A stretch of DNA of 64,000 nucleotides from positions 31,806-95,805 of the forward strand of contig NZ_CADFEN010000017.1 in the NCBI RefSeq assembly GCF_902833145.1, read 5' to 3'. Both the position numbers and the translations under genes were made by a program. Of the stretch, positions 1-64,000 are shown in pieces. Numbering within the stretch: the stretch's first letter is position 1; every line of letters starts with the position of its first letter. Origin of the DNA: Burkholderia sp. BCC0506 (GTDB lineage: Bacteria > Pseudomonadota > Gammaproteobacteria > Burkholderiales > Burkholderiaceae). Below the pieces are notes generated by a model, which was not told where the DNA came from, searched no databases, and saw nothing but the letters and a program-made list of their open reading frames with translations.

Positions 1-371
1 CGGGCCACGGCGGCTACGATGCGCCGGCGAACAAGAAGGCGTCGTCGATCGTGGTCGACTTCATCACGCCCGAGACCGACACGTCGATCTGGTATTTCTG
101 GGGGATGGCGCGCAATTTCCGGCCCGACGACGACGCGCTGACCGCCGAGATCCGCGAAGGCCAGGGGAAGATCTTCGCGGAGGATCTCGAAATGCTGGAG
201 CGGCAGCAGCGCAATCTCGAGCAGTGGCCCGAACGCACGCTCCTCAAGCTCAACATCGACGCCGGCGGCGTGCTGTCGCGCAAGGTGATCGACCGGCTGC
301 TCGCCGCCGAAAGCGCGGCGAGCCCGCAGCGGCCCGTGATGCCGGTCGCGCAGGCCAGGGAGGCGTCATGA
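1..371 (+). CDS. vanA: Rieske-type aromatic oxygenase, C-terminal part (vanillate O-demethylase oxygenase type); 5' end outside window
   Basis: The frame is open from base 3 and stops at 369-371; only about the last 122 residues are present. The visible part carries TDTSIWYFWGMARNF, typical of the C-terminal catalytic domain of VanA-like mononuclear iron Rieske oxygenases; the Rieske cluster itself would lie outside the window. In the family the enzyme removes the methyl group of vanillate as formaldehyde, giving protocatechuate, in the cytoplasm. Its stop overlaps the start of the next gene as ATGA, so it is translationally coupled to the cognate reductase, which supports the call. The exact substrate cannot be read from this fragment; related oxygenases act on other methoxy- or phenoxy-benzoates. 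Confidence 0.82.
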   Translation, partial: GHGGYDAPANKKASSIVVDFITPETDTSIWYFWGMARNFRPDDDALTAEIREGQGKIFAEDLEMLERQQRNLEQWPERTLLKLNIDAGGVLSRKVIDRLLAAESAASPQRPVMPVAQAREAS

Positions 372-1333
372 GCGCGGCGCCCCTGACGGTGCGCGTCGCC
401 CGCAAGTGGCAGGAAGCGCGCGACATCTGCGGCTTCGAATTCGTCAGCGAGGACGGCTCGCCATTGCCGCGCTTCGACGCCGGCGCCCATATCGACGTGC
501 ATCTGCCGGGCGGGCTCGTACGTCAGTACTCGCTGTGCAATCACCCGGAACAACGCGATCGCTATCAGATCGCGGTGCTGCGCGAGGCCGACGGCCGAGG
601 CGGATCGCGCGCGATGCACGACGCGGTCCGGCAAGGCGATACCGTGCGGATCGGCATGCCGCGCAATCAGTTCCCGCTCGCACCCGATGCGCCGCACCAC
701 CTGCTGCTCGCCGGCGGGATCGGCGTCACGCCGATTCTCGGCATGGCGGAATGGCTGTGCTCGTCAGGCATGCCGTTCGACATGCATTACTGCGCGCGTT
801 CGGCCGATCGCATGGCCTTCGTCGAGCGGATCAACGCAGCCGGTTTCCGCGATCGCGTCCGCTTCCACGTCGACGACGGCGATCCCGCGCAACGCTTCGA
901 TCTGGCCGCCGTGCTCGCCGGCGCGCCCGACGGCACGCACCTCTACGTCTGCGGCCCGCGCGGCTTCATGGATGCGGTGCTGAACGCGGCGCGCGCACGC
1001 GACTGGGCCGAAGCGCGGCTGCACTACGAGTTCTTCGGCGGCGCGGTCGCGTCGTCCGGCGCCGATCGCGCGTTCCAGGTCCGGCTCGCGAGCAGCGGCA
1101 AGGTGATCGACGTGCCGGCCGAATGCACGGTGATCGCGGCGCTGGCCGCGAACGGCGTCGACGTGCTGACGTCGTGCGAGCAAGGCGTGTGCGGCACCTG
1201 CCTGACCCGCGTGCTCGAAGGCGAGCCCGATCATCGCGATGCGTATCTGACCGACGACGAAAAGGCGGCCGGCGACCAGTTCATGCCGTGCTGCTCGCGA
1301 TCGCGCAGCGACCTGCTGGTCCTCGATCTGTAG
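368..1333 (+). CDS. vanB: Vanillate O-demethylase-type reductase (FAD/NAD/2Fe-2S)
   Basis: A 321-residue phthalate-dioxygenase-reductase-like protein that passes electrons from NADH through flavin and a plant-type 2Fe-2S cluster to the Rieske oxygenase encoded just upstream. Visible in order: flavin-binding motif VRQYSLCN (residues 51-58), pyridine nucleotide motif GGIGVTP (116-122), CGPRGF (195-200), and the C-terminal ferredoxin domain with CEQGVCGTC (Cys270, 275, 278) and a fourth Cys in the CC pair at 308-309. The ATG lies inside the ATGA overlap with the oxygenase gene, so the two make one operon. An upstream in-frame extension exists but lies inside the oxygenase gene and is not coding. 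Assignment to the VanB family is firm; the substrate is inferred from the partner. Confidence 0.9.
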   Translation: MSAAPLTVRVARKWQEARDICGFEFVSEDGSPLPRFDAGAHIDVHLPGGLVRQYSLCNHPEQRDRYQIAVLREADGRGGSRAMHDAVRQGDTVRIGMPRNQFPLAPDAPHHLLLAGGIGVTPILGMAEWLCSSGMPFDMHYCARSADRMAFVERINAAGFRDRVRFHVDDGDPAQRFDLAAVLAGAPDGTHLYVCGPRGFMDAVLNAARARDWAEARLHYEFFGGAVASSGADRAFQVRLASSGKVIDVPAECTVIAALAANGVDVLTSCEQGVCGTCLTRVLEGEPDHRDAYLTDDEKAAGDQFMPCCSRSRSDLLVLDL

Positions 1334-1599
1334 GCGGGCCACCCGACACGCGGCGGTCGGCTCGCCCGGCGCGTGTCAGCTTCCCTGTGCGCGGCTTCCG
1401 CGGCATCGCACCCGGGACGGAAACGACGACGCACGACTTCCGGACCGCCGCCATCCGCAACACGACATCGAACGCGTTGCGCGAACGGTCATCGAACGAT
1501 CCGCGGCGACCTTCGACGAGGACGAGACCGCGATCGAGCGCTGCCGCTGCCACCCGAGCCCGTTTCACCCGCGCATGCGGGCCGCGTCCATCGCTCGAC

Positions 1600-2046
1600 T
1601 CAATCGGCGAGCCGGCAATGCGACAGCTTCAACCCCGGCAGCACCGGTGCGTCGATATAGCCTTCGTTCACGCAACTGAACCGGAACGCTGACGACGTGA
1701 CGAACGGCTTGATGTCGCCGCCGGGGAATTTCGGCTTCAGTGCATCCTGGTCGGCCACGTCGAAATGCGTGTCGAACTGCTCGCCACTCGCCGTCAGCGC
1801 GCCGAAGTACGTGCCGCCCGGGTCGCCGCCCATCCGGATCACGGCGCCGACGAACGCGAGGCGCTTGCCGTCGTACTTCGCTTTCGCCGCGGCCATGTCC
1901 TGCGTGTAGGCCTCGATCACGGCGCCGTAATGCGCGTCGATCGCGGGTTCGGCGCCCGAAGCCGCGCAAGCAGCCTGGTGAACGCCCGCCAGCAGCGCGC
2001 AGGCCGCAAGCGCGGCCGCCGCGAACGGCGTGGAAATCTTCTTCAT
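1600..2046 (-). CDS. Small exported protein, possible OB-fold
   Basis: A 148-residue protein with a clear N-terminal signal peptide (MKKIST, then an Ala/Leu-rich stretch to about residue 28). The mature part contains YDGKRLAFVGAVIRM, a pattern reminiscent of OB-fold 'tRNA_anti-like' periplasmic proteins, where a small beta barrel follows a growth or exposure segment; this is a weak resemblance, not an identification. Two cysteines near the C-terminus (in SCVNEG and SHCRLAD) could form a disulfide in the periplasm. It stands alone between vanB and the TonB receptor, with its own promoter region shared divergently with the receptor gene. Function unknown. Confidence 0.7.
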   Translation of the reverse strand: MKKISTPFAAAALAACALLAGVHQAACAASGAEPAIDAHYGAVIEAYTQDMAAAKAKYDGKRLAFVGAVIRMGGDPGGTYFGALTASGEQFDTHFDVADQDALKPKFPGGDIKPFVTSSAFRFSCVNEGYIDAPVLPGLKLSHCRLAD

Positions 2047-2447
2047 GGGTGGTCTCCCGTCTAGCGTGATGGTTGGAATGATCGAAGCCCGGCGCGACGC
2101 CGGTTGAATTCGCTTGCGTTGCTTTAATCGTTCGAATGGCGGTACGCGACTGCGATCACTTCATCGCTCGCGCGGTCGTGCGCGGTGCGTGGCGTCGCGC
2201 CGAACGCGACGGGACAGGAAGATGACATGGTGCGGCCCCCGGGCTCTCTCGTGGAATTTCACTGCGTCTGATTTTGGCAGCTACGGTAGCAGACGGCCGG
2301 CAGCCCGGCAACCGGGCACCGAGCGTGGCCGGCCGACTCATTACAATTGCAAATGATTCTCATTACATATATCATGTGCACCCTGGTCGCAACGCAACGC
2401 CGCGGCCCGCAACACGATCCTTAGCATTCCTCTTCCCGCATCGATTC
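2047..2447. other. Divergent intergenic region upstream of the TonB receptor
   Basis: About 400 bases between the small exported protein (minus) and the receptor gene (plus). It is noncoding as far as I can see. The right part, near 2341-2380, is markedly A+T-rich and holds the Fur-box-like sequence listed separately. An in-frame extension of the receptor reading frame back to 2274 exists but would put residues before the signal peptide and has no ribosome binding site. Confidence 0.6.
2349..2367. promoter_or_regulatory. Fur box
   Basis: The 19-mer GCAAATGATTCTCATTACA matches 13 positions of the classical Fur consensus GATAATGATAATCATTATC, with the core AATGAT...TCATTA intact. It lies about 80 bases before the receptor start, the expected place for iron-dependent repression of a siderophore receptor. 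Confidence 0.75.
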
Positions 2448-4616
2448 ATGCCATCCCGTCGAACGCCCCGCCGTGCCCGGACCCCGCATCCGTGGCGCAC
2501 ACGTCTGCCTGCCCTGCTCACCCTCTGCGTCGCGAGCGGCGCGCAGGCGGCCGGCACCGAACCCGTTGCGCCCGCATCCGCCGCTGCGCCGGCCGCCGAA
2601 CACGAACTCCCGGCGATCAGCGTCAACGCATCGGCCACCGTCGATCCGACGATCGGCTATCAGCCGCGCACGACGCGCATCGCGGGCGGCGACGAGCGTG
2701 CGCTGAAGGAGATCCCGCAATCGGTCGCGGTGGTCAGCAGCAGCGTGATGCAGGACCAGCAGGCGCGCTCGCTCGACGACGTGCTCGGCAACATCAGCGG
2801 CGTCACGCAAACGAACACGCTCGGCGGCACGCGCGACGCGTTCATCAAACGCGGCTTCGGATCGAACAACGACGGCTCGGTGCTGGTCGACGGCGTGCGC
2901 ACGCCGGTGCTGCACAGCTATCTCGCGACGATCGATCGCGTCGAAGTGCTGAAGGGGCCGGCTTCGCTGCTGTACGGAATGCAGGACCCGGGCGGCGTGA
3001 TCAACCTCGTCACGCGCAAGCCGGAAGACGCGTTCGGCGGCTCGATCTCCGCGTCGCGCACGAACCACGGCGGCAGCAACGCGCAGTTCGATCTCACCGG
3101 GCCGCTCGGCAAGCCGGGCCAGGTCGCGGGCGGCACGCTCGCCTTCCGGCTGACCGGCGAATACGACACGAGCCGCTACTGGCGCAGCTTCGGCCGCGAA
3201 CGCGATGCGCTGATCGCGCCCGCGCTGTCGTGGCACGACGCGAACACGTCGATCGACGTCAGCTACCAGTACGTCGACTACACGACGCCGTTCGACCGCG
3301 GCACCGTGCTCGTGAACGGCCGGCCGGACGATGCGCTGCGCTATCGCCGCTACGAGGAAGCGTGGTCGCAAAGCAGCGGCATCCAGGAAACGCTGCGCAC
3401 GCGCATCGAGCACCGCTTCACCGATGCGTGGCGCGTACGCGCGACTTACGGCTGGGGCCGCGACCGCTACGACCAGTTCATTACCCGCGCCACCGCGTTC
3501 AACGGCAGGACCGGCGCGCTGACGCGCTCGTCCGATGCGAACCTCGGACGCAACGACTCCGACCAGATCGCGACGCTCGGCCTGCTCGGCAACGTGACGC
3601 TCGCGGGGATGCATCACGCGATCTACGTCGGCGGCGAATACGAGCGGCAACGCAGCTTTCGCGGCGACACGATCCGCGGCAAGGCCACGACGGGCTTCAA
3701 TCTCTACGATCCCGTGTACGGCCTGCTCGCGCCGGGCGGCGTGCCGAACCCGAAGCAGAGCGATTCGCGCTCGGTCGTGCATGCGTATTCGACGATCGTG
3801 CAGGATTCGGTGAAGATCACCGACCGCCTCACGGCGGTGGGCGGGCTGCGCTGGGAAAACTGGCAGCAGGAATCGGGGATGGGCCGGCCGTTCGTGTTCG
3901 CCGACCGTTCGCGCGGCAGCGTCTGGCTACCGCAGTTCGGGCTCGCGTATGCGCTCACGCCGGCGCTCACCGCCTATGCGAACGTGAGCCGCTCGTTCAA
4001 GCCGAACGTCGCGTCGAACGTCGCGGCGCCGCTCGCGCCGGAATACGGCCGCGTGCTCGAGGCCGGGCTGAAGTTCAGCCTGAAGCCCGCGATCACGGGC
4101 ACGCTCGCCGTGTACCAGATCGACAAGCGCAACGTCGCGATCACCGTCGGCGACCTCACGTCGACGATCGGCACCGCGCGCTCGCGCGGGATCGAGCTCG
4201 ACGTCGCCGGCCAGATCACGCGCCACCTGAGCGTGATCGGCAGCTATGCGTACACGAACGCGAACGATCGCGACAGCAACACGCCGCTCGTCAACGTCGC
4301 GCGCCACACGGGAAGCTTGTTCGCGGTGGTCGACACGGCCATCGCGAACCTGCCGGGGCGCTGGCGCTTCGGCGGCGGCGCGCGTCTCGTCGGCGCGCGC
4401 GCCGGCGACACGGCGAACAGCTTCACGCTGCCCGGCTACGTGACCGTCGACGCGTTCGCGGCGTACGAAACGACGATCGGCAAGTTTCCGACCCGCTTGC
4501 AGCTCAACGTGAAGAACCTGCTCGACAAGACCTACTATCCGTCGAGCAACAACAACCTGATCGTCGCGGTCGGCGAGCCGCGGCTCGTCACGCTGACGAC
4601 GACGGTGTCGTTCTGA
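2448..4616 (+). CDS. TonB-dependent siderophore receptor
   Basis: A 722-residue outer membrane receptor of the TonB-dependent siderophore family. After a signal peptide (basic start MPSRRTPRRAR, hydrophobic stretch ending near ASGAQA) comes ELPAISVNA, a likely TonB-box region, then the plug domain with IPQSVAVVSSSVMQDQQ and the LKGPASLLYG motif, then the barrel, ending in the aromatic TVSF expected for beta-barrel assembly. I chose ATG 2448 because it places the signal peptide at the N-terminus. A Fur box upstream suggests iron repression. No siderophore biosynthesis genes are nearby, so it probably takes up a xenosiderophore or one made elsewhere. It runs head-on into the next gene with only nine bases between the stops. 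Confidence 0.9.
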   Translation: MPSRRTPRRARTPHPWRTRLPALLTLCVASGAQAAGTEPVAPASAAAPAAEHELPAISVNASATVDPTIGYQPRTTRIAGGDERALKEIPQSVAVVSSSVMQDQQARSLDDVLGNISGVTQTNTLGGTRDAFIKRGFGSNNDGSVLVDGVRTPVLHSYLATIDRVEVLKGPASLLYGMQDPGGVINLVTRKPEDAFGGSISASRTNHGGSNAQFDLTGPLGKPGQVAGGTLAFRLTGEYDTSRYWRSFGRERDALIAPALSWHDANTSIDVSYQYVDYTTPFDRGTVLVNGRPDDALRYRRYEEAWSQSSGIQETLRTRIEHRFTDAWRVRATYGWGRDRYDQFITRATAFNGRTGALTRSSDANLGRNDSDQIATLGLLGNVTLAGMHHAIYVGGEYERQRSFRGDTIRGKATTGFNLYDPVYGLLAPGGVPNPKQSDSRSVVHAYSTIVQDSVKITDRLTAVGGLRWENWQQESGMGRPFVFADRSRGSVWLPQFGLAYALTPALTAYANVSRSFKPNVASNVAAPLAPEYGRVLEAGLKFSLKPAITGTLAVYQIDKRNVAITVGDLTSTIGTARSRGIELDVAGQITRHLSVIGSYAYTNANDRDSNTPLVNVARHTGSLFAVVDTAIANLPGRWRFGGGARLVGARAGDTANSFTLPGYVTVDAFAAYETTIGKFPTRLQLNVKNLLDKTYYPSSNNNLIVAVGEPRLVTLTTTVSF

Positions 4617-4625
4617 CGGGCGCGC

Positions 4626-6551
4626 TCACGGACGCCAGCGATACACGACGATGCTCGACCCGTTGTAGTTGTCCTTCGTGATCACGTACTCGCCGGTCGA
4701 GCGCAGGTACGCGCGCACGCCGTACATCGAGTCGACGTCGTTGCCGACGTCCATCGCCGCCGTGTTCGAGTTCGTCAGCGTCGTGACGAGCGCGCCGGTG
4801 TTCAGGTCGAATATGTCGATGTTCGGCACCGTGTGCACATAGCCGACGAACAGGTAGTGGCCGGCGGCGGCGATCGATTTCGGGTTCGCGCTCGTCAGGT
4901 TGATCACCGGGTTCGGCGCGCTCGTGTTGCCGTTCTTCCAGCCGTGATAGACCTCGATGTGCCCGTTCATCGCGGTCCAGTCCCAGTTGCCCGCGAGGCC
5001 CTGCGCGAGGATCATCGTGTCGCTGTCGGCCTGGTAGATGATGCGCGTGACAGGCGCCACGCTGCTCGGCACGGCCGTCGTCACCGGCTTGCCCCATGAC
5101 GGCTTGCCGGTCGCGTCGAAGCCCGTCATCGGGTAGCGCGTGATCACGTTGGAGCCGTTCAGTCCGGCCCACACGTCGCCGTTGCCGTCGATGTCGAAAC
5201 CGGCCGTCACCTGCAGCGTCGTGTTGAACGGCTTGCCGGGCAGCGAGCCGGCCGGAATCGCGATGTAGCCGCTCGCGGTGTTGAAGTAATAGAAGTTGAA
5301 GTTGCCCGGGTTCTGGCCCGACGCGACGAGGATCCGGTTGCCGCCGACCGTCACGAGCTGGCCGAAGTGCTGGCCGCGCTGATAGTCGTTCATGTCGAGG
5401 CGCGGATCCTTCGGATAGGTGAACGGATCGACCGTGTTCGCGACGAACGTGCCGCCCGCGGTGCCCGTATACACATTGTTGCCGCTGAAGAACAACGTGC
5501 CGTCGGTCGCGGGATCGGGCGCGGCGATTCCCTCGAAGTTCAGCGCCTGCAGCTTCCATTGCAGCGTGCCGATCGGGCTGTACGCATGCAGATCGGTGCT
5601 GCCGTTGCGGCCGAGATCCCAGCCGCCGCCCCACGCGTTGTTCAGCACGTACAGGTTGCCGGCCGCATCCTTGCCGAGCGCCGCGACGCGCGTGAAGCGC
5701 TTGTCGCCGACCTGCCCCTTGATGCCCGTCGTCGTGTCGAGATAGCCGCCCTGCACGCCGAACGTGCCGATCTGCACCGGCAGCCCCGGCAGGCCGCCAT
5801 ACACCTTGATGTTCATGTCGGGCCCTTCGTCGCCCACCATCAACCGGCCCAACGACGCATCGAAGTACAGCGATGCCGGCCGCGCGCCGGCCGCCATCTG
5901 CAGCGTGTTCATCGCCGTGCCGGTCGGGCTGAACTGCGCGACGACGCCCGCGCTCTTGCGCGCGACCCACAGGTTGCCGGCCGCATCGAGCGCCAGCGCG
6001 CCGGGGCCGGTGACGCCGATGTCGCGCTGCCACACGCCGTCGGTCGTATAGACGCGCACGCGGTTGCCGTAGAAGTCGCTCACGTACAGCAGGTTGCCGG
6101 CCGTCGCGAGGCCCGTGATCACGTCCGCATACTGGATACCCGTCCACGTGCTGACCGGAATGCGCAGGTCGCGCTGGTTCGTGCTGCGGTTGTAGCGGCC
6201 CACCGAGCCGCTGCCGAACGTGCGGTTGTAGCCGAGCGCGACGAACAGCGACGTCGAATTGCCGGTGATCGCGCCGCCCTGGAATTCGTCGTGGATGCCG
6301 ATCGTGCCGAGCGGCTGGCCGTTCTGGTAGATCGCGACGCCGCCCGCGTTCTCGTCCCAGCGCGACGCCGTGTAGATCACGCCTTCGGGCGCGACCCACA
6401 TCGAGCGCGCGCCGTTGCCGACGTGCGAGGCCAGCGTGCCGTACGTGTTCGCGAGCCAGTCGGTCGAGTATTGCGCCTGTGCGTGGCTTGCCGGCGCCAG
6501 CATCGCCATGCACATTCCCAGCAACGCCGCGCGGATTTGTTTCATTGACAT
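4626..6551 (-). CDS. Exported NHL/beta-propeller-like protein
   Basis: About 641 residues with a signal peptide (MKQIRAALLGMCMAMLAP...ASHAQA) followed by repeated segments of the kind seen in NHL or Vgb-like beta propellers, such as ALDAAGNLWVARKSAGVVAQF, AALGKDAAGNLYVLNNAW and FDIDGNGDVWAGLNG. These would form one or two propellers in the periplasm or outside the cell. No catalytic motif is visible, so the role is unknown. The start at 6551 has a good Shine-Dalgarno (GGAGC, seven bases away); a second ATG two codons on (6545) gives the same signal peptide. The upstream extension to 6584 lacks support. The long upstream leader is unusually A+T-rich. Confidence 0.75.
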   Translation of the reverse strand: MSMKQIRAALLGMCMAMLAPASHAQAQYSTDWLANTYGTLASHVGNGARSMWVAPEGVIYTASRWDENAGGVAIYQNGQPLGTIGIHDEFQGGAITGNSTSLFVALGYNRTFGSGSVGRYNRSTNQRDLRIPVSTWTGIQYADVITGLATAGNLLYVSDFYGNRVRVYTTDGVWQRDIGVTGPGALALDAAGNLWVARKSAGVVAQFSPTGTAMNTLQMAAGARPASLYFDASLGRLMVGDEGPDMNIKVYGGLPGLPVQIGTFGVQGGYLDTTTGIKGQVGDKRFTRVAALGKDAAGNLYVLNNAWGGGWDLGRNGSTDLHAYSPIGTLQWKLQALNFEGIAAPDPATDGTLFFSGNNVYTGTAGGTFVANTVDPFTYPKDPRLDMNDYQRGQHFGQLVTVGGNRILVASGQNPGNFNFYYFNTASGYIAIPAGSLPGKPFNTTLQVTAGFDIDGNGDVWAGLNGSNVITRYPMTGFDATGKPSWGKPVTTAVPSSVAPVTRIIYQADSDTMILAQGLAGNWDWTAMNGHIEVYHGWKNGNTSAPNPVINLTSANPKSIAAAGHYLFVGYVHTVPNIDIFDLNTGALVTTLTNSNTAAMDVGNDVDSMYGVRAYLRSTGEYVITKDNYNGSSIVVYRWRP

Positions 6552-7043
6552 GAATAGTGCTCCAAGACGAACAATGGTCGACACTGTAAATCGCGGCGCA
6601 TGAAATATTGGTGATCCCGGAAAATTCGCATTCGCCGTTCCCCGAATTATTCACTCCACGCCTTTTGCCGTCCGGCGCTTTTTCGTCAACGATCGCAAAA
6701 TCTGCCAACCCATGCCAATACGGCCTGACAGCCTCGCGGCTTCGGCGCATTGCCCGGCATTTTGTTCCGGTTTTCCGAATGCGACCGAGTCATTTTTTCT
6801 TGCATGACCGCATTGCTTTTTCATTCCATCGAAAGCATTTCCATTATTACAAATTGAAATTGAAATGAAAGAGAAAAAATATTATCCGGCGCGACCGGCC
6901 TTTTGCGATATCGCACGGGGAAGGAAGAAGCGGGAGGAAACGGAAGAATACGGCGGAGAAAAGAGAGGCGACGGTATGGGAGCATGCGCGCGACGAGGCC
7001 CGCATCGGCCGCGGGCCCCGTTGCACGCGCAACGACTACCGCG
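6552..7043. other. A+T-rich intergenic region
   Basis: About 490 bases between the propeller gene (whose promoter must lie here) and the porin 3' end. The stretch 6640-6900 is much richer in A+T than its neighbours, with homopolymer runs and short AATTGAA/ATTGAAA direct repeats near 6853-6868, and a 10-base palindrome GCGATATCGC at 6905-6914. I see no convincing gene or RNA in it. The last part carries a hairpin just past the porin stop, listed separately. Confidence 0.5.
6997..7017 (-). terminator. Hairpin downstream of porin gene
   Basis: GGCCCGC at 6997-7003 pairs perfectly with GCGGGCC at 7011-7017 around a seven-base loop, about 27 bases past the porin stop. There is no T run after it, so it may only stabilise the 3' end. 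Confidence 0.35.
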
Positions 7044-8237
7044 TCAGAACTTCTGGCGCAGCCCGAGGCTCACGATTGCCTGCGAACGCGAATCGGACGA
7101 GTGACCGTTCGCCTTGTCGGACACCGACGCGGTCGCGGCCACCGGCCGGCCGAGTGCGTCGAGCGTCGTGCCCGATGCATGCTGGTACGCGCCGAGCAGG
7201 TACACGCTGGTGCGCTTCGACAGATCGTAGACCGCGCCGAGCGTGACGTTGTGATACTGCGCGCGGTTGTCGATGCCGTCGACGTCGCTGCCGCGCGTGT
7301 AGCTGTAGCCCGCGAACAGCTGCGTCTGCGGCTGCACGTTCCAGCGCGTGAACACGCCGGCGACGTTGAACGTCGCGTGGCCGCTGAACAGCGACTGCGC
7401 GCCGCTTCGGTACTGCACGTTGCTGTAGTTCACGCCGACGACGGCCGGGCCGAAGTCGTACGTCGCGCCGGTCGCGATCACCTGCTGCGACTGCGCGCTC
7501 GCATAGCCTTCGTTGATCGACGAATTGAACAGGCCGTCGTCGGTGCTCTGCCACTTACCCGCGGTCGGGTCGGTCGCGCCCGTCTTGCTGTTGTCCGAGC
7601 GCTCGTAGCCGACGCCCACGCGCAGCGGCCCGGCCGCGTACGCGGCGCCGACGCTCCACGTGTTGCGCTGCTTCATGCTGCCCGGCTGGCCGCCGAAGCC
7701 GTACAGCGCGCCGAACGTGAAACCCGAGTAGTTCGCGCTCGTGTACTTGATCGAGCTGTCGACGCGCGCGGTCTGGTCGAGATCGTCGATGTCGCCCGGG
7801 TGCGCGCCGAAGCCGCCGATGAACGACGACGGGCCGACCGGGCTCACGAAATCGTCGAGCGACGTGTACTGGCGGCCCAGCGTGATCGTGCCGTAGCGGT
7901 CGCTGCCGACGCCGACGAACGCCTGCCGGCCGAACTGGCGGCCGCCCTGGCCCGACGTGCCGTTCGCGATGTCGAAGCCGTTCTCGAGGACGAACAGCGC
8001 GCGCATCCCGCCGCCGAGATCCTCGGAGCCCTTGATGCCCCAGCGGCTGCCGGACAGGTTGCCGGTCGTGAGCCCGACGCTCGAATGGCCGGTGTACGCG
8101 CCCGCCGAGCCGACCCGTTCGTTGCTGCGATAGGTCACGCCCGCATCGACGATGCCGTACAGCGTGACGGAACTTTGCGCGGCGGCGATACCCGCGAGCG
8201 AGAGCAGCAGCGGGGCTGCGATCAGTTGCTTGTTCAT
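7044..8237 (-). CDS. Outer membrane porin (Burkholderia OmpC-like)
   Basis: A 397-residue trimeric-porin family protein. The signal peptide MNKQLIAAPLLLSLAGIAAA is followed directly by QSSVTLYGIVDAGVTY, the hallmark first strand of Gram-negative porins of this family, and the chain ends in GLRQKF with the terminal Phe needed for Bam-mediated insertion. Internal family motifs include GSRWGIKGSEDLGGGM and FGRQAFVGVG. Length fits the family. I took ATG 8237; the frame stays open to 8627 but the extra residues are not porin-like. Substrate specificity cannot be predicted. A nested palindrome cluster about 150-170 bases upstream may be regulatory. Confidence 0.92.
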   Translation of the reverse strand: MNKQLIAAPLLLSLAGIAAAQSSVTLYGIVDAGVTYRSNERVGSAGAYTGHSSVGLTTGNLSGSRWGIKGSEDLGGGMRALFVLENGFDIANGTSGQGGRQFGRQAFVGVGSDRYGTITLGRQYTSLDDFVSPVGPSSFIGGFGAHPGDIDDLDQTARVDSSIKYTSANYSGFTFGALYGFGGQPGSMKQRNTWSVGAAYAAGPLRVGVGYERSDNSKTGATDPTAGKWQSTDDGLFNSSINEGYASAQSQQVIATGATYDFGPAVVGVNYSNVQYRSGAQSLFSGHATFNVAGVFTRWNVQPQTQLFAGYSYTRGSDVDGIDNRAQYHNVTLGAVYDLSKRTSVYLLGAYQHASGTTLDALGRPVAATASVSDKANGHSSDSRSQAIVSLGLRQKF

Positions 8238-8538
8238 GGTTTGGTGTCTCCGGGCGCTGAACCCGTTGTTCTGGCTGTTGCGAGTAGCGCGCGCGGGCGC
8301 CGACATCCGCCGGCGGTGCGAGACCGGCGACGTCCGCGCGCGACGATGCGGCGGGCATGCCCGCTGCGGCCGGTATGGTAATTGGAACCGGTTCCGCTCC
8401 AAAGCGGAATAATGACAACAGTTTCTTGTCAAAATTGAGATAGTCGGCGGCGCGGCCGTGCGCGCGGCCGACGCGCCTGTACAGCGCGGGGCGACGCGCA
8501 CCATAATCGGACGCGCATCTTCCATCGGGAGCCTCGTC
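8238..8538. other. Divergent intergenic region between porin and LysE genes
   Basis: About 300 noncoding bases. The only structured part I see is the pair of overlapping palindromes at 8384-8409, listed separately, followed by an A+T-rich stretch TTGTCAAAATTGAGAT that could be a promoter. Confidence 0.5.
8384..8409. promoter_or_regulatory. Two overlapping perfect inverted repeats (operator candidate)
   Basis: GGAACCGGTTCC (8384-8395) is a perfect 12-base palindrome resembling LacI/GalR-type operators. It overlaps TTCCGCT-CCAA-AGCGGAA (8392-8409), a perfect seven-base stem with a four-base loop. They sit between the divergent porin and LysE genes and could bind a repressor of either. Confidence 0.45.
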
Positions 8539-9171
8539 ATGCATGAAACGACCCTGCTGATCTTCGCCGCCGTCGCGTTCGTCGGCATCGCGACACCCGG
8601 CCCGACCGTACTGCTCGCGCTGACCAACGGCTCGCGCTACGGCGTGCGCCGCGCGGCCTACGGTTTCGCCGGTGCGATGCTGTCCGACTTCGTGCTGATC
8701 GTCGCGGTCGCGCTCGGCCTCGGCGCGCTGCTGATGGCGTCGGCGTTCTGGTTCTCGGTCGTGAAGTGGCTCGGCGCGGCTTACCTTGCCTATGTCGGCA
8801 TCCGGCTGCTGATGTCGAAGGGATCGCTCGACGTCGCGGTCGCACAGCGCGGCACGGCCTCCGGGCGCAACGCGTCGATCTTCGCGAAAAGCTTCCTGAC
8901 CGCGGTGACGAACCCGAAGGGCTATCTGTTCTTCTCCGCGTTCCTGCCGCAGTTCCTCGATCCGGCCGCGCCGCTCGTGCCGCAGTACGTCGCGCTCGCG
9001 GTCACGTTCGCGCTGCTCGACGGCGCGGTGATGTTCGGCTACGCGCTGCTCGGCGCACGCGCGGTGCGGCTGCTGAAGCGCTCCGGCGCGCTGTGGCTCG
9101 AACGCACGTGCGGCGCGATGCTGCTCGCGCTCGCCGGCTCGCTGGCGCTGTACCGGCGCCATGCCGCGTAG
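8539..9171 (+). CDS. LysE/RhtB-family amino acid exporter
   Basis: A 210-residue inner membrane exporter. It begins MHETTLLIFAAVAFVGIATPGPTVLLAL, in which the ATPGP segment and the following TNGSRYG match the conserved N-terminal region of the LysE/RhtB superfamily, and the TNPKGYLFFSAFLPQFLDP motif in the middle is also diagnostic. About six hydrophobic segments are visible. Family members export amino acids such as lysine, threonine or homoserine lactone. The start has GGGAG about seven bases upstream; an in-frame extension back to 8458 is not hydrophobic and is rejected. The next gene follows after twelve bases, so an operon with the acetyltransferase is likely. Confidence 0.88.
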   Translation: MHETTLLIFAAVAFVGIATPGPTVLLALTNGSRYGVRRAAYGFAGAMLSDFVLIVAVALGLGALLMASAFWFSVVKWLGAAYLAYVGIRLLMSKGSLDVAVAQRGTASGRNASIFAKSFLTAVTNPKGYLFFSAFLPQFLDPAAPLVPQYVALAVTFALLDGAVMFGYALLGARAVRLLKRSGALWLERTCGAMLLALAGSLALYRRHAA

Positions 9172-9183
9172 CGGCACGCTCCG

Positions 9184-9720
9184 GTGAAAATCGACCAGCC
9201 GCCCCGCGCCGGCCTCCCCGGCCTGTCGCTCCGGCAACTCGAGCGCGCGGACCTCGATGCGTGGTATGTGTACCTGTCGAACCCCGACGTCTTTCGCCAC
9301 ACGAGCTGGAACCTGCGCTCGCCCGACGATCTGCTGCCGCTGTTCGACAACATCGAATCGGCCGATCCGGATTCGATCCGGCGTCTCGCGATCGTCGACA
9401 CCGCGTCGGGCGCGCTCGCCGGGACGATCGGGCTGCATACGGTGTCCACCGTGAACCGCTCGGCGGAGATCGCGTACGACCTCGCGCCGTCGCACTGGGG
9501 GCGCGGTATCGCGAGCGCGGTGTGCGAGGCCGTCACCGCGTGGGCGTTCGCGCACGGCGGCTTCATGCGCATGCAGGCCGTCGTGCTGACGAGTAATGCG
9601 GGCTCCGCGCGCGTGCTGCAGAAGTGCGGCTACCGCTACGAAGGGCTGCTGCGCGCCTACAAGATGGTGCGCGGCACGCCGGGCGATTTCGCGATGTACG
9701 CGCGGCTCGCGACCGATTGA
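9184..9720 (+). CDS. GNAT-family N-acetyltransferase
   Basis: A 178-residue acetyltransferase of the RimJ/RimL-like branch. Motif A is visible as DLAPSHWGRGIASAVCEAV (about residues 99-117), which should bind the acetyl-CoA pyrophosphate, and NAGSARVLQKCGYRYEGLLR near the C-terminus is the typical B-motif region (N, then A-R-V-L-x-K-x-G). The start is GTG at 9184, twelve bases after the LysE-family exporter gene, so the two are probably cotranscribed; no other start lies between. The substrate is unknown; RimJ/L relatives modify ribosomal proteins, amino acids or drugs. Confidence 0.85.
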   Translation: MKIDQPPRAGLPGLSLRQLERADLDAWYVYLSNPDVFRHTSWNLRSPDDLLPLFDNIESADPDSIRRLAIVDTASGALAGTIGLHTVSTVNRSAEIAYDLAPSHWGRGIASAVCEAVTAWAFAHGGFMRMQAVVLTSNAGSARVLQKCGYRYEGLLRAYKMVRGTPGDFAMYARLATD

Positions 9721-9817
9721 CGTGCCCGCCGCGGCATCGGCCGCCGACGCCGCGACGCGATTGGACGACCCGCGCCGAATTGGCGACAATCGCCGTTCCC
9801 CTCATCGACCTGCCGCC

Positions 9818-10552
9818 ATGAAAATCGCCGCGCTCTCCGACATCCACGGCAACCTCGCCGCGCTCGACGCGGTGCTCGACGACGTGCGCCGCCGCGGCGC
9901 CGACGTGATCGTCAATCTCGGCGACATCGTGTCGGGGGCGCTCCATCCGGCCGAGACGGCCGATCGCCTGATCGCGCTCGACCTGCCGACCATCAAGGGC
10001 AATCACGAGCGGCAATTGCTGACGTTCGAACGCGACGCGATGGGGCTGTCCGATCGCTGGGCGCACGACACGCTGCGCGCCGAGCACCGCACGTGGATCG
10101 CCGCGCTGCCCGAACGCCTGACGCTCGACGGCGACGTGCTGATGGTGCACGGCACGCCGGCGAGCGACCTCGTCTATTTCCTCGAAACGGTCACGCCCGA
10201 CGGCTGCCGCGCGGCCACGCCCGACGAAGTCGCGCAGCGCGCGGGCGACACGGCGGCCTCGCTGATCCTGTGCGGCCACACGCACGTGCCGCGCACCGCC
10301 AAGCTCGACGACGGCCGGCTGATCGTCAATCCCGGCAGCGTCGGGCTGCAGGCGTACGCGGACGATCTGCCGCATCCGCACCGGATCGAGACCGGCTCGC
10401 CGCATGCGCGTTACGCGATGGTGTCGCGTACGGCGGCCGGCTGGAACGTCGAATTCCATGCGGTCGAATACGACTGGCACACGGCCGCCGCCGTCGCGGC
10501 CACGCGCGGGCGCGACGACTGGTCCGTCGCGCTGCGCACCGGCCGCTGCTGA
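9818..10552 (+). CDS. Metallophosphoesterase (YfcE/MJ0936-like)
   Basis: A 244-residue calcineurin-like phosphoesterase. All metal-binding blocks are present in order: SDIHGN (residues 7-12), LGDIVSG (near 34-40), GNHER (near 60-64), and CGHTHVPR towards the C-terminus. Family members are Mn2+-dependent phosphodiesterases or phosphatases of small substrates in the cytoplasm. The start ATG 9818 gives MKIAALSDIHGN, the standard family N-terminus, although the frame is open much further upstream. It lies about 100 bases after the acetyltransferase and converges with the histidine kinase gene. Natural substrate unknown. Confidence 0.88.
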   Translation: MKIAALSDIHGNLAALDAVLDDVRRRGADVIVNLGDIVSGALHPAETADRLIALDLPTIKGNHERQLLTFERDAMGLSDRWAHDTLRAEHRTWIAALPERLTLDGDVLMVHGTPASDLVYFLETVTPDGCRAATPDEVAQRAGDTAASLILCGHTHVPRTAKLDDGRLIVNPGSVGLQAYADDLPHPHRIETGSPHARYAMVSRTAAGWNVEFHAVEYDWHTAAAVAATRGRDDWSVALRTGRC

Positions 10553-10570
10553 CCCGCACGCCCTGCCGCG

Positions 10571-11893
10571 TCATCCCGCGTTCCTCAGCGTCAGCCTCGC
10601 TTCGAGCCCGCCGCCGTCGGGCCGGTTGTGCAACGTGAGCGAGCCGCCCATCGCAAGCGCGAGCTGCCGCGCGATCGCGAGGCCGAGCCCCGTGCCGCCC
10701 GTCTCGCGATTGCGCGAGGTCTCCACGCGCCGGAACGGCTCGAACACCGCGTCGAGCTGATCCTCCGGGATCCCGGGCCCGCGGTCGAGCACGGCGATCA
10801 CCGCGCCGCCGTCCGGCGCCGCCCGCACGTCGATCTCGGCCGCACCCGCGAACTTCAGCGCGTTGTCCACCAGGTTGCCGACGATGCGGCGCAGCGCCTT
10901 CGGCCGCGTGACGAGCGCGAGCGGCGCGCGGCTGTGCAGCGCGACGTCCTGCCCCGCATCCGTGTAGTCGCACACGATGCTGTCGAGCAGCGCGTCGAGA
11001 TCGATGCGGCGCGCGGCCTCCTCGGTGCCGTGCAGCGTCCGCGCGTACGCGACGCCCTCCTTCACCAGATGCTCCATCTCGAGCAGGTCCTGGCGCAGCT
11101 TTCCGCCCTGCGCGTCGTCGTCCATCACGTCGACGCGCAGCCGCATCCGCGTGATCGGCGTCTGCAGATCGTGCGAAATCGACGCGAGGATCTGCATGCG
11201 CTCGGCCATGTATTGCGCGATGCGGTCCTGCATCGCGTTGAAGGCCCGCGCGGCGCGCGCGACTTCCGACGGCCCCTCCTCGCTCAGACGCTCGCCCTTC
11301 AGGTCGGGGCCCAGCGCGTCGGCGGCCTGCGCGAGCTGCTTGAGCGGCCGCGTCGCGAGTCGCACCGCGATCCAGCAGCACGCGGCCAGCACCGCGAGCT
11401 GCACCACGAGCACGGCCGGCAGCCAGCCCGACAGCGGCACGGTCGACATCGGATGGATGTCGATCGTCAGCGGCGAGCCGTCGGTCAGCCGCAGGTGCAC
11501 CTGCAGATGCTCGCGGTCGCCGGGGATCGAATTCGCGGTCAGCGGGTAGTCGCCGCCGATGCCGTCCGAGATCGAGCGCTCGACGCGCGCCGACAGCCGC
11601 GCTTCCGGCGGCGTGCCGGTCTCGCCGGGCCCGAGGATGAACGCATAGCTGCGCCGCGCGAGACGCGGCAGCCAGGCCGTCCGCTCGGCCGGCGGCAGAT
11701 GGTCGAGCAGCGCGACCGAGCTTGCGACCTCGCGCTCGATGTAGCCCATCATCAGGTTCGTGGTCGCCTGGTCGCGCTCGGTCACGGTGATCCAGAACGA
11801 CAGCGTCTGCGCGAGCGCGAGGCCCACGCACAGGATCAGCGCGAGCCGCGCGAACAGCGAACGTGGCCAGTGCCACGGCGTGCGCGCGCTCAT
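10571..11893 (-). CDS. Two-component sensor histidine kinase
   Basis: A 440-residue membrane histidine kinase of the EnvZ-like group. TM1 is near residues 13-36, a periplasmic sensor region of about 120 residues follows, TM2 is near 157-178, then HAMP (TRPLKQLAQAADALG), the dimerisation box SISHDLQTPITR with phospho-acceptor His241, and the ATPase domain with N box NLVDNALKF, G1 DRGPGIPE and G2 GGTGLGLAI. The start at 11893 overlaps the response regulator stop as ATGA, so the regulator is translated first and the kinase is coupled to it. The stimulus is unknown; the divergent neighbour is an exported thioredoxin-like protein. Confidence 0.93.
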   Translation of the reverse strand: MSARTPWHWPRSLFARLALILCVGLALAQTLSFWITVTERDQATTNLMMGYIEREVASSVALLDHLPPAERTAWLPRLARRSYAFILGPGETGTPPEARLSARVERSISDGIGGDYPLTANSIPGDREHLQVHLRLTDGSPLTIDIHPMSTVPLSGWLPAVLVVQLAVLAACCWIAVRLATRPLKQLAQAADALGPDLKGERLSEEGPSEVARAARAFNAMQDRIAQYMAERMQILASISHDLQTPITRMRLRVDVMDDDAQGGKLRQDLLEMEHLVKEGVAYARTLHGTEEAARRIDLDALLDSIVCDYTDAGQDVALHSRAPLALVTRPKALRRIVGNLVDNALKFAGAAEIDVRAAPDGGAVIAVLDRGPGIPEDQLDAVFEPFRRVETSRNRETGGTGLGLAIARQLALAMGGSLTLHNRPDGGGLEARLTLRNAG

Positions 11894-12630
11894 GGCGTAC
11901 CGTCGACGGCGGTCACGGCCGACGAGAACACGTAGCCCTCGTTGCGCAGCGTCTTGATGTAGCGCGGTTCGCGCGCGCCGTCGCGCAAGCGCTGGCGCAG
12001 CCGGCTCACCAGCAGGTCGATCGAGCGGTCGAACGGATCGGACTGACGCCCTTGCGTGAGGTTGAGCAACTGGTCGCGCGTCAGCACGCGCTGCGGGTTG
12101 TCGAGGAACACGCGCAGCAGCCGGTATTCGGCGCCGCTCAGCGCGACCAGCGTGCCGTCCGCGTCGAGCAGGTGGCGCCCGGTCGTGTCGAGCTGCCATT
12201 CGCCGAACGCGAGCAGCGCGGCCGTTTCCGTCACCTGCATGCCGGGCGGCAGCATGCGCGCGCGGCGCAGCACCGAGCGGATCCGCGCGAGCAGCTCGCG
12301 CACCGCGAACGGCTTGGCCAGGTAGTCGTCGGCGCCCATCTCGAGACCGATGATGCGGTCGGTTTCCTCGCCGCGTGCGGTCAGCATCAGCACCGGTACC
12401 GTGCGGAACTTGCCGGCACGCAGGTCGCGGCACAGCGTCAGGCCGTCCTCGCCGGGCAGCATCAGGTCGAGCACGATCAGGTCGGGCGCGCCGTCGTCCA
12501 GCACGTTGCGCATCTCGCGGCCGTTCGCGGCCAGCGACACGCGCATGCCGTTCTTCTCCAGGTAGTCCGCGATCAGTTCGCGGATCGCGCGATCGTCGTC
12601 GACGATCAGCACGTGGTCGATCTTGTCCAT
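11890..12630 (-). CDS. OmpR-family response regulator
   Basis: A 246-residue regulator with a receiver domain (acidic DDD at 11-13, phospho-acceptor Asp55 in LDLMLPG, Thr84, Lys106 in AKPF) and a C-terminal winged helix of the OmpR/PhoB type (ALSGAEYRLLRVFLDNP, then SIDLLVSRLRQRL and the wing IKTLRNEGYVFS). It is cotranscribed with the histidine kinase through a four-base ATGA overlap. ATG 12630 gives the usual family N-terminus; an open extension to 12771 is unlikely to be translated. Target genes are unknown; the divergent thioredoxin-like gene, whose start is about 230 bases away, is a candidate. Confidence 0.93.
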   Translation of the reverse strand: MDKIDHVLIVDDDRAIRELIADYLEKNGMRVSLAANGREMRNVLDDGAPDLIVLDLMLPGEDGLTLCRDLRAGKFRTVPVLMLTARGEETDRIIGLEMGADDYLAKPFAVRELLARIRSVLRRARMLPPGMQVTETAALLAFGEWQLDTTGRHLLDADGTLVALSGAEYRLLRVFLDNPQRVLTRDQLLNLTQGRQSDPFDRSIDLLVSRLRQRLRDGAREPRYIKTLRNEGYVFSSAVTAVDGTP

Positions 12631-12863
12631 GAGTCGTTGCCGGTATCGGTGTCGGGGTTCGTGCGGGGCGATGTCCGCCTTTATACCGCACGGCGGGCAC
12701 GCGTTTGTATCCCAATGTATCCCGCTGCCGTGGCGACACACAACATTGCACACGCGCGGCCGGCCGGACACATCGCAGATACGTCGGCGCCGCCTAATGG
12801 GGCCTGTCGAAACCCGCCGGCCGCCGCCCTCGCGCCGCGGCCCGCAAAGATCAGGAGAACGCC

Positions 12864-13445
12864 ATGCTGCCCCGACTCAAGACCGCCGCCCTCGTCATCG
12901 CCCTCGCCGCCACGGCCGGGCTCGCCGCCTTCGCCGGCACCCGCGACGACACGGCCGTGCAGGCATCGCCGGCCGGCATGGCCGCGCCCGGCTTCACCGG
13001 CATCGAGCGCTGGCACAACAGCGCGCCGCTGACGCTCGACCAGTTGCGCGGCAAGGTCGTGCTCGTCGATTTCTGGACGTACTCGTGCATCAACTGCATT
13101 CATACGATTCCGTACGTGAACGACTGGTACCGGAAGTATCGCGACCAGGGGCTCGTCGTGGTCGGCGTGCACACGCCGGAATATCCGTTCGAACGCGACG
13201 CGAAGAACGTCGCCGATGCGATCAAGCGCTTCGACATCCGGTATCCGGTCGCGCAGGACAACCGCTACGACACCTGGCGCGCGTACGGCAACCAGTACTG
13301 GCCCGCGCTGTACCTGATCGATGCGAACGGCAAGATCGTCTATACGCGTTATGGCGAAGGCGGGTACGACAAGACGGAGGCCGCGATTCGGGCAGCGCTT
13401 GCGCAGGCGGAGGAAGGCATGAAGGGTGCGGCGCGCACGCAGTGA
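12864..13445 (+). CDS. Exported thioredoxin-like protein (TlpA/DipZ C-terminal type)
   Basis: A 193-residue periplasmic redox protein: signal peptide or anchor (MLPRLKTAALVIALAATAGLAA) followed by a thioredoxin fold with the active site WTYSCINCIHTIPYV. The CxxC with the SCINC surroundings is characteristic of the redoxin domain at the end of DipZ and related TlpA-like proteins. A TlpA-type insert containing VVVGVHTPEY and the cis-Pro region YWPALYLID are present. It would reduce or isomerise disulfides in exported proteins. A good ribosome binding site (AGGAG) precedes the ATG. It is divergent from the two-component system. Confidence 0.86.
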   Translation: MLPRLKTAALVIALAATAGLAAFAGTRDDTAVQASPAGMAAPGFTGIERWHNSAPLTLDQLRGKVVLVDFWTYSCINCIHTIPYVNDWYRKYRDQGLVVVGVHTPEYPFERDAKNVADAIKRFDIRYPVAQDNRYDTWRAYGNQYWPALYLIDANGKIVYTRYGEGGYDKTEAAIRAALAQAEEGMKGAARTQ

Positions 13446-13498
13446 CCCGAACGGGGCGCGGGCGCGAGATTCGCTCGCGCGCCGCGGCCCTCATGCGC

Positions 13499-14137
13499 TC
13501 AGGTGCGCTTCGCGTCGGCCTCCGCCAGCATCGCCTCGCCGATCGCGAGATTGCCGTGCGCGACCAGCGCCTCGCCCGCGCCGCGAATGTCGGCCTCGGG
13601 CTTGTTCTGCCCGAGCTTGCGCTTGCCGATGAGCTGCGTGATCCCGATCTGCAGCCCGACGATCGATTGCAGCATCGCGTCCATGTAGTCCGGCGGCGCG
13701 TCGCCCATCTTCCACGGCACGGGTTGCGACGCTTCGTGCGTGCGCGTCAGCCGCGCGACCACGCCGCGCACGAACTTCTCGTCGTCGCGCACCGTGATGC
13801 GGCCGTGCGCATGCACGACCCGGTAGTTCCACGTCGGCACCGCCCGGTGCGTCGCCTGCTTGCTCGGATACCAGGTCGGCGAGATGTACGCGTCGCCCGC
13901 GCGGAAGATCACGAGCACCTCGTCGCCGTCCGCGACGTCCTGCCAGACCGGATTCGCGCGCGCGACGTGAGCATGCAGTTCGCCGAGCCCGCCGTCGTCG
14001 CGTATCAGCTCGAACGGCAGGTGGATCGCATCGAGCCCGCTCTTGCCGTGCGTGATCAGGCTGCCGAACGGATGCTGCACGATCAGCTCGCGCAGCGCGT
14101 CGGGGTTGGGTTCGTTGTAATCGGCGGGGATGTACAT
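13499..14137 (-). CDS. PaiB-like FMN-binding protein
   Basis: A 212-residue member of the 'FMN-binding negative transcriptional regulator' (PaiB) family, a split-barrel flavin fold. Typical features are the start MYIPADYNEPNPDALRELI, HPFGSLITHG, HVARANPVW and PTWNYRVVHAHG. B. subtilis PaiB is linked to repression of sporulation and protease genes, but most relatives have no known role and may simply be flavin- or heme-binding oxidoreductases. The start at 14137 matches the family N-terminus. The gene is divergent from a MocR-type regulator and the shared region carries a palindrome, so it is the likely target of that regulator. Confidence 0.85.
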   Translation of the reverse strand: MYIPADYNEPNPDALRELIVQHPFGSLITHGKSGLDAIHLPFELIRDDGGLGELHAHVARANPVWQDVADGDEVLVIFRAGDAYISPTWYPSKQATHRAVPTWNYRVVHAHGRITVRDDEKFVRGVVARLTRTHEASQPVPWKMGDAPPDYMDAMLQSIVGLQIGITQLIGKRKLGQNKPEADIRGAGEALVAHGNLAIGEAMLAEADAKRT

Positions 14138-14203
14138 GTCGGCTCCACGGACGGACGGGGTGGGAATCGGGCGCGGGTGGCCCGTCATGCGTCGATTGTG
14201 GTC

Positions 14204-14235
14204 TCAAACTGGTTTATTCTGTAGAGCCGGTTTGA
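14204..14235. promoter_or_regulatory. Inverted repeat between paiB-like and mocR-like genes
   Basis: TCAAACTGG at 14204-14212 and CCGGTTTGA at 14227-14235 form an inverted repeat with one mismatch, fourteen bases apart. It lies within the divergent promoter region and ends 23 bases before the regulator start. MocR-type regulators commonly bind repeated sites in the intergenic region of their divergent partner, so this is a candidate operator. Confidence 0.55.
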
Positions 14236-14258
14236 AACAATTTCAGCAGACCAGAATC

Positions 14259-15767
14259 ATGGCAAGAACGGCCCGGATCGTCGAAATCCCGTCGCTCGGC
14301 GCGCTCGACCGCGCGGCCGGCGACCTGAGCCGGCAACTCGCGCAGGCATTGCGCGACGCGGTGCGCCGCGGCGACGTCCGCCCCGGCGACACGCTGCCTT
14401 CCACGCGGCTGCTGGCGGCGTCGCTGCAGGTGGCGCGCGGCACCGTCGTCGATGCGTATGCGCAGCTCATCGCGGAAGGCTTTCTCGAATCGCGCGGCGG
14501 TGCGGGTACGCGGGTCGCGCACGCACTCGCGGAACCGCCACCCGTCGGCGACCCCGAACCAACCACCCGCCATCAACGCCCGGTACGCGACGCCCTGCCC
14601 GAACCGGCCGCCGCCTTCGCGCGGCTTGCCACCGAATTCAGCCCGCTGCCGGCGATGCCGTTCGCGATCTCGGTGCCGCTCGGCCTCACCGCGCCCGACG
14701 ACATCTGGCGCCGGCTCGGCAATCGCCTGCGCGCGCGCGGCCCCGGCGCACCGTCCGGCTATGCCGACCCGCAAGGCGCGCTGCCGCTGCGCGAAGCGAT
14801 CGCCGATTACGTGCGCCGGTCTCGCTCGGTGCGCTGCGATGCCGGCCAGGTCGTGATCACGAGCGGCACGCAGCAGGGGCTGCATCTCGCGAGCCAGGTG
14901 CTGCTCGGTGAAAACGACCGCGCGTGGGTCGAGAATCCGGCCTATCGCGGCATCACCGCGCTGCTCGAAAGCACCGGGCGGCGCGACGCGATGGTGCGCG
15001 TGCCGGTCGACGCCGACGGCCTCGACGTCGACGCCGGCATTCGCGTCGCGCCCGATGCGCGCGCCGCGTTCGTCACGCCGTCGCATCAGTACCCGCTCGG
15101 CATGCCGCTCAGCATGGCGCGGCGCAATGCGCTGCTGGCATGGGCCCGCACGCATCGCGCATGGATCGTCGAAGACGACTACGACAGCGAATTGCGTTAC
15201 GAAGGCTATCCGTTCCCGTCGCTGCAGGGCCTCGCGCCCGATCGCGTGATCTATCTCGGCACCTTCAGCAAGATCCTGTTTCCGTCGCTGCGACTGGGCT
15301 ACGTGATCGCGCCCGACGATCTCGTGCCCGCGTTCTGCGGCGCGCGCGTGCTGATGGATCGCCACGCGCCGACCGCCGACCAGCACGTGCTCGCCGCGTT
15401 CATCGCCGAAGGCCATCTCGACCGCCACATCCGCCGCGTGCGCGGCGTCTATGCGGAACAGCGCGCGCTGCTGATCGACACGCTCGGCGCGCGGCTGCCG
15501 CGCGAGCGCGCGTGGGTGCAGCCGGGCGACCAGGGGATGCACGTCGTGCTGTGGCTCGCGGCAGGCATCGACGATCTCGACGTGGTCGCGCGCGCGGCCC
15601 AGGCCGGCGTCGCGGTGCGCGCGGTGTCGCCGATGTTCGCGCCCGGCACGGCCCGGCCGGGGCTCGTGCTCGGCTTCGGCGGATTCGGCCGCGCGCAGAT
15701 GGAAGCGGCCGCGCAGCGGCTCGCGGACGTGGTTTCGTCGGTGGAATCGCGGGCCCGCGCGCGGTAA
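14259..15767 (+). CDS. MocR/PdxR-type regulator (GntR winged helix + aminotransferase fold)
   Basis: A 502-residue chimeric regulator. The N-terminal GntR-type winged helix (about 18-90: DTLPSTRLLAASLQVARGTV, IAEGFLESRGGAGTRV) is joined by a linker to a class I aminotransferase domain. The PLP-binding lysine is Lys338 in TFSKILFPSLRLGY, and other family marks are VITSGTQQGL, TPSHQYPLG and EDDYDSELRY. Family members sense PLP or an amino-compound adduct and control a divergent gene; here the divergent gene is paiB-like, and a palindrome lies between them. The ATG at 14259 is chosen by homology; the frame extends upstream to 14130 through the operator. Confidence 0.9.
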   Translation: MARTARIVEIPSLGALDRAAGDLSRQLAQALRDAVRRGDVRPGDTLPSTRLLAASLQVARGTVVDAYAQLIAEGFLESRGGAGTRVAHALAEPPPVGDPEPTTRHQRPVRDALPEPAAAFARLATEFSPLPAMPFAISVPLGLTAPDDIWRRLGNRLRARGPGAPSGYADPQGALPLREAIADYVRRSRSVRCDAGQVVITSGTQQGLHLASQVLLGENDRAWVENPAYRGITALLESTGRRDAMVRVPVDADGLDVDAGIRVAPDARAAFVTPSHQYPLGMPLSMARRNALLAWARTHRAWIVEDDYDSELRYEGYPFPSLQGLAPDRVIYLGTFSKILFPSLRLGYVIAPDDLVPAFCGARVLMDRHAPTADQHVLAAFIAEGHLDRHIRRVRGVYAEQRALLIDTLGARLPRERAWVQPGDQGMHVVLWLAAGIDDLDVVARAAQAGVAVRAVSPMFAPGTARPGLVLGFGGFGRAQMEAAAQRLADVVSSVESRARAR

Positions 15768-15891
15768 AAGGTTGTCGGCGGGCAACAAACGTAATCGTCT
15801 GTAAATCCTGCAAGCAAACGGCCGTTTCGGCCATCGGCACCGGGGTTCCGTTTGCTAGGATCGCGCGTCTTCCCTCCGCGCTCCTGCCGCC

Positions 15892-18123
15892 TTGAATCGC
15901 TTCGTGCCGTTTCTCCGACACGCGTGGCTCCGTTGCCGCGCCCGGGTCGCGCCGCTCGCCGCCGCGAGCCGCGCACGCCTTCGCGCGCTGGGTGCCGGCG
16001 CGCTGCATCGACTGCGCCATCCCACCCGGCGCGGCGTCGCGCTGACGCTCGCCGCGATCCCGGTGCTGGGCCTGCTGGTCCTGCTCGCGTTCGTGCCGTT
16101 CACGCCGAGCATCGGCGACATCCGCAAGGCGCGCATCGACCGCCCGGCGCGCGTGCTGTCGGCCGACGGCCGGCTGATCGCCGAATTCCGGCCCGTGAAC
16201 CGCGAATGGGTGCCGCTCAAGCAGATCTCGCCGCACATGGTCGACGCGCTGATCGCGACCGAGGATCACCGCTTCTACGCGCATCACGGCATCGACTGGC
16301 GCCGCACGCTCGCCGCCGGCCTGCATACGTTCTCCGGCGACCGCCAGGGCGGCTCGACGATCACGCAGCAGCTCGCGCGCAACCTGTATCCCGACGAAGT
16401 CGGCCGCGCGCCGACGCTCACGCGCAAGGTGAAGGAGCTGATCACCGCGTTCAAGATCGAAGCTGTGTACAGCAAGGACGAGATTCTCGAAACCTACCTG
16501 AATACCGTGCCGTTCCTGTACAACGCGTACGGCGTCGAAATGGCCGCGCGCACCTACTTCGGCAAGTCGGCGGACCAGCTCGACCTCGCGGAAAGCGCGA
16601 CGCTCGTCGGTATGTTGAAGGGCAACAGCTACTACAACCCGGTGCTGAATCCGGAACGCGCGGTCCAGCGGCGCAACATCGTGCTCGGCCGCATGGCGCA
16701 GACGGGCATGCTGTCGCCGCAACAGCTCGCGAAACTGCAACGCCAGCCGCTGCGCGTCGACTTCGAACCGCAGACCGCGCAGCCGGGCCTCGCGCCGCAT
16801 TTCGCGGTGCAACTGCGCAAGTGGCTGATCGCGTGGGCCGACCGCAACAACTACGATCTCTACTCGGACGGGCTCGTCGTACGCACGACGCTCGATGCGC
16901 GGTTGCAGGAGATGGCCACGCAGGCGTTGACGCGGCAGACCGAACGGCTGCAGGCGATCGCCGACAGCGCATGGCGCGGGCCGGCCGGCTGCGGGCTGCG
17001 CAACGACCTGTTCCGCGGCTTCATCCGGCAGACGCCCGAGTATCGCCAGGCGCGCGACGCCGGGCTCGCCGACGTGGTCGCGGTCAAGCAGCTCGGCGCG
17101 AACCGCGAATTCGTGCGGGTGCTGTGCGAGCGCAAGACGCAGGTGCAGGCCGGCTTCGTCGCGATCGATCCGCGCAACGGCGCGATCCGCGCGTGGGTCG
17201 GCAGCCCCGACTTCGGCAGCGAGCCGTTCGATCACGTGGTACAGGCGCGGCGCCAGCCGGGCTCGACGTTCAAGCCGTTCGTCTATGGCGCCGCGTTCGC
17301 GGACGGCATGCGGCCGGGCGACACGTTCGTCGACCGCCCCGTCGCGATCCCGGTGGACGGCCGCGCCGTGTGGCGGCCGACCGATGCGGAACCGCCGACC
17401 GGCGAACCGATGACGCTGCGCGACGGGCTGGCGCTGTCGCGCAATCGCATCACCGCGCAGGTCATGCAGCATGAAGGCGCCGCGAAGGTTGCGCAGCTCG
17501 CCCGCGCGATGGGCGTGCGCGACAGTCCGCTCGACGCGGTGCCGTCGCTCGCGCTCGGCACGAGCCCCGTCACGCTGAAGGAAATGGTGTCCGCGTACGG
17601 CACGATCGCGAACCGCGGCGTGTACGTGGCGCCGCAGATGATCACGCGTATCGAGGATCGCGACGGCAAGGTGCTCGCCGCGTTCGGCAGCGCGCCGCCC
17701 GAGCGTGCGTTGCCGGTGGCCGCCGCGCAGACGCTCGTCGACGCGATGCGCGGCGTCGTCGATTACGGAACCGGCGCGGACATCCGCTCGCGCTACGGGA
17801 TTCGCATCGACGTCGCGGGCAAGACCGGCACGACGCAGGACAACACGGACGGCTGGTTCATCCTGATGCATCCGCAACTGGTGGCCGGCGCGTGGGTCGG
17901 CTTCGACGACGGCAGCGTGACGCTGCGCAGCGACTACTGGGGCGCGGGCGCGCACAGCGCGCTGCCGATCGTCGGCTCGTTTTACGACGCGGCGCTGCGC
18001 GCGCGAGCGATCGATCCGCACGTGCAGTTCTCGCCTGACTTCCGGCCGCGCAGCGCGCCGGCGCCGAAGCGGCGCGCGCCGCAGCATTCAGGGCTGTTCG
18101 ACTGGCTCAGGTTGTTCCGCTGA
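15892..18123 (+). CDS. Class A penicillin-binding protein (PBP1A-like transglycosylase/transpeptidase)
   Basis: A 743-residue bifunctional peptidoglycan synthase. A basic cytoplasmic tail is followed by one membrane anchor (about 48-70), a GT51 glycosyltransferase domain with the catalytic Glu124 in ATEDHRFYAHHGID and GGSTITQQLARNL, and a transpeptidase domain with STFK (Ser458, Lys461), SRN (516-518) and KTG (644-646). All catalytic motifs are intact, so it should polymerise and cross-link glycan strands at the outer face of the inner membrane. The start is TTG at 15892; no nearby ATG gives the complete anchor. It converges with the adenosine deaminase gene. An accessory PBP rather than the main mrcA copy is possible. 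Confidence 0.92.
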   Translation: MNRFVPFLRHAWLRCRARVAPLAAASRARLRALGAGALHRLRHPTRRGVALTLAAIPVLGLLVLLAFVPFTPSIGDIRKARIDRPARVLSADGRLIAEFRPVNREWVPLKQISPHMVDALIATEDHRFYAHHGIDWRRTLAAGLHTFSGDRQGGSTITQQLARNLYPDEVGRAPTLTRKVKELITAFKIEAVYSKDEILETYLNTVPFLYNAYGVEMAARTYFGKSADQLDLAESATLVGMLKGNSYYNPVLNPERAVQRRNIVLGRMAQTGMLSPQQLAKLQRQPLRVDFEPQTAQPGLAPHFAVQLRKWLIAWADRNNYDLYSDGLVVRTTLDARLQEMATQALTRQTERLQAIADSAWRGPAGCGLRNDLFRGFIRQTPEYRQARDAGLADVVAVKQLGANREFVRVLCERKTQVQAGFVAIDPRNGAIRAWVGSPDFGSEPFDHVVQARRQPGSTFKPFVYGAAFADGMRPGDTFVDRPVAIPVDGRAVWRPTDAEPPTGEPMTLRDGLALSRNRITAQVMQHEGAAKVAQLARAMGVRDSPLDAVPSLALGTSPVTLKEMVSAYGTIANRGVYVAPQMITRIEDRDGKVLAAFGSAPPERALPVAAAQTLVDAMRGVVDYGTGADIRSRYGIRIDVAGKTGTTQDNTDGWFILMHPQLVAGAWVGFDDGSVTLRSDYWGAGAHSALPIVGSFYDAALRARAIDPHVQFSPDFRPRSAPAPKRRAPQHSGLFDWLRLFR

Positions 18124-18157
18124 GCGCGACGGCGGCGGGTTCCGCCAGGAAATGCGC

Positions 18158-19258
18158 TCAGCCCGCCGCAAGCGTTGCGGCGAGCGCATCGAACTCCGGC
18201 GCCCATGCCGCGCGCCACGCGGCCCTCGTCGCGTCATCGACCCATGCACCGTCGATCCCGTTCAGCATGAATTGCTTCAACTCGCCCACGGTGAAGCCGA
18301 AATGGCTGAACATCAGCTCCCACGCCTCGCTCGGGTTGACCTTGTGCAGCGTCGGATCGTCGGTGTTCGGATGAATCTTCAATCCGAGGCCCGGCATCTT
18401 GCGCATCGGATGCAGCGCGGCCCATTGCTCCGGCGGCAGCGTGCGCAGGTAATACGAATTCGTCGGCACGACGGTAAACACGATCCCGCGCTCCGCGTAG
18501 CGCGCGCACAGCTCGGGGTTGTCGACGATCGTATAGCCGTGATCGACGCGGTCCACCTGCAGCAGATCGACGGCCGTCTCGACGTTGCGCCACGGCATCC
18601 CGAACTCGCCCGCGTGCGCGGTCGTGCGAAAGCCGGCCGCACGCGCGTTGCGGTACGCCTTCCAGAACAGTTCCGGCGGCCGGTCGTTCTCGCGATAGTC
18701 GATGCCGAGCCCCGCGACTTCGTCCGCGCGATTCGCCTTCATCCACTCGACGATCGCCACCGCTTCGTCGGGGTCCTGCTCGCGGTCGATGCTCGGAATC
18801 AGGCGCGCGCCGATCCCGAAATCACGCGCGGCATCGCGGATCGCCGTCACGATCGCCGCCTGCGCGTCCGTATACGCGATACCCGATACACGCACCGTTC
18901 CCGTCGGATTCCAGAAGAATTCCGCATGCCGCACGTTGTGCGCGGCCGCGTCTTCCAGATACTCGTATGCGATCCGACGCAGATCGTCGGGTTGCGTCAG
19001 CAGATACTTGTCGAGCGCGCGCAGCACGTGCAGCACGCCGACCGGCTTCTCGCCGCGCGCATAGAACGCGTCGATCTCCGCGCGCTCGATCGGCGCGCCG
19101 CTGCGCTGCGCGAGCGCGACGAACGTGTCGTGCCGCACCGCGCCGAGCAGGTGGCAATGCAGCTCGACCTTCGGCAGCGCGTGGAAGAAGGCCCGATGGG
19201 CCGGCGTGATGTCGATGCCCGTGCGGGCGGCCGGGACGTTGCCTGGTGTTGCCTTCAT
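18158..19258 (-). CDS. add: Adenosine deaminase family protein
   Basis: A 366-residue amidohydrolase of the adenosine/adenine deaminase family, converting adenosine to inosine (or adenine to hypoxanthine) with Zn2+. Visible motifs: KVELHCHLLGAV with the metal-binding HxH (the more usual HLHG appears here as HCHL), TTAHAGEFG with the catalytic Glu region, RVDHGYT, and KIHPNTDDP with the metal-binding Asp. It lies 44 bases downstream of the NCS2 purine permease on the same strand, so import and deamination are likely coexpressed. Adenosine versus adenine specificity cannot be settled by eye. Confidence 0.87.
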   Translation of the reverse strand: MKATPGNVPAARTGIDITPAHRAFFHALPKVELHCHLLGAVRHDTFVALAQRSGAPIERAEIDAFYARGEKPVGVLHVLRALDKYLLTQPDDLRRIAYEYLEDAAAHNVRHAEFFWNPTGTVRVSGIAYTDAQAAIVTAIRDAARDFGIGARLIPSIDREQDPDEAVAIVEWMKANRADEVAGLGIDYRENDRPPELFWKAYRNARAAGFRTTAHAGEFGMPWRNVETAVDLLQVDRVDHGYTIVDNPELCARYAERGIVFTVVPTNSYYLRTLPPEQWAALHPMRKMPGLGLKIHPNTDDPTLHKVNPSEAWELMFSHFGFTVGELKQFMLNGIDGAWVDDATRAAWRAAWAPEFDALAATLAAG

Positions 19259-19302
19259 GTCAGTCTCGTTTCGGTAGTGCCATTGCGTCGCGAAGCCGTC
19301 TC

Positions 19303-20652
19303 TCAGTGCGGCTTCACGACGGTCCAGAAGTAATAGCCGAGCGGAATCGCGAGCACGACGAGCCCCCACGACACGTCGCGCCAGCGGCCGGCCAGCAGCT
19401 TGACGAGCACGTAGCACAGCAGCCCGCCTGCAATGCCGGTGCCGAAGCTGTTCGACATCAGCGTGAGCAGCACCATCGACATCACGGGCAGCGCATCGGT
19501 GAAGTCGTCGAAATGCGTATGGCGAATCGTCGCGAACATCGACAGCCCGATCAGGATCAGCGCTGGCGCGGTGGCCTCCTTCGGGATCGCGAGTGCGACC
19601 GGCACGAACAGCAGCATCGCGGCGAACAGCACGGCGGCAGCCAGCGACGACAGGCCGCTGCGACCGCCCGCCTCGACGCCGGCCGCCGATTCGATCAGCG
19701 CGGTCAGCGCGGGAATGCCGAACACCGGCCCGAGCGTCGCGGCGAGCGAATCGACGAGAAACGGCCGGTTGATGTTCGGCAGGTTGCCCTGTTCGTCGAG
19801 CAGGTTCGCCTTCGCACCGACCGCGAGCGCGGTGCCGAGCGTCGAGAAGAACTCCGCCGCGAAGAACGCGAACAGGTACGGCGCGGCGGCCAGGCTCAAC
19901 GCGCTGCCGATATCGAGCTTGAACGCGATCGGCGCGATGCCGTGCGGCAGCGACACGAACGACGCGGGCAGGCGCGTGACGCCGAGCGGCACGCCGGCCG
20001 CGGCCGCGACGAGAATCGCGATCAGGATCGCGCCGGGCACCTTGCGCGCCTGCAGCACGATCGCCACCGCGAGGCCGATCAGCGCGACAAGCGCACCCGG
20101 CCGCGAGAAATCGCCGAGCGCGAACGCGTTCGTCTTCGCGTTCGCGACGACCATCCCCGCATTGCGCAGCCCGAGCATCGTGACGAACAGCCCGATCGAC
20201 GCGCCGAGCCCGAGCTTGATCTGCACCGGAATCAGCCGCACCACGACGCCGCGTGCGCCGAGTATCGTCAGCAGGAAGAACAGCACGCCCGACACGCACG
20301 CGATGCCGAGGCCCGTCTGCCAGCCGACGTGCTCGGTCGTCGCGAGCGTCACGCCGATGATCACCGAGCCGCCGATACCCGGGCCGACGAGGAACGGCAG
20401 GTTCGCATACAGCCCCATCAGCGCGGTGAACAGCACGAACACGACGATCGTCGCGGTGGTCGCCGCGCCGCGCTCCATCCCGCCCGTCGCGAGCAGCGAC
20501 GGAATCACGACGAGCAGGTACGCGGCCGCGAGAAACGACGTGACGCCCGCGATCGTCTCGGTGCGCACGCTGGTGCCGCGCGCGGCGAGCGCGAAGCGGC
20601 GCTCGAGCCAGTTGGCCGGCGCACGCGCCGGTATCGTGTCAGTCGCTGACAT
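19303..20652 (-). CDS. NCS2-family purine permease (AzgA-like)
   Basis: A 449-residue inner membrane transporter with about 13 hydrophobic segments. The N-terminus ERRFALAARGTSVRTETIAG is characteristic of the AzgA (guanine/hypoxanthine/adenine) branch of NCS2, and PGIGGSVIIGVTLATTEHVG and FFAAEFFSTLGTALAVG contain the conserved substrate-site residues of that branch. It takes up purine bases by proton symport. A strong ribosome binding site (GGGAGA) precedes ATG 20652. It forms an operon with the downstream deaminase and is divergent from a LysR-type regulator, the probable controller. Confidence 0.88.
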   Translation of the reverse strand: MSATDTIPARAPANWLERRFALAARGTSVRTETIAGVTSFLAAAYLLVVIPSLLATGGMERGAATTATIVVFVLFTALMGLYANLPFLVGPGIGGSVIIGVTLATTEHVGWQTGLGIACVSGVLFFLLTILGARGVVVRLIPVQIKLGLGASIGLFVTMLGLRNAGMVVANAKTNAFALGDFSRPGALVALIGLAVAIVLQARKVPGAILIAILVAAAAGVPLGVTRLPASFVSLPHGIAPIAFKLDIGSALSLAAAPYLFAFFAAEFFSTLGTALAVGAKANLLDEQGNLPNINRPFLVDSLAATLGPVFGIPALTALIESAAGVEAGGRSGLSSLAAAVLFAAMLLFVPVALAIPKEATAPALILIGLSMFATIRHTHFDDFTDALPVMSMVLLTLMSNSFGTGIAGGLLCYVLVKLLAGRWRDVSWGLVVLAIPLGYYFWTVVKPH

Positions 20653-20746
20653 GGTGGTTCTCCCGTGATTCCGAATATTGTCCTGTGTCGGTTCGTGCAG
20701 CACGGTCTTATACTGCCGCGTACCGCATCCCGCCCGTCCCGTTCCG

Positions 20747-21658
20747 ATGTCGTCCGATCGCTCGTCGCTGTTGCCCGCACTCACGTTGCGGCAGGTCCAG
20801 CATTTCGTCGTCCTTGCGCATGCACGCAGCTTCACGCAGGCTGCGCAGTCGCTGTCGCTCACGCAGCCCGCGCTCACCGCGTCGATCCGACAGATCGAGT
20901 TCCTGCTCGGCGGCCGCCTGTTCGCACGCACCGCGCACCGGCTCACGCTGACCACGGCGGGCGAGGCCGTGCTGCCGCTCGCCGAACGCCTGCTGAACCA
21001 GGCGCGCGGCACCTTCGACGACATGACGCGGCTCATCGGCGAACGCATCCAGACCGTGCGCATCGCGTTCATTCCGTCGGTCGCGGGCCGCCTGCTGCCC
21101 GCGCTCAACACACTGCGCGGCACGCACCCGACGCTGCGCTTCACGCTCACCGACCTGCCGAACAGCGCGCTCGTCGAAGCGGTGCGCGACGGCGTCGCGG
21201 ATCTCGGCATCGGCGTGCGCGAACCCGACGGCGACGACGGCACGCTGCGCTACCGGCAACTGTTCGAGGACGAAATCGTGATCGTCGTGCGGCACGACGA
21301 TCCGCTGGCCCGCGCGAAGAGCGTCACGTGGGCGAAGCTCGTCGATCGCGAACTCGCGGTGTTCGTGCGCGGCAGCGTCAGCGAATCGCTGCATCGCACC
21401 GGCGGCGCCGAAAAGCTGCGCCTGAACGTCGCGTACCGGATGGAATACACGGAGCCGCTCTATGCGCTCGCGCGCAATGGCCTCGCGATCGCCGTACTGC
21501 CGAGTCTCTATACGATGCATCTGCACGATCCCGAACTCGTCGCGCTGCGCGTCGACAAACCGCGCGTCACGCGCGCGATCTCGCTGATCTCGCTCGCCGC
21601 CGACGATCGCGGCCCGCACGTGCGGGCATGCCGCGAGTGGATCGCGAAGCACATCTGA
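20747..21658 (+). CDS. LysR-type transcriptional regulator
   Basis: A 303-residue LysR-type regulator. The N-terminal winged helix is clear: LTLRQVQHFVVLAHARSFTQAA, LSLTQPALTASIRQIEFLLGG (recognition helix), RLFARTAHRLTLTTAGE. The effector domain follows with two Rossmann-like subdomains (VRIAFIPSVAGRLLPALN). It stands between, and divergent or opposite to, the purine permease/deaminase operon (left) and the nucleoside hydrolase/porin operon (right), so it probably activates purine nucleoside use. The start at 20747 places the HTH at the usual distance; an extension to 20678 is less likely. The inducer is unknown. Confidence 0.88.
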   Translation: MSSDRSSLLPALTLRQVQHFVVLAHARSFTQAAQSLSLTQPALTASIRQIEFLLGGRLFARTAHRLTLTTAGEAVLPLAERLLNQARGTFDDMTRLIGERIQTVRIAFIPSVAGRLLPALNTLRGTHPTLRFTLTDLPNSALVEAVRDGVADLGIGVREPDGDDGTLRYRQLFEDEIVIVVRHDDPLARAKSVTWAKLVDRELAVFVRGSVSESLHRTGGAEKLRLNVAYRMEYTEPLYALARNGLAIAVLPSLYTMHLHDPELVALRVDKPRVTRAISLISLAADDRGPHVRACREWIAKHI

Positions 21659-21687
21659 TTCCGTTCGCCGCGCCCGGCCCCCCGCGC

Positions 21688-22740
21688 TCAGGGCAGCTTC
21701 GCGATGCGCTCGACGAGCGTCGCGTAGAAGCGGTCCGCGTCGACCTCGTTGATCCACGTCGCGTTCGCCGCACGGCCGCTGCGCCCGTTCCAGTCGACGA
21801 TCGTCTCGCCGAGCGTCCACTGCCCGGTCGTCTCGACCGCCACGTTCACCTTGCGTCCGCCGAACAGCGTCGGATCGACGAGATAACCGACGGCCGTCGG
21901 GTCGTACATCGGCGCGTCGTCGATCCCGCGCCGCTTCCTGTTGTATGCAAGTTCGGCATCCATGATGTCCGCGACGATCGCGCCGCAGCGATTGCCGAGC
22001 GCGCGCAACGGCGCGACGCGCGCCGGCGTGATCGGCGCCTTCACCGCGACGTCGCGCGGCAGCACGACGATCGGCACGCCGCTGCCGAACACGACTTCCG
22101 CCGCCTGCGGATCGACGTAGATGTTGAACTCGGCGGCCGGCGTAATGTTGCCGCGCTCGAAGAACGCGCCGCCCATCAGCACGATCTCGCGCAGCGCGGC
22201 GCGAATCTGCGGCGCCTCGACCAGCGCGGTCGCGAGGTTGGTCAGCGGGCCGAGCGCGCACAGCGTCACGCTGCCCGGCGCCGCGCGGCTCAGCGTGTCG
22301 ACGAGGTACGACACCGCGTGACCGGCGGCGAGCGGCGCGCGCGGCTCGTGCAGTTCGACGCCTTCGAGCCCCGTCTTGCCATGCACGTTCGCGGCCGTCA
22401 CGAGATCGCGCACGAGCGGGCGCGGGCAGCCGGCATACACCGGCAGCGTCTTCGTGCGGCCGGCCCAGTCGCGGACGATCCGCGCATTGCGTTCGGTCAG
22501 GTCGAGCGGCACGTTGCCCGCCACGGCCGTCAGCGCGCGCACGTCGAGCCGGTCCTGCGCGCCGAGCGCGAACAGGATCGCGATGGCGTCGTCCTGCCCC
22601 GGATCGGTATCGATGATCACCGTGCGGCGCGCGGCGTCGCCGTCGGCCGCGAATGCGCCGGTTTCGGGCAGCAGCGCGGTGCCGGCCAGCGCGGCGGACA
22701 GTTTCAGGAAGGTGCGGCGGGATGCGATCGGATGAGTCAT
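21688..22740 (-). CDS. Tat-exported nucleoside hydrolase (IunH family)
   Basis: A 350-residue nucleoside N-ribohydrolase. The N-terminus carries a twin-arginine signal, SRRTFLKLSAALAGTALLP, ending near AFA, so the folded enzyme should be exported to the periplasm. The mature part starts with VIIDTDPGQDDAIAIL, the Ca2+-binding Asp cluster of the family, and later has LCALGPLTNLATAL and LMGGAFFERGNITPAAEFN, both substrate-site blocks. It splits nucleosides to base and ribose. It lies eight bases downstream of a porin gene on the same strand, and a purine base permease lies nearby: porin entry, periplasmic cleavage, then base import is a plausible route. Confidence 0.9.
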   Translation of the reverse strand: MTHPIASRRTFLKLSAALAGTALLPETGAFAADGDAARRTVIIDTDPGQDDAIAILFALGAQDRLDVRALTAVAGNVPLDLTERNARIVRDWAGRTKTLPVYAGCPRPLVRDLVTAANVHGKTGLEGVELHEPRAPLAAGHAVSYLVDTLSRAAPGSVTLCALGPLTNLATALVEAPQIRAALREIVLMGGAFFERGNITPAAEFNIYVDPQAAEVVFGSGVPIVVLPRDVAVKAPITPARVAPLRALGNRCGAIVADIMDAELAYNRKRRGIDDAPMYDPTAVGYLVDPTLFGGRKVNVAVETTGQWTLGETIVDWNGRSGRAANATWINEVDADRFYATLVERIAKLP

Positions 22741-22748
22741 GGTCGGGC

Positions 22749-23861
22749 TCAGAAAACGTGCCGGACGCCGAGCGTCGCCATCATCTGGCGCGTGCCGGTC
22801 GAACGCGCATACGCGAAAATCTGCGCATGATCCGCGTCGCCGGCCGCCTGCTGCGCGATCACCGTCAGCGCGACGTCGGTGCGTTTGGACAGGAAGTAAT
22901 CGGCCTGCAGGTTCACCTGATGCCATTTCGGCCGCTTGTCGATCACGTCGTACTTGCCGTTCGTGAACGCATACGCGGCGCCGAGAAAGAGCTGCGGCGT
23001 CATCGTGTAGACGACGTTCACGCCCAGGTTCTGCAAGTGCAGATGCGAATGATCGAGGTAATCGTAGCGCACGTCGGTGAACATCGCCGCGAACTGCGCG
23101 CGGCCGATCGTGTAGAAGCCGCCCGTGCCGGCGATTCGCTGCCGGCTCGCGTACGCGGCCGGCGACAGCGCGCTCTTGCTGAAGATCAGCAGCGGCGACG
23201 CGTAGTCGTTCGCGATCGCGCCGTCCTGGTTCGTCGCGCTGTACGGATGGTTGTACTGCGCATAGACCGCGCTCCAGCGCAGCGGGCCGCGCTCATAGCC
23301 GAGCCCGAAGCTGTACGCGCTGTTGTTCGCGAAACCGGTCGCATTGCTGAAGCCGTACAGCGCGGTGAATTTCAGCCCGTAGTAGACGGGGCTCACGTAC
23401 TTCACCGAGTGCTGCACGCGGATGTCGTTGTAGCCGTTGTCGTTGTCGCCGATGTTCACGCCGTTGCTTGCGATGATCACCGGCCCGATGTAGTCGTGGA
23501 TCGCGTCGTACTGGCGGCCGAAGGTCAGCGAGCCATAGGTGCGATCGGCCAGCCCGACGTACGCCATGCGCCCGAACTCGCGGCCGTTCTGCGCGGCCGT
23601 GCCCGTCATCACGTTGAAGCCGTTCTCGAGCTGGAACACCGCGGACAGTCCCTGCCCGAGATCCTCCTTGCCCTTCAGCCCCCAGCGCGGGTTCTGGTTG
23701 GTGCCGGACAGCGCCTGCCACGCGTTCTTGCCGCCCTGGTTCGTCGCGAACCCGACGCCGGCCGAGATCAGGCCGTACAGCGTGATGCTGCTTTGCGCGC
23801 AGGCATGGGTCGCGAAGGCGCCGAGCATCGCGAGCGGAGCGAGCTTGTAGAGAGTTTTCAT
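22749..23861 (-). CDS. Outer membrane porin, nucleoside-cluster copy
   Basis: A 370-residue Gram-negative porin. The signal peptide (MKTLYKLAPLAMLGAFATHACA) is followed by QSSITLYGLISAGVGFATN, the standard first strand, and the protein ends in TLGVRHVF with terminal Phe. Other family blocks are NPRWGLKGKEDLGQGLSAVF and FGRQYDAIHDYIGP. It belongs to the same family as the porin at 7044 but is clearly a different member. Eight bases separate it from the Tat-exported nucleoside hydrolase, so the two form an operon and the channel may admit nucleosides; this specificity is inferred from context only. Confidence 0.9.
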   Translation of the reverse strand: MKTLYKLAPLAMLGAFATHACAQSSITLYGLISAGVGFATNQGGKNAWQALSGTNQNPRWGLKGKEDLGQGLSAVFQLENGFNVMTGTAAQNGREFGRMAYVGLADRTYGSLTFGRQYDAIHDYIGPVIIASNGVNIGDNDNGYNDIRVQHSVKYVSPVYYGLKFTALYGFSNATGFANNSAYSFGLGYERGPLRWSAVYAQYNHPYSATNQDGAIANDYASPLLIFSKSALSPAAYASRQRIAGTGGFYTIGRAQFAAMFTDVRYDYLDHSHLHLQNLGVNVVYTMTPQLFLGAAYAFTNGKYDVIDKRPKWHQVNLQADYFLSKRTDVALTVIAQQAAGDADHAQIFAYARSTGTRQMMATLGVRHVF

Positions 23862-24021
23862 GCGGGTCGTGTGGTCGGTGGTGGGCCAGGCGCGGCAGGG
23901 TTCCGCGAAACTGGATTCGACTATACGAACCCGGATCGGATAATAAAAGTTTGCTTTCCTTATATCTGGATAAAACGGATTTATTCTCATCTCCACGCCT
24001 GCCGTGCTCGACGAACGGCGC

Positions 24022-25230
24022 TCAGTCCGCCGTGTCGCCGCTCTTCGGCAGCTTCGACCACGCGCCGCGCCCCGGCAACGGCGACCAGGCCGGGCGGGTC
24101 TTGCGGGCGCTGTCGATCACGACCAGGTAGCGGCCCGCGATCGGCGTGATGTCGCGATCGCGACGCAGCACCCACAGCGACTTGCCGGCCTCGACGCGTG
24201 CCTGGTAGTCGTCGTCGAGCAGGCCATGCCGGTCGAGGAACGTGTTCAGCGATGCGGGAATCCGCACGCAGCCCTTCGAGTGGCGGATGCCGAGCAGCGC
24301 TTCGAGCCGGTCGGGGTCGGTCGCATGCATCTGGAAGCGCATCGGCGACACGCCGCCCTTGCCCCAGCCGCGCTCGCCGTCCACCCAGCCGAAGTCGTAG
24401 ATGCGCATGTCGCGGCGGCCGTAGCCGCGAATGCCGTTCTCGTTCGTCGTGCCTTCCGCACGGAAATCCATCGTGTCGGGCGAATGATGGAACACGCCGA
24501 GCGGCGTCAGAAAATGGTCGTACTGGCCCGGCAGCCCGGTGCCGACCGGCGATGCGCCGATCATCAGCCACGCATTGGCCGGTGTCGCACGAAAGTAGAC
24601 GAACAGCGCCTGCACGTTCGGCGCGCGGTCGACCATCGCGACGTATTCGCCGGCGAGATCGCCGAGATCGGCGTCGGCGAGCGCTTTCTGGAGCCGCTCG
24701 CCGTACGCGCGCTGCTCGCTCGCCGGCACGTTCAGGCGTCGCGTGACTTCCTGCGTGAAACGCTTGCGCATGTCGAGCGCGCGCGCCGTCGCGTCTTGCG
24801 CCTCTTCGGCCGACAGCGGCGGATGCCGGCGCGGCGGGGTCGGCGGAGGCGGCTCGGCCTCGCTCGCGGGTGTGCCGGATGCGGCCGATGCAGGCGCGGC
24901 AACCGATGCTGCGGAAGCGGCCGACGCACCCGATGCCGCGCTCGCGGAGTCCCCGTGATTCGCGTGTGATGCGGCGGATGTCGGCGCGGCGGCGGATGCA
25001 CCCGACCCTGCATGCGCGGACGAAGCCGGCTGCGTACGAGAGGCCGCCGACGCAGGCGACGCAACAGATGAGGATTGCAGAGCGGACGACGGAGCCTCTG
25101 ACGCGGCAAAGGCAGGTCGTTCGGCGAGAGCGGAAATCGACACCGCGGCAGCGAGCCACACGTATGCGGCGACTGCACGGCTGAGGCAACGCGGCTTCGC
25201 AAAGCGCCGCGCCAAATGGGCAAGAATCAT
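24022..25230 (-). CDS. L,D-transpeptidase (YkuD) family protein with Ala/Ser-rich linker
   Basis: About 402 residues from ATG 25230. After a hydrophobic N-terminal segment comes a low-complexity Ala/Ser/Pro-rich linker of about 110 residues, then a globular part with the YkuD domain: YDHFLTPLGVFHH, then RHSKGCVRIPASLNTFLD containing the catalytic Cys in the SxGCxR motif. Family members form 3-3 cross-links in peptidoglycan or attach proteins to it. The usual H-G-x-Cys is SKGC here. The start is uncertain: the frame opens at 25320, with alternatives at 25287 and 25230, and none has a strong ribosome binding site; all keep the hydrophobic segment. Export to the periplasm is expected. Confidence 0.82.
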   Translation of the reverse strand: MILAHLARRFAKPRCLSRAVAAYVWLAAAVSISALAERPAFAASEAPSSALQSSSVASPASAASRTQPASSAHAGSGASAAAPTSAASHANHGDSASAASGASAASAASVAAPASAASGTPASEAEPPPPTPPRRHPPLSAEEAQDATARALDMRKRFTQEVTRRLNVPASEQRAYGERLQKALADADLGDLAGEYVAMVDRAPNVQALFVYFRATPANAWLMIGASPVGTGLPGQYDHFLTPLGVFHHSPDTMDFRAEGTTNENGIRGYGRRDMRIYDFGWVDGERGWGKGGVSPMRFQMHATDPDRLEALLGIRHSKGCVRIPASLNTFLDRHGLLDDDYQARVEAGKSLWVLRRDRDITPIAGRYLVVIDSARKTRPAWSPLPGRGAWSKLPKSGDTAD

Positions 25231-25711
25231 ACGTTCGAAGCCATCGGCCGATCCGGCCGCCGCATGCTGCTGGTGCGAGCGGCGCATCTTCCGCGCAAGC
25301 CATCGACACGTCCGGCGCATCGCGTGCGCCCGGCGCCGACGCCTCTTCGCGGCGGAGCCGTTCGCTGTTGCAACGCGGGCGCTCCGATGGCGGCTAATGA
25401 GTCGTCAGGCCCCCCATTTTACTCGTCGATGCACGAATCGGCAGCGACGAAAACCGCGATTTCACGGCGGAATTGCGCTTCGTCACGCTTTGTTTCAACT
25501 CGTTGCCGCTTGCGTGTTCGTTGCGTGTCACGCTTGCGCGTTGGATGTTTTCGGCGCACGGCTGAAGGCTAGCGCGTTTCATCCGGTCGAGCGTGCCGCC
25601 CGGTTGATTCGCATCACAAAACATTTTGACGACCCGGCGATCCGGAAACAAAACCCGCCCACAGCGCACGCATGCCGCATCAACTGTACGACACGCGTGC
25701 GCATCGGCCGA
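25231..25711. other. Intergenic region between transpeptidase and MFS genes
   Basis: About 480 bases. The first 90 may encode an N-terminal extension of the transpeptidase. The rest (25320-25711) has somewhat lower G+C than its surroundings. Short open frames exist on both strands here, but none has a ribosome binding site or recognisable sequence. I see no RNA gene. Confidence 0.45.
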
Positions 25712-27130
25712 CTACTTCGAGATGGTTTCCAGCGCAATGCCCTTCGTGCGTGGGCCCATCCACCCGATCGCAGCCATCACGATCACCATCGCGCCCGCGA
25801 TGAACGCGAACACGCCGAACGTGCCGAAGCCCCGCAGCACGGCCGCGATCACGAACGACGAGAAGATCGCCGAGAAACGGCTCCACGAATAGACGAAGCC
25901 GACGGCCCGCGCGCGGATCGACGTCGGGAACAGCTCGGCCTGGTATGCGTGGAAGCTGTACGACATGATGTTGCTCGCGAGCGTGAGGCCGATGCCGAGC
26001 ACGATCAGGAACGCGCCCACCGTCGTCTGGCTGAACAGCAGCCCGCACACGACGATCGCCGCCGCCATCGCGACGATCACCGACTTGCGCTCGAAGCGGT
26101 CCGCGATCACGAGGCCGATCAGCGGGCCGAGCGGCGCGGCGAGCGCGATCACGCTCGAATACATCAGGCTCGACGTGATCGTGATGCCCTGCTTGATCAG
26201 CAGCGTCGGCACCCAGTTCGCGAAGCCGTAGAAGCCGACCGTCTGGAACACGTTGAAGATCGTCATCATGATCGTGCGGCTGCGATACGGCGGCACCCAC
26301 ATGTCGCGGAAGCTGCCGCGCGGCGGCACGGGCTCGGCCGGCGCGGGCGGCGGCAGCGGCCGCCCGTATTCGGCTTCGACCTTCGCCTCGAGCACGCGCA
26401 TGATGCGATCGGCTTCGTCGACGCGGCCCTGCTGCGCGAGCCAGCGCGGGCTTTCCGGCAGTTCGCGGCGAATCCACCACACGAACAGCGCGCCGTGCGC
26501 GCCGATCAGCACGACCCAGCGCCAGCCGTCGAGGCCGAGCGGCGCGTGCGGCACGAGCAGGTACGCGAGGAACGCGACCACCGGCACCGCGACGAACCCC
26601 ACCGCCTGCTCGCATGCGAACGCACGGCCGCGAATCTGCTTCGGCACGAGTTCGGAGATGTACGTGCCGATCGTCACCATCTCGACGCCGAGCCCGAGGC
26701 CGACGACGAAGCGCCAGAAGTTCAGCCCGGTCGCGGTGTCCTGGAACGCCATCACGATGTTCGCGGCCGTGTACCACAGCAGCGACCATGTGAAGATCGC
26801 GCGGCGGCCGAAGCGGTCGGCGAGGAAGCCGCACGCGATCGTGCCGATGAAGAGCCCGGAGAACAGCGCGGCGATGAAGCTCGCGACGCCCGTGGTGCCG
26901 AACAGGCCGTGCGTCGTCGCGGAAAGGATGCCGCTTTTCACGAGGCCCGGCGCGACGTAGCCGCTGTACAGCAGATCGTAGAGTTCGAAGAAGAAGCCGA
27001 GGCTCAGCAGCACGACGAGCTTCCAGACGCTGCGCGTCGGCGGCAGGCGGTCGAGGCGGGCCGAGATGGAGCCGGGGTCGATGGAAGGGGATGGGGCTTG
27101 TGCCTGCGGAAGGCTGTCCGTTGAGGCCAT
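25712..27130 (-). CDS. MFS transporter (sugar-porter/organic acid type)
   Basis: A 472-residue, 12-TM major facilitator. The loop 2-3 signature appears as GFLADRFGRRAIF, and its second-half counterpart as GLVIADRFERKSVI. PKQIRGRAFACEQAVGF and ELPESPRWLAQQGR (end of TM6 loop) are typical of the sugar-porter-like group that also holds aromatic acid and niacin permeases. A long central loop of about 60 residues is visible. Substrate unknown. It has no catabolic partner next to it; the divergent neighbour is a mechanosensitive channel. Confidence 0.87.
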   Translation of the reverse strand: MASTDSLPQAQAPSPSIDPGSISARLDRLPPTRSVWKLVVLLSLGFFFELYDLLYSGYVAPGLVKSGILSATTHGLFGTTGVASFIAALFSGLFIGTIACGFLADRFGRRAIFTWSLLWYTAANIVMAFQDTATGLNFWRFVVGLGLGVEMVTIGTYISELVPKQIRGRAFACEQAVGFVAVPVVAFLAYLLVPHAPLGLDGWRWVVLIGAHGALFVWWIRRELPESPRWLAQQGRVDEADRIMRVLEAKVEAEYGRPLPPPAPAEPVPPRGSFRDMWVPPYRSRTIMMTIFNVFQTVGFYGFANWVPTLLIKQGITITSSLMYSSVIALAAPLGPLIGLVIADRFERKSVIVAMAAAIVVCGLLFSQTTVGAFLIVLGIGLTLASNIMSYSFHAYQAELFPTSIRARAVGFVYSWSRFSAIFSSFVIAAVLRGFGTFGVFAFIAGAMVIVMAAIGWMGPRTKGIALETISK

Positions 27131-27562
27131 CTTGGGCGCGTCTCCTGATCGTGTCGTGTGTTGTTGTCCGGCGACCGGCGAGCCGCCGTCGGGCGAATCG
27201 CTGCATTGTACCGGCACGCCCGTTCGATGCCTGTGCAGGGCAGCAGGTCGGCCGCATTGCGGGCGCCGAAGCCGTTCGATGCGCCCTTTTCCCGCCGGAT
27301 AATGTGTAAATTGCGTAACCGTGTGTCCGGTACGGAACGCGTGTCGGCGTGGCGCTCCGGCGCCATCGGCGCTGCGCAGAGGCCGCGCGGGCCGGCAATC
27401 ACGGGCCTGCCGCGCTGCTTCGCGCCGCCGGAATCGCCGCGAACGGCAAGACGCAATCGGTACAACCACGCGTTCCGCGCCCCGGTAACATGCTAGCGGG
27501 CCAACTACCGGCTTCCGGTGACCTTTCGGCAACCGGCATTGTCGGCAAATCGTAAGCATTCC
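27131..27562. other. Divergent intergenic region between MFS and MscS genes
   Basis: About 430 bases holding the promoters of both genes. The part near 27290-27320 (ATAATGTGTAAATTGCGTAACC) is the most A+T-rich and may contain a promoter. Open frames here are short and have no ribosome binding site. No repeat or RNA structure was recognised. Confidence 0.45.
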
Positions 27563-30007
27563 ATGTCCATACAACGACTCTCTCTCTACGCCCGCCGGAT
27601 TGCGCTGATCGCGCTGCTGCAATTCGCGGCGATCGCGACCGCGTCGGCGTTTCCGGCAGCCGCTTCCACTCCCGTCGCGAGCGGGGTCGGCGCCACCGCG
27701 CCGGCCATCTCGCTGCCCGACGCCATCGCACAGCTCAAGCAGATGCAGGCCGAGCTGGACCGCATCAAGCAGCAGACCTCGACCGCGTCCAACAGCAAGG
27801 AACTGGATGCGCTCGACGACTCGACGCAGGAACTGAGCGCCGATGTCGCGAAACTGCAGAGCGATCTCACGCCGCAACGCGCGCAGGTGCAGGCACAGCT
27901 CGACGTGCTCGGCCCGCCGCCTGCCGCGGGTGCCGCGCCGGAAACGCCGGCCGTCGCGAAACAGCGGGCCGCGCTGGACGCGCGCAAGGCGCAGATCGAC
28001 GCCGCGCTGAAGCAGGCCGCCGACCAGAAGACGAGCCTCACGAACCTGAGCGAGCAGTTCGCGAAGCTGCATCGCAGCCTGCTGAAGAACCAGCTCGCGT
28101 TCCGTTCGGGCAGCATCTTCAGCGCGCAGTTCTGGCTGCCGCTGTTCCACCTGTCGCCGGACGATCGCCAGCGGCTCCAGGATTTCGACGACGAGCTGCT
28201 CGACATGCTGCGCTCGTCGTGGGTGCCGGGGCAGCGGGCAATCACCGCCGCGCTGCTGATCGCCGCATTCGCCGCGTGGCTCGGCGGCCGCCGGCTCATC
28301 GAGCGCGGGCTCGCCTGGATCGCGCTGAACCGCCTGCCGCCCACCCGCTTGCGCCGCAGTGCGCTGGCGCTGTCGACCGCGCTGTCGACGCTTCTGGCGA
28401 CGGCCATTGCCGTGCAGATTCTCTACCTCGCCGTCGCGCGCCACTACGAGCTCACGCCGTCGCTGACCGACCTGTGGGACCAGTTCGCCAAGCTCGCCGC
28501 CACCTGCGCACTGATCGCCGGGCTCGGCCGCGCACTCCTCTGCACGAAACATCCGTCCTGGCGCCTGCCCGCGCTCGCCGATCCGGTCGCGCTCGCGATG
28601 AAGCCGTTCCCCAGCATCCTCGCGGCGCTGCTGCTGGTGTCCGGCACGCTCGAATCGATCAACCGGATCGTCGACACCAGCCTGTCGGTCACGCTGTTCG
28701 GTCGCGGCATCGTGTCGCTCGTCGTCGCGCTGACGGTCGGCGCGTCGTTGCTGCGCGCGAACCGCGCGCGCAGCGCCCTCGCGGCGGCCGGCGAGGCGCC
28801 CGAGCAGCGCTCGACGCTCGCCGGGCTGATCCATGCCGGCGTCACGCTCGCGATCGTCGCCTCGTTGATCGCACTCCTGATCGGTTACATCACGGTCGCG
28901 CGCTTCATCACGTACGAGCTCGTGTGGTTCGAGATCGTGCTGTGCGCAACCTACATCCTGATCCAGTTGACGCGCGACGCGAGCGAAAGCCTGTTCTCGT
29001 CGAGCCTGTCGACGGGCCAGCAGATCAAGCACCTGTTCGCGCTCGAAGATCGCCACCTCGACCAGGCGCGCACGGTCCTGTCCGGCTTCGGCACGAGCCT
29101 GCTGATGCTGATCGCGGCGATCGCGCTGCTGACGGGCGGCTTCGGCACGACGCCGGGCGACCTGCTCGACAGCGCGGTCGCGATGATCGGCAGCCAGCGG
29201 CTGCAGAGCCTGAACATCATGCCCGACCGGATCATGAACGCCGTGATCGGGTTCGCGATCGGCTTCTACCTGCTGCGTTCGCTGCGCCGCTGGCTCGACG
29301 CCGAGTTCATGCCCGCGCTCGGCATGGATACGGGCATGCGCGTGTCGCTGATCACGCTGTTCACCAACGTCGGCTACGTGCTGCTCGTGCTGATGACGCT
29401 CGGGCTGCTCGGCGTCAGGTGGAACAATCTCGCGTGGATCGTCAGCGCGTTGTCGGTCGGTATCGGCTTCGGCCTGCAGGAAATCGTGAAGAATTTCGTG
29501 TCGGGGCTGATCCTGCTGACCGAGCGGCCGGTGAAGGTGGGCGACATGGTCAGCATCGCGGGCGTCGAAGGCGACATCCGCCGCATCAACGTGCGCGCAA
29601 CCGAGATCCAGCTCAGCGACCGCTCGACCGTGATCGTGCCGAATTCGCAGCTGATCTCGCAGAACGTGCGCAACGTGACGATGGGCAACAGCACGCAGGG
29701 CGTCGCGACGCTGGTGCTGACATTCCCGCTGAACACCGATCCCGAGCAGGTGCGCGACCTGCTGCTCGATGCGTATCGCGAGCACCCGGCGATTCTCGAG
29801 AAACCGGCGCCGTCGGTGACGTTCAGCCAGCTCGCGCCGGACGGAATCACGCTGAGCGTGACGGGTTACGTGTCGAGCCCGCGGATCGCGAGTGCGACGA
29901 AGAGCGACCTGCTGTTCGAGATCCTCAAGCAATTGCGCGCGGCGGGGATCACGCTGTCGAGCCCGCAGATGCTGGTGGTGCAGAACATGCCGACGGAAGA
30001 GAAGTAA
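27563..30007 (+). CDS. Large mechanosensitive channel (MscS/MscK-like with DUF3772-type periplasmic domain)
   Basis: An 814-residue member of the large MscS family. A signal-like N-terminus (MSIQRLSLYARRIALIALLQ) is followed by a long periplasmic region rich in heptads (about 50-190: LKQMQAELDRIKQQT, LSADVAKLQSDL), several additional TM helices, and the conserved MscS core. The pore-lining helix and beta domain are clear: LSVGIGFGLQEIVKNFVSG, LLTERPVKVGDMVSI, STVIVPNSQLISQ. It opens under membrane tension to release solutes after osmotic downshift. The length and extra TM helices fit the YbiO/MscM-like group. Its 3' end abuts the A+T-rich island, separated by a hairpin terminator. Confidence 0.9.
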   Translation: MSIQRLSLYARRIALIALLQFAAIATASAFPAAASTPVASGVGATAPAISLPDAIAQLKQMQAELDRIKQQTSTASNSKELDALDDSTQELSADVAKLQSDLTPQRAQVQAQLDVLGPPPAAGAAPETPAVAKQRAALDARKAQIDAALKQAADQKTSLTNLSEQFAKLHRSLLKNQLAFRSGSIFSAQFWLPLFHLSPDDRQRLQDFDDELLDMLRSSWVPGQRAITAALLIAAFAAWLGGRRLIERGLAWIALNRLPPTRLRRSALALSTALSTLLATAIAVQILYLAVARHYELTPSLTDLWDQFAKLAATCALIAGLGRALLCTKHPSWRLPALADPVALAMKPFPSILAALLLVSGTLESINRIVDTSLSVTLFGRGIVSLVVALTVGASLLRANRARSALAAAGEAPEQRSTLAGLIHAGVTLAIVASLIALLIGYITVARFITYELVWFEIVLCATYILIQLTRDASESLFSSSLSTGQQIKHLFALEDRHLDQARTVLSGFGTSLLMLIAAIALLTGGFGTTPGDLLDSAVAMIGSQRLQSLNIMPDRIMNAVIGFAIGFYLLRSLRRWLDAEFMPALGMDTGMRVSLITLFTNVGYVLLVLMTLGLLGVRWNNLAWIVSALSVGIGFGLQEIVKNFVSGLILLTERPVKVGDMVSIAGVEGDIRRINVRATEIQLSDRSTVIVPNSQLISQNVRNVTMGNSTQGVATLVLTFPLNTDPEQVRDLLLDAYREHPAILEKPAPSVTFSQLAPDGITLSVTGYVSSPRIASATKSDLLFEILKQLRAAGITLSSPQMLVVQNMPTEEK

Positions 30008-30012
30008 AACGA

Positions 30013-30053
30013 AGACGGCCGATCGCGTACCGCAGCTATCGCGACGGCCGTCT
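30013..30053. terminator. Hairpin terminator between mscS-like gene and the island
   Basis: AGACGGCCG at 30013-30021 pairs with CGGCCGTCT at 30045-30053; further bases (CGCG) extend the stem. Read on the minus strand the stem is followed by TCGTTTT, so it should end the island transcript right after the micro-ORF at 30060; it may also act on the plus strand transcript of the channel gene. Confidence 0.6.
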
Positions 30054-30059
30054 CCGGTA

Positions 30060-30191
30060 CTACCGAAATGCCCATCGCCCGATGATGCCGGCGCTGGCAA
30101 ACAGTCGAAGCCGCGCCGCCTCCCATTCGGCAAGCGTTCGCACCCGTTCCTGGCGGGCATCGGCCCATTCATCCAGCTCATACCAAGCCAA
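30060..30191 (-). CDS. Micro-ORF, 43 residues, (M)AWYELDEW... type
   Basis: A 43-residue ORF starting with TTG at 30191, three bases after the stop of the upstream membrane protein gene. The Shine-Dalgarno GAGGAG lies in that gene's last codons. The peptide begins (M)AWYELDEWADARQERVR, is rich in Arg, Glu, Ala and Trp, and could form an amphipathic helix with a hydrophobic end (FASAGIIGRWAF). It shares its start, AWxELD, and the identical three-base spacing with the micro-ORF at 31099. The conserved layout is the main argument that it is translated. I do not recognise a family. A TTG start makes it easy for gene finders to miss. Confidence 0.55.
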   Translation of the reverse strand: MAWYELDEWADARQERVRTLAEWEAARLRLFASAGIIGRWAFR

Positions 30192-30194
30192 GTT

Positions 30195-30860
30195 CTACTC
30201 CTCTGTGCACGTAAATTTGTTGCGCAACGCCATGAAAATCACGACTGAGCCAACGGCAATTGCCGTAATGTCAGCGCCACCGGCAAACAATGGCCCGATA
30301 AATCCCAACCACAGGCGTGATCGACTTATTGCCACGAAATTCCACTCGAAATAATAACCATAAATGAAAAGATAAAATAACCCCAATCCCGCAAATACAA
30401 AAACAACAGTCACCGAGTAAATTTTTCTTACAAACGAAAATTTCGAATACTCATTTACAACCCGATCTCGATACCAGCAACAAATACGAATCGCCACCCA
30501 AAATCTAATTGGCGCCGCGATCAACATCAGCGCGAAATAAATCGCTGTGACATCAGGAAATTCAGATTCCTTTATCGCATTAAAAATAAGCGGAAATATT
30601 TCCCCAATGCTTTCCACTACAATTCGCGAATATGGCCAACGCGTTAATGCATCGTCCGGCGCGAACCATGCGATCAGCGCGCCAGCAAGATGCAGCACCA
30701 AGAGCGCTGGATTCATGCGATAAATCTTGATCATCAAACCAAAGATGTTCCTGGGTTCCGCGTCGTTACCTTCTACTGCCGACACCTCCTCATAGCGCGG
30801 CCCCTCCCTTTTTCGCGGCTTGGAACAAGCACGCCATCTCAATTCACTCCATTTACCCAC
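30195..30860 (-). CDS. Island membrane protein D (4-TM paralogue)
   Basis: A 221-residue protein of unknown function. A basic, hydrophilic N-terminus of about 40 residues is followed by hydrophobic segments near 51-67, 103-122, 147-168 and 183-212. Blocks shared with the three paralogues to the right are HLAGALIAWFAPDDALTRWP, FPDVTAIYF, and ISRSRLWLGFIGPLFAGG. Closest to the gene at 32000 (both have the NIFGLMIxIYRM block). Start is GTG at 30860; the MG start is shared with the 32000 gene. The coding sequence is A+T-rich compared with flanking genes. Upstream lies a copy of the duplicated leader with its palindrome; downstream the micro-ORF is coupled. An immunity or peptide-handling role is only a guess. 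Confidence 0.75.
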   Translation of the reverse strand: MGKWSELRWRACSKPRKREGPRYEEVSAVEGNDAEPRNIFGLMIKIYRMNPALLVLHLAGALIAWFAPDDALTRWPYSRIVVESIGEIFPLIFNAIKESEFPDVTAIYFALMLIAAPIRFWVAIRICCWYRDRVVNEYSKFSFVRKIYSVTVVFVFAGLGLFYLFIYGYYFEWNFVAISRSRLWLGFIGPLFAGGADITAIAVGSVVIFMALRNKFTCTEE

Positions 30861-30870
30861 AGGATTCTCT

Positions 30871-31024
30871 TATTTTCATACACATACGATACATTAAAAA
30901 TAATTTGAAAGTTCCGTACTTGTACGATCATTTATTCCGGGCACGCCATCAGCGAATCCACGCAAGCGAAAACGTCCCCGTGCCTTCACCCAATCATCAC
31001 TGCGCCAGAAAACAAAATAGCCGG
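30871..31024. repeat. Duplicated leader, copy 1
   Basis: About 154 bases that match 33571-33723 closely by eye, starting CTTATTTTCATACACATACGA and ending CCAGAAAACAAAATAGCCGG, with scattered substitutions and small indels. This copy lies directly upstream of island gene D. It keeps the palindrome CGTACTTGTACG but its terminator hairpin is degenerate. Confidence 0.8.
30915..30926. promoter_or_regulatory. Palindrome CGTACTTGTACG, leader copy 1
   Basis: CGTAC and GTACG are perfect inverted arms around TT. The same twelve bases occur at the equivalent place in leader copy 2 (33618-33629), although the surroundings have diverged, which suggests selection for an operator. It is about 55 bases upstream of the gene D start. 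Confidence 0.5.
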
Positions 31025-31098
31025 CCCACGGACAGCTTTTCGCGAACTCGGCCCGATATATGGCATCATTCATAGGTTTCGGCTGTATTCGCGTTTGC

Positions 31099-31194
31099 CT
31101 ACTTCATGTATTCGGCGGCTTTTTCTAGCGCGGCTTTAATACCTTCACCCGCCGCTCCAATTGCATCCCAACTATCGAGTTCATTCCACGCCAT
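31099..31194 (-). CDS. Micro-ORF, 31 residues, MAWNELDSW... type
   Basis: A 31-residue ORF with ATG at 31194, three bases after the stop of the upstream membrane protein gene. AGAGG, six bases before the start, overlaps the end of that gene, so translation is coupled. The peptide MAWNELDSWDAIGAAGEGIK continues with an Ala/Glu/Lys segment ending YMK; it could form an amphipathic helix and has a Gly-rich middle. It shares AWxELD and the three-base spacing with the micro-ORF at 30060. No family recognised; peptide toxin, pheromone, leader or small membrane-protein partner are all possible. Confidence 0.6.
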   Translation of the reverse strand: MAWNELDSWDAIGAAGEGIKAALEKAAEYMK

Positions 31195-31197
31195 TTC

Positions 31198-31752
31198 TTA
31201 CCTCTTTATTTTAAAAAACACCCACGAAAAAAAGATGAATATCCACGCAATCCCCGCCGCCACGCCAAATCCCTCTGCGCCACCCGCAAATATAGGGCCA
31301 ATCAATCCAAGCAAAAATCTAGACTCCGAGATCGGAAGAACATTTATTTCGTAATACGGCCGACCAAATAACACAGCCGCCACCCCAAAAACAAAGAAGA
31401 ACACCACCCCAACTGACAAAATCACCCTCTTAAAAAATGATTTTTTTATTATCGCCACTGTGTGGCCCCTGTCCACATAGAAAGCGCGAGCCGAATCAAA
31501 TATCCTCACAGGCAAGAGCGCATACATAATAGAAAAATACAGCCCCATTACACCCGGAAAAGCAGATTTTTCCGCTGCCTCGTTCACAACCGGAAATACG
31601 CGACCGGCCCACGATACAAAATCCGCAAGAATCTTGTATCGCACCAGAACATCAGCGGGAGCAAACCATGCGATCAGCGCACCAAAGATATGCAAAGACA
31701 ATATTCGCGGACAGTAGCGGTAATACCTCAACAAACCTTTCAATTCATCCAT
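31198..31752 (-). CDS. Island membrane protein C (4-TM paralogue, shorter N-terminus)
   Basis: A 184-residue protein from ATG 31752 (AGGTG nine bases upstream); GTG at 31764 would add four residues. It lacks the hydrophilic N-terminal extension of the other three paralogues but keeps the shared blocks: HIFGALIAWFAPADVLVRY, FPGVMGLYFSIM, PVRIF, and ISESRFLLGLIGPIFAGG. Hydrophobic segments lie near 19-33, 68-82, 108-130 and 146-180, the last ending in a lysine-rich tail. It is the most divergent of the four. The micro-ORF at 31099 follows after three bases. Upstream, between this gene and gene B, is a region that may hold the remains of another gene. Function unknown. Confidence 0.75.
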   Translation of the reverse strand: MDELKGLLRYYRYCPRILSLHIFGALIAWFAPADVLVRYKILADFVSWAGRVFPVVNEAAEKSAFPGVMGLYFSIMYALLPVRIFDSARAFYVDRGHTVAIIKKSFFKRVILSVGVVFFFVFGVAAVLFGRPYYEINVLPISESRFLLGLIGPIFAGGAEGFGVAAGIAWIFIFFSWVFFKIKR

Positions 31753-31999
31753 GGATTGCTTCACCTAGCATTCTTACCTGCGGGAATAGACCCTCGTTCG
31801 ATAATCCGCCTTCATTACAACACCTCAAAATAGCGCCATCCACCATGACCACCAAAACCATCACGCGAATTGAGCCAGAGGCGTTGCATCGGAATCGATC
31901 GTATATAGGACAAGAAAATTTCAAGTAGACAGTGACAACAACTTTCTGTAGCGCGACTTTCCCGCATCCTCTCTGAACGAACATATCCATTTGTCGATT
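31753..31999 (-). pseudogene. Possible gene remnant between island genes B and C
   Basis: About 250 bases with no intact gene. One frame (reading through 31815-32003) ends in RDGFGGHGGWRYFEVL and then a stop, a Gly/aromatic-rich C-terminus that looks like the end of a real, larger protein rather than chance sequence. The stop overlaps an ATG (TAATG) that begins a 13-codon frame. If the end belonged to a toxin, the following gene C would be in the immunity position. This is a weak reading; only the last 20 codons look protein-like. Confidence 0.3.
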
Positions 32000-32683
32000 T
32001 CACAACCGGCCGGCCCCTTTACCAGTAAAGGTGCGGCACAAAGCAATGAAAATTGCAACCACGCCAACTGCGATAGCGACAACATCAGCCCCACCCGCAA
32101 ATAACGGCCCGATCAAACCCAGCCACATGCGCGATCGGCTTATTGCAACAAAGTTCCACTCATAGAAATACCCACCAACCAAAATAGAATGAAATCCCAT
32201 GCACATAAACATCAAGACAACGACAATCGAGTAAATTTTCTTCGTGACGGAAAATTTCGAATATCCATCCTCGACCCGAGATCGATACGAATAACAAAAA
32301 CGAATTGCCACCGAAAGTCTCATCGGAATCGCAACCAACATCAGAAAAAAATACAGCGCCGTCACGTCGGGAAATTTGGATTTCTTTACCGCCTCTGGTA
32401 GCAAAGGAAATATCTCTCCAACGTTAGCTACCGCTATCTTCATAAATGGCCAACGAGTCAACGCATCATCCGGCGCAAACCAAGCAATCACCACACCAGA
32501 CAGATGCAAAGCCAAGAGTGCGGGACTCATTCGATAAATCCTGATCATCAGGCCAAAGATGTTCTTGGGCTCAGTGTCGCCCCCCGCCTCCTCCCTCCTC
32601 GGTCCATAGCCCTCTCCCTCCTCTTGTTCCTTGGGACAAGCACGCCACCTTGCCCCCTGACGTTCTTTCATATAAATGCCCAA
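32000..32683 (-). CDS. Island membrane protein B (4-TM paralogue)
   Basis: A 227-residue protein, the closest relative of gene D: both have a basic, Glu-rich N-terminus with WRAC, then EPKNIFGLMIRIYRMSPALL, HLSGVVIAWFAPDDALTRWP, FPDVTALYFFLML and ISRSRMWLGLIGPLFAGG. The DNA of the two genes is also visibly similar, so one arose from the other by duplication. I use TTG at 32683 because it gives the MG start seen in gene D; ATG at 32671 is the alternative. It begins 15 bases after the stop of gene A, so A and B are cotranscribed. Four membrane segments are expected. No family recognised. Confidence 0.75.
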   Translation of the reverse strand: MGIYMKERQGARWRACPKEQEEGEGYGPRREEAGGDTEPKNIFGLMIRIYRMSPALLALHLSGVVIAWFAPDDALTRWPFMKIAVANVGEIFPLLPEAVKKSKFPDVTALYFFLMLVAIPMRLSVAIRFCYSYRSRVEDGYSKFSVTKKIYSIVVVLMFMCMGFHSILVGGYFYEWNFVAISRSRMWLGLIGPLFAGGADVVAIAVGVVAIFIALCRTFTGKGAGRL

Positions 32684-32698
32684 TTAAATCTCGTAAAT

Positions 32699-33451
32699 TT
32701 ATCGACCTCGCTCCACCTGCGCCTCGCACTTACGACCCAACTCACACACCGAAAGAGCTCGTTCCGCCGGAATCAAATCACGACCCGCAACACCTTTTTT
32801 CAACAAAAACATGCAACACAACAAAGCAACAATCGCAACACTCGCCACAACAAAGCAAATAACCAAATACCCACCAGCAAATAATGGTCCTATCATTCCG
32901 AGCCAGAACCTCGATTTTCCGACTGACATGAAATTCCAGTCAAAATATTGGCCGTGGAAAATCAGAAGGAACACACTCCCAGACAAAAACAAAATCGCAA
33001 CCAGAAATGCACAAATCTTCCGTTTCCACGAGTAGCCGAAGTACCCAGCTACTATCTCCCCCCTCTCCACATAGCAAAGACGGAAAGCTTCAAATATTCT
33101 GATCGGTATCGCGGCCAACAACAGTGAGAAATAGAGCGCTGTGACATCCGGAAACAGAGATTTCTCGATTGCCTTAGGTAGCAATGGAAATACTTCGCCG
33201 ATGGCGGTCACCACTGGCTTCAGCATTGGCCAGCGCTTCAGCGAGTCATTAGGTGCAAACCATGCGATCAGCGCACCCGCGAGATGCAAAGCCAAGATTG
33301 CAGGGCTTCGACGATAAAACTCGATCAGGGAGAAAAGGACATTTTGATGCCATGTGCCTTCCCCCTTCGCAATCAATAGTGGCCGACAATGTGCTCCCTC
33401 TTCGCTCCCATTAGCACATGCATGACCTGTCGATTCCCGCAACCATTTCAT
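32699..33451 (-). CDS. Island membrane protein A (4-TM paralogue, longest)
   Basis: A 250-residue protein, first gene of the island. It shares with the others HLAGALIAWFAPNDSLKRWP, EVFPLLPKAIEKSLFPDVTA, LYFSLLLAAIPIRIF and KSRFWLGMIGPLFAGG. It differs in a Cys/His-containing N-terminus (HACANGSEEGAHCRPLL) and a hydrophilic C-terminal tail of about 30 residues (ERALSVCELGRKCEAQV) after the last membrane segment. Start ATG 33451 has AGG about eight bases upstream. Leader copy 2 with the palindrome CGTACTTGTACG lies upstream and should hold the promoter of the A-B(-C-peptide) unit. Function unknown. Confidence 0.75.
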   Translation of the reverse strand: MKWLRESTGHACANGSEEGAHCRPLLIAKGEGTWHQNVLFSLIEFYRRSPAILALHLAGALIAWFAPNDSLKRWPMLKPVVTAIGEVFPLLPKAIEKSLFPDVTALYFSLLLAAIPIRIFEAFRLCYVERGEIVAGYFGYSWKRKICAFLVAILFLSGSVFLLIFHGQYFDWNFMSVGKSRFWLGMIGPLFAGGYLVICFVVASVAIVALLCCMFLLKKGVAGRDLIPAERALSVCELGRKCEAQVERGR

Positions 33452-33570
33452 ACGTATACCTAATCAATGTGTCGAAACGTTACCAAATCGAACCCACCAC
33501 TCACACTAGCCACCAGCGATATGCAACGCCATGAAGATATAGAAATAATTGAAAGAAAACAAGAAATTGG

Positions 33571-33723
33571 CTTATTTTCATACACATACGAAACATCAAA
33601 AAATGATTCCAAATCCCCGTACTTGTACGATTACTTGTCCTGACGCACCATAAGCGAATCCACTCACGCGAAATATCCCACCCTCGCCCAATCAATCACC
33701 GCACCAGAAAACAAAAAAGCCGG
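33571..33723. repeat. Duplicated leader, copy 2
   Basis: Counterpart of 30871-31024, upstream of island gene A. It begins CTTATTTTCATACACATACGA and ends with the intact terminator stem of the neighbouring dehydrogenase gene. Since the terminator belongs naturally to that gene, this copy is probably the original and copy 1 the duplicate. Confidence 0.8.
33618..33629. promoter_or_regulatory. Palindrome CGTACTTGTACG, leader copy 2
   Basis: Same twelve-base sequence as at 30915-30926, about 167 bases upstream of the gene A start. Candidate operator of the island genes. Confidence 0.5.
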
Positions 33724-33740
33724 CACATGGCCGGCTTTTC
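33712..33740 (-). terminator. Rho-independent terminator of the aldehyde dehydrogenase gene
   Basis: On the minus strand GCCGGC-CATGT-GCCGGC is followed by TTTTTTG; on the plus strand the same stem is followed by TTTT, so it may work both ways. It begins about 75 bases past the dehydrogenase stop. Confidence 0.85.
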
Positions 33741-33816
33741 CGCTTGAAACGATAACAACTCGACATCAGTCGCCCGATGAAATCAGCGCAAACAACCCGC
33801 CAATCCCACCCCGACA

Positions 33817-35328
33817 TCAAACATCGAACTTCACCCCCTGCGCCAGCGGCAGTTGCCGGCTGTAGTTGATCGTATTCGTCGCACGGCGCATATACGCCTT
33901 CCACGCATCCGAACCCGACTCGCGCCCGCCGCCCGTTTCCTTCTCGCCGCCGAACGCGCCGCCGATTTCCGCGCCGCTCGTGCCGATGTTCACGTTGACG
34001 ATCCCGCAATCGCTGCCGGCCGCCGACATGAACTGCTCGGCCTCGCGCATGTCGTTCGTGAAGATCGCCGACGACAGGCCTTGCGGCACCGCGTTGTGCA
34101 CCTCGATCGCATCGTCGAAGTTGTCGTAGACCATCACGTACAGGATCGGCGCGAACGTCTCGCGCTCGACCACCGCCGATTGCTTGGGCATCCGCACGAT
34201 GGCCGGACGCACGTAGTACGCATCCGGGTGACCGACATCGACGCGCTCGCCGCCCTTCACTTCGCCGCCCTGCTCGCGCGCATCGGCCAGCGCCTTCTGC
34301 ATCGCGTCGAACGACGCACGATCGACCAGCGGGCCGACCAGCGTGCCTTCTTCGAGCGGGTTGCCGACCTTCACCGACGCGTAGGCCTTCTCGATGCGCG
34401 GCAGCAGTTGCTCGACGAGGCTGCGATGCACGATCAGGCGGCGCAGCGTCGTGCAGCGCTGGCCGGCCGTGCCGACCGCCGCGAACGTGACCGCGCGCAC
34501 GACGAGGTCGAGATCCGCGCTCGGCGCGACGATCATCCCGTTGTTGCCGCCGAGTTCGAGGATGCCGCGTGCCAAGCGCTGGCTCAGCACCTTCGCGACT
34601 TCCTGGCCCATCCGCACGCTGCCCGTCGCGCTGACGACCGGCACCTTCTTCGACGCCGTCAGCACCTCGCCGACATCGCGCATGCCGAGCACCAGCTGGC
34701 TCAGCTCCGCCGGCGCGACGCCCGGATGCGTCTTGTCGAACTCGCGCAGCGCCTTCTGGAGCAGCACGTGGCACGCGATCGCGGTGAGCGGCGTCTTCTC
34801 GGACGGCTTCCACACGACCGAATCGCCGCACACGAACGCGAGCGCCGCATTCCACGCCCACACCGCGACCGGGAAGTTGAACGCCGAAATCACGCCGCAC
34901 ACGCCGATCGGGTGCCACGTTTCCATCATCCGGTGGCCCGGGCGCTCGGACGCGATCGTGAGGCCGTAAAGCTGGCGCGACAGACCGACCGCGAAATCGC
35001 AGATGTCGATCATTTCCTGCACTTCACCGAGGCCTTCCGACGTGATCTTGCCGGCTTCGAGCGTGACGAGGCGGCCGAGCTCGGCCTTGTGCTCGCGCAG
35101 CACGTTGCCGAACACGCGCACGAGTTCGCCGCGCACCGGCGCCGGCACCGTGCGCCACTTGAGGAATGCGTCGTGCGCGGCGTCGATCTTGCGCTCGGCG
35201 TCGGCGGGCGTGTCGACGGCCAGCGTCGCGAGCGTCGCGCCGTCGAGCGGCGAACGCGCGGTCAGCGCGTTGCCTTTCCACTGGGCGAGATCGATGTCGA
35301 GCGCGGCAAGAATGTCGTTGAATTGCAT
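33817..35328 (-). CDS. amaB: L-piperidine-6-carboxylate dehydrogenase-like aldehyde dehydrogenase (AmaB, ALDH7)
   Basis: A 503-residue NAD(P)+-dependent aldehyde dehydrogenase of the ALDH7 (antiquitin) group. The Rossmann part has FNFPVAVWAWN and WKPSEKTPLTA, the active-site base is in LELGGNNGMIV, and the catalytic Cys in GTAGQRCTTLRRL, which is the exact ALDH7 form. It oxidises piperideine-6-carboxylate (2-aminoadipate semialdehyde) to 2-aminoadipate in lysine degradation. The start at 35328 has a strong Shine-Dalgarno (AGAGGAAG). The divergent neighbours are a lysine-type permease and an AmaA-like oxidase, which together fit pipecolate/lysine catabolism. Confidence 0.9.
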   Translation of the reverse strand: MQFNDILAALDIDLAQWKGNALTARSPLDGATLATLAVDTPADAERKIDAAHDAFLKWRTVPAPVRGELVRVFGNVLREHKAELGRLVTLEAGKITSEGLGEVQEMIDICDFAVGLSRQLYGLTIASERPGHRMMETWHPIGVCGVISAFNFPVAVWAWNAALAFVCGDSVVWKPSEKTPLTAIACHVLLQKALREFDKTHPGVAPAELSQLVLGMRDVGEVLTASKKVPVVSATGSVRMGQEVAKVLSQRLARGILELGGNNGMIVAPSADLDLVVRAVTFAAVGTAGQRCTTLRRLIVHRSLVEQLLPRIEKAYASVKVGNPLEEGTLVGPLVDRASFDAMQKALADAREQGGEVKGGERVDVGHPDAYYVRPAIVRMPKQSAVVERETFAPILYVMVYDNFDDAIEVHNAVPQGLSSAIFTNDMREAEQFMSAAGSDCGIVNVNIGTSGAEIGGAFGGEKETGGGRESGSDAWKAYMRRATNTINYSRQLPLAQGVKFDV

Positions 35329-35973
35329 CACTTCCTCTTCAGGGACAGATTGATCGGTGCGGCGGCAGCGCCGCCCGCGTGATTCGATTGGAGCGCGTTC
35401 GAGCGCCTTGTGCAAGCGGATGCGCCCCGCGGCGGGCCCCGGTGCGCCATCCGGCGCATCGCGCTGCGCCGCCGCCGGACACCCCGGCCGGACGGCGCGC
35501 CCCAGCCTCGCGAGGCACGATCCATGAAACACATTGTCGATGGCCACAAGTCGGGCCGCTATTGATATTAACTCACGACTTCATTCCCAAAACGCAACAA
35601 CTCGACAACCGGTCCGACGCGTTTTCGTGCCGATTCAGGACTTTTCCAAAGCCCGAACGCGGGTGCCCGGACGCGTCCCGGCATGACGCAAGTTGATGAC
35701 CATCCCGCATCACCCTGTTCGGAAATATCGTTTGCCGCTCGCGCACCGGGCACACACAATCGGTGCGACGTCGAGGTGCAGCGCACCCGGCGCGCCGCCG
35801 GCCGTCACTACGGCAGCCGGACGACCGACGAACGCGACACGCACCACGGCCCGGCTCAGCGGGTCCCTCAGCGAGCCCGATCGGCACCGCACCACCGCTG
35901 CCCGGCCGCGGCCGGCAACGCGTCGCGCTTCGTCACCGAAAAACAATCCCGGAGACAGCGCCCAGCACCCGCC
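35329..35973. other. Long divergent intergenic region between amaB-like and lysine permease genes
   Basis: About 645 bases holding both promoters. The part near 35565-35600 is A+T-rich (TATTGATATTAACTCACGAC) and is the most likely promoter region of the dehydrogenase gene. The permease frame stays open back to 35683 but the predicted residues are Arg/His-rich and not transporter-like. No operator was recognised with confidence. Confidence 0.45.
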
Positions 35974-37554
35974 ATGCATTCAGATGCCCGCCCCGATTCG
36001 TCCCGTCCGTCCGGCTCGCCGCCCGCGAAGCCGTCCCTCCACCGCGCGTTGCAGGCCCGCCATCTCCGGATGATCGCGATCGGCGGCTCGATCGGCACGG
36101 GCCTGTTCGTCGCGTCCGGCGCGTCGATCTCGCAGGCCGGCCCCGGCGGCGCGATGCTCGCGTACATGCTGATCGGCCTGATGGTCTATTTCCTGATGAC
36201 GAGCCTCGGCGAGATGGCCGCGTTCATGCCGGTGTCCGGCTCGTTCGCGACCTACGGCGCGAAGTTCGTCGACGAAGGCTTCGGCTTCGCGCTCGGCTGG
36301 AACTACTGGTACAGCTGGGCCGTGACGCTGGCGGTCGAACTCGTCGCCGCGCAGCTCGTGATGCACTACTGGTTCCCGCACGTGCCGGGCGTCTGGTGGA
36401 GTGCGCTGTTCCTCACCTTGATCTTCGCGCTCAACGCGCTGTCGGTGCGCGGCTTCGGCGAAGCCGAATACTGGTTCGCGCTGATCAAGGTGCTGACGGT
36501 GCTCGCCTTCGTCGGCGTCGGTCTGCTGATGATCTTCGGGATCATGCAGGGCGGCCCGAGCGCCGGCTGGGGCAACTTCACGATCGGCGACGCGCCGTTC
36601 GTCGGCGGCTGGGCAACGATGCTCGGCGTCGCGATGATCGCGGGCTTCTCGTTCCAGGGCACCGAAATGATCGGCGTCGCGGCCGGCGAATCGGAAAACC
36701 CGCGCACGACGATCCCGCGCGCGGTGAGCCAGATCTTCTGGCGCATCCTGCTGTTCTACGTGTTCGCGATCTTCGTGATCGGCGTGCTGATTCCGTACAC
36801 CGACCCGAGCCTGCTGAAGAGCGACGTGACCGATATCGGCGTGAGCCCGTTCACGCTGGTGTTCCGCCACGCGGGCCTCGCGTTCGCGGCCGGCGTGATG
36901 AATGCGGTGATCCTGACGGCCGTGCTGTCGGCCGGCAACTCGGGCATGTATGCATCGACGCGCATGCTCTACAACCTCGCGGTCGAAGGCCGCGCGCCGA
37001 AGTTGTTCGCGAAACTGTCGCCCGGCGGCGTGCCGCGCAACGCGCTGTATGCAACCACGGCCATCGGCGCGCTGTGCTTCCTCACGTCGCTGTACGGCGA
37101 CAAGACGGTCTACCTGTGGCTGCTGAACACGTCGGGCATGGCCGGCTTCATCACGTGGCTCGGCATCGCGGTCAGCCACTACCGGTTCCGCAAGGGTTTC
37201 CTGAAACAGGGCTACCGGCTCGACCAGTTGCCGTACCGGTCGAAGTGGTTCCCGTTCGGTCCGCTGTTCGCGTTCGCGCTGTGCGCGGTCGTCGCGCTCG
37301 GCCAGGACTATCAGGCGTTCCTCGCCGACAAGATCGACTGGACGAGCGTCGCCGCGACCTACATCGGCCTGCCGTTCTTCCTCGCGATCTGGCTCGGCTA
37401 CGTGCTCGTGCGCAAATGCCGCCTGGTGCGCTACGCGGACATGGAAATCGCGCCGTGGATCGAACGCAACGCGGTGCCCGACGCAACCGAACAGGCGAAC
37501 GCCGGCTATCCGGCCTACGTCGCCCGCCCGGTCAACCCGACGCCGGGCGCCTGA
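35974..37554 (+). CDS. APC-family amino acid permease (LysP-like)
   Basis: A 526-residue, 12-TM amino acid permease of the AAT branch of the APC superfamily. The first helix has the family signature HLRMIAIGGSIGTGLFVASG, the amino-acid binding GSIGTG loop, followed by GEMAAFMPVSGSFATYGAKF and GFSFQGTEMIGVAAGESENP (helix 6 region), all characteristic of LysP, GabP and AroP. Its place between an AmaB-like dehydrogenase and an AmaA-like oxidase makes lysine (or pipecolate) the probable substrate. ATG 35974 gives the standard N-terminus; GGAGA lies about 20 bases upstream, which is far, so the start is a homology choice. Confidence 0.88.
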   Translation: MHSDARPDSSRPSGSPPAKPSLHRALQARHLRMIAIGGSIGTGLFVASGASISQAGPGGAMLAYMLIGLMVYFLMTSLGEMAAFMPVSGSFATYGAKFVDEGFGFALGWNYWYSWAVTLAVELVAAQLVMHYWFPHVPGVWWSALFLTLIFALNALSVRGFGEAEYWFALIKVLTVLAFVGVGLLMIFGIMQGGPSAGWGNFTIGDAPFVGGWATMLGVAMIAGFSFQGTEMIGVAAGESENPRTTIPRAVSQIFWRILLFYVFAIFVIGVLIPYTDPSLLKSDVTDIGVSPFTLVFRHAGLAFAAGVMNAVILTAVLSAGNSGMYASTRMLYNLAVEGRAPKLFAKLSPGGVPRNALYATTAIGALCFLTSLYGDKTVYLWLLNTSGMAGFITWLGIAVSHYRFRKGFLKQGYRLDQLPYRSKWFPFGPLFAFALCAVVALGQDYQAFLADKIDWTSVAATYIGLPFFLAIWLGYVLVRKCRLVRYADMEIAPWIERNAVPDATEQANAGYPAYVARPVNPTPGA

Positions 37555-37686
37555 CGCCCGGCCACGCGCCGGCCGCCGCCCCTGCGCGGCGATCACCGCG
37601 CTGAAAACCCCATTCGACGCGGCGCGCGCGTTCAGGCAAGATCGACGCGCCGTTCCGTTTTTCGCCGTCACGAATCACCGAAAAGC

Positions 37687-38955
37687 ATGCAGAACTTCTA
37701 CGAAGCCACCGTTACCCGCCAGCCCTACCCGCAACTGACCGGCACGATCGATACGCAGGTCTGCATCGTCGGCGGCGGCCTCGCCGGCCTGTGCACGGCA
37801 CTCGGCCTCGTCGAGCGCGGCGTGAGCGACGTCGTCGTGCTCGACAGCGAACGGGTCGGCTTCGGCGCGTCGGGCCGCAACGGCGGCTTCGTGTTCGGCG
37901 GCTACAGCCTCGACAACGCCGACCTGCTGCGCACGCTCGGGCGCGACGAAGGGCGCCGGCTGTACCGGCTCACCGTCGACGCGGTCGACCTGATCCGCGC
38001 GCGCATCGCCCGCTACGGGATCGACTGCGACATCGTCGACCAGGGCGTGATGCTCGCGAACTGGTTCGACGATCCGTCGCGGCTCGACAGCGTGCGCACG
38101 CTGATGAAAAACGAGCTCGGCGTCGATTGGGCGCCCGTGCCGACCGGCGCGCTGCGCGAGCGGCTGAAGACGCGGCGCTATCACGGCGGCCTGTTCGAGC
38201 CGAACGCATTCCATTTCCATCCGCTCAAGTACGTGCTGGGTGTCGCGGCGGCGGCCTCGCGCGGCGGTGCGCGCGTGTACGAGCGCTCGGCCGCGCTGGG
38301 CATCGCGCGCGACGGTGCCGGATACGTCGTGCGCACGGCGCAGGGCGCGGTGCGCGCGAAGGACGTCGTGTTCGCCGGCGGCGGCTATGCGCGCGGCGTG
38401 TCGCCGCGCATCGAGCGCGCGGTGCTGCCGATCGCGACCTACGTGATCGCGACCGAGCCGCTCGGCACGCGCCTGCCCGATGCGATCGACGCGCCGTACG
38501 CGATCTACGACACGCGCTTCGCGTTCGACTACTACCGTCCGCTAAAGGACACGCGGATCCTGTGGGGCGGCCGGATCTCCGTGCTCGACCGCGGCCCGGA
38601 CGCGATCGCACGCCTGCTGCGGCGCGACCTGCTGCGCGTGTATCCGCAACTGGAAGGCGTGAAGGTCGAGTACGCGTGGGGCGGGCTGATGAGCTACGCG
38701 CGGCACAAGATGCCGCAGATCGGCCGCGACGCGGACGGCGTATGGCACGCGATCGCGTTCGGCGGCCACGGGATGGCGCCGACCACGGTGGCCGGCGAGA
38801 CGCTCGCCGCCGCGCTGGCCGAAGGACGGCCGGTGCCGGACGGCTTCGCCGCGTTCGGGCTCACGCGCACGTTCGGGCTGGCCGGCCTCGCCGCCGCGCA
38901 GCTCACGTATACGGCGTACCAGGCCCGCGATGCGCTCGCCGCCTGCCGCCGCTGA
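37687..38955 (+). CDS. amaA: FAD-dependent oxidase, L-pipecolate oxidase-like (AmaA)
   Basis: A 422-residue DAO-family flavoprotein. The N-terminal dinucleotide fold is VCIVGGGLAGLCTALGLVERG with an Asp/Asp-Ser at the end of strand 2, followed by the family block GFGASGRNGGFVFGGYS, and the C-terminal FAD block AFGGHGMAPTTVAGETLA. In Pseudomonas AmaA oxidises L-pipecolate to piperideine-6-carboxylate, which AmaB then oxidises; both gene types and a lysine-type permease are adjacent here, which is my reason for the name. Glycine- or putrescine-oxidase-like activity cannot be excluded on sequence alone. It follows the permease by about 130 bases. Confidence 0.82.
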   Translation: MQNFYEATVTRQPYPQLTGTIDTQVCIVGGGLAGLCTALGLVERGVSDVVVLDSERVGFGASGRNGGFVFGGYSLDNADLLRTLGRDEGRRLYRLTVDAVDLIRARIARYGIDCDIVDQGVMLANWFDDPSRLDSVRTLMKNELGVDWAPVPTGALRERLKTRRYHGGLFEPNAFHFHPLKYVLGVAAAASRGGARVYERSAALGIARDGAGYVVRTAQGAVRAKDVVFAGGGYARGVSPRIERAVLPIATYVIATEPLGTRLPDAIDAPYAIYDTRFAFDYYRPLKDTRILWGGRISVLDRGPDAIARLLRRDLLRVYPQLEGVKVEYAWGGLMSYARHKMPQIGRDADGVWHAIAFGGHGMAPTTVAGETLAAALAEGRPVPDGFAAFGLTRTFGLAGLAAAQLTYTAYQARDALAACRR

Positions 38956-39060
38956 GCGCCCGCGACGGCCTTGCCGATTAGAGCGGAAGGTCGGCCGGGC
39001 GGCCATTTCCCACATGCTAGAATGCCTTCTCCAAGCCGCCGCGAACCACAACAAAGTCAC

Positions 39061-39735
39061 ATGAAAGCAGGAAGCAAGGCCGCCACGTCCGACCCCCGCG
39101 CGCTTGCGTCCGATGCGCGGCGTAAATACGATCCCGAGCAAACCAAGCGCAACATCCTCGACGTCGCCACGCAGGAATTCTCCGCGATGGGCCTCGCCGG
39201 CGCGCGCGTCGACGCGATCGCCGAGCGCACGAACACGACGAAGCGCATGCTCTATTACTACTTCGAAAGCAAGGAAGGCCTGTACGAGGCCGTGCTGGAG
39301 AAGGTGTACGGCGACATCCGCGCGCTCGAGCAGGAACTGCACGTCGGCGACATGGAGCCGCGCGAAGGCATGCGCCGTCTCGTCGAGTTCACGTTCGACT
39401 ATCACGACAAGCATCGCGACTTCGTCCGCCTCGTGTCGATCGAGAACATCCACGGCGCGAAGTATCTCGAACAGCTGAAGTCGTTCAAGAACCGCAACGT
39501 CAGCATCATCAAGACGCTCGAGGAACTGCTCGAGCGCGGCGCGGCCAGCGGCGCGTTCCGCAAGGACATCGACGCGTTCGACCTGCACCTGCTGATCAGC
39601 TCGTTCTGCTTCCATCGCGTGTCGAACCGCTACACGTTCGGCGCCGCGTTCGGCCGCGATCCGTCGGCGCCGCGCCTGCGCGCGCGGCATCGCGACACGA
39701 TCGCCGACGCGGTGCTCCGCTACGTGGCGGCGTAA
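39061..39735 (+). CDS. TetR-family regulator of the pipecolate cluster
   Basis: A 224-residue TetR-type regulator. The HTH is KRNILDVATQEFSAMGLAGARVDAIAERTNTTKRMLYYYFESKEGLYEAVL, shown here by its parts ARVDAIAERTNTTKRMLYYY and FESKEGLYEAVL, near residues 24-74. The C-terminal domain resembles the group with a TetR_C_33/CerR-like ligand pocket. It follows the AmaA-like gene by about 105 bases in the same direction and probably controls the whole divergent cluster. ATG 39061 is preferred; an in-frame extension to 38971 is possible. The ligand is unknown. It converges with the phospholipase D-like gene. Confidence 0.87.
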   Translation: MKAGSKAATSDPRALASDARRKYDPEQTKRNILDVATQEFSAMGLAGARVDAIAERTNTTKRMLYYYFESKEGLYEAVLEKVYGDIRALEQELHVGDMEPREGMRRLVEFTFDYHDKHRDFVRLVSIENIHGAKYLEQLKSFKNRNVSIIKTLEELLERGAASGAFRKDIDAFDLHLLISSFCFHRVSNRYTFGAAFGRDPSAPRLRARHRDTIADAVLRYVAA

Positions 39736-39810
39736 GCGGCGCAAGCCGCGCCAGCAGCCGGCCGGGGCGCCGAGCGTCCACGCCCCTTTGCACCGCGGCA
39801 CCCCGGCGCA

Positions 39811-41592
39811 TCAGTCCGTCGGCGCGGTCGACGCCAGCGCGATCCGCGCCTTCTCTTCGGGGCTGCCCGCCACGTAATACTTCTTCGCCCAGCTCGAATC
39901 GGGCGCGAGCGCGAGCCGCGCATGCGCGCCCGTGCCGCGCCGCTTCGCGTCGATCGCCAGCGCGCGGGCGCGATAGTGCTCGTAAAGCCGCAGGAATTCC
40001 GCGAGATAGATCGCCGCGATCCGCTTGTCGCGGATCTCGAGCAGGTTCTCGTCGTTGTACTGTTCGGAATTGCGGCTCATGTTCGCCGAGCCCGTATAGA
40101 CGACCGGATTCGCGCCTTCCGCATCGATCACGATGAACTTGTGATGGATCACCACGGGCGGAAACGCCGGCGCCGGTTCGCCCGGAAAGAGCCGCAGCTC
40201 CGGCTCGAAGCCTTGCGGCACCGTGGCCGGCGAGAAATACGACGCGTCGATCACGTCGTGGTTGTCGCGGCTGCGGTGGTACAGCTCGAGGTTCGCGAGC
40301 GTCGCCGCATCGAGCGTCTGCCCGGCCTGCCGCGCGGCATCGGCCTTCGTTGCACTGCCGACGTTGATCCGGTTCACGAGGCCGAACATCATCAGCCCGC
40401 GGTCGCCGGCCGCGAAACACGCATCGCGCAGCGCCGCGTCGGTCGGCATGAACAGGCAGAACGATACCGAATGCTTCGCGGCCGCGATCGCGGCGACGAT
40501 CGTATCGATCTCGGTACGCCGCCCCGCCGGCTCCGGCGAGTACGCGACGCGCACCTGCGCGCTGCCGATCGTCATCGGCGCCGACCAGCCCGGCGACAGC
40601 CGGGCGGTCTCCGCAATCGACGGATTCCCGGCCAGCGCACGGGCGCGATCGTTGTACAGCGCGGCGAGCGCGGGCGAATCGAACGCATGCAGCACGTTGG
40701 CCTGCTCGGTCAGCCCCTCGGTCGTGAAGTTCGCGGAACCGGTCAGCACGCGCGCGGGCGCCGGGCTCGACGGCGCATCGGTCACGATGAACTTGTCGTG
40801 CATGATGTGCGTCTTGTCGCGCGGCGCGAGCGTCGCGAGGCCTTGCAGCGCATCGACGGCCGGCTGGTTCGGCGACGGCAGCGGCGGCTTGCCCTTGCGC
40901 GCCGTCGCGTGCGCGTCGTAGACGATCGCGAGCGACGCCTCGCCGTGCCGGCGGCCGAACGCCTCGAACGCGGGCAGCGCCCACAGCGTGTCGGTCAGGT
41001 GATAGACGGCCGACACCGCGCGCGACGCCGGATCGAGCATCTGCGCGAACACCTGCTCCATGTCGTTCGCGAGCCACGTGCGCAGTTTCAGCGCCTGTGC
41101 GGCGCTCGGTGCCTCGTTCGGGGCGAGGCCGAGCGCAGCCACCTGCTTCGCGAACGCCTGCGAGCTGACCACCGCGCGGTTGAACCACGTGCCGATGCCG
41201 TCCTCGATGTGCGCGGGCAGCACGACGTCGCACACGCCGGCTTGCGCGTCGAGCACCTGCAGGTTCGCCGGCGTGCCGACGACCGGATAGACGTCGTAGC
41301 GGAACGACGCACCGCGATCCTGCGGATCGATGCGCGCATCCCACCACATGAATTTCTGGATCGGCGCCTGGTCGGTCGGCGCATCGCCCTGCGTGTCGGC
41401 GGCCGGGCCGTCGAACGTCAGGCGGTTGGGCAGCCAGCTGTCCGGCGCACGCGTCTTGCCGTCCGCCGACCAGAAGCCCGGCGTGCGCCGGATCGCGAAG
41501 CCGAGGAAATCGGCCCGCGACGCCGCATCGGGCCAGTCGAAAGCCAGCAGGACGAGGGTGGGGGAAAGATAGCTGCGCACGCTGACGGTCAT
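39811..41592 (-). CDS. Phospholipase D-superfamily protein with two HKD motifs
   Basis: A 593-residue protein. Two PLD half-motifs are visible: HDKFIVTDAP...GSANFT (about residues 265-295) and HHKFIVIDAEG...YTGSANMS (about 480-505), the usual pair forming one active site that makes a phosphohistidine intermediate. Each has the H-x-K-x4-D core. There is no signal peptide, so the protein is cytoplasmic or exported by a special system. The N-terminal 200 residues do not resemble anything I know. Family members cleave phospholipids or nucleic acids. A good ribosome binding site (GGGAGC) precedes ATG 41592. No VgrG, PAAR or immunity-like gene is adjacent. Confidence 0.85.
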   Translation of the reverse strand: MTVSVRSYLSPTLVLLAFDWPDAASRADFLGFAIRRTPGFWSADGKTRAPDSWLPNRLTFDGPAADTQGDAPTDQAPIQKFMWWDARIDPQDRGASFRYDVYPVVGTPANLQVLDAQAGVCDVVLPAHIEDGIGTWFNRAVVSSQAFAKQVAALGLAPNEAPSAAQALKLRTWLANDMEQVFAQMLDPASRAVSAVYHLTDTLWALPAFEAFGRRHGEASLAIVYDAHATARKGKPPLPSPNQPAVDALQGLATLAPRDKTHIMHDKFIVTDAPSSPAPARVLTGSANFTTEGLTEQANVLHAFDSPALAALYNDRARALAGNPSIAETARLSPGWSAPMTIGSAQVRVAYSPEPAGRRTEIDTIVAAIAAAKHSVSFCLFMPTDAALRDACFAAGDRGLMMFGLVNRINVGSATKADAARQAGQTLDAATLANLELYHRSRDNHDVIDASYFSPATVPQGFEPELRLFPGEPAPAFPPVVIHHKFIVIDAEGANPVVYTGSANMSRNSEQYNDENLLEIRDKRIAAIYLAEFLRLYEHYRARALAIDAKRRGTGAHARLALAPDSSWAKKYYVAGSPEEKARIALASTAPTD

Positions 41593-41697
41593 TCGTTGCT
41601 CCCTGGCCTCGCGGCCGTTCGAGGTGAATGGGTCAGTCTTGACGACGGTTCTTCCCGTGCGATGACCGTTCGATGAACCTTGTATGTCGGCCGCGCG

Positions 41698-42456
41698 TCA
41701 GTCGCACACGAGCAGCTCGATTCCGCGCGCGGTCAGCGCGCGGCGCAGGGCCTTGTCGGGTGCGCGCTCGGTCACGAGGTAGCGGGCGGCGGCCGTTCCG
41801 TTGATCCGCACCGGCGTCACGCGGCCGAATTTCGAATGGTCGGCGACGATGATCGCGGTGCCCGCCGCCGCGATCATCCGGCTACGCACTTCGGCCGCGA
41901 GCCGCGAGTAGTCGGTGCATTCGCCGTCGGGCGTGATGCCGCCGGCGCCGATGAACGCGAAATCGACGTGGTATTGCGCGAGCTGATGGATCGTGTCGAG
42001 CCCGAAGGTGGCGTCCTCGTCGTCGGACAGCTCGCCGCCGAGCAGCGTCACGCGGTTGCCGTTACGCCGCGCGAGCACGAACGCGGTACGCCAGTCGTTC
42101 GTGTAGATCGACAGCCGGTGCCGGTCGGCGAGCGCGAGCGCGACCGCATGCGGCGTGCTGCCCGAATCGATCAGCACCGATGCATCGTCGGGCACGAATT
42201 CGGCCGCGCGCCGCCCGATCGTGCGCTTCGCGTCGGCGTTCGCGGCTTCGCGCTCGGACAGGCTCGGCTCGCGGCGATCGGCGGCCAGCGCGCCGCCGTG
42301 CGTCATCACGAGCAGGCCGCGCGCGGCCAGCGCGTTCAGGTCGCGCCGCACGGTTTCGCGCGACACGTCGAGCGAACGCACGAGTTCCGCGACCGACAGC
42401 GCGCCCGACCGTCCGAGCTCCGACAGGATGTATTGATGACGTTGTTCCGCCAGCAT
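41698..42456 (-). CDS. DeoR-family transcriptional regulator
   Basis: A 252-residue DeoR-type repressor. The N-terminal winged helix is typical: MLAEQRHQYILSELGRSG, LSVAELVRSLDVSRETVRRDL, GLLVMTHGGAL. The C-terminal sugar-phosphate binding domain has the family blocks VLIDSGSTPHAVA, TNDW, LLGGELSDDEDATFG and IIVADHSKFGR. Such regulators normally control sugar use genes through phosphorylated intermediates; none is adjacent here, so its targets may lie elsewhere. The start at 42456 matches the family N-terminus; the frame is open to 42498. Confidence 0.88.
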   Translation of the reverse strand: MLAEQRHQYILSELGRSGALSVAELVRSLDVSRETVRRDLNALAARGLLVMTHGGALAADRREPSLSEREAANADAKRTIGRRAAEFVPDDASVLIDSGSTPHAVALALADRHRLSIYTNDWRTAFVLARRNGNRVTLLGGELSDDEDATFGLDTIHQLAQYHVDFAFIGAGGITPDGECTDYSRLAAEVRSRMIAAAGTAIIVADHSKFGRVTPVRINGTAAARYLVTERAPDKALRRALTARGIELLVCD

Positions 42457-42686
42457 CGCATGTACGCCCGAGGCGACTGGTAATGGTGAGCCGGCCATTG
42501 TATTACGGACGTTTGACGACCATTTGACCGTGCCGGGAAGCTGTGTGCGGCCGCGCGACCGCGTGCGTTTCCCGAAAGCGAAATTCAGTATTGTCCGGCG
42601 CGCGCGAATCCCGGCGGCGCCGGTTGCTACACTTTGCGCTTCGCCGAACGACCGACCGACGGTCGACCAACAAAGGGGCTCGCGCC

Positions 42687-42872
42687 ATGTATCGCAAAGG
42701 CAGTGTGATCGAAATCCAGTTTCCGCCGGAACGCCTCAACGACGCGGCAGGCGATCCGTACTGGATCGACCTGACGCTCGATGAAGCGCGCCGGCTGTAC
42801 GAACAGCTCGCCGCTCGTTTCGCGACCGACGCGCGCGCCAACCAGCCGCTCGACACGTTCTCGATCGACTGA
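42687..42872 (+). CDS. Small conserved-looking protein, 61 residues
   Basis: A 61-residue protein with a good ribosome binding site (AAAGGGG about ten bases before ATG 42687). It is acidic, has no membrane segment, and contains a well-formed hydrophobic/charged pattern (SVIEIQFPPERLNDA, PYWIDLTLDEARRLYEQLAARF) that predicts a beta strand and an amphipathic helix. I do not recognise a family. It lies alone between the DeoR regulator (divergent) and the EamA transporter gene, about 200 bases before the latter. Confidence 0.65.
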   Translation: MYRKGSVIEIQFPPERLNDAAGDPYWIDLTLDEARRLYEQLAARFATDARANQPLDTFSID

Positions 42873-43074
42873 TCGTCGCTGCCGTGCGCCCGTCCGCGCA
42901 ACGCCGTGCGGCAGGCGCGCCTCTCCGCCGCGCCGCGCCGCCGGCGCGCGATGACGACCGGCGCGACCGCGCGCGGCGTGGCATGAGTGCAGGATTCGAC
43001 AAGACGCCAGCCCCGCTTCACCCGATACTGGCCGACTTCCCGATTCTGTCCGGCCGCCTCGCGGCCCGTCACGC

Positions 43075-43944
43075 ATGCTTACCTCGATCGTCGCCGCCGC
43101 TTTCGTCGCGCTCTGGTCCACAGGCTTCATCGTTGCGCGGGCGATCAAGCCCTACGCCGATCCCAACCTGTTCCTGCTCGCGCGCTTCGCCGGCACGGCC
43201 GCGCTGTTCGGCGTGGTGGCGCTCGTCGCGCGCGCGCCGTGGCCGGCCCGCCGCGAATGGCCGCGCCACCTGATCGCCGGCGCGCTGCTGCAAGGCGTCT
43301 ATCTCGGTGCGAGCTACTGGGCCGTCGCGCAAGGATTGAATGCGGGCGTGATGGCGCTGCTCGGCGCGTTGCAGCCGCTCGCCACCGCCGTGCTCGCGGT
43401 CCCGCTGTTCGACGAACGCCTGCCCGCGCGCGGCTGGCTCGGGATGGCGCTCGGGCTGGCCGGCGTCGCGCTCGTGCTCGCGCCGAAAGTCACGGGCGGC
43501 GTCGCGCCGCCGCCGGGCGCGGCGCCCGCGTGGCTCGTCGTCACCGTGTCGGTCCTGGCGGTCGGGTCGATCACCGCCGGCTCGCTGTACCAGAAAGGCA
43601 AGCTCGCGCAGAGCGACCTGCGCACGGCGGTCGCCGTGCAGAACTTCGGCGCGGCGATCGTCGCGGCCGTGTTCGTCGCGCTGCTCCATGAAACCCGCTG
43701 GATCGGCGCGCCGGCGCTGTGGGTGTCGCTCGTGTGGGGCGTCGTGTTCCTGTCCGGCGGCGCGGTCACGATGCTGATGTGGATGCTGCGGCGCGGCAAC
43801 GCGGCGCGCGCGACGTCGCTGCTGTTCCTCGCGCCGCCGCTGGCGGCGCTCCAGGGTTACGGGCTGTTCGGAGAAACGCTCGCGCCGATCCAGCTCGCCG
43901 GTTTCGCGCTCGCGCTGGTGGGCGTCGTGCTCGCACGGCGCTGA
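43075..43944 (+). CDS. EamA/DMT-family transporter
   Basis: A 289-residue inner membrane protein with ten hydrophobic segments arranged as two EamA repeats, the drug/metabolite transporter plan. The first repeat starts LTSIVAAAFVALWSTGFIVARAIKPYADP and ends near GVALVLAPK, the second starts near VSVLAVGSITAGSLYQK and ends GFALALVGVVLARR. The LWSTGFIVARA start is common in RhaT/YdcZ-like exporters of this superfamily. Substrate unknown; family members export amino acids or other metabolites. Confidence 0.87.
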   Translation: MLTSIVAAAFVALWSTGFIVARAIKPYADPNLFLLARFAGTAALFGVVALVARAPWPARREWPRHLIAGALLQGVYLGASYWAVAQGLNAGVMALLGALQPLATAVLAVPLFDERLPARGWLGMALGLAGVALVLAPKVTGGVAPPPGAAPAWLVVTVSVLAVGSITAGSLYQKGKLAQSDLRTAVAVQNFGAAIVAAVFVALLHETRWIGAPALWVSLVWGVVFLSGGAVTMLMWMLRRGNAARATSLLFLAPPLAALQGYGLFGETLAPIQLAGFALALVGVVLARR

Positions 43945-44131
43945 CGCCGCCCCTCGGGCGGCCGCCCCCCTTTCGCGCGGCATCCTGCCCGCCCGGCGCA
44001 CCGTGCACCACGGCGATGCGCCGCGTCTCGCCGATGCAACGCGACATCGCCGGAAACGCAGGTCCGGCGCGGCGACGCGTCGCGATTGCGCTTATGATGA
44101 GCGCCTTGCAATTCGTTCCGGATCTTCCCTC

Positions 44132-44980
44132 ATGACCTCCGCCGATTACGCCAGCCGCCAACGCGCGATCATTGCCGAACTGAACGTCGCCCCGCACTTC
44201 GACGCCGAAGCCGAAATCGCCCGCCGCGTCGACTTCCTCGCGCAGTACCTTCGTTCGACCGGACTGCGAACCTACGTGCTCGGCATCAGCGGCGGCGTCG
44301 ATTCGTCGACGGCCGGCCGGCTCGCGCAACTGTCGGTCGAGCGCCTGCGCGCCGACGGCTACGATGCGCGCTTCATCGCGATGCGCTTGCCGAACGGCGT
44401 GCAGAACGACGAAGAGGATGCGCAGCGCGCGCTGGCGTTCGTACGCGCGGACGAGGTATTGACGGTCGACGTGAAGCCGGCCGCCGACGCGATGCTCCGT
44501 TCGCTGGTCGCATCCGGCCACGCGTTCGACAACCCGGCGCAGCAGGATTTCGTGCACGGCAACATCAAGGCGCGCGAGCGCATGATCGCGCAGTACGCGG
44601 TGGCCGGCGCGCGGCGCGGCATCGTGATCGGCACCGATCACGCGGCCGAGTCGCTGATGGGCTTCTTCACGAAGTTCGGCGACGGCGGCGCGGACATCCT
44701 GCCGCTCGCGGGGCTGAGCAAGCGCCGCGTGCGCGGAGTGGCCCGCGCGCTCGGCGGCGACGAGCTGATCGTGATGAAGGTGCCCACGGCCGACCTCGAG
44801 GAACTGCGCCCGCTGCGCCCCGACGAGCACGCGTACGGCGTGACCTACGACGAGATCGACGATTTCCTCGAAGGCAAGCCGGTCGCCGACCGCGTCTACG
44901 AAACGGTGCTGCGCTTCTACGACGGCTCGCGCCACAAGCGCGCCCTGCCGTACACGATGTTCGACTGGCCGGCCGCCTGA
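44132..44980 (+). CDS. nadE: NH3-dependent NAD+ synthetase
   Basis: A 282-residue enzyme making NAD+ from deamido-NAD+, ATP and ammonia, the last step of NAD synthesis. The ATP pyrophosphatase loop is GISGGVDSSTAGRLAQ, followed by family blocks NGVQNDEEDAQRAL, FVHGNIKARERMIAQY, GTDHAAESLMGFFTKFGDGG and PLAGLSKRRVR, and the C-terminal KRALPYTMFD. No N-terminal nitrilase domain is present, so it uses free ammonia, as does E. coli NadE, whose length it matches. ATG 44132 is the family start; the open frame upstream to 44003 is not conserved-looking. Confidence 0.95.
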   Translation: MTSADYASRQRAIIAELNVAPHFDAEAEIARRVDFLAQYLRSTGLRTYVLGISGGVDSSTAGRLAQLSVERLRADGYDARFIAMRLPNGVQNDEEDAQRALAFVRADEVLTVDVKPAADAMLRSLVASGHAFDNPAQQDFVHGNIKARERMIAQYAVAGARRGIVIGTDHAAESLMGFFTKFGDGGADILPLAGLSKRRVRGVARALGGDELIVMKVPTADLEELRPLRPDEHAYGVTYDEIDDFLEGKPVADRVYETVLRFYDGSRHKRALPYTMFDWPAA

Positions 44981-45058
44981 GCCGGCCGCCTTCCCCCGGC
45001 CGACGACCCGCCGCGCGCACCGTCACGGCTGCGCGCGGCCGGCCGGCGACGGGCCACG

Positions 45059-46735
45059 CTACGCGTGTCCGCCCGTCTTCTTCGCCTGCAGCGCACGAAT
45101 GCGCATCCGCGCGCCCGTATCGCTGACCGTCGCGTCGTACATCGCCGCGAGATCGCGCTTGAGCGCGGTGCGCGAGCCGCCGTCGAGATACACCATGTGC
45201 CCCGACGGATAGAACCGCGCGGACAGGTTCTGCCGCACCTTCTGGTCCTCCAGCGGCATTTGCTGCAGATCGATCACGGTCTGGTAGAACGGCGTGACGA
45301 AATCGTAGAAGCCGTTCGCCGAGAGCACCTTCAGGTCGACGTTCAGCGCCATCACCGCGGCGAGGTCGCCGGCCGTGTAGAGGATCACGTTCCCTTGCGC
45401 ATCGATGCCCTGCTGCGCGCCGGTCGGGTCGATGTGGCTGAAATCCCAGTTCCGGAAGGCCTGGTCGTTCAGGTCCGTGAACGCGGAGTTCGACGTGAAC
45501 TTCAACTGCTCGTTCAGGTAGCTGTTCCACATCGCCGTATAGACGCCCGTCACGGCCGTCATCGTCGGATCGTTGCCGCCCGAATTCGGATCGATCTTGC
45601 CGGCGATGCCCGACGAGATCCCGGTCACGCGCCCGTCGTACGAACCGAGCGCGAGCCCCTGCGCATGCAGCAGCGTCGTCAGGAACAGCGAGTTGCCGCG
45701 CGCGTCGTAGCCTGCGATGTCGAGCCCCCACGATTGCAGCGTCGCCGTATCGATGCCCGTGTATTCCGACAGTTTCTGCACGGTGGCCGGGTTCGCATGC
45801 GGCACCGCGCGCAGCGCGCTCAGGTAGTCGGTGCGCGCGAACTGCGCGACTTCCTCGACGAACGCGCCGAGATCGGTCGGCGCCGGCTTGACGCCGAGCT
45901 TCTTGTGATACCACGCGTCGGCCGCGGTGGTCGGCAGCGCACCGACCGGGTTGCCGGCCTGGCGGTAATCGAGGATCGACGATTGCAGCGTGACGCCGTT
46001 CAGGTCGACGCCGTCCTCGTGCAGCTTGTACGCGAGCACGCAGCTGCGCGCGGTGCCGTACGATTCGCCGAACAGGTATTTCGGCGAATTCCAGCGGTTG
46101 TTCTTCGTCAGGTAGCGCTTGATGAACTGCTTCAGCGAATTCGCGTCCTGGTCGACGCCCCAGAAGTCGCGGTTCTTGTTCGGCGCGACGGCCGCCGAAT
46201 AGCCGGTGCCGACCGGGTTGATGAACACCAGGTCGCTGTGGTCGATCATGCTGTCCGGGTTGTCTTCGATCTGGTACGGCGCGGGCGGCGTGAACCCCGG
46301 CATCGACGTCTTGATGCGCTTGGGCGCGAACGAGCCGAGCAGCACGAACACCGACGACGAACCGGGCCCGCCGTTATAGAAGAACGTCACGGGCCGCGTT
46401 TCCTCCTTCGCGCCGTCGGCCGTGAACGCGACGTAGAAAATCTTCGCGGCCGGCTGCGAACTGCTCGGATCGACCGTCACGAGGTGGCCGACCGTCGCCG
46501 TGTAGGCGATGCGCTTCCCGTCGATCAGGATCGTATGGTGCGTGATCGCGGCCGCTTCGGTCGTGTCGGTCACCGAGTCGTCGGGGCCGTTGCCGTACGC
46601 GACCGGATCGAAGAACGGTTGGTCGCGGCCGTGGCTCAGCGCGACCGGGTTGATGGTCGGCGGCACGCCATGCGAATTGTGGTCGCCGTGATGCAGCGGA
46701 TACACGCCGCCGGAAGATGCGGAATCGATGCCCAT
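45059..46735 (-). CDS. S10 serine carboxypeptidase-like peptidase
   Basis: A 558-residue alpha/beta-hydrolase of peptidase family S10. The N-terminal part has FFYNGGPGSSSVF, the family oxyanion block; the nucleophile Ser is in LFGESYGTARS; the catalytic Asp region is ANGFYDFVTPF; and the catalytic His is in YPSGHMVYLD. Members remove C-terminal amino acids, often at acid pH. No signal peptide is visible at ATG 46735, which has a strong Shine-Dalgarno (CAGGAG). It lies 73 bases downstream of the sedolisin gene on the same strand, so the two acid peptidases probably form an operon. The absence of an export signal on both is unusual. Confidence 0.9.
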   Translation of the reverse strand: MGIDSASSGGVYPLHHGDHNSHGVPPTINPVALSHGRDQPFFDPVAYGNGPDDSVTDTTEAAAITHHTILIDGKRIAYTATVGHLVTVDPSSSQPAAKIFYVAFTADGAKEETRPVTFFYNGGPGSSSVFVLLGSFAPKRIKTSMPGFTPPAPYQIEDNPDSMIDHSDLVFINPVGTGYSAAVAPNKNRDFWGVDQDANSLKQFIKRYLTKNNRWNSPKYLFGESYGTARSCVLAYKLHEDGVDLNGVTLQSSILDYRQAGNPVGALPTTAADAWYHKKLGVKPAPTDLGAFVEEVAQFARTDYLSALRAVPHANPATVQKLSEYTGIDTATLQSWGLDIAGYDARGNSLFLTTLLHAQGLALGSYDGRVTGISSGIAGKIDPNSGGNDPTMTAVTGVYTAMWNSYLNEQLKFTSNSAFTDLNDQAFRNWDFSHIDPTGAQQGIDAQGNVILYTAGDLAAVMALNVDLKVLSANGFYDFVTPFYQTVIDLQQMPLEDQKVRQNLSARFYPSGHMVYLDGGSRTALKRDLAAMYDATVSDTGARMRIRALQAKKTGGHA

Positions 46736-46808
46736 CGTGCTGCTCCTGGAGGTGAAAAAAGACGCGGGCAGGCCACCCGCGTCGAACGGAAAGACGTGCG
46801 CCGGCGCG

Positions 46809-48398
46809 TCAGCTCGACGGCTGGCGCGCGAGGATCGTGGCGAGCTGCGCGCCGTTCGGGCTGCCGAGGCCCGTGCATGCGTCCCAGCCGGACGCGGCCG
46901 CATACGTGCCGTTCGATCCTTTCGTGATGTCGCGCAGCGCGGCGGGATGCTTGTACAGCACCGGGTTGATCCAGCCGGCCGACGCGCCGGCCGCCGCATT
47001 GATCCGCGCGATCAGCGCGGCCCACAGCGGCGCGACCGCGCTCGTGCCGCCCATCACCGCGGGCGTGCCGGCCACCGACACTTCATAGCCCGTCTGCGGC
47101 GACGCATCGCCGGCCACGTCGGGCACGCCGCGCTTGGCGAGCGGCGTGGTCGTGCCGTCGGCAAGGGCGACCTTCAGTCCCTGCTGCCACGCCGGCAGGT
47201 CGAACAGCGAACTGACGCCGCCACCGCCCGCACCGCCGCCCGACGCGTCGTCGTTCCACGTGACCTCGCTACGGATGCCCTGCCCGGGCAGCGCATCGAG
47301 TTGCGTGCCGCCGCAGCCGAGCACGTACGGGCTGGACGCGGGAAAGTCGACGTGATCGGCGCCATCCTGCAGCCCGTCGCCCGAGCCGCTATCGCCCGAC
47401 GCCGCGCATACGGTGATGCCCTGCGCGGCGGCGGCCTGCAGCACGCGGTTGAACGCCTGCGCCGACTGCGCCTGCCAGATCGCTTCCGGGCCGCCCCAGC
47501 TGATCGAGATCACGGAAGGCCGGTTGGTCTTGTCGGTGACGGCCGCGTTGACGGCCTGGATGAAGCCCGCGTCGCTGTTCGGCGCGAAGTAGACGGCGAT
47601 CTTCGCCGCCGGTGCGATCGCACCGGCGATTTCGATGTCCAGCGCGACTTCGCCGTCCGGGCCGTTCGGCTCGCCGGTCGGCGCATTGCGGCCCGTGCCG
47701 ACGTTCACGTCGACGAGCGTCGGCGGCGTCGTGATCCCGAGCCCGCGGAAATATTGCTGGATGTCGGCCGCCCGATAGCCGCCGCCGAGCTCGATGATCG
47801 CGATGCATTGCCCCGCGCCGTCGCCGGCCGGAAAGTCGTACAGCGATGCAAGCTGGATCGGCGTGAACGTGACGGCCGCCGCGCCGCGCGCAGGCTTGAA
47901 CGGCGGCCGGAAACGAAAGTGCGGCCGCGCCTGCGGGCGGCTGTCGAGGCCGAGCACGGCGGTCACCGCATCGCCGAGTTCGTCGGGCAGCGCGATCGGG
48001 CCGGAGCGGCCGCGATACTGGCCGATCGCACGATGTTCGAAACGCTCGAGCTTCACGCTGAACGCGGCTTCGAACTGCGCGATCGTGCCGGACAGCACGA
48101 CGACGCTCTCGACCGGATCGACGCGATCGACCGTCAGTTGATGACGACGCGCGAAGTCCTCGGTCTTGCGGATATCGTCGGGATTGGCGGAAAAACGCTG
48201 CGCGAAGGCGTCGCGCGACACCGGTTTTGCGCGGGCGTCGCCGGTCGCGAGCTGGTGGACCAATGCATCGAGTTGCCCTTCTTCCTGCCGCCGCAACATG
48301 ATCGTGACGTGGATGCGTTCTGCCGGATCGCACTGGCCGAGGCACTTGGACTCGGCGACGATGCGGGGTTCACGGTCGGCTTGAAGATGCCTTGCCAT
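46809..48398 (-). CDS. Sedolisin/kumamolisin-type serine-carboxyl peptidase (S53)
   Basis: A 529-residue S53 peptidase with its propeptide. The pro-domain (about 27-145) is followed by the catalytic domain with the tetrad Glu250 and Asp254 (GEVALDIE), the oxyanion Asp336 (ASGDSGSGDG) and Ser453 (GGTSAVAP). Spacings match kumamolisin-type enzymes. A C-terminal Asp/Gly-rich segment (ALRDITKGSNG, WDACTGLGSP) would bind Ca2+. These enzymes are acid endopeptidases activated by autocleavage of the propeptide and usually work outside the cell; no signal peptide is visible here. ATG 48398 has AAGGAGG ten bases upstream. The S10 peptidase gene follows. Confidence 0.93.
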   Translation of the reverse strand: MARHLQADREPRIVAESKCLGQCDPAERIHVTIMLRRQEEGQLDALVHQLATGDARAKPVSRDAFAQRFSANPDDIRKTEDFARRHQLTVDRVDPVESVVVLSGTIAQFEAAFSVKLERFEHRAIGQYRGRSGPIALPDELGDAVTAVLGLDSRPQARPHFRFRPPFKPARGAAAVTFTPIQLASLYDFPAGDGAGQCIAIIELGGGYRAADIQQYFRGLGITTPPTLVDVNVGTGRNAPTGEPNGPDGEVALDIEIAGAIAPAAKIAVYFAPNSDAGFIQAVNAAVTDKTNRPSVISISWGGPEAIWQAQSAQAFNRVLQAAAAQGITVCAASGDSGSGDGLQDGADHVDFPASSPYVLGCGGTQLDALPGQGIRSEVTWNDDASGGGAGGGGVSSLFDLPAWQQGLKVALADGTTTPLAKRGVPDVAGDASPQTGYEVSVAGTPAVMGGTSAVAPLWAALIARINAAAGASAGWINPVLYKHPAALRDITKGSNGTYAAASGWDACTGLGSPNGAQLATILARQPSS

Positions 48399-48683
48399 GT
48401 TCAGACCCTCCTTGGTACCGCGTTGCACGGAACAGCCAGGAAATCGGACATAGCCTGCGGAAGACGGTTCCGTTCGGTCAGTCGGTCGCGACGGCGTTTG
48501 CAACGGCGCGTTCGCGATCGCGCGAAATCAAGGGAAGTTTAGAACAGTCAGACGATTTGCGCGCACGCCCTTCTGCAGCAAGCGTGCGCGCGAAGGCCGG
48601 CATCGCGCTCGGCCCGTATCGATTCCTGCATGGCTCGCCCGCGCAACCGATCGACCCGCGCAACGGCCCTGCGGCGGCGACGC

Positions 48684-49304
48684 TCAGTCCATCGACAACC
48701 GCAGCGCGAAACCGATCAGCGCCGCGGAAAAGGTCCAGCGCTGCACCGTCTGCGCGAGCGGATGCGCGCGCATCCACGCCGCGATGCGCGACGCGCCGAA
48801 CACGCACGCGAGGTCGAAGCACACGCCGGCCGCGACGAGCAGCGCGCCGAGCTCGAACATCTGCCACACGACCGGCCCGGCCTCGGGCCGCACGAACTGC
48901 GGCAGCAGCACCGAGCAGAACAGCAGCGCCTTCGGGTTCAGCAGGTTGGTCAGCAGCCCCTTCACGAACGACTGCCGCAGCTCGCCCGCCGCCGCGTCGC
49001 CGTCGCCGAGCGCGAACACCGGCGAGCGGAACACCTGGATCGCGACATACGCGAGATAGAGCGCGCCGCCGTAGCGGATCACCTCGTACAGCCAGGGCGC
49101 GCTGCGGATCAGCGCCGCGACGCCGCACGCCGACAGCGTCACGTGCGCGGTGCGCGAAAGCGACAGGCCGGCCGCCGCCGCCATGCCCGGCCGCACGCCG
49201 CGGCCGATGCTGGTCTGCAGCACGAGCGCCATGTCGGGGCCCGGCACCGCATAGATGGCCGCCAGCGCGGCAAGGTAAATCAACAGCAAATGCGTGGAAA
49301 TCAT
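48684..49304 (-). CDS. LysE-family amino acid exporter
   Basis: A 206-residue exporter of the LysE/RhtB family with about six membrane segments. The start MISTHLLLIYLAALAAIYAVPGPD has the conserved PGPD, and LLTNLLNPKALLFCSVLLPQF is the conserved middle block. It is divergent from an Lrp/AsnC-type regulator with a palindrome between them, the arrangement seen for regulated amino acid exporters such as those controlled by LysG- or Lrp-like proteins. The amino acid exported is unknown. It is distinct from the LysE-like gene at 8539. Confidence 0.88.
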   Translation of the reverse strand: MISTHLLLIYLAALAAIYAVPGPDMALVLQTSIGRGVRPGMAAAAGLSLSRTAHVTLSACGVAALIRSAPWLYEVIRYGGALYLAYVAIQVFRSPVFALGDGDAAAGELRQSFVKGLLTNLLNPKALLFCSVLLPQFVRPEAGPVVWQMFELGALLVAAGVCFDLACVFGASRIAAWMRAHPLAQTVQRWTFSAALIGFALRLSMD

Positions 49305-49376
49305 GGTCTGCCCCCGTCCTTCAATGACGATATGTTGCCGCTGAAGGAGGAGGGATTATTGGCCATCTTTGGCTCA

Positions 49377-49401
49377 GGATTCGCCATCCGTAGCGGAATC
49401 C
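49377..49401. promoter_or_regulatory. Inverted repeat between LysE and Lrp genes
   Basis: GGATTCGCC and GCGGAATCC form a near-perfect inverted repeat (GGATTC/GAATCC arms exact). A further GGATTCCGCC lies at 49427-49436, immediately before the Lrp-type gene. Repeated sites like this suit the multimeric binding of Lrp-family regulators and could control both divergent genes. Confidence 0.55.
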
Positions 49402-49438
49402 GCCACAATCGTGAAATCCGAACAAGGATTCCGCCAAC

Positions 49439-49903
49439 ATGATCGACCTCGACAAAACCGACCGCGCGATCCTCGCCGCGGTGCAGCGCGACGGCCGCCT
49501 GCCGATCGCGCGACTCGCCGAATCCGTCGGGCTGTCCGAGACGCCTTGCGCGCGGCGCCTGAAACGCCTCGAAAACGACGGCTACATCGAGCGCTATCGC
49601 GCGCAGCTGTCGCGTCAGGCGCTTGGCTTCGGCGTGGTCGCGTTCGTGCTCGTGCGGTTCGCGACGCACGACCGCAAGGTCGCCGACCGGTTCGAACGGG
49701 AAGTGCTCGGCATCGAGCGGATCCTGGCCTGCCACAACGTCGCGGGCACGGCCGACTACCTGCTGCAGGTGGTCGCGCGCGACCTCGACGACTACGGCAC
49801 GTTCCTGCGCGATTCGCTGCGGATGCTGCCCGGCGTGACGTCGATCGAATCGGCGCTGTCGCTGCGCGAGGTGAAGCACGACGCGGGGCTGCCGGTGCCG
49901 TGA
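49439..49903 (+). CDS. Lrp/AsnC-family transcriptional regulator
   Basis: A 154-residue regulator with the AsnC-type HTH (DLDKTDRAILAAVQRDGRLP, RLAESVGLSETPCARRLKRL, GYIERYRAQL) and the RAM ligand-binding domain (ACHNVAGTADYLLQVVARDL, MLPGVTSIESALSLREVK). The TPCARRLK recognition segment is typical of regulators of amino acid transport genes such as BkdR or DecR relatives. It is divergent from the LysE-family exporter and presumably induces it when an amino acid accumulates. Repeats in the 130-base intergenic region are candidate binding sites. Confidence 0.9.
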   Translation: MIDLDKTDRAILAAVQRDGRLPIARLAESVGLSETPCARRLKRLENDGYIERYRAQLSRQALGFGVVAFVLVRFATHDRKVADRFEREVLGIERILACHNVAGTADYLLQVVARDLDDYGTFLRDSLRMLPGVTSIESALSLREVKHDAGLPVP

Positions 49904-49970
49904 TGCGTGCCGGGCCGGCGAGCCGGCCGGACGCAACGCGCGTTCATTCACATGGCCGGCCGCGCCGGCG

Positions 49971-50888
49971 TCACGCCACGTCCGGCGCCTGGTGCGCGCG
50001 CTCGAGATCCTCGAGAAACGCCTCCACGAGCGGATTCCCGCGCCCGTTGCGCGCGACGACCATGTGGAACGTCACGTCGTAGCGCAGCCGCTCCGGGTTG
50101 AGCGGCGCGAGCAGCCCCTGCGCGACGTACGGCGCCGCGAAGTGCTGCGGCAGGTAGCCGAGATGGTGGCCGGACAGGATCAGCAGCGCGACGGCCTCCA
50201 TGTTGTCGGCGGTCGCGGTCACGCGGTCGGGCGTCGTCGACAACTGCGCCTCGGGCAGCGGATACGAACGCCACGCCCATTCGAAGCCCGCGACGTCGGC
50301 CGGCGTCAGCGTGCCCGCGCCGTCGAACAGCGGATGGCCGCGGCCGCAATACGCGACCTGGCGCTCGATGAACAGCGGCGTGTAGTGCAGCGACGGCACG
50401 CGGTGCCAGAAATAGCCGACCGCGATCTGGATCTCGTCGCTCAGCAGCTTCTCCTCGAGATCGCCGGGCGCGCGCACCGAAATCGAGAAGCGCACGGCCT
50501 CGTCGCGGGTGCGGAACGCGGCGATCGCCTCGGCGATCCGCGCGTTCTGGCTCACCGGCGTATGGCCGATCAGGCCGATGTTCAGCGTGCCGACCAGTTG
50601 GCGATCCATGTGCCGCGCGGCCATCCCGAATTCGTCGAGCGCCGCGAGCAGCTTGCGGCTCATCGCATGGAACCGTTCGCCCTTCGGAGTGAGCCGGAAG
50701 CCGCTGCGACCGCGTTCGCAGAGCCGGTAGCCGAGCCGCGTCTCGAGCGACGACAGTTGCGCGCTGATCGTCGACTGGCCGACGTTCAGCACCGACTGCG
50801 CGGCCGACACGCCGCCTGCGTCCGTGACCGCGAGAAAGACGCGGATCAACCGCAGATCGAGGGTCGACAGATTCCCCAGCACGTTCAT
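49971..50888 (-). CDS. LysR-type regulator (GbuR-like position)
   Basis: A 305-residue LysR regulator. The winged helix is STLDLRLIRVFLAVTDAGGVSAAQ, LNVGQSTISAQLSSLETRLGY (quoted in parts) and RSGFRLTPKGERF. The effector domain follows. It is divergent from the ureohydrolase gene, and a perfect palindrome (50899-50918) lies just upstream of its start. In Pseudomonas the guanidinobutyrase gene gbuA is controlled by a LysR-type GbuR; by position this gene is its likely counterpart, but orthology is not shown. Confidence 0.88.
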   Translation of the reverse strand: MNVLGNLSTLDLRLIRVFLAVTDAGGVSAAQSVLNVGQSTISAQLSSLETRLGYRLCERGRSGFRLTPKGERFHAMSRKLLAALDEFGMAARHMDRQLVGTLNIGLIGHTPVSQNARIAEAIAAFRTRDEAVRFSISVRAPGDLEEKLLSDEIQIAVGYFWHRVPSLHYTPLFIERQVAYCGRGHPLFDGAGTLTPADVAGFEWAWRSYPLPEAQLSTTPDRVTATADNMEAVALLILSGHHLGYLPQHFAAPYVAQGLLAPLNPERLRYDVTFHMVVARNGRGNPLVEAFLEDLERAHQAPDVA

Positions 50889-50898
50889 CCCCTTCCAT

Positions 50899-50918
50899 AC
50901 ATCGATGAAAATCGATGT
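50899..50918. promoter_or_regulatory. Perfect palindrome in LysR/ureohydrolase intergenic region
   Basis: ACATCGAT and ATCGATGT are perfect inverted arms around GAAA. The site begins eleven bases upstream of the LysR start and about 100 bases upstream of the ureohydrolase gene. A related half (TACGTCGATAT) follows at once. This is a good candidate LysR operator for autorepression and activation of the divergent operon. Confidence 0.6.
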
Positions 50919-51021
50919 TTACGTCGATATCTTCGCATTCTTCTTTCCCGGCGGAGCGCGTAAAACTGTGCGCCAGGCCGCGTCGCATGATACGGCAACC
51001 CCACACCGGAAGAGACACCTC

Positions 51022-51978
51022 ATGAACGACCACACCCACTTTCAGCCGCTCGGCGGCAATGAAATGCCGCGCTGCGGCGGCATCGCGACGATGATGCGCC
51101 TGCCGCACGTGGCGAGCGCCGAAGGCCTCGACGCGTGTTTCGTCGGCGTGCCGTTCGATCTCGGCACGTCCAACCGCACCGGCGCGCGCTTCGGCCCGCG
51201 CCAGATCCGCACCGAATCCGTGCTGCTGCGTCCGTACAACATGGCCACGCGCGCCGCGCCGTTCGATTCGCTGCAGGTCGCCGACATCGGTGACGTCGCG
51301 ATCAATCCGTACAACCTGCACGATTCGATCGCCCGCATCGAAGCCGCGTACGACGCGATTCTCGAGCACGACTGCAAGCCGATCACGCTCGGCGGCGACC
51401 ATACGATCGCGCTGCCGATCCTGCGCGCGATCCACCGCAAGCACGGCAAGGTTGCATTGATCCACGTCGATGCACACGCCGACGTGAACGACACGATGAT
51501 GGGCGAAAAGATCGCGCACGGCACGCCGTTCCGCCGTGCGGTCGAGGAAGGCCTGCTGCACGGCGACAAGGTCACGCAGATCGGCCTGCGCGGCACCGGC
51601 TACGCGGCCGAGGATTTCGACTGGTGCCGCGAGCAGGGCTTCCGCGTCGTCCAGGCCGAGGAATGCTGGAACAAGTCGCTCGCGCCGCTGATGGAAGAAG
51701 TGCGCGCGCGCGTCGGCGACACGCCCGTCTACATCAGCTTCGACATCGACGGCATCGACCCGGCCTACGCACCGGGCACCGGCACGCCGGAAATCGCGGG
51801 CCTCACGGTGCCGCAGGCGCTCGAGATCATCCGCGGCGCGAAGGGGCTGAACATCGTCGGCTGCGATCTCGTCGAAGTCGCGCCGCCGTACGACCCGTTC
51901 GGCACGACGGCGCTGCTCGGCGCGAACCTCGCGTACGAGCTGCTGTGCGTGCTGCCGGGCGTCGCGTACCGCGACTGA
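51022..51978 (+). CDS. gbuA: Ureohydrolase, guanidinobutyrase/agmatinase type
   Basis: A 318-residue Mn2+ enzyme of the arginase/agmatinase family. Metal-ligand blocks are intact: LGGDHTIALP, HVDAHADVND and SFDIDGIDPAYAPGTGTPE. The Thr/Gly-rich GTSNRTGARFGPRQIR at the N-terminus is typical of bacterial agmatinase-like enzymes. Family members release urea from guanidino compounds (agmatine, 4-guanidinobutyrate, 3-guanidinopropionate). The length, divergent LysR gene and downstream permease favour guanidinobutyrase, but sequence by eye does not separate these activities. The MHS permease gene follows after 54 bases in the same direction. Confidence 0.82.
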   Translation: MNDHTHFQPLGGNEMPRCGGIATMMRLPHVASAEGLDACFVGVPFDLGTSNRTGARFGPRQIRTESVLLRPYNMATRAAPFDSLQVADIGDVAINPYNLHDSIARIEAAYDAILEHDCKPITLGGDHTIALPILRAIHRKHGKVALIHVDAHADVNDTMMGEKIAHGTPFRRAVEEGLLHGDKVTQIGLRGTGYAAEDFDWCREQGFRVVQAEECWNKSLAPLMEEVRARVGDTPVYISFDIDGIDPAYAPGTGTPEIAGLTVPQALEIIRGAKGLNIVGCDLVEVAPPYDPFGTTALLGANLAYELLCVLPGVAYRD

Positions 51979-52032
51979 TCCCGCCGCCGCCACTATTCCA
52001 AATCAGAGGATTCCAGAGGAGCACACATCGAG

Positions 52033-53358
52033 ATGGGGACTTCCGTCAAGCAGCCGAAGCGGGCGGCGCTCGCTTCGTTCGTCGGCACCACGATCGAGTG
52101 GTACGACTTCTATAGTTATGCGACCGCCGCCGCCATCGTGTTCGGGCCGCTGTTCTTTCCCGGCGAAAACCGTTTCATCAGCCTGCTCGCGTCGTTCGGC
52201 TCGTTCGCGGTCGGCTTCTTCGCGCGGCCGCTCGGCGGCGTGATGTTCGGCTATCTCGGCGACCGCTTCGGCCGCAAGCGGTCGCTGCTCGCGACGCTGA
52301 TGCTGATGGCCGTGTCGACGGTCGCGATCGGCCTGCTGCCCACGCATGCGCAAGCCGGCGTGATCGCGCCGATCCTGCTCGTGCTGATGCGCGTGCTGCA
52401 GGGCATCGCGGTCGGCGGCGAATGGGGCGGCGCGGTACTGCTGGCCGGCGAGCATGCGCCGGAAGGCAAGCGCACGTTCTTCGCGTCGTTCGCGCAGCTC
52501 GGCAGCGCGAGCGGCCTGATCCTGTCGATGCTGGCGTTCGGCGCGATCAGCACGCTGTCGAAGGACGACATGATGAGCTGGGGCTGGCGCGTGCCGTTCC
52601 TCGCGAGCGCCGTGCTGCTGATCGTCGGCTTCGTGATCCGCGCGAGCGTGTCCGAATCGCCCGAGTTCGAGGAAGTCAAAAAGAGCGGCAACATCGCGCA
52701 AAAACCGCTGCGCGAAGCGCTCAGGGTCTGGCCGCTGCTGCTGCTCGCGATCGGCGCGAACGTGTACGGCATCGCCGGCGTGTATTTCAGCAACATCTTC
52801 ATGATCAGCTACGCGACGCAGTTCCTGTCGCTCGACCGGTCGATGGTGCTGCATTGCATGACGATCGTCGCGGTGCTGCAGTTCGTCGTGCAGCTCGCGG
52901 CCGCGTTCCTCGCGCAGCGCTTCGGCACCACGCGCGTGCTGCTGATCACCGGTGCGTGGGCGATGATCGTCCCGTTCGCGATGCTGCCGCTCGTGCACCT
53001 GGGCACGCCGGTGTCGATCACGGTCGGCGTCGGCCTCGCGACGCTCGCGGAATCGGGCTACTACTCGGTGGTCGCGGGTTTCGTCAGCGGCATCTTCGTC
53101 GCGCGGATCCGCTACACGGCGATCTCGATCGCGTACCAGGTGTGCGGCGCGCTCGCCGGCGGCCTCACGCCGCTGGTCGCGACCGTCATCGCGCAGAACA
53201 CCGCGCCGCAATGGTGGCCGCTCGCGCTTCAGTACACGAGCGCGGCCATGCTGTCGTCGCTGTGCGTGTGGCTGATCTCGCGCCGCGTCAGCATCGACGA
53301 CGCGGACGCGCCCGGCAAGACGAACGACGCGCTGCCGCGCGGCACGCGCACGGCTTGA
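52033..53358 (+). CDS. MHS-family permease (MFS metabolite:H+ symporter)
   Basis: A 441-residue, 12-TM symporter. The start ALASFVGTTIEWYDFYSYATAAA and the block LGDRFGRKRSLL are hallmarks of the metabolite:H+ symporter group (ShiA, ProP, KgtP). The second family mark is LMRVLQGIAVGGEWGGAVLLA in helix 4. It is cotranscribed with the ureohydrolase, so it may import the guanidino substrate; this is inference from position. A strong bidirectional terminator follows at 53393. Confidence 0.88.
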   Translation: MGTSVKQPKRAALASFVGTTIEWYDFYSYATAAAIVFGPLFFPGENRFISLLASFGSFAVGFFARPLGGVMFGYLGDRFGRKRSLLATLMLMAVSTVAIGLLPTHAQAGVIAPILLVLMRVLQGIAVGGEWGGAVLLAGEHAPEGKRTFFASFAQLGSASGLILSMLAFGAISTLSKDDMMSWGWRVPFLASAVLLIVGFVIRASVSESPEFEEVKKSGNIAQKPLREALRVWPLLLLAIGANVYGIAGVYFSNIFMISYATQFLSLDRSMVLHCMTIVAVLQFVVQLAAAFLAQRFGTTRVLLITGAWAMIVPFAMLPLVHLGTPVSITVGVGLATLAESGYYSVVAGFVSGIFVARIRYTAISIAYQVCGALAGGLTPLVATVIAQNTAPQWWPLALQYTSAAMLSSLCVWLISRRVSIDDADAPGKTNDALPRGTRTA

Positions 53359-53392
53359 TGCCTCGACGCATAGCGCAAACGCGTGCATGACG

Positions 53393-53424
53393 AAAAGCGG
53401 CCCGCTTCTGCGGGCCGCTTTTTT
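53393..53424. terminator. Bidirectional Rho-independent terminator
   Basis: AAAAGCGGCCCGC and GCGGGCCGCTTTTTT form a long GC-rich stem with a four-base loop; T runs are present on both strands. It ends the MHS permease transcript from the left and the metE transcript from the right. Confidence 0.92.
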
Positions 53425-53473
53425 CCGTCGCGATCGGCGATCGCGACGACGCCCCGCAGCACGCGCTGCGTGG

Positions 53474-55768
53474 CTACCGCACCTGGTTGCGCAGCGTCTT
53501 CGCGGCGGCGACCATGTTCGTCAGCGCCGGAATCACTTCCGCCCACTGGCGCGTCTTCAGGCCGCAATCCGGGTTCACCCACAAGCGTTCCGCCGGAATT
53601 CGTTCGGCCGCCTTCCTCATCAGCCCGACGATGTGATCCTGCGTCGGGATGTTCGGCGAATGGATGTCGTACACGCCCGGCCCGATTTCGTTCGGATACC
53701 TGAAGTCGTCGAACGCGTCGAGCAGCTCCATGTCGGAGCGCGACGTCTCGATCGTGATCACGTCCGCGTCCATGTCGGCGATCGACGCGATGATGTCGTT
53801 GAACTCCGAATAGCACATGTGCGTGTGGATCTGCGTATCGTCCTGCACGCCGTTCGCGGCGATGCGGAACGACTCCACCGCCCACTTCAGGTATTCGCTC
53901 CATTGCGCGCGGCGCAACGGTAGCCCTTCGCGCAGCGCCGCTTCGTCGATCTGGATCACGCGCACGCCGGCCTTCTCGAGATCGAGCACTTCGTCGCGGA
54001 TCGCCAGCGCAAGCTGGTAGCACGATACCGAGCGCGGCTGGTCGTCGCGCACGAACGACCAGTTCAGGATCGTCACGGGGCCGGTCAGCATCCCCTTCAT
54101 CGGCTTGCTCGTCAGCGACTGCGCGTACGTGATCCACTCGACCGTCATCGCCTTCGGGCGGCTGATGTCGCCGAACAGGATCGGCGGCTTCACGCAGCGC
54201 GACCCGTACGACTGCACCCAGCCGAACTGGCTGAATGCGTAGCCGTCGAGTTGTTCGCCGAAGTATTCGACCATGTCGTTGCGCTCCGCTTCGCCATGCA
54301 CGAGCACGTCGAGTTCGAGCGATTCCTGTTCGCGGATGCTGCGTTCGATCTCGGCCTGCATCGCCGTGCGATAGCCGGCTTCGTCCAGCACGCCGGCCTT
54401 GAACTGGCTGCGCGCCTGGCGGATCTCGGCGGTCTGCGGGAACGAACCGATCGTCGTCGTCGGGAACGCGGGCAGGTTCAGGCGCGCCGACTGCTTCGAC
54501 GCCCGCTGCGCATAGGGGCTCGCGCGCTTGCCGAGCCGCGCGTCGATGCGCGCGATCGCGGCCTTCACCGCCGGGTTGTTCACGCGCGGCGAGCGGCGGC
54601 GCGAATCGATCGCGGCGGCATTCGCGGCGAGCGCGTCGGCCACCTTGTCGCGACCTTCGTTCAGCGCCGTCGCGAGCACCTTCAGCTCGTCGAGCTTCTG
54701 CAGCGCGAACGCGAGCCACGAGCGGATTTCCGCGTCGAGCTTCTCCTCGCTCGCGAGATCGACGGGCACGTGCAGCAGCGAGCACGACGGCGCGAGCCAC
54801 AGCCGGTCGCCCAGTTGCTTCGCGAGCGGCTCGAGCCAGTCGAGCGTCGCATTCAGGTCGGTCTTCCAGATATTGCGGCCGTTGATCGCGCCGACCGACA
54901 GCACGCGGTCGGCCGGCAATTCGCGCACCAGCATGTCGAGTTCGTCGCGGGCGTTGACTGCGTCGACATGCAGACCGTCGACCGGCAGCGACGCCGCGAG
55001 CGTCAGGTTGTCCTGAAGCTGGCCGAAGTACGTGGCAAGCAGCAGCTTGATGCGGCGCGTTTCCAGCACCGCATACGCGGTGCGGAACGCCTGGCGCCAT
55101 TCGGCATCGAGCTCGGTGACGAGAATCGGCTCGTCGATCTGCACCCATTCGACGCCCTGCGCGGTCAGCGTGTCGAGCAGCGCGCCGTACACCGGCAGCA
55201 GCTTCGGCAGCAGCGCGAGGCGATCGGAATCGTCCTTCGCCTTGCCGAGCCACAGATACGTGACGGGGCCGACAATCACCGGCTTCGCCTGCACGCCCTG
55301 CGCGTTCGCTTCGGCCAGTTGCTGCAGCAGGCGCGACGGATCGAGCGAGAAGTTCGTGTCCGCATGGAACTCCGGCACGATGTAGTGGTAGTTCGTGTCG
55401 AACCACTTCGTCATTTCGCCGGCCGCGACGCCGCCGCAGCACGCCGCATGCTCTTCCGCCGACTGCGCCGAGCGGCCGCGCGCGACACGGAAATAGTTGT
55501 CGAGCGCATCGCCGTGGAAATCCTGCACGCGCTTCGGCAGGTTGCCGAGCGTGAAGCTCATGTCGAGCACCTGGTCGTAGAACGCGAAGTCGCCGATCGG
55601 CGCGAGATCGAGATCGCGCTGGTCGTGCCAATGGCGCCGGCGCAACTCGGCGCCGAGCGCCTTCAGTTCGTCGCGCGACGATTCGCCCTTCCAGTAGCGT
55701 TCGAGACCGAACTTGAGTTCGCGCTTCGCGCCGATGCGCGGAAAACCGAGGTTGTGTGTCGTGACCAT
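53474..55768 (-). CDS. metE: Cobalamin-independent methionine synthase
   Basis: A 764-residue enzyme transferring the methyl group of 5-methyltetrahydropteroyl-triglutamate to homocysteine in the last step of methionine synthesis. Both halves of the duplicated barrel are present; the start [21 protein letters not shown] and the C-terminal zinc/homocysteine site blocks [26 protein letters not shown] and [11 protein letters not shown] are intact, with the Zn-binding His and Cys residues. Length fits MetE exactly. It is divergent from a MetR-like regulator with palindromes in between. A B12-regulated cobalt transporter lies a few genes away. Confidence 0.97.
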
Positions 55769-55816
55769 GAAGCTGCCGTCCAGAGAAAGAATGAAGATTC
55801 GGCAGCCATCATAGGG

Positions 55817-55850
55817 ATTTCAAACCATGAAATAAAATGGCATTATTTCA
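55817..55850. promoter_or_regulatory. MetR operator region (two overlapping inverted repeats)
   Basis: ATTTCA-AACCA-TGAAAT (55817-55833) and TGAAATAA-N7-TTATTTCA (55828-55850) are both perfect inverted repeats sharing the central TGAAAT. MetR recognises TGAA...TTCA half-sites, so these fit a dual control region for metE and metR. Confidence 0.7.
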
Positions 55851-55896
55851 TTCATCCATTAAATTTGTTCATATATCCATTGAATAAGCGATCCCC

Positions 55897-56805
55897 ATGC
55901 TGGAACGATTCCATCTCGTCGTGATCCGGGAGGTCGAGCGCCAGGGCTCGCTGACGGCCGCGGCCAATGCGCTGCATCTGACGCAATCGGCGCTCAGCCA
56001 CGCCGTCAGGAAAGTCGAGCAGCAGCTCGGCACGCCGATCTGGGATCGGGAAGGCCGCGGCCTGCGGCTCACGCAGGGCGGACAGTACCTGCTGAGGCTG
56101 GCGAACCGGCTGCTGCCGCAGTTCGAGCTCGCCGAGGAGCGGATGAAGCAGTACGCGAAGGGCGAGCGCGGCACGCTGCGCATCGGGATGGAGTGCCACC
56201 CGTGCTACCAGTGGCTGCTGAAGGTCGTGTCGCCGTACCTGTCGCGCTGGCCCGATGTCGACGTCGACGTGAAGCAGCGCTTCCAGTTCGGCGGCATCGG
56301 CGCGCTGTTCGGTTACGACATCGACGTGCTCGTGACGCCCGATCCGCTGAACAAGCCGGGGCTGCGCTTCGATCCCGTGTTCGACTACGAGCAGGTGCTG
56401 GTGGTCGCGGAGTCGCACCGGTTCGCGAATGCCGACTACGTGACGCCGGAGCAACTGACCGACGAGATCCTGATCACGTACCCGGTCGAAACCGACCGGC
56501 TCGACATCTACAACCAGTTCCTGACGCCGGCCGGCATCGTGCCGAGGCGGCACAAGTCGATCGAGACGACCGACATCATGCTGCAGATGGTCGCGAGCGG
56601 GCGCGGCGTGGCCGCGCTGCCGCGGTGGCTCGCCGACGAATACGCGGACCGGATGCCGGTCGTGCCGGTCAAGCTCGGCAAGAAGGGCATCGCGAAGCAG
56701 ATCTTCCTCGGCATCCGGGAAGCGGACGCATCGATCGACTATCTGGCCGCGTTCGTCGCGCTGGCGCGCGAGTCGGCGTGGGGCGCGCCGCGCATGCTGC
56801 GCTAG
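55897..56805 (+). CDS. metR: MetR, LysR-type activator of metE
   Basis: A 302-residue LysR regulator. The winged helix reads LERFHLVVIREVERQGSLTAAA, LHLTQSALSHAVRKVEQQL and REGRGLRLTQGGQYLL; the SALSHAVRKVE recognition helix and GIMPRRHKSIETTDIMLQMV-like block (here IVPRRHKSIETTDIML) are those of MetR. It activates methionine genes with homocysteine as coactivator. It is divergent from metE, with TGAA/TTCA palindromes between, exactly the enterobacterial and beta-proteobacterial layout. It converges with cbtA, only 22 bases apart. Confidence 0.93.
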   Translation: MLERFHLVVIREVERQGSLTAAANALHLTQSALSHAVRKVEQQLGTPIWDREGRGLRLTQGGQYLLRLANRLLPQFELAEERMKQYAKGERGTLRIGMECHPCYQWLLKVVSPYLSRWPDVDVDVKQRFQFGGIGALFGYDIDVLVTPDPLNKPGLRFDPVFDYEQVLVVAESHRFANADYVTPEQLTDEILITYPVETDRLDIYNQFLTPAGIVPRRHKSIETTDIMLQMVASGRGVAALPRWLADEYADRMPVVPVKLGKKGIAKQIFLGIREADASIDYLAAFVALARESAWGAPRMLR

Positions 56806-56827
56806 GCGCGCCCGGCCGGCGCGCGCG

Positions 56828-57556
56828 TCAGGCGGCGCGCATGCCGGTGCCGGTGCGTTCGCCGCGCTCGACCCACGCGCCGAACAGCAGGCCGATCGTC
56901 GTCCACATGATCACCTGCATGCCGATGGCCGCCATGCGGAACTTCCACAGCAGGGCCGCCGGAAAATCGGCCGGCAGCTCGCTGACCGACGGCAGCCCGA
57001 TCTGCACGGCCGCGATGATCGCGACGAACACGAGCCCGGCGACGATCGACGCGTTCCACTGGCCGAGCTTCGGCAGCAGATGGCGACGCACGCCGACCGA
57101 GAACGCCATCGTCGCGACCGAGATCGCGATCATCAGGAAAAACAGCCCCGTGCGGTAGCCGATCGTGTCGGGGTCGCCGACCGACGGCGGATTGGCCGGG
57201 TACTTGAGGTTCGGCACGATCACGAGCGCGACGAACGCCGCCAGCGCGAGCCATGCGGCGAGCGGCCGTGCCGGCAGGCGGCTGCCGCGTCCGTACGCAT
57301 ACGCGAAGACCAGCGAGAACAACCCGCCGAATGCCGCGCCGTAGGTCACGACGCCCGTCAGCAGCCCGAGGCCGGCCTGCGTGTGGCGGCTGACCAGCTC
57401 GGGCTCCGGTGCTTCGCCCTGGGCGGCGGTGGTTTTTTCTTCCAAGGCGATCGCCTGATCGACTTGGGGCTCGCCGACGATCCTGGCGAAACCGAACGTG
57501 AGGAGGCCCGCGGCGATGCCTGCGAGCATCCCGCGCATGAGCAGCTTTCCGACCAT
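56828..57556 (-). CDS. cbtA: CbtA, cobalt transporter subunit
   Basis: A 242-residue membrane protein of the CbtA family, with five to six membrane segments starting MVGKLLMRGMLAGIAAGLLTFGFARIVGEP. The family blocks EPQVDQAIALEE, VSRHTQAGLGLLTGVV and YPANPPSVGDPDTIGYRTGLF are all present. CbtAB is a two-component cobalt uptake system of proteobacteria, usually under B12 control. It follows cbtB after 13 bases and both lie downstream of a cobalamin riboswitch, which confirms the assignment. Confidence 0.93.
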   Translation of the reverse strand: MVGKLLMRGMLAGIAAGLLTFGFARIVGEPQVDQAIALEEKTTAAQGEAPEPELVSRHTQAGLGLLTGVVTYGAAFGGLFSLVFAYAYGRGSRLPARPLAAWLALAAFVALVIVPNLKYPANPPSVGDPDTIGYRTGLFFLMIAISVATMAFSVGVRRHLLPKLGQWNASIVAGLVFVAIIAAVQIGLPSVSELPADFPAALLWKFRMAAIGMQVIMWTTIGLLFGAWVERGERTGTGMRAA

Positions 57557-57569
57557 CGTATGCTCCGCG

Positions 57570-57779
57570 TCAGTGGCAGGGAAAGCCGAGCAGATGGCGG
57601 CCGTCGTGGACGAATTCGTGGACGAGCATGCCCGGCACGAGCGACGTCGCGCCCTGTTCCGCACCGACGAAATACAGTGCGAGCAGCAGGAGCAGGCCGA
57701 CGAACACGGCCCACGGCAACAGCTCACGGACGGGGATGGGTGCCGGCACGACCGCCGGCTTCAGCACTGCTTCGCTCAT
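57570..57779 (-). CDS. cbtB: CbtB, small cobalt transporter subunit
   Basis: A 69-residue protein with one membrane segment (LPWAVFVGLLLLLALYFVG) and the His-rich C-terminus VHEFVHDGRHLLGFPCH characteristic of CbtB, likely the metal ligand region. It is the first gene of the cbtBA operon. The start (57779) has GAGG eight bases upstream, and this site directly follows the GGGG/CCCC hairpin at 57792-57806 that can serve as riboswitch expression platform. Confidence 0.94.
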   Translation of the reverse strand: MSEAVLKPAVVPAPIPVRELLPWAVFVGLLLLLALYFVGAEQGATSLVPGMLVHEFVHDGRHLLGFPCH

Positions 57780-57791
57780 GGATGCACCTCA

Positions 57792-57806
57792 GGGGAATCG
57801 CGCCCC
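57792..57806 (-). promoter_or_regulatory. Hairpin next to the cbtB ribosome binding site
   Basis: On the minus strand GGGG-CGCGATT-CCCC ends directly before TGAGG, the cbtB Shine-Dalgarno. It may act as expression platform of the riboswitch by changing access to the ribosome site; this is inferred from position. Confidence 0.45.
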
Positions 57807-57823
57807 GACAAATGATGGATGGG

Positions 57824-57913
57824 TACGAAGGCAGGTCTGGCTTCCGGGATCGTCGATTCCCCGGTTACAGTGGCGCGACCGCACCGGATTTGCACCGGCT
57901 TCCGCGCTTCGTA
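57824..57913 (-). promoter_or_regulatory. Cobalamin riboswitch (compact), controls cbtBA
   Basis: On the minus strand, in order: P1 arm TACGAAG, then GGAAGCCGGTGCAAATCCGG, GCCACTGTAACC, and the B12 box AGCCAGACCTGCC, followed by the second P1 arm CTTCGTA, which pairs perfectly with the first. These are the conserved elements of cobalamin riboswitches. At about 90 bases it is shorter than most, with small peripheral stems. It ends 44 bases before the cbtB start, so it should reduce cobalt uptake when B12 is plentiful. Confidence 0.93.
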
Positions 57914-58001
57914 TCGGGCGAATTGTACGCGCGAACGTTCGCGTATTGAAGCGATGCCACATAGGCAAGCGCGCTGGGCCGCGGATCATCCGACAACCGA
58001 C

Positions 58002-58592
58002 ATGAACATGCATGCCTCGCTGCACCTGATCGCGCACGCGTCGACCCGCGCAATGCGCACCGGCACGTTTCCCGACGACGATCCGCTCGACGCGCACGGG
58101 CTCGCCGAAGCCGCCGCGCTGCGCGGCCGGTGGACGCGCGCTGCCGGCTCGCGCGTGCTGTGCAGCCCGGCGCGTTGCGCCAGGCAGACCGCCGATGCGC
58201 TCGGGCTGCACGCCGAGGTCGACGACGCGTTGCGCGACGTCGACTACGGCGACTGGCGCGGCAAGCGGCTGCACGATCTCGCGCGCGAACTGCCTGACGA
58301 ACTTGCCGCGTGGATCGGCACGCCGTCCGCGTCGCCGCATCGCGGCGAATCGTTCGACGCCGCCGCGCATCGAATCGGCACCTGGTTGAACGCGCTGCCG
58401 CCCGATCGCGACGTCGTCGCGATCACGCACGCGCCGATCGTCCGCGCGGCCATCGCGCACGTGCTGCGGATGAATCCCGGCGCCGCGACGCGCCTCGACG
58501 TCGCGCCGCTGTCGTGCACGACGTTTGTCGCGTCACCGAACGGCTGGACGTTGGCCGCGACGGACGACGGCCGGCGCGACTCCAGCGCGTAA
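58002..58592 (+). CDS. Histidine phosphatase family protein (CobC-like)
   Basis: A 196-residue phosphoglycerate-mutase-like phosphatase. In a canonical CobC the first His sits in RHG; here the N-terminal block is LIAHASTRAMRTGTFP, where the HAS replaces RHG, so the catalytic His is kept but the usual preceding Arg is Ala. SPARCARQTADALG, DVDYGDWRGKRLHDL and ITHAPIVRAAIA (second catalytic His) are the other family blocks. It is divergent from cbtBA, and such phosphatases are commonly encoded beside CbtAB; a role in B12 synthesis (alpha-ribazole phosphate) is possible. Start ATG 58002 or 58008. Confidence 0.82.
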   Translation: MNMHASLHLIAHASTRAMRTGTFPDDDPLDAHGLAEAAALRGRWTRAAGSRVLCSPARCARQTADALGLHAEVDDALRDVDYGDWRGKRLHDLARELPDELAAWIGTPSASPHRGESFDAAAHRIGTWLNALPPDRDVVAITHAPIVRAAIAHVLRMNPGAATRLDVAPLSCTTFVASPNGWTLAATDDGRRDSSA

Positions 58593-58691
58593 GCCCCTGT
58601 CGTGCTCACTATGTGAGCAGACGATGCGCCCACGCTTCGCATGGCGCCGCTCGCCTTACATCTCCGTAAGACACACCGTTCGTCCTCCCGA

Positions 58692-58710
58692 CTGTCATCA
58701 AACTGTCTGC
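58692..58710 (+). promoter_or_regulatory. Pho box (PhoB binding site)
   Basis: CTGTCATCAAACTGTCTGC contains two CTGTC half-sites in direct repeat, eleven bases apart, as in the consensus CTGTCATAAAACTGTCATA. TAGGAT about ten bases downstream could be the -10 element. It lies 49 bases before the Pit gene, which suggests phosphate control of this transporter. A perfect 14-base palindrome CTAGCCGCGGCTAG (58710-58723) follows directly. Confidence 0.78.
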
Positions 58711-58759
58711 TAGCCGCGGCTAGGATCGGACGCGCCCCCCCCCTTTCAGAGATGTCGTC

Positions 58760-60352
58760 ATGAATCAACCTGCCTCGTCCGCCTCGAACAATCCGGGCTC
58801 CGTCGCACGCACCCGGCAGATCGGCTACGCCGCCTTCCTGCTGGTGCTGGTGCTCGGCGCCGTCTATATCGCCACGCACCTGATCGACGATCTGTCGTCG
58901 GTCCGCGAAGGGACGCTGTTCCCGTACCTCCTGCTCGGCGCCGCACTGCTGATCGCGCTCGGCTTCGAATTCGTCAACGGCTTCCACGACACCGCGAATG
59001 CGGTCGCGACCGTGATCTATACGCACTCGCTGACGCCGAACGTCGCGGTGATCTGGTCGGGCATGTGGAACTTCCTCGGCGTGATGGTCTCGAGCGGTGC
59101 CGTCGCGTTCGGCATCCTGCAGTTGCTGCCGGTCGAGCTGATCCTGCAGGTCGGCAGCGGCTCGGGCTTCGCGATGGTGTTCGCGCTGCTGATCGCCGCG
59201 ATCGTCTGGAACCTCGCGACCTGGTATTTCGGGTTGCCGTCGTCGAGCTCGCATACGCTGATCGGGTCGATCATCGGCGTCGGGCTGATGAACCAGCTGA
59301 TGCACGGACCGTCCGGCACGAGCGGGGTCGACTGGGGCCAGGCGCTCGGTGTCGGCAAGTCGCTGCTGTTCTCGCCAATCGTCGGTTTCCTGTGTGCGTC
59401 GCTGCTGCTGCTCGTGCTGAAGGCCGTCGTACGGATTCCCGAGCTGTACAAGGAGCCGCCCAAGGACCAGCCGCCGCCGTTCTGGATTCGCTGCCTGCTG
59501 ATCCTCACCTGCACCGGCGTGTCGTTCGCGCACGGCTCGAACGACGGACAGAAAGGGATGGGCCTCATCATGCTGATCCTGATCGGCACGGTGCCGACCG
59601 CGTATGCGCTGAACAAGGCCGTCACGCCCGCCGAATCGCAGACCTTCGTGGCCGTCGCGAACCAGGCGGCCACGACGTTCGGCAAATACACGAACGGCAT
59701 CGCGCCGTCCGCGAACCCGCGTGCCGATGTCGAACACTACGTGCAGCATCGTGAACTGACGCCCGCCGTGCTGCCGGCCGTCGCGCAGTTGTCCACGTCG
59801 CTCGCGACCGCCGTCGGCGCGTCGGGCTCGATGGCGGCCGTGCCGCAGCGCGACGTCGACAACGTGCGCAACACGATGTATCTGGTGTCCGAAGCCATTC
59901 GCCTGCTCGAGAAGTCGGGCCAGCCCGCGTTCGCCGCCGACGACAAGCTCGCGATCGACAACTATCGCAAGCAGCTCGACCACGCGACGAAGTTCATTCC
60001 GACATGGGTGAAAGTCGCCGTCGCGATCGCGCTGGGCCTCGGGACGATGGTCGGCTGGAAGCGCATCGTCGTCACCGTCGGCGAAAAAATCGGCAAGCAG
60101 CATCTGACCTACGGACAAGGCGCATCGGCCGAACTCGTCGCGATGCTGACGATTGGCGCGGCCGACATGTATGGGCTCCCCGTGTCGACGACTCACGTGC
60201 TGTCGTCAGGCGTCGCGGGCACGATGGCGGCGAACGGCTCCGGGCTGCAATGGAGCACGGTGCGCAGCCTCGTCCTCGCATGGGTGCTGACGCTGCCGGC
60301 GTCGATCGCGCTGGCAGCCGGGCTTTACTGGTTGTTCCGGTCGCTGGCCTGA
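58760..60352 (+). CDS. pit: Inorganic phosphate transporter (PiT family)
   Basis: A 530-residue phosphate transporter with the PiT signatures in both halves: FEFVNGFHDTANAVATVIYT in the first and GAADMYGLPVSTTHVLSSGVAG in the second, with the middle PSSSSHTLIGSIIGVG. A soluble loop of roughly 150 residues separates the halves. It imports phosphate as a metal-phosphate complex by proton symport. A Pho box upstream is unusual for a low-affinity Pit and suggests induction at low phosphate. Confidence 0.93.
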   Translation: MNQPASSASNNPGSVARTRQIGYAAFLLVLVLGAVYIATHLIDDLSSVREGTLFPYLLLGAALLIALGFEFVNGFHDTANAVATVIYTHSLTPNVAVIWSGMWNFLGVMVSSGAVAFGILQLLPVELILQVGSGSGFAMVFALLIAAIVWNLATWYFGLPSSSSHTLIGSIIGVGLMNQLMHGPSGTSGVDWGQALGVGKSLLFSPIVGFLCASLLLLVLKAVVRIPELYKEPPKDQPPPFWIRCLLILTCTGVSFAHGSNDGQKGMGLIMLILIGTVPTAYALNKAVTPAESQTFVAVANQAATTFGKYTNGIAPSANPRADVEHYVQHRELTPAVLPAVAQLSTSLATAVGASGSMAAVPQRDVDNVRNTMYLVSEAIRLLEKSGQPAFAADDKLAIDNYRKQLDHATKFIPTWVKVAVAIALGLGTMVGWKRIVVTVGEKIGKQHLTYGQGASAELVAMLTIGAADMYGLPVSTTHVLSSGVAGTMAANGSGLQWSTVRSLVLAWVLTLPASIALAAGLYWLFRSLA

Positions 60353-60640
60353 TCGTGGACGCGGCGGGTGGCGGGCGAATAGCCGGTCATCCGCCGCGGC
60401 AGGTCGGATTTGTCGCTTCGCTGCCTCTCTGTTTCCGCGCTCTCCTTTCCGGCACATCGCCACATTCAGTGTGTCGATACCGCGCCCCCGCTTTCCGCTG
60501 TTTCCTTGTCCGAATTGAAGCGCAAGATCTGGAGCGTACCGGCGCACGAACGCCGCTAGACTGGGTTCATCCACTTTCATCGTGGTCTCGACCGTGCGCG
60601 ACCGCACGGCGCCACGCTGCCGATGCCCCGAGGTACGCCC

Positions 60641-61384
60641 GTGAACATTGCCGATCTGCAACCTGCCGTCGAATCGCTGGACATCGCGCAACGCGTCGAC
60701 GCCCTCGACTGGCCGAGCGTCGATGCCGAGCTCGATCGCTACGGATGCGCGCGCGTGCCGGGCCTGATGTCGGCAAGCGAGTGCGATGCGCTCGCGTCGC
60801 TCTATCCGCGCGATGCGCTCTATCGTTCACGCGTCGTGATGGCGCGGCACGGCTTTGGCCGCGGCGAGTACAAGTATTTCGCCTATCCGCTGCCTGCGGT
60901 CATCGCCGAACTGCGTACGACGATCTATCCGCACCTCGCGCCGATCGCGAATCGCTGGAACCGCGCGCTCGGCGTCGACGTTCGTTATCCGAAAGACCAT
61001 GCGACGTTTCTCGATCGCTGCCACGCCGCGGGGCAGACGCGACCGACGCCGCTGATCCTGCAGTACGGCGCCGACGACTACAACTGCCTCCATCAGGACC
61101 TGTATGGCGAGCACGTGTTTCCGCTGCAGGTCGCGATCCTGCTGTCGGTGCCGGGCCGCGATTTCAGTGGTGGGGAGTTCGTGCTGACGGAACAACGGCC
61201 ACGCATGCAGTCGCGTGCGGAAGTGGTGCCGCTGACGCAAGGCGATGCCGTGATTTTCGCGGTACACGGCCGGCCCGTGCAGGGAACCCGCGGCGTCTAT
61301 CGCGTCAACTTGCGTCATGGCGTCAGCCGGATTCGAAGCGGCCATCGCCACACGGTCGGCATCATCTTCCATGATGCGCAGTAG
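60641..61384 (+). CDS. 2OG-Fe(II) oxygenase-family protein
   Basis: About 247 residues from GTG 60641, which has CGAGG at a proper distance; ATG 60623 would add six residues but has no ribosome binding site. Iron ligands are visible as HxD in NCLHQDLYGEHVFP and the distal His in RSGHRHTVGIIFHDA, with an Arg nearby to bind 2-oxoglutarate, and a double-stranded beta-helix pattern between (LLSVPGRDFSGGEFVL). It is related to bacterial prolyl-hydroxylase-like oxygenases. The substrate is unknown. It stands alone between the Pit gene and the drug transporter. Confidence 0.85.
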   Translation: MNIADLQPAVESLDIAQRVDALDWPSVDAELDRYGCARVPGLMSASECDALASLYPRDALYRSRVVMARHGFGRGEYKYFAYPLPAVIAELRTTIYPHLAPIANRWNRALGVDVRYPKDHATFLDRCHAAGQTRPTPLILQYGADDYNCLHQDLYGEHVFPLQVAILLSVPGRDFSGGEFVLTEQRPRMQSRAEVVPLTQGDAVIFAVHGRPVQGTRGVYRVNLRHGVSRIRSGHRHTVGIIFHDAQ

Positions 61385-61640
61385 TGGACATCTGGACGGT
61401 CACGGTACCGTCCTACCGCCTGGCACGGATCGCATTCGTGCTCATCCCCGTACTGCGCGTGATCGTTCGGCGAGTATTCCGATAAGGCCTCTCCGCCCGA
61501 AAGGCCGCTCGTCCGCAATGACAGAAGACTGATTGCGCCGACCGTCAGGCGATCGCCGCCGCAACGAACCAGCGTTTCGGGTGAGCACCGGAAAACGGGC
61601 GTGCTCCCCGTCGCGCCGCAAACACGATTTGAAGTCCGGC

Positions 61641-63065
61641 CTATCCGCGCGCCACACTGGCCCGCAGCCGGTCGCCGGCATCGGAAGCCAGTCGTGCGTA
61701 ACCCGGCAACGTCAGCAGTGCGAGCACGCCCGCCGCGACGAATGCCCAGCGGAAATCGTCGAGCACGTAGTGCATGCCCGCCGCATCGCCGCGCCCCCAT
61801 GCCGCGAGCCGCAGCGACAATGCACCGAACGCGATCCCCATCCCGATCGTCATCTGCTGCGCGGCGCTCCACAGGGTGCTGGCCGCGCTCGTCTGGTGAG
61901 CCGGGATATCCGCATACGCGAGCGTCGCGAGCGTCGTGAACTGCATCGATCGCGTGAGCCCGTAGACGAATACGACGAACAGCGTGATCGCCAGCGGCGT
62001 CGACGCGGTCAGCCAGCCGCATGCGATCGTGAAGATGCCGACGATCGTCACGTCGACGAGCGCAACGCGCCGGAAGCCGTACCGGTCGAGAATCCAGGAT
62101 GTGCCCGCCTTCATCCCGAGGTTGCCGAGCGCGCTCGCGAGCAGCAGCAGGCCCGACTGGAACGGCGACAGCCCGAAGCCGATCTGGAACAACAGCGGCA
62201 GCAGGTATGGGACGGCGTTGATCGCCATCCGCGTGATCGAGCCGGTGATCACCGTCACCGAGAACGTCGGCACCTTCAGCGTCGTGAAATCGAGCAGCGG
62301 AAACGCGCAGCGTCGCGCATGCAGCCATGCAGCGATGCCGAACAGCACGCTTGCGCCCACCAGGACACCTGCGCGCGTGAAGTCGACATCCTGCTGGCCG
62401 GCCGCCTCGGTGCCGATCAGCAGGCAGGTCAATGCGCCACCGGCCAGCACGAAGCCGACCCAGTCGAGCGGCCGTTGTTCGTCGGCCCGCGTATTCCGGA
62501 CGATCAGCCAGGTACAAACGAGCGCGGCAAGGCCGAACGGAACGTTCAACAGGAAGATCCATCTCCACGACGCATAGGTCGTGATGAAGCCACCGATCGG
62601 CGGCCCGACGACGGGCGCAACGATGCCCGGCCAAGTGATCGTCGCGATCGCACGCATCAGCCTCGCCTTCTCGGTACTTCGCACGACGATCATTCGCCCG
62701 ACCGGCACCATCATCGCCCCGCCGACACCTTGTAGCAGCCGGGCAGCCGTGAACGACATCACGCCTTCGGACAGCCCGCACAGCACCGACGCGCCGGTGA
62801 AGACGACAATCGCACTCGCGAAGACGGTGCGCGAACCATAGCGGTCCGCGATCCAGCCGCTGATCGGGATGAACACCGCCAACGCCAGCATGTAGGCCGT
62901 CATCCCGAGGCTCAGCGCATTCGGCCCGACGCCGAACGAGCGCGCCATTTGCGGCAGTGCGGTCGCGATCACGGTCGTGTCGAGGTACTCCATGAAGAAC
63001 GTCGCGGCGACGAGATACGGCAGGAAGTCGGTCGTCCGACCACTATGGGCGGGGCTGTCGGTCAT
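61641..63065 (-). CDS. MFS drug:H+ antiporter (DHA2-like)
   Basis: A 474-residue transporter with 13-14 membrane segments. Motif A is WIADRYGSRTVFA, motif B/C-like blocks are LQGVGGAMMVPVGR and WPGIVAPVVGPPIGGFIT, the antiporter motif C of DHA2 proteins (G-x8-G-x3-GP-x2-GG). FFMEYLDTTVIATALPQMA at TM1 is the acidic LDxTVVNVALP motif D1 of that family in slightly altered form. It should extrude toxic compounds. No membrane fusion partner is adjacent. Start ATG 63065; the frame is open further but without support. Confidence 0.9.
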   Translation of the reverse strand: MTDSPAHSGRTTDFLPYLVAATFFMEYLDTTVIATALPQMARSFGVGPNALSLGMTAYMLALAVFIPISGWIADRYGSRTVFASAIVVFTGASVLCGLSEGVMSFTAARLLQGVGGAMMVPVGRMIVVRSTEKARLMRAIATITWPGIVAPVVGPPIGGFITTYASWRWIFLLNVPFGLAALVCTWLIVRNTRADEQRPLDWVGFVLAGGALTCLLIGTEAAGQQDVDFTRAGVLVGASVLFGIAAWLHARRCAFPLLDFTTLKVPTFSVTVITGSITRMAINAVPYLLPLLFQIGFGLSPFQSGLLLLASALGNLGMKAGTSWILDRYGFRRVALVDVTIVGIFTIACGWLTASTPLAITLFVVFVYGLTRSMQFTTLATLAYADIPAHQTSAASTLWSAAQQMTIGMGIAFGALSLRLAAWGRGDAAGMHYVLDDFRWAFVAAGVLALLTLPGYARLASDAGDRLRASVARG

Positions 63066-63590
63066 GAGCGATGCAGGAGACGGATATGCAAAAAGCGCCG
63101 ACCGCCGGCGGACGTAGGCAAGCACCGGGGAATCGGGACGAACGGTGATATTACCCCGAAGGACTTGTTCCTCGCTCTGCCGCGCATGTCGCACGAATGA
63201 ACTTTATGCGCATAGATTTTTATGATGATTTTGCGCTGCGCTCACCGAGATATGCACATGACATCGGACATGATGAAGGGCCAATGAAGCAGGGCTTTTT
63301 CGACAGAAAGCGGCATTTGTCGATTATCGCGAATCAACGTCGCCCATCATCGGCCATCAGGACATTGCCGCCGAATGCGTTGCATTGGCCGGAGCCGGTC
63401 CGAAGACGGATGGGAGCGGCTGGCGGAAGGGGAAGTCGGAGATTTCGGACGGCACAACTGCGGAGTGCTCGAAAACGACAGAGCAGCGAATTGACAGGCT
63501 CGGCGCGATGATTGATCGCGCCAGCGGGAAAAGCCGACGTGCGTGACCCTGGTAACGCCTCACCGTCTGCTTTTTGGGGCGCCGAAATGC
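63066..63590. other. Intergenic region between drug transporter and rRNA operon end
   Basis: About 525 bases. A 104-codon frame (63197-63511) exists but has no ribosome binding site, no recognisable sequence and runs through the A+T-rich 63190-63290 stretch, which more likely is promoter DNA of the transporter gene. I see no other gene or RNA. Confidence 0.5.
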
Positions 63591-63619
63591 AAAAACCCCC
63601 GCCTTTTGGGCGGGGGTTT
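63591..63619 (-). terminator. Rho-independent terminator of the rRNA operon
   Basis: On the minus strand AAACCCCCGCC-CAAAA-GGCGGGGGTTTTT forms a perfect GC-rich stem ending in a T run, 15 bases beyond the 5S 3' end. Confidence 0.92.
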
Positions 63620-63633
63620 CTGGCTTGAGGGGA

Positions 63634-63748
63634 GCCTGACGATTACCTACTTTCACACGGGAATCCGCACTATCATCGGCGTAGAGTCGTTTCACGGTCC
63701 TGTTCGGGATGGGAAGGGGTGGGACCGACTCGCTATGGTCATCAGGCA
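63634..63748 (-). rRNA. rrf: 5S ribosomal RNA
   Basis: The minus strand begins TGCCTGATGACCATAGCGAG and ends AAGTAGGTAATCGTCAGGC, with CCCATCCCGAACAGGACCGT in loop B/C: a complete 5S rRNA of about 115 bases whose ends pair (GCCTGA/TCAGGC). Sequence form is that of Burkholderia and relatives. Confidence 0.97.
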
Positions 63749-63899
63749 AAGGGGGTTGTTGCGTTGCTTCGCAGCGCAACCAATCCTGGAAGAAGCAGTA
63801 ATTTTGAGTTGTGTGTATCACACACGAGAATCCAACTTGTCGCTTTGGATCGCGGCCAGTGCTTTCACACGGCGCCGATCTACAAGGCAGACTTGTTAT
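63749..63899 (-). other. 23S-5S intergenic spacer
   Basis: About 150 bases with no tRNA gene. It contains A+T-rich segments and short repeats that could pair during rRNA processing. Confidence 0.7.
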
Positions 63900-64000
63900 A
63901 GGATCAAGCCTTACGGGCAATTAGTATCGGTTAGCTGAACGCATTACTGCGCTTACACACCCGACCTATCAACGTCCTGGTCTCGAACGACCCTTCAAGG
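63900..64000 (-). rRNA. rrl: 23S ribosomal RNA, 3' end (partial)
   Basis: The minus strand CCTTGAAGGGTCGTTCGAGA...GTAAGGCTTGATCC is the conserved 3' terminus of 23S rRNA. The rest of the gene lies beyond the right edge. The exact 3' end is uncertain by a few bases. Confidence 0.92.

Follow-up and report, generated by a model that had tools for sequence, protein, structure and literature searches.

Micro-ORFs as probable toxin-gene remnants in a putative immunity-only island related to RTX toxin loci of Burkholderia

RTX proteins have mostly been studied as host-directed toxins, and the usual polymorphic toxins carry their toxin domain at the C terminus. In the type VI secretion system (T6SS) of Vibrio cholerae, new effector-immunity modules displace old effectors and the old immunity genes persist as arrays (PMC5361080). 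Orphan immunity genes of the CDI and Rhs systems can be expressed (PMC3150448), and an orphan immunity protein has been demonstrated to protect against a T6SS Rhs effector (PMC10539506). The available text of a polymorphic-toxin survey mentions type I secretion solely as the way in which large RTX toxins are exported (PMC3482391), and the accessible part of a review on Burkholderia secretion treats type I secretion as host-directed (PMC13391677). Among the titles and abstract openings covered by a literature search, there was no RTX toxin system with exchanged N-terminal domains and immunity genes.

The 64-kb stretch of Burkholderia sp. BCC0506 analysed here (the window) points, as judged from its sequence and that of related loci, to an exchangeable RTX toxin/immunity system with predicted immunity proteins, and to an immunity-only island in which two micro-ORFs are remnants. 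We consider it likely that the locus in the window is what is left of a locus for a type I-secreted, presumably antibacterial toxin, with only the putative immunity genes remaining.

Four paralogous membrane protein genes (M1-M4) and two stubs (A and B) fill positions 30060-33451 on the reverse strand. They lie between two core genes, one at 33817..35547 (reverse strand), presumably aldehyde dehydrogenase-like to judge from its sequence, and one at 27518..30007 (forward strand), presumably, on the same basis, mechanosensitive-channel-like. In steps of 500 bases, the G+C content is 46-53% at 30000-33999 versus 65-70% on either side. The initial annotation had recognized the paralogy of the membrane protein genes but had counted only two of them. 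The four orphan genes, all on the reverse strand, are M1 (32699..33451, 250 aa), M2 (32000..32683, 227 aa), M3 (31198..31764, 188 aa), and M4 (30195..30860, 221 aa). Four to six overlapping hydrophobic windows were found in each protein. M2, M3, and M4 are each closer to a different toxin-linked protein of another genome (78% identity to that of G012, 65% to that of G037, and 85% to that of G045, respectively) than M1-M4 are to one another (34-60%). M1 is without a toxin-linked relative, and its closest relatives (G059b and B. stagnalis b, 66%) are orphans, too.

M1-M4 did not match Pfam, and for the membrane proteins and the toxin domain described below (AWxELD domain) no trusted-score match was obtained in Pfam, NCBIfam, PADLOC, PHROGs, or PDB sequences. 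NCBIfam was run on two membrane proteins, M4 and its G037 relative, neither of which matched. By these searches (Pfam for all four proteins, NCBIfam for the two), they do not fall into a curated bacteriocin or colicin immunity family. A phage origin of M4 was considered and dropped, there being no match among 50,697 phage records. Plasmid spread was dropped as well; the one match among 72,556 records was the 3.17-Mb replicon of Burkholderia stagnalis.

The two micro-ORFs were found where they had been annotated: ORF A at 31194-31099 (ATG, 31 aa) and ORF B at 30191-30060 (TTG, 43 aa). Both begin three bases past the stop of a membrane protein gene (31764-31198 and 30860-30195, respectively), and the purine-rich, Shine-Dalgarno-like stretch of each overlaps the 3' end of that gene. 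The DNA pattern for W-x-E-L-D occurs at two sites in the 64-kb window, which are these two ORFs only; the mean in shuffled sequences was 0.19, with two sites reached in 2 of 100 shuffles. When the stub A peptide was compared by tblastn with 65 genomes from the same genus (limit E <= 10), 17 places were obtained, 11 of them with E <= 0.15. The other six (E 0.38-4.5) were counted as chance matches and left aside. All 11 places lie behind a gene, or a gene remnant, of the same membrane protein family, and the resemblance of the two ORFs is therefore attributed to homology. In their common origin, their tie to the membrane protein family, and the retained translation start, the initial annotation was right.

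At four of the 11 places, the AWxELD start leads into something much larger. It continues as an open frame of 1,586 (G037), 1,533 (G012), and 1,533 (G045) residues, and in G055 it opens a frame of 279 residues which is broken further on. The remaining seven places are stubs. The lengths of their frames are unrelated: apart from stub A, they extend over 34, 35, 86, 88, and 101 residues, and a further one in G049, of 46 residues, holds a stop. Most likely, both micro-ORFs are what is left of the 5' end of a large gene for a secreted toxin.

Stub A (31099..31194, reverse strand) comprises toxin codons 1-31 and tracks G037 through codon 31, after which TAG stands for the CAG of G037; DNA similarity to G037 is lost near 31087. 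Further downstream, from 31039, the sequence is similar to the operon leader region. Stub B is composed of two parts. Its 5' part (30165..30191, reverse strand) represents toxin codons 1-9, with TTG in place of the ATG of G045, and its 3' part (30060..30164, reverse strand) consists of the final 34 codons and the stop of tolC, in frame with the toxin start. The tolC-derived tail shows 97% identity over 33 residues. When the window was compared by blastn with G037, G012, and G045, the match to the toxin locus ended at 30164 or before, and the tolC end matched from 30164; the match to G045 leaps from 7,202 to 16,727 at this point (~9.5 kb). Alignment at the level of bases places the junction at 30164/30165, with toxin codon 9 on one side and, in the same frame, the last 34 tolC codons on the other. 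ORF B is a toxin-tolC chimera, the scar of a ~9.5-kb deletion. Regarding the two ORFs as related peptides is correct for their shared start but not for the C-terminal 34 residues of ORF B, which belong to tolC.

A third, decayed toxin start is found behind M2 (31943..32016, reverse strand). The toxin start of G012 is recognizable there over ~25 codons (AGCEIDKW vs AGYELDKW), its ATG is lost, and the frame is shifted. A decayed micro-ORF beside an intact membrane protein gene, which according to the initial annotation would speak against functional peptides, is thus present, without start codon and out of frame. Together with stubs A and B, a toxin start is carried by three of the four membrane protein genes in the window, one of the starts being dead. 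Behind M1, no toxin start is recognizable although the G055 relative of M1 has a stub.

In related Burkholderia, the parent operon consists of a gene for an RTX protein of ~1,530 residues, followed by hlyB, hlyD, and tolC, and is thus a type I secretion operon with an RTX substrate. The genes behind the toxin code for HlyB (TIGR01846), HlyD (TIGR01843), and an outer membrane efflux protein. The latter, analysed in a shortened G037 frame, has a TolC-family score of 177 bits against a curated cut-off of 225 bits, and its Pfam OEP match is strong. With 16-18 RTX-repeat stretches per toxin (three scanned: G037, G045, and G059), an HCBP-related domain, HlyB, and HlyD, the relatives are like HlyA-type RTX toxins. 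Unlike these, they score below the NCBIfam RTX-haemolysin cut-off (301 bits for the whole toxin; cut-off 1000), and their N-terminal domains are swapped along with paired upstream genes.

The C-terminal part of the toxin (334 aa) is present with 86-100% identity in 10 of the 65 genomes, in eight frames of 1,533-1,586 residues and in two broken genes (G055 and G048); G025 and G053 have partial matches at 39-41%. The eight intact toxins form two classes: the AWxELD domain is found in three of them (class I), an unrelated N-terminal domain in the other five (class II). Between the classes, sequence identity is 10-30% in alignment columns 1-350, 64% in columns 351-400, and 73-99% in columns 401-1600. 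A conserved carrier with an exchanged toxin domain, as in polymorphic toxins, is hence found in the relatives (not in the window itself), with the variable domain being N-terminal rather than C-terminal. The G+C content is 45-50% in the M genes, 44-45% in the lipoprotein genes upstream of class II toxins, 48-55% in the N-terminal domains, and 60-61% in the C-terminal toxin parts, a contrast that fits with the upstream gene and the N-terminal domain moving together. The class I domain has a hydrophobic glycine-rich stretch (residues ~146-178). The class II domain carries HEIGHYI, and HExxH is present in 5/5; an assignment as peptidase was not adopted, as there was no Pfam peptidase match. A third N-terminal type is seen on the broken toxin of G048 (L050), which has the same carrier; the gene in front of it is again a different one, encoding 297 residues. 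In B. stagnalis, the toxin is disrupted, and a 450-residue ORF (L084 14455-15807) that looks transposase-like by eye lies inside its gene.

The toxin domain goes along with the gene upstream of it. Domain-length matches to the AWxELD domain were found in eight cases, and seven of these (G037, G012, G045, G055, G004, G025, and G154) are directly preceded by a gene of the membrane protein family; the exception is G010, the weakest of the eight (24% identity). A gene for a lipobox-bearing lipoprotein is directly upstream of all five intact class II toxins. By sequence, a partner gene beside the toxin domain, as expected for polymorphic toxins, is thus the rule in both classes. In G004 (an RHS-repeat protein) and G025, the AWxELD domain resides on a different carrier, and the membrane protein gene is still upstream. 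The distance from the stop of the membrane protein gene to the toxin start is 0-3 bases in G012, G037, G045, and G055. For six class I pairs, the identities of membrane protein/N-terminal domain are 35/46, 36/51, 34/47, 59/74, 75/85, and 60/71%, and the C-terminal toxin part stays at 91-94% in the same comparison (three pairs measured). The two identities are correlated (Spearman 0.89, p 0.02; the six pairs have members in common and so lack independence), as they are for class II (0.67, p 0.03; ten pairs, again not independent). By sequence, the upstream gene and the N-terminal domain are exchanged as a cassette.

In G154, which belongs to another genus, the membrane protein gene is followed by the gene for a 2,048-residue RTX-repeat protein (L136 4635-10781), whose RTX parts are separated by a subtilase and a P domain, and then by HlyB and HlyD; the C-terminal tail of this protein shows 59% identity over 39 residues to that of G045. 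In G285 (L137 6796-11367), two paralogous membrane proteins, one of them weakly similar to the M proteins, precede a distant RTX protein with a LysM domain. As the AWxELD domain is undetectable in the latter, G285 was left out of the pairing counts.

The flanking core genes are convergent on one contig in 52 of the 65 genomes. The gap between them is <=400 bases in 35 genomes, 785-3,816 bases in seven, and 9.7-23 kb in ten, and nine of the ten large gaps contain the toxin operon. Neither G053, the tenth large gap, nor the six intermediate gaps besides that of the window code for a protein of the toxin/immunity system at this site. Of the 52 cases, only the window has immunity genes but no toxin at this site. 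Eleven loci are occupied, namely the window, the nine gaps with toxin operon, and G048, where the flanks are on two contigs. Nine of them contain extra immunity genes or fragments in addition to the partner of the toxin, the exceptions being G012 and G034. The order in G045 (M3-like remnant, stub, M4-like gene, full toxin) equals that of the window before the deletion. G059 and B. stagnalis have a class II toxin alongside several class I orphans and stubs. Partial second copies of flanking core genes are found inside the arrays of G059 (L043 11299-11823) and G034 (L080, reverse strand, 4045-4481); these give the impression that entire loci were inserted next to older ones. In G007, the same intergenic site (L085 1257-3829) holds ORFs that are presumably transposase-like and reverse-transcriptase-like.

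The orphan state of M1-M4 extends to the genome as a whole. The C-terminal toxin part is absent from the window genome at the limit of 86-100% identity, and the entire C-terminal sequence at E <= 10 gives only short matches in other RTX-like frames; apart from these RTX-repeat matches, stub A is all that remains of a cognate effector. No match to the class II lipoprotein was found in this genome. The secretion operon is gone except for the tolC tail, the nearest HlyB relatives in the genome being 29-46% identical compared to 89-96% among the operons. Homologues paired with effectors in other genomes exist for M2, M3, and M4 (at the identities given above) but not for M1.

Stub pairs present in two genomes are confined to G059 and B. 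stagnalis. In these stubs, 12 of 18 changes are replacing, compared with a neutral share of 77% (p 0.21). Neighbouring orphan membrane protein genes of the same two genomes have 9/24 and 69/126 replacing changes (p 5e-5 and 1e-7). By these counts, the orphan membrane protein genes are constrained while the shared stubs fit neutrality, the direct contrast between the first orphan gene and the stubs not being significant (Fisher p 0.12). In the window, dN/dS against the toxin-linked counterparts is 0.33 for M4, 0.23 for M2, and 0.15 for M3. Stub A differs from its G037 counterpart by 3 replacing and 14 silent changes, which indicates constraint during much of that time, as part of the toxin or otherwise. 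A recent truncation would explain this, and a functional peptide would, too. Neutral rates of change, named initially as evidence against functional peptides, fit the stubs of G059 and B. stagnalis but not the comparison of stub A with G037.

The initial annotation had proposed that the micro-ORFs encode peptides which are made and act together with the membrane protein, as toxin, signal, or subunit. The retained start codon, ribosome site, and spacing as well as the few replacing changes in stub A are in line with this. Conserved spacing and conserved first residues do not prove, however, that the peptides are made for a purpose, as the full toxin gene in intact operons already has the same layout. 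ORF B is a toxin-TolC chimera, the stub frames elsewhere range from 34 to 101 residues and end at unrelated points, M2 is followed by a dead start, and changes in the stubs common to G059 and B. stagnalis are compatible with neutrality. Hydrophobicity windows revealed no hydrophobic segment in either peptide; neither ORF conforms to the short hydrophobic membrane peptides of type I toxin-antitoxin systems, which are conserved over their full length, and ends and lengths vary. We thus regard functional micropeptides as very improbable; the stubs may be translated as by-products. A "peptide toxin with immunity protein" was nevertheless near in spirit because the parent gene codes for a large toxin-like protein with a probable immunity partner; it is the peptide itself to which the term does not apply.

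The gene for HlyC precedes hlyA, and the membrane protein might likewise be an accessory of secretion or toxin maturation rather than an immunity protein. It is encoded directly before the toxin and, in RTX loci, always together with the secretion operon. Class II toxins, however, have the same carrier and exporter and an unrelated lipoprotein gene at this position, which means that the upstream gene goes with the N-terminal domain and not with secretion. The membrane protein gene also accompanies the domain on other proteins (the RHS-repeat protein of G004, and G025), and it is retained in several copies without any toxin. An accessory role is thus unlikely, though less so than functional micropeptides. 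For M1-M4 being local tandem duplicates with another, toxin-unrelated role, it may be argued that the genes are side by side and that a toxin is absent. This is hard to reconcile with M2, M3, and M4 resembling toxin-linked genes of other species more than they resemble one another, and with a toxin start behind three of the four genes, and we give it very little credence.

With an immunity-only remnant as the preferred reading, the membrane proteins would confer immunity to a toxin aimed at other bacteria, and the retained genes would guard against neighbours that still carry such toxins. RTX proteins are also able to act on eukaryotic cells, which counts against an antibacterial role. For the AWxELD domain, an attack on the inner membrane by a membrane-inserting toxin seems likeliest, given its multi-spanning membrane partner and the hydrophobic glycine-rich stretch in the N-terminal domain. 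The lipoprotein partner and HExxH suggest that the class II domain is a periplasmic enzyme. Whether these loci form an antibacterial RTX platform, with an exchangeable N-terminal warhead, compartment-fitted immunity, and turnover at one site that leaves immunity-only islands, we consider an evenly balanced question. The compartment fit (inner-membrane protein for the membrane-inserting domain, lipoprotein for the periplasmic HExxH domain) is part of that picture and shares its even odds.

The site between the core genes would serve as a niche for an RTX operon (immunity gene, toxin, HlyB, HlyD, TolC). An incoming cassette or operon would take over the exporter; the old toxin would be cut away and the old immunity gene kept because neighbours may still use the old toxin. 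As the immunity gene is upstream and the toxin starts within 0-3 bases, the first toxin codons would stay attached. The toxin start could additionally be kept because, with it, the mRNA for the immunity protein ends in a coupled start. A single deletion of ~9.5 kb, reaching from toxin codon 9 to the tail of tolC, would have removed the last toxin and the entire secretion operon from the window genome. Four immunity genes would remain, the weapon being lost and the protection kept. By analogy with the T6SS arrays and the orphan CDI/Rhs modules, after which it is modelled, this kind of displacement appears most likely (PMC5361080, PMC3150448).

As described for V. cholerae, the retained immunity genes resemble paired genes of other strains; differences from the T6SS arrays are that the effector here is a type I-secreted RTX protein, that the array is upstream of the toxin, and that the first effector codons are kept (PMC5361080). 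The locus shares with the orphan cdiA-CT/cdiI and rhs-CT/rhsI modules the swapping of a polymorphic toxin region with its immunity gene and the orphan arrays. In those modules, as reported, it is the C terminus that varies and orphan toxin fragments usually have no translation start, whereas here the domain is N-terminal and the start is kept (PMC3150448). By description, the Cdz system of Caulobacter is similar in that antibacterial proteins with glycine zippers are exported by type I secretion and that the immunity protein resides in the inner membrane; CdzC and CdzD have 84-86 aa and no RTX carrier, unlike the ~1,530-residue toxin (PMC5380434). Likewise by description, the CDI ionophore toxins have polymorphic membrane-active domains and highly variable cognate immunity proteins, but use two-partner secretion and a C-terminal domain, unlike the type I-secreted N-terminal system considered here (PMC11630599).

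A polymorphic RTX system with two compartment-matched types of immunity would extend the range of exchangeable interbacterial weapons to another secretion route. The window genome would represent a natural "shield without weapon" strain. There is also a trap for annotation. Because an N-terminal toxin domain is encoded behind its immunity gene, leftovers keep their start codons and resemble small genes. The short ORF that remains of a dead toxin has a good start site, its first residues are conserved, and it looks like a small protein.

An upstream element (CGTACAAGTACG ... TATGTGTATGAAAATAAG) is found twice in the window, before M1 (33618..33629, reverse strand) and before M4 (30915..30926, reverse strand). 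It may be a promoter or operator moving together with the individual modules. CGTACAAGTACG followed by TATGTGTATGAAAATAAG also occurs upstream of the arrays in G045 (L042 4641) and G055 (twice, L044 7369 and 8633).
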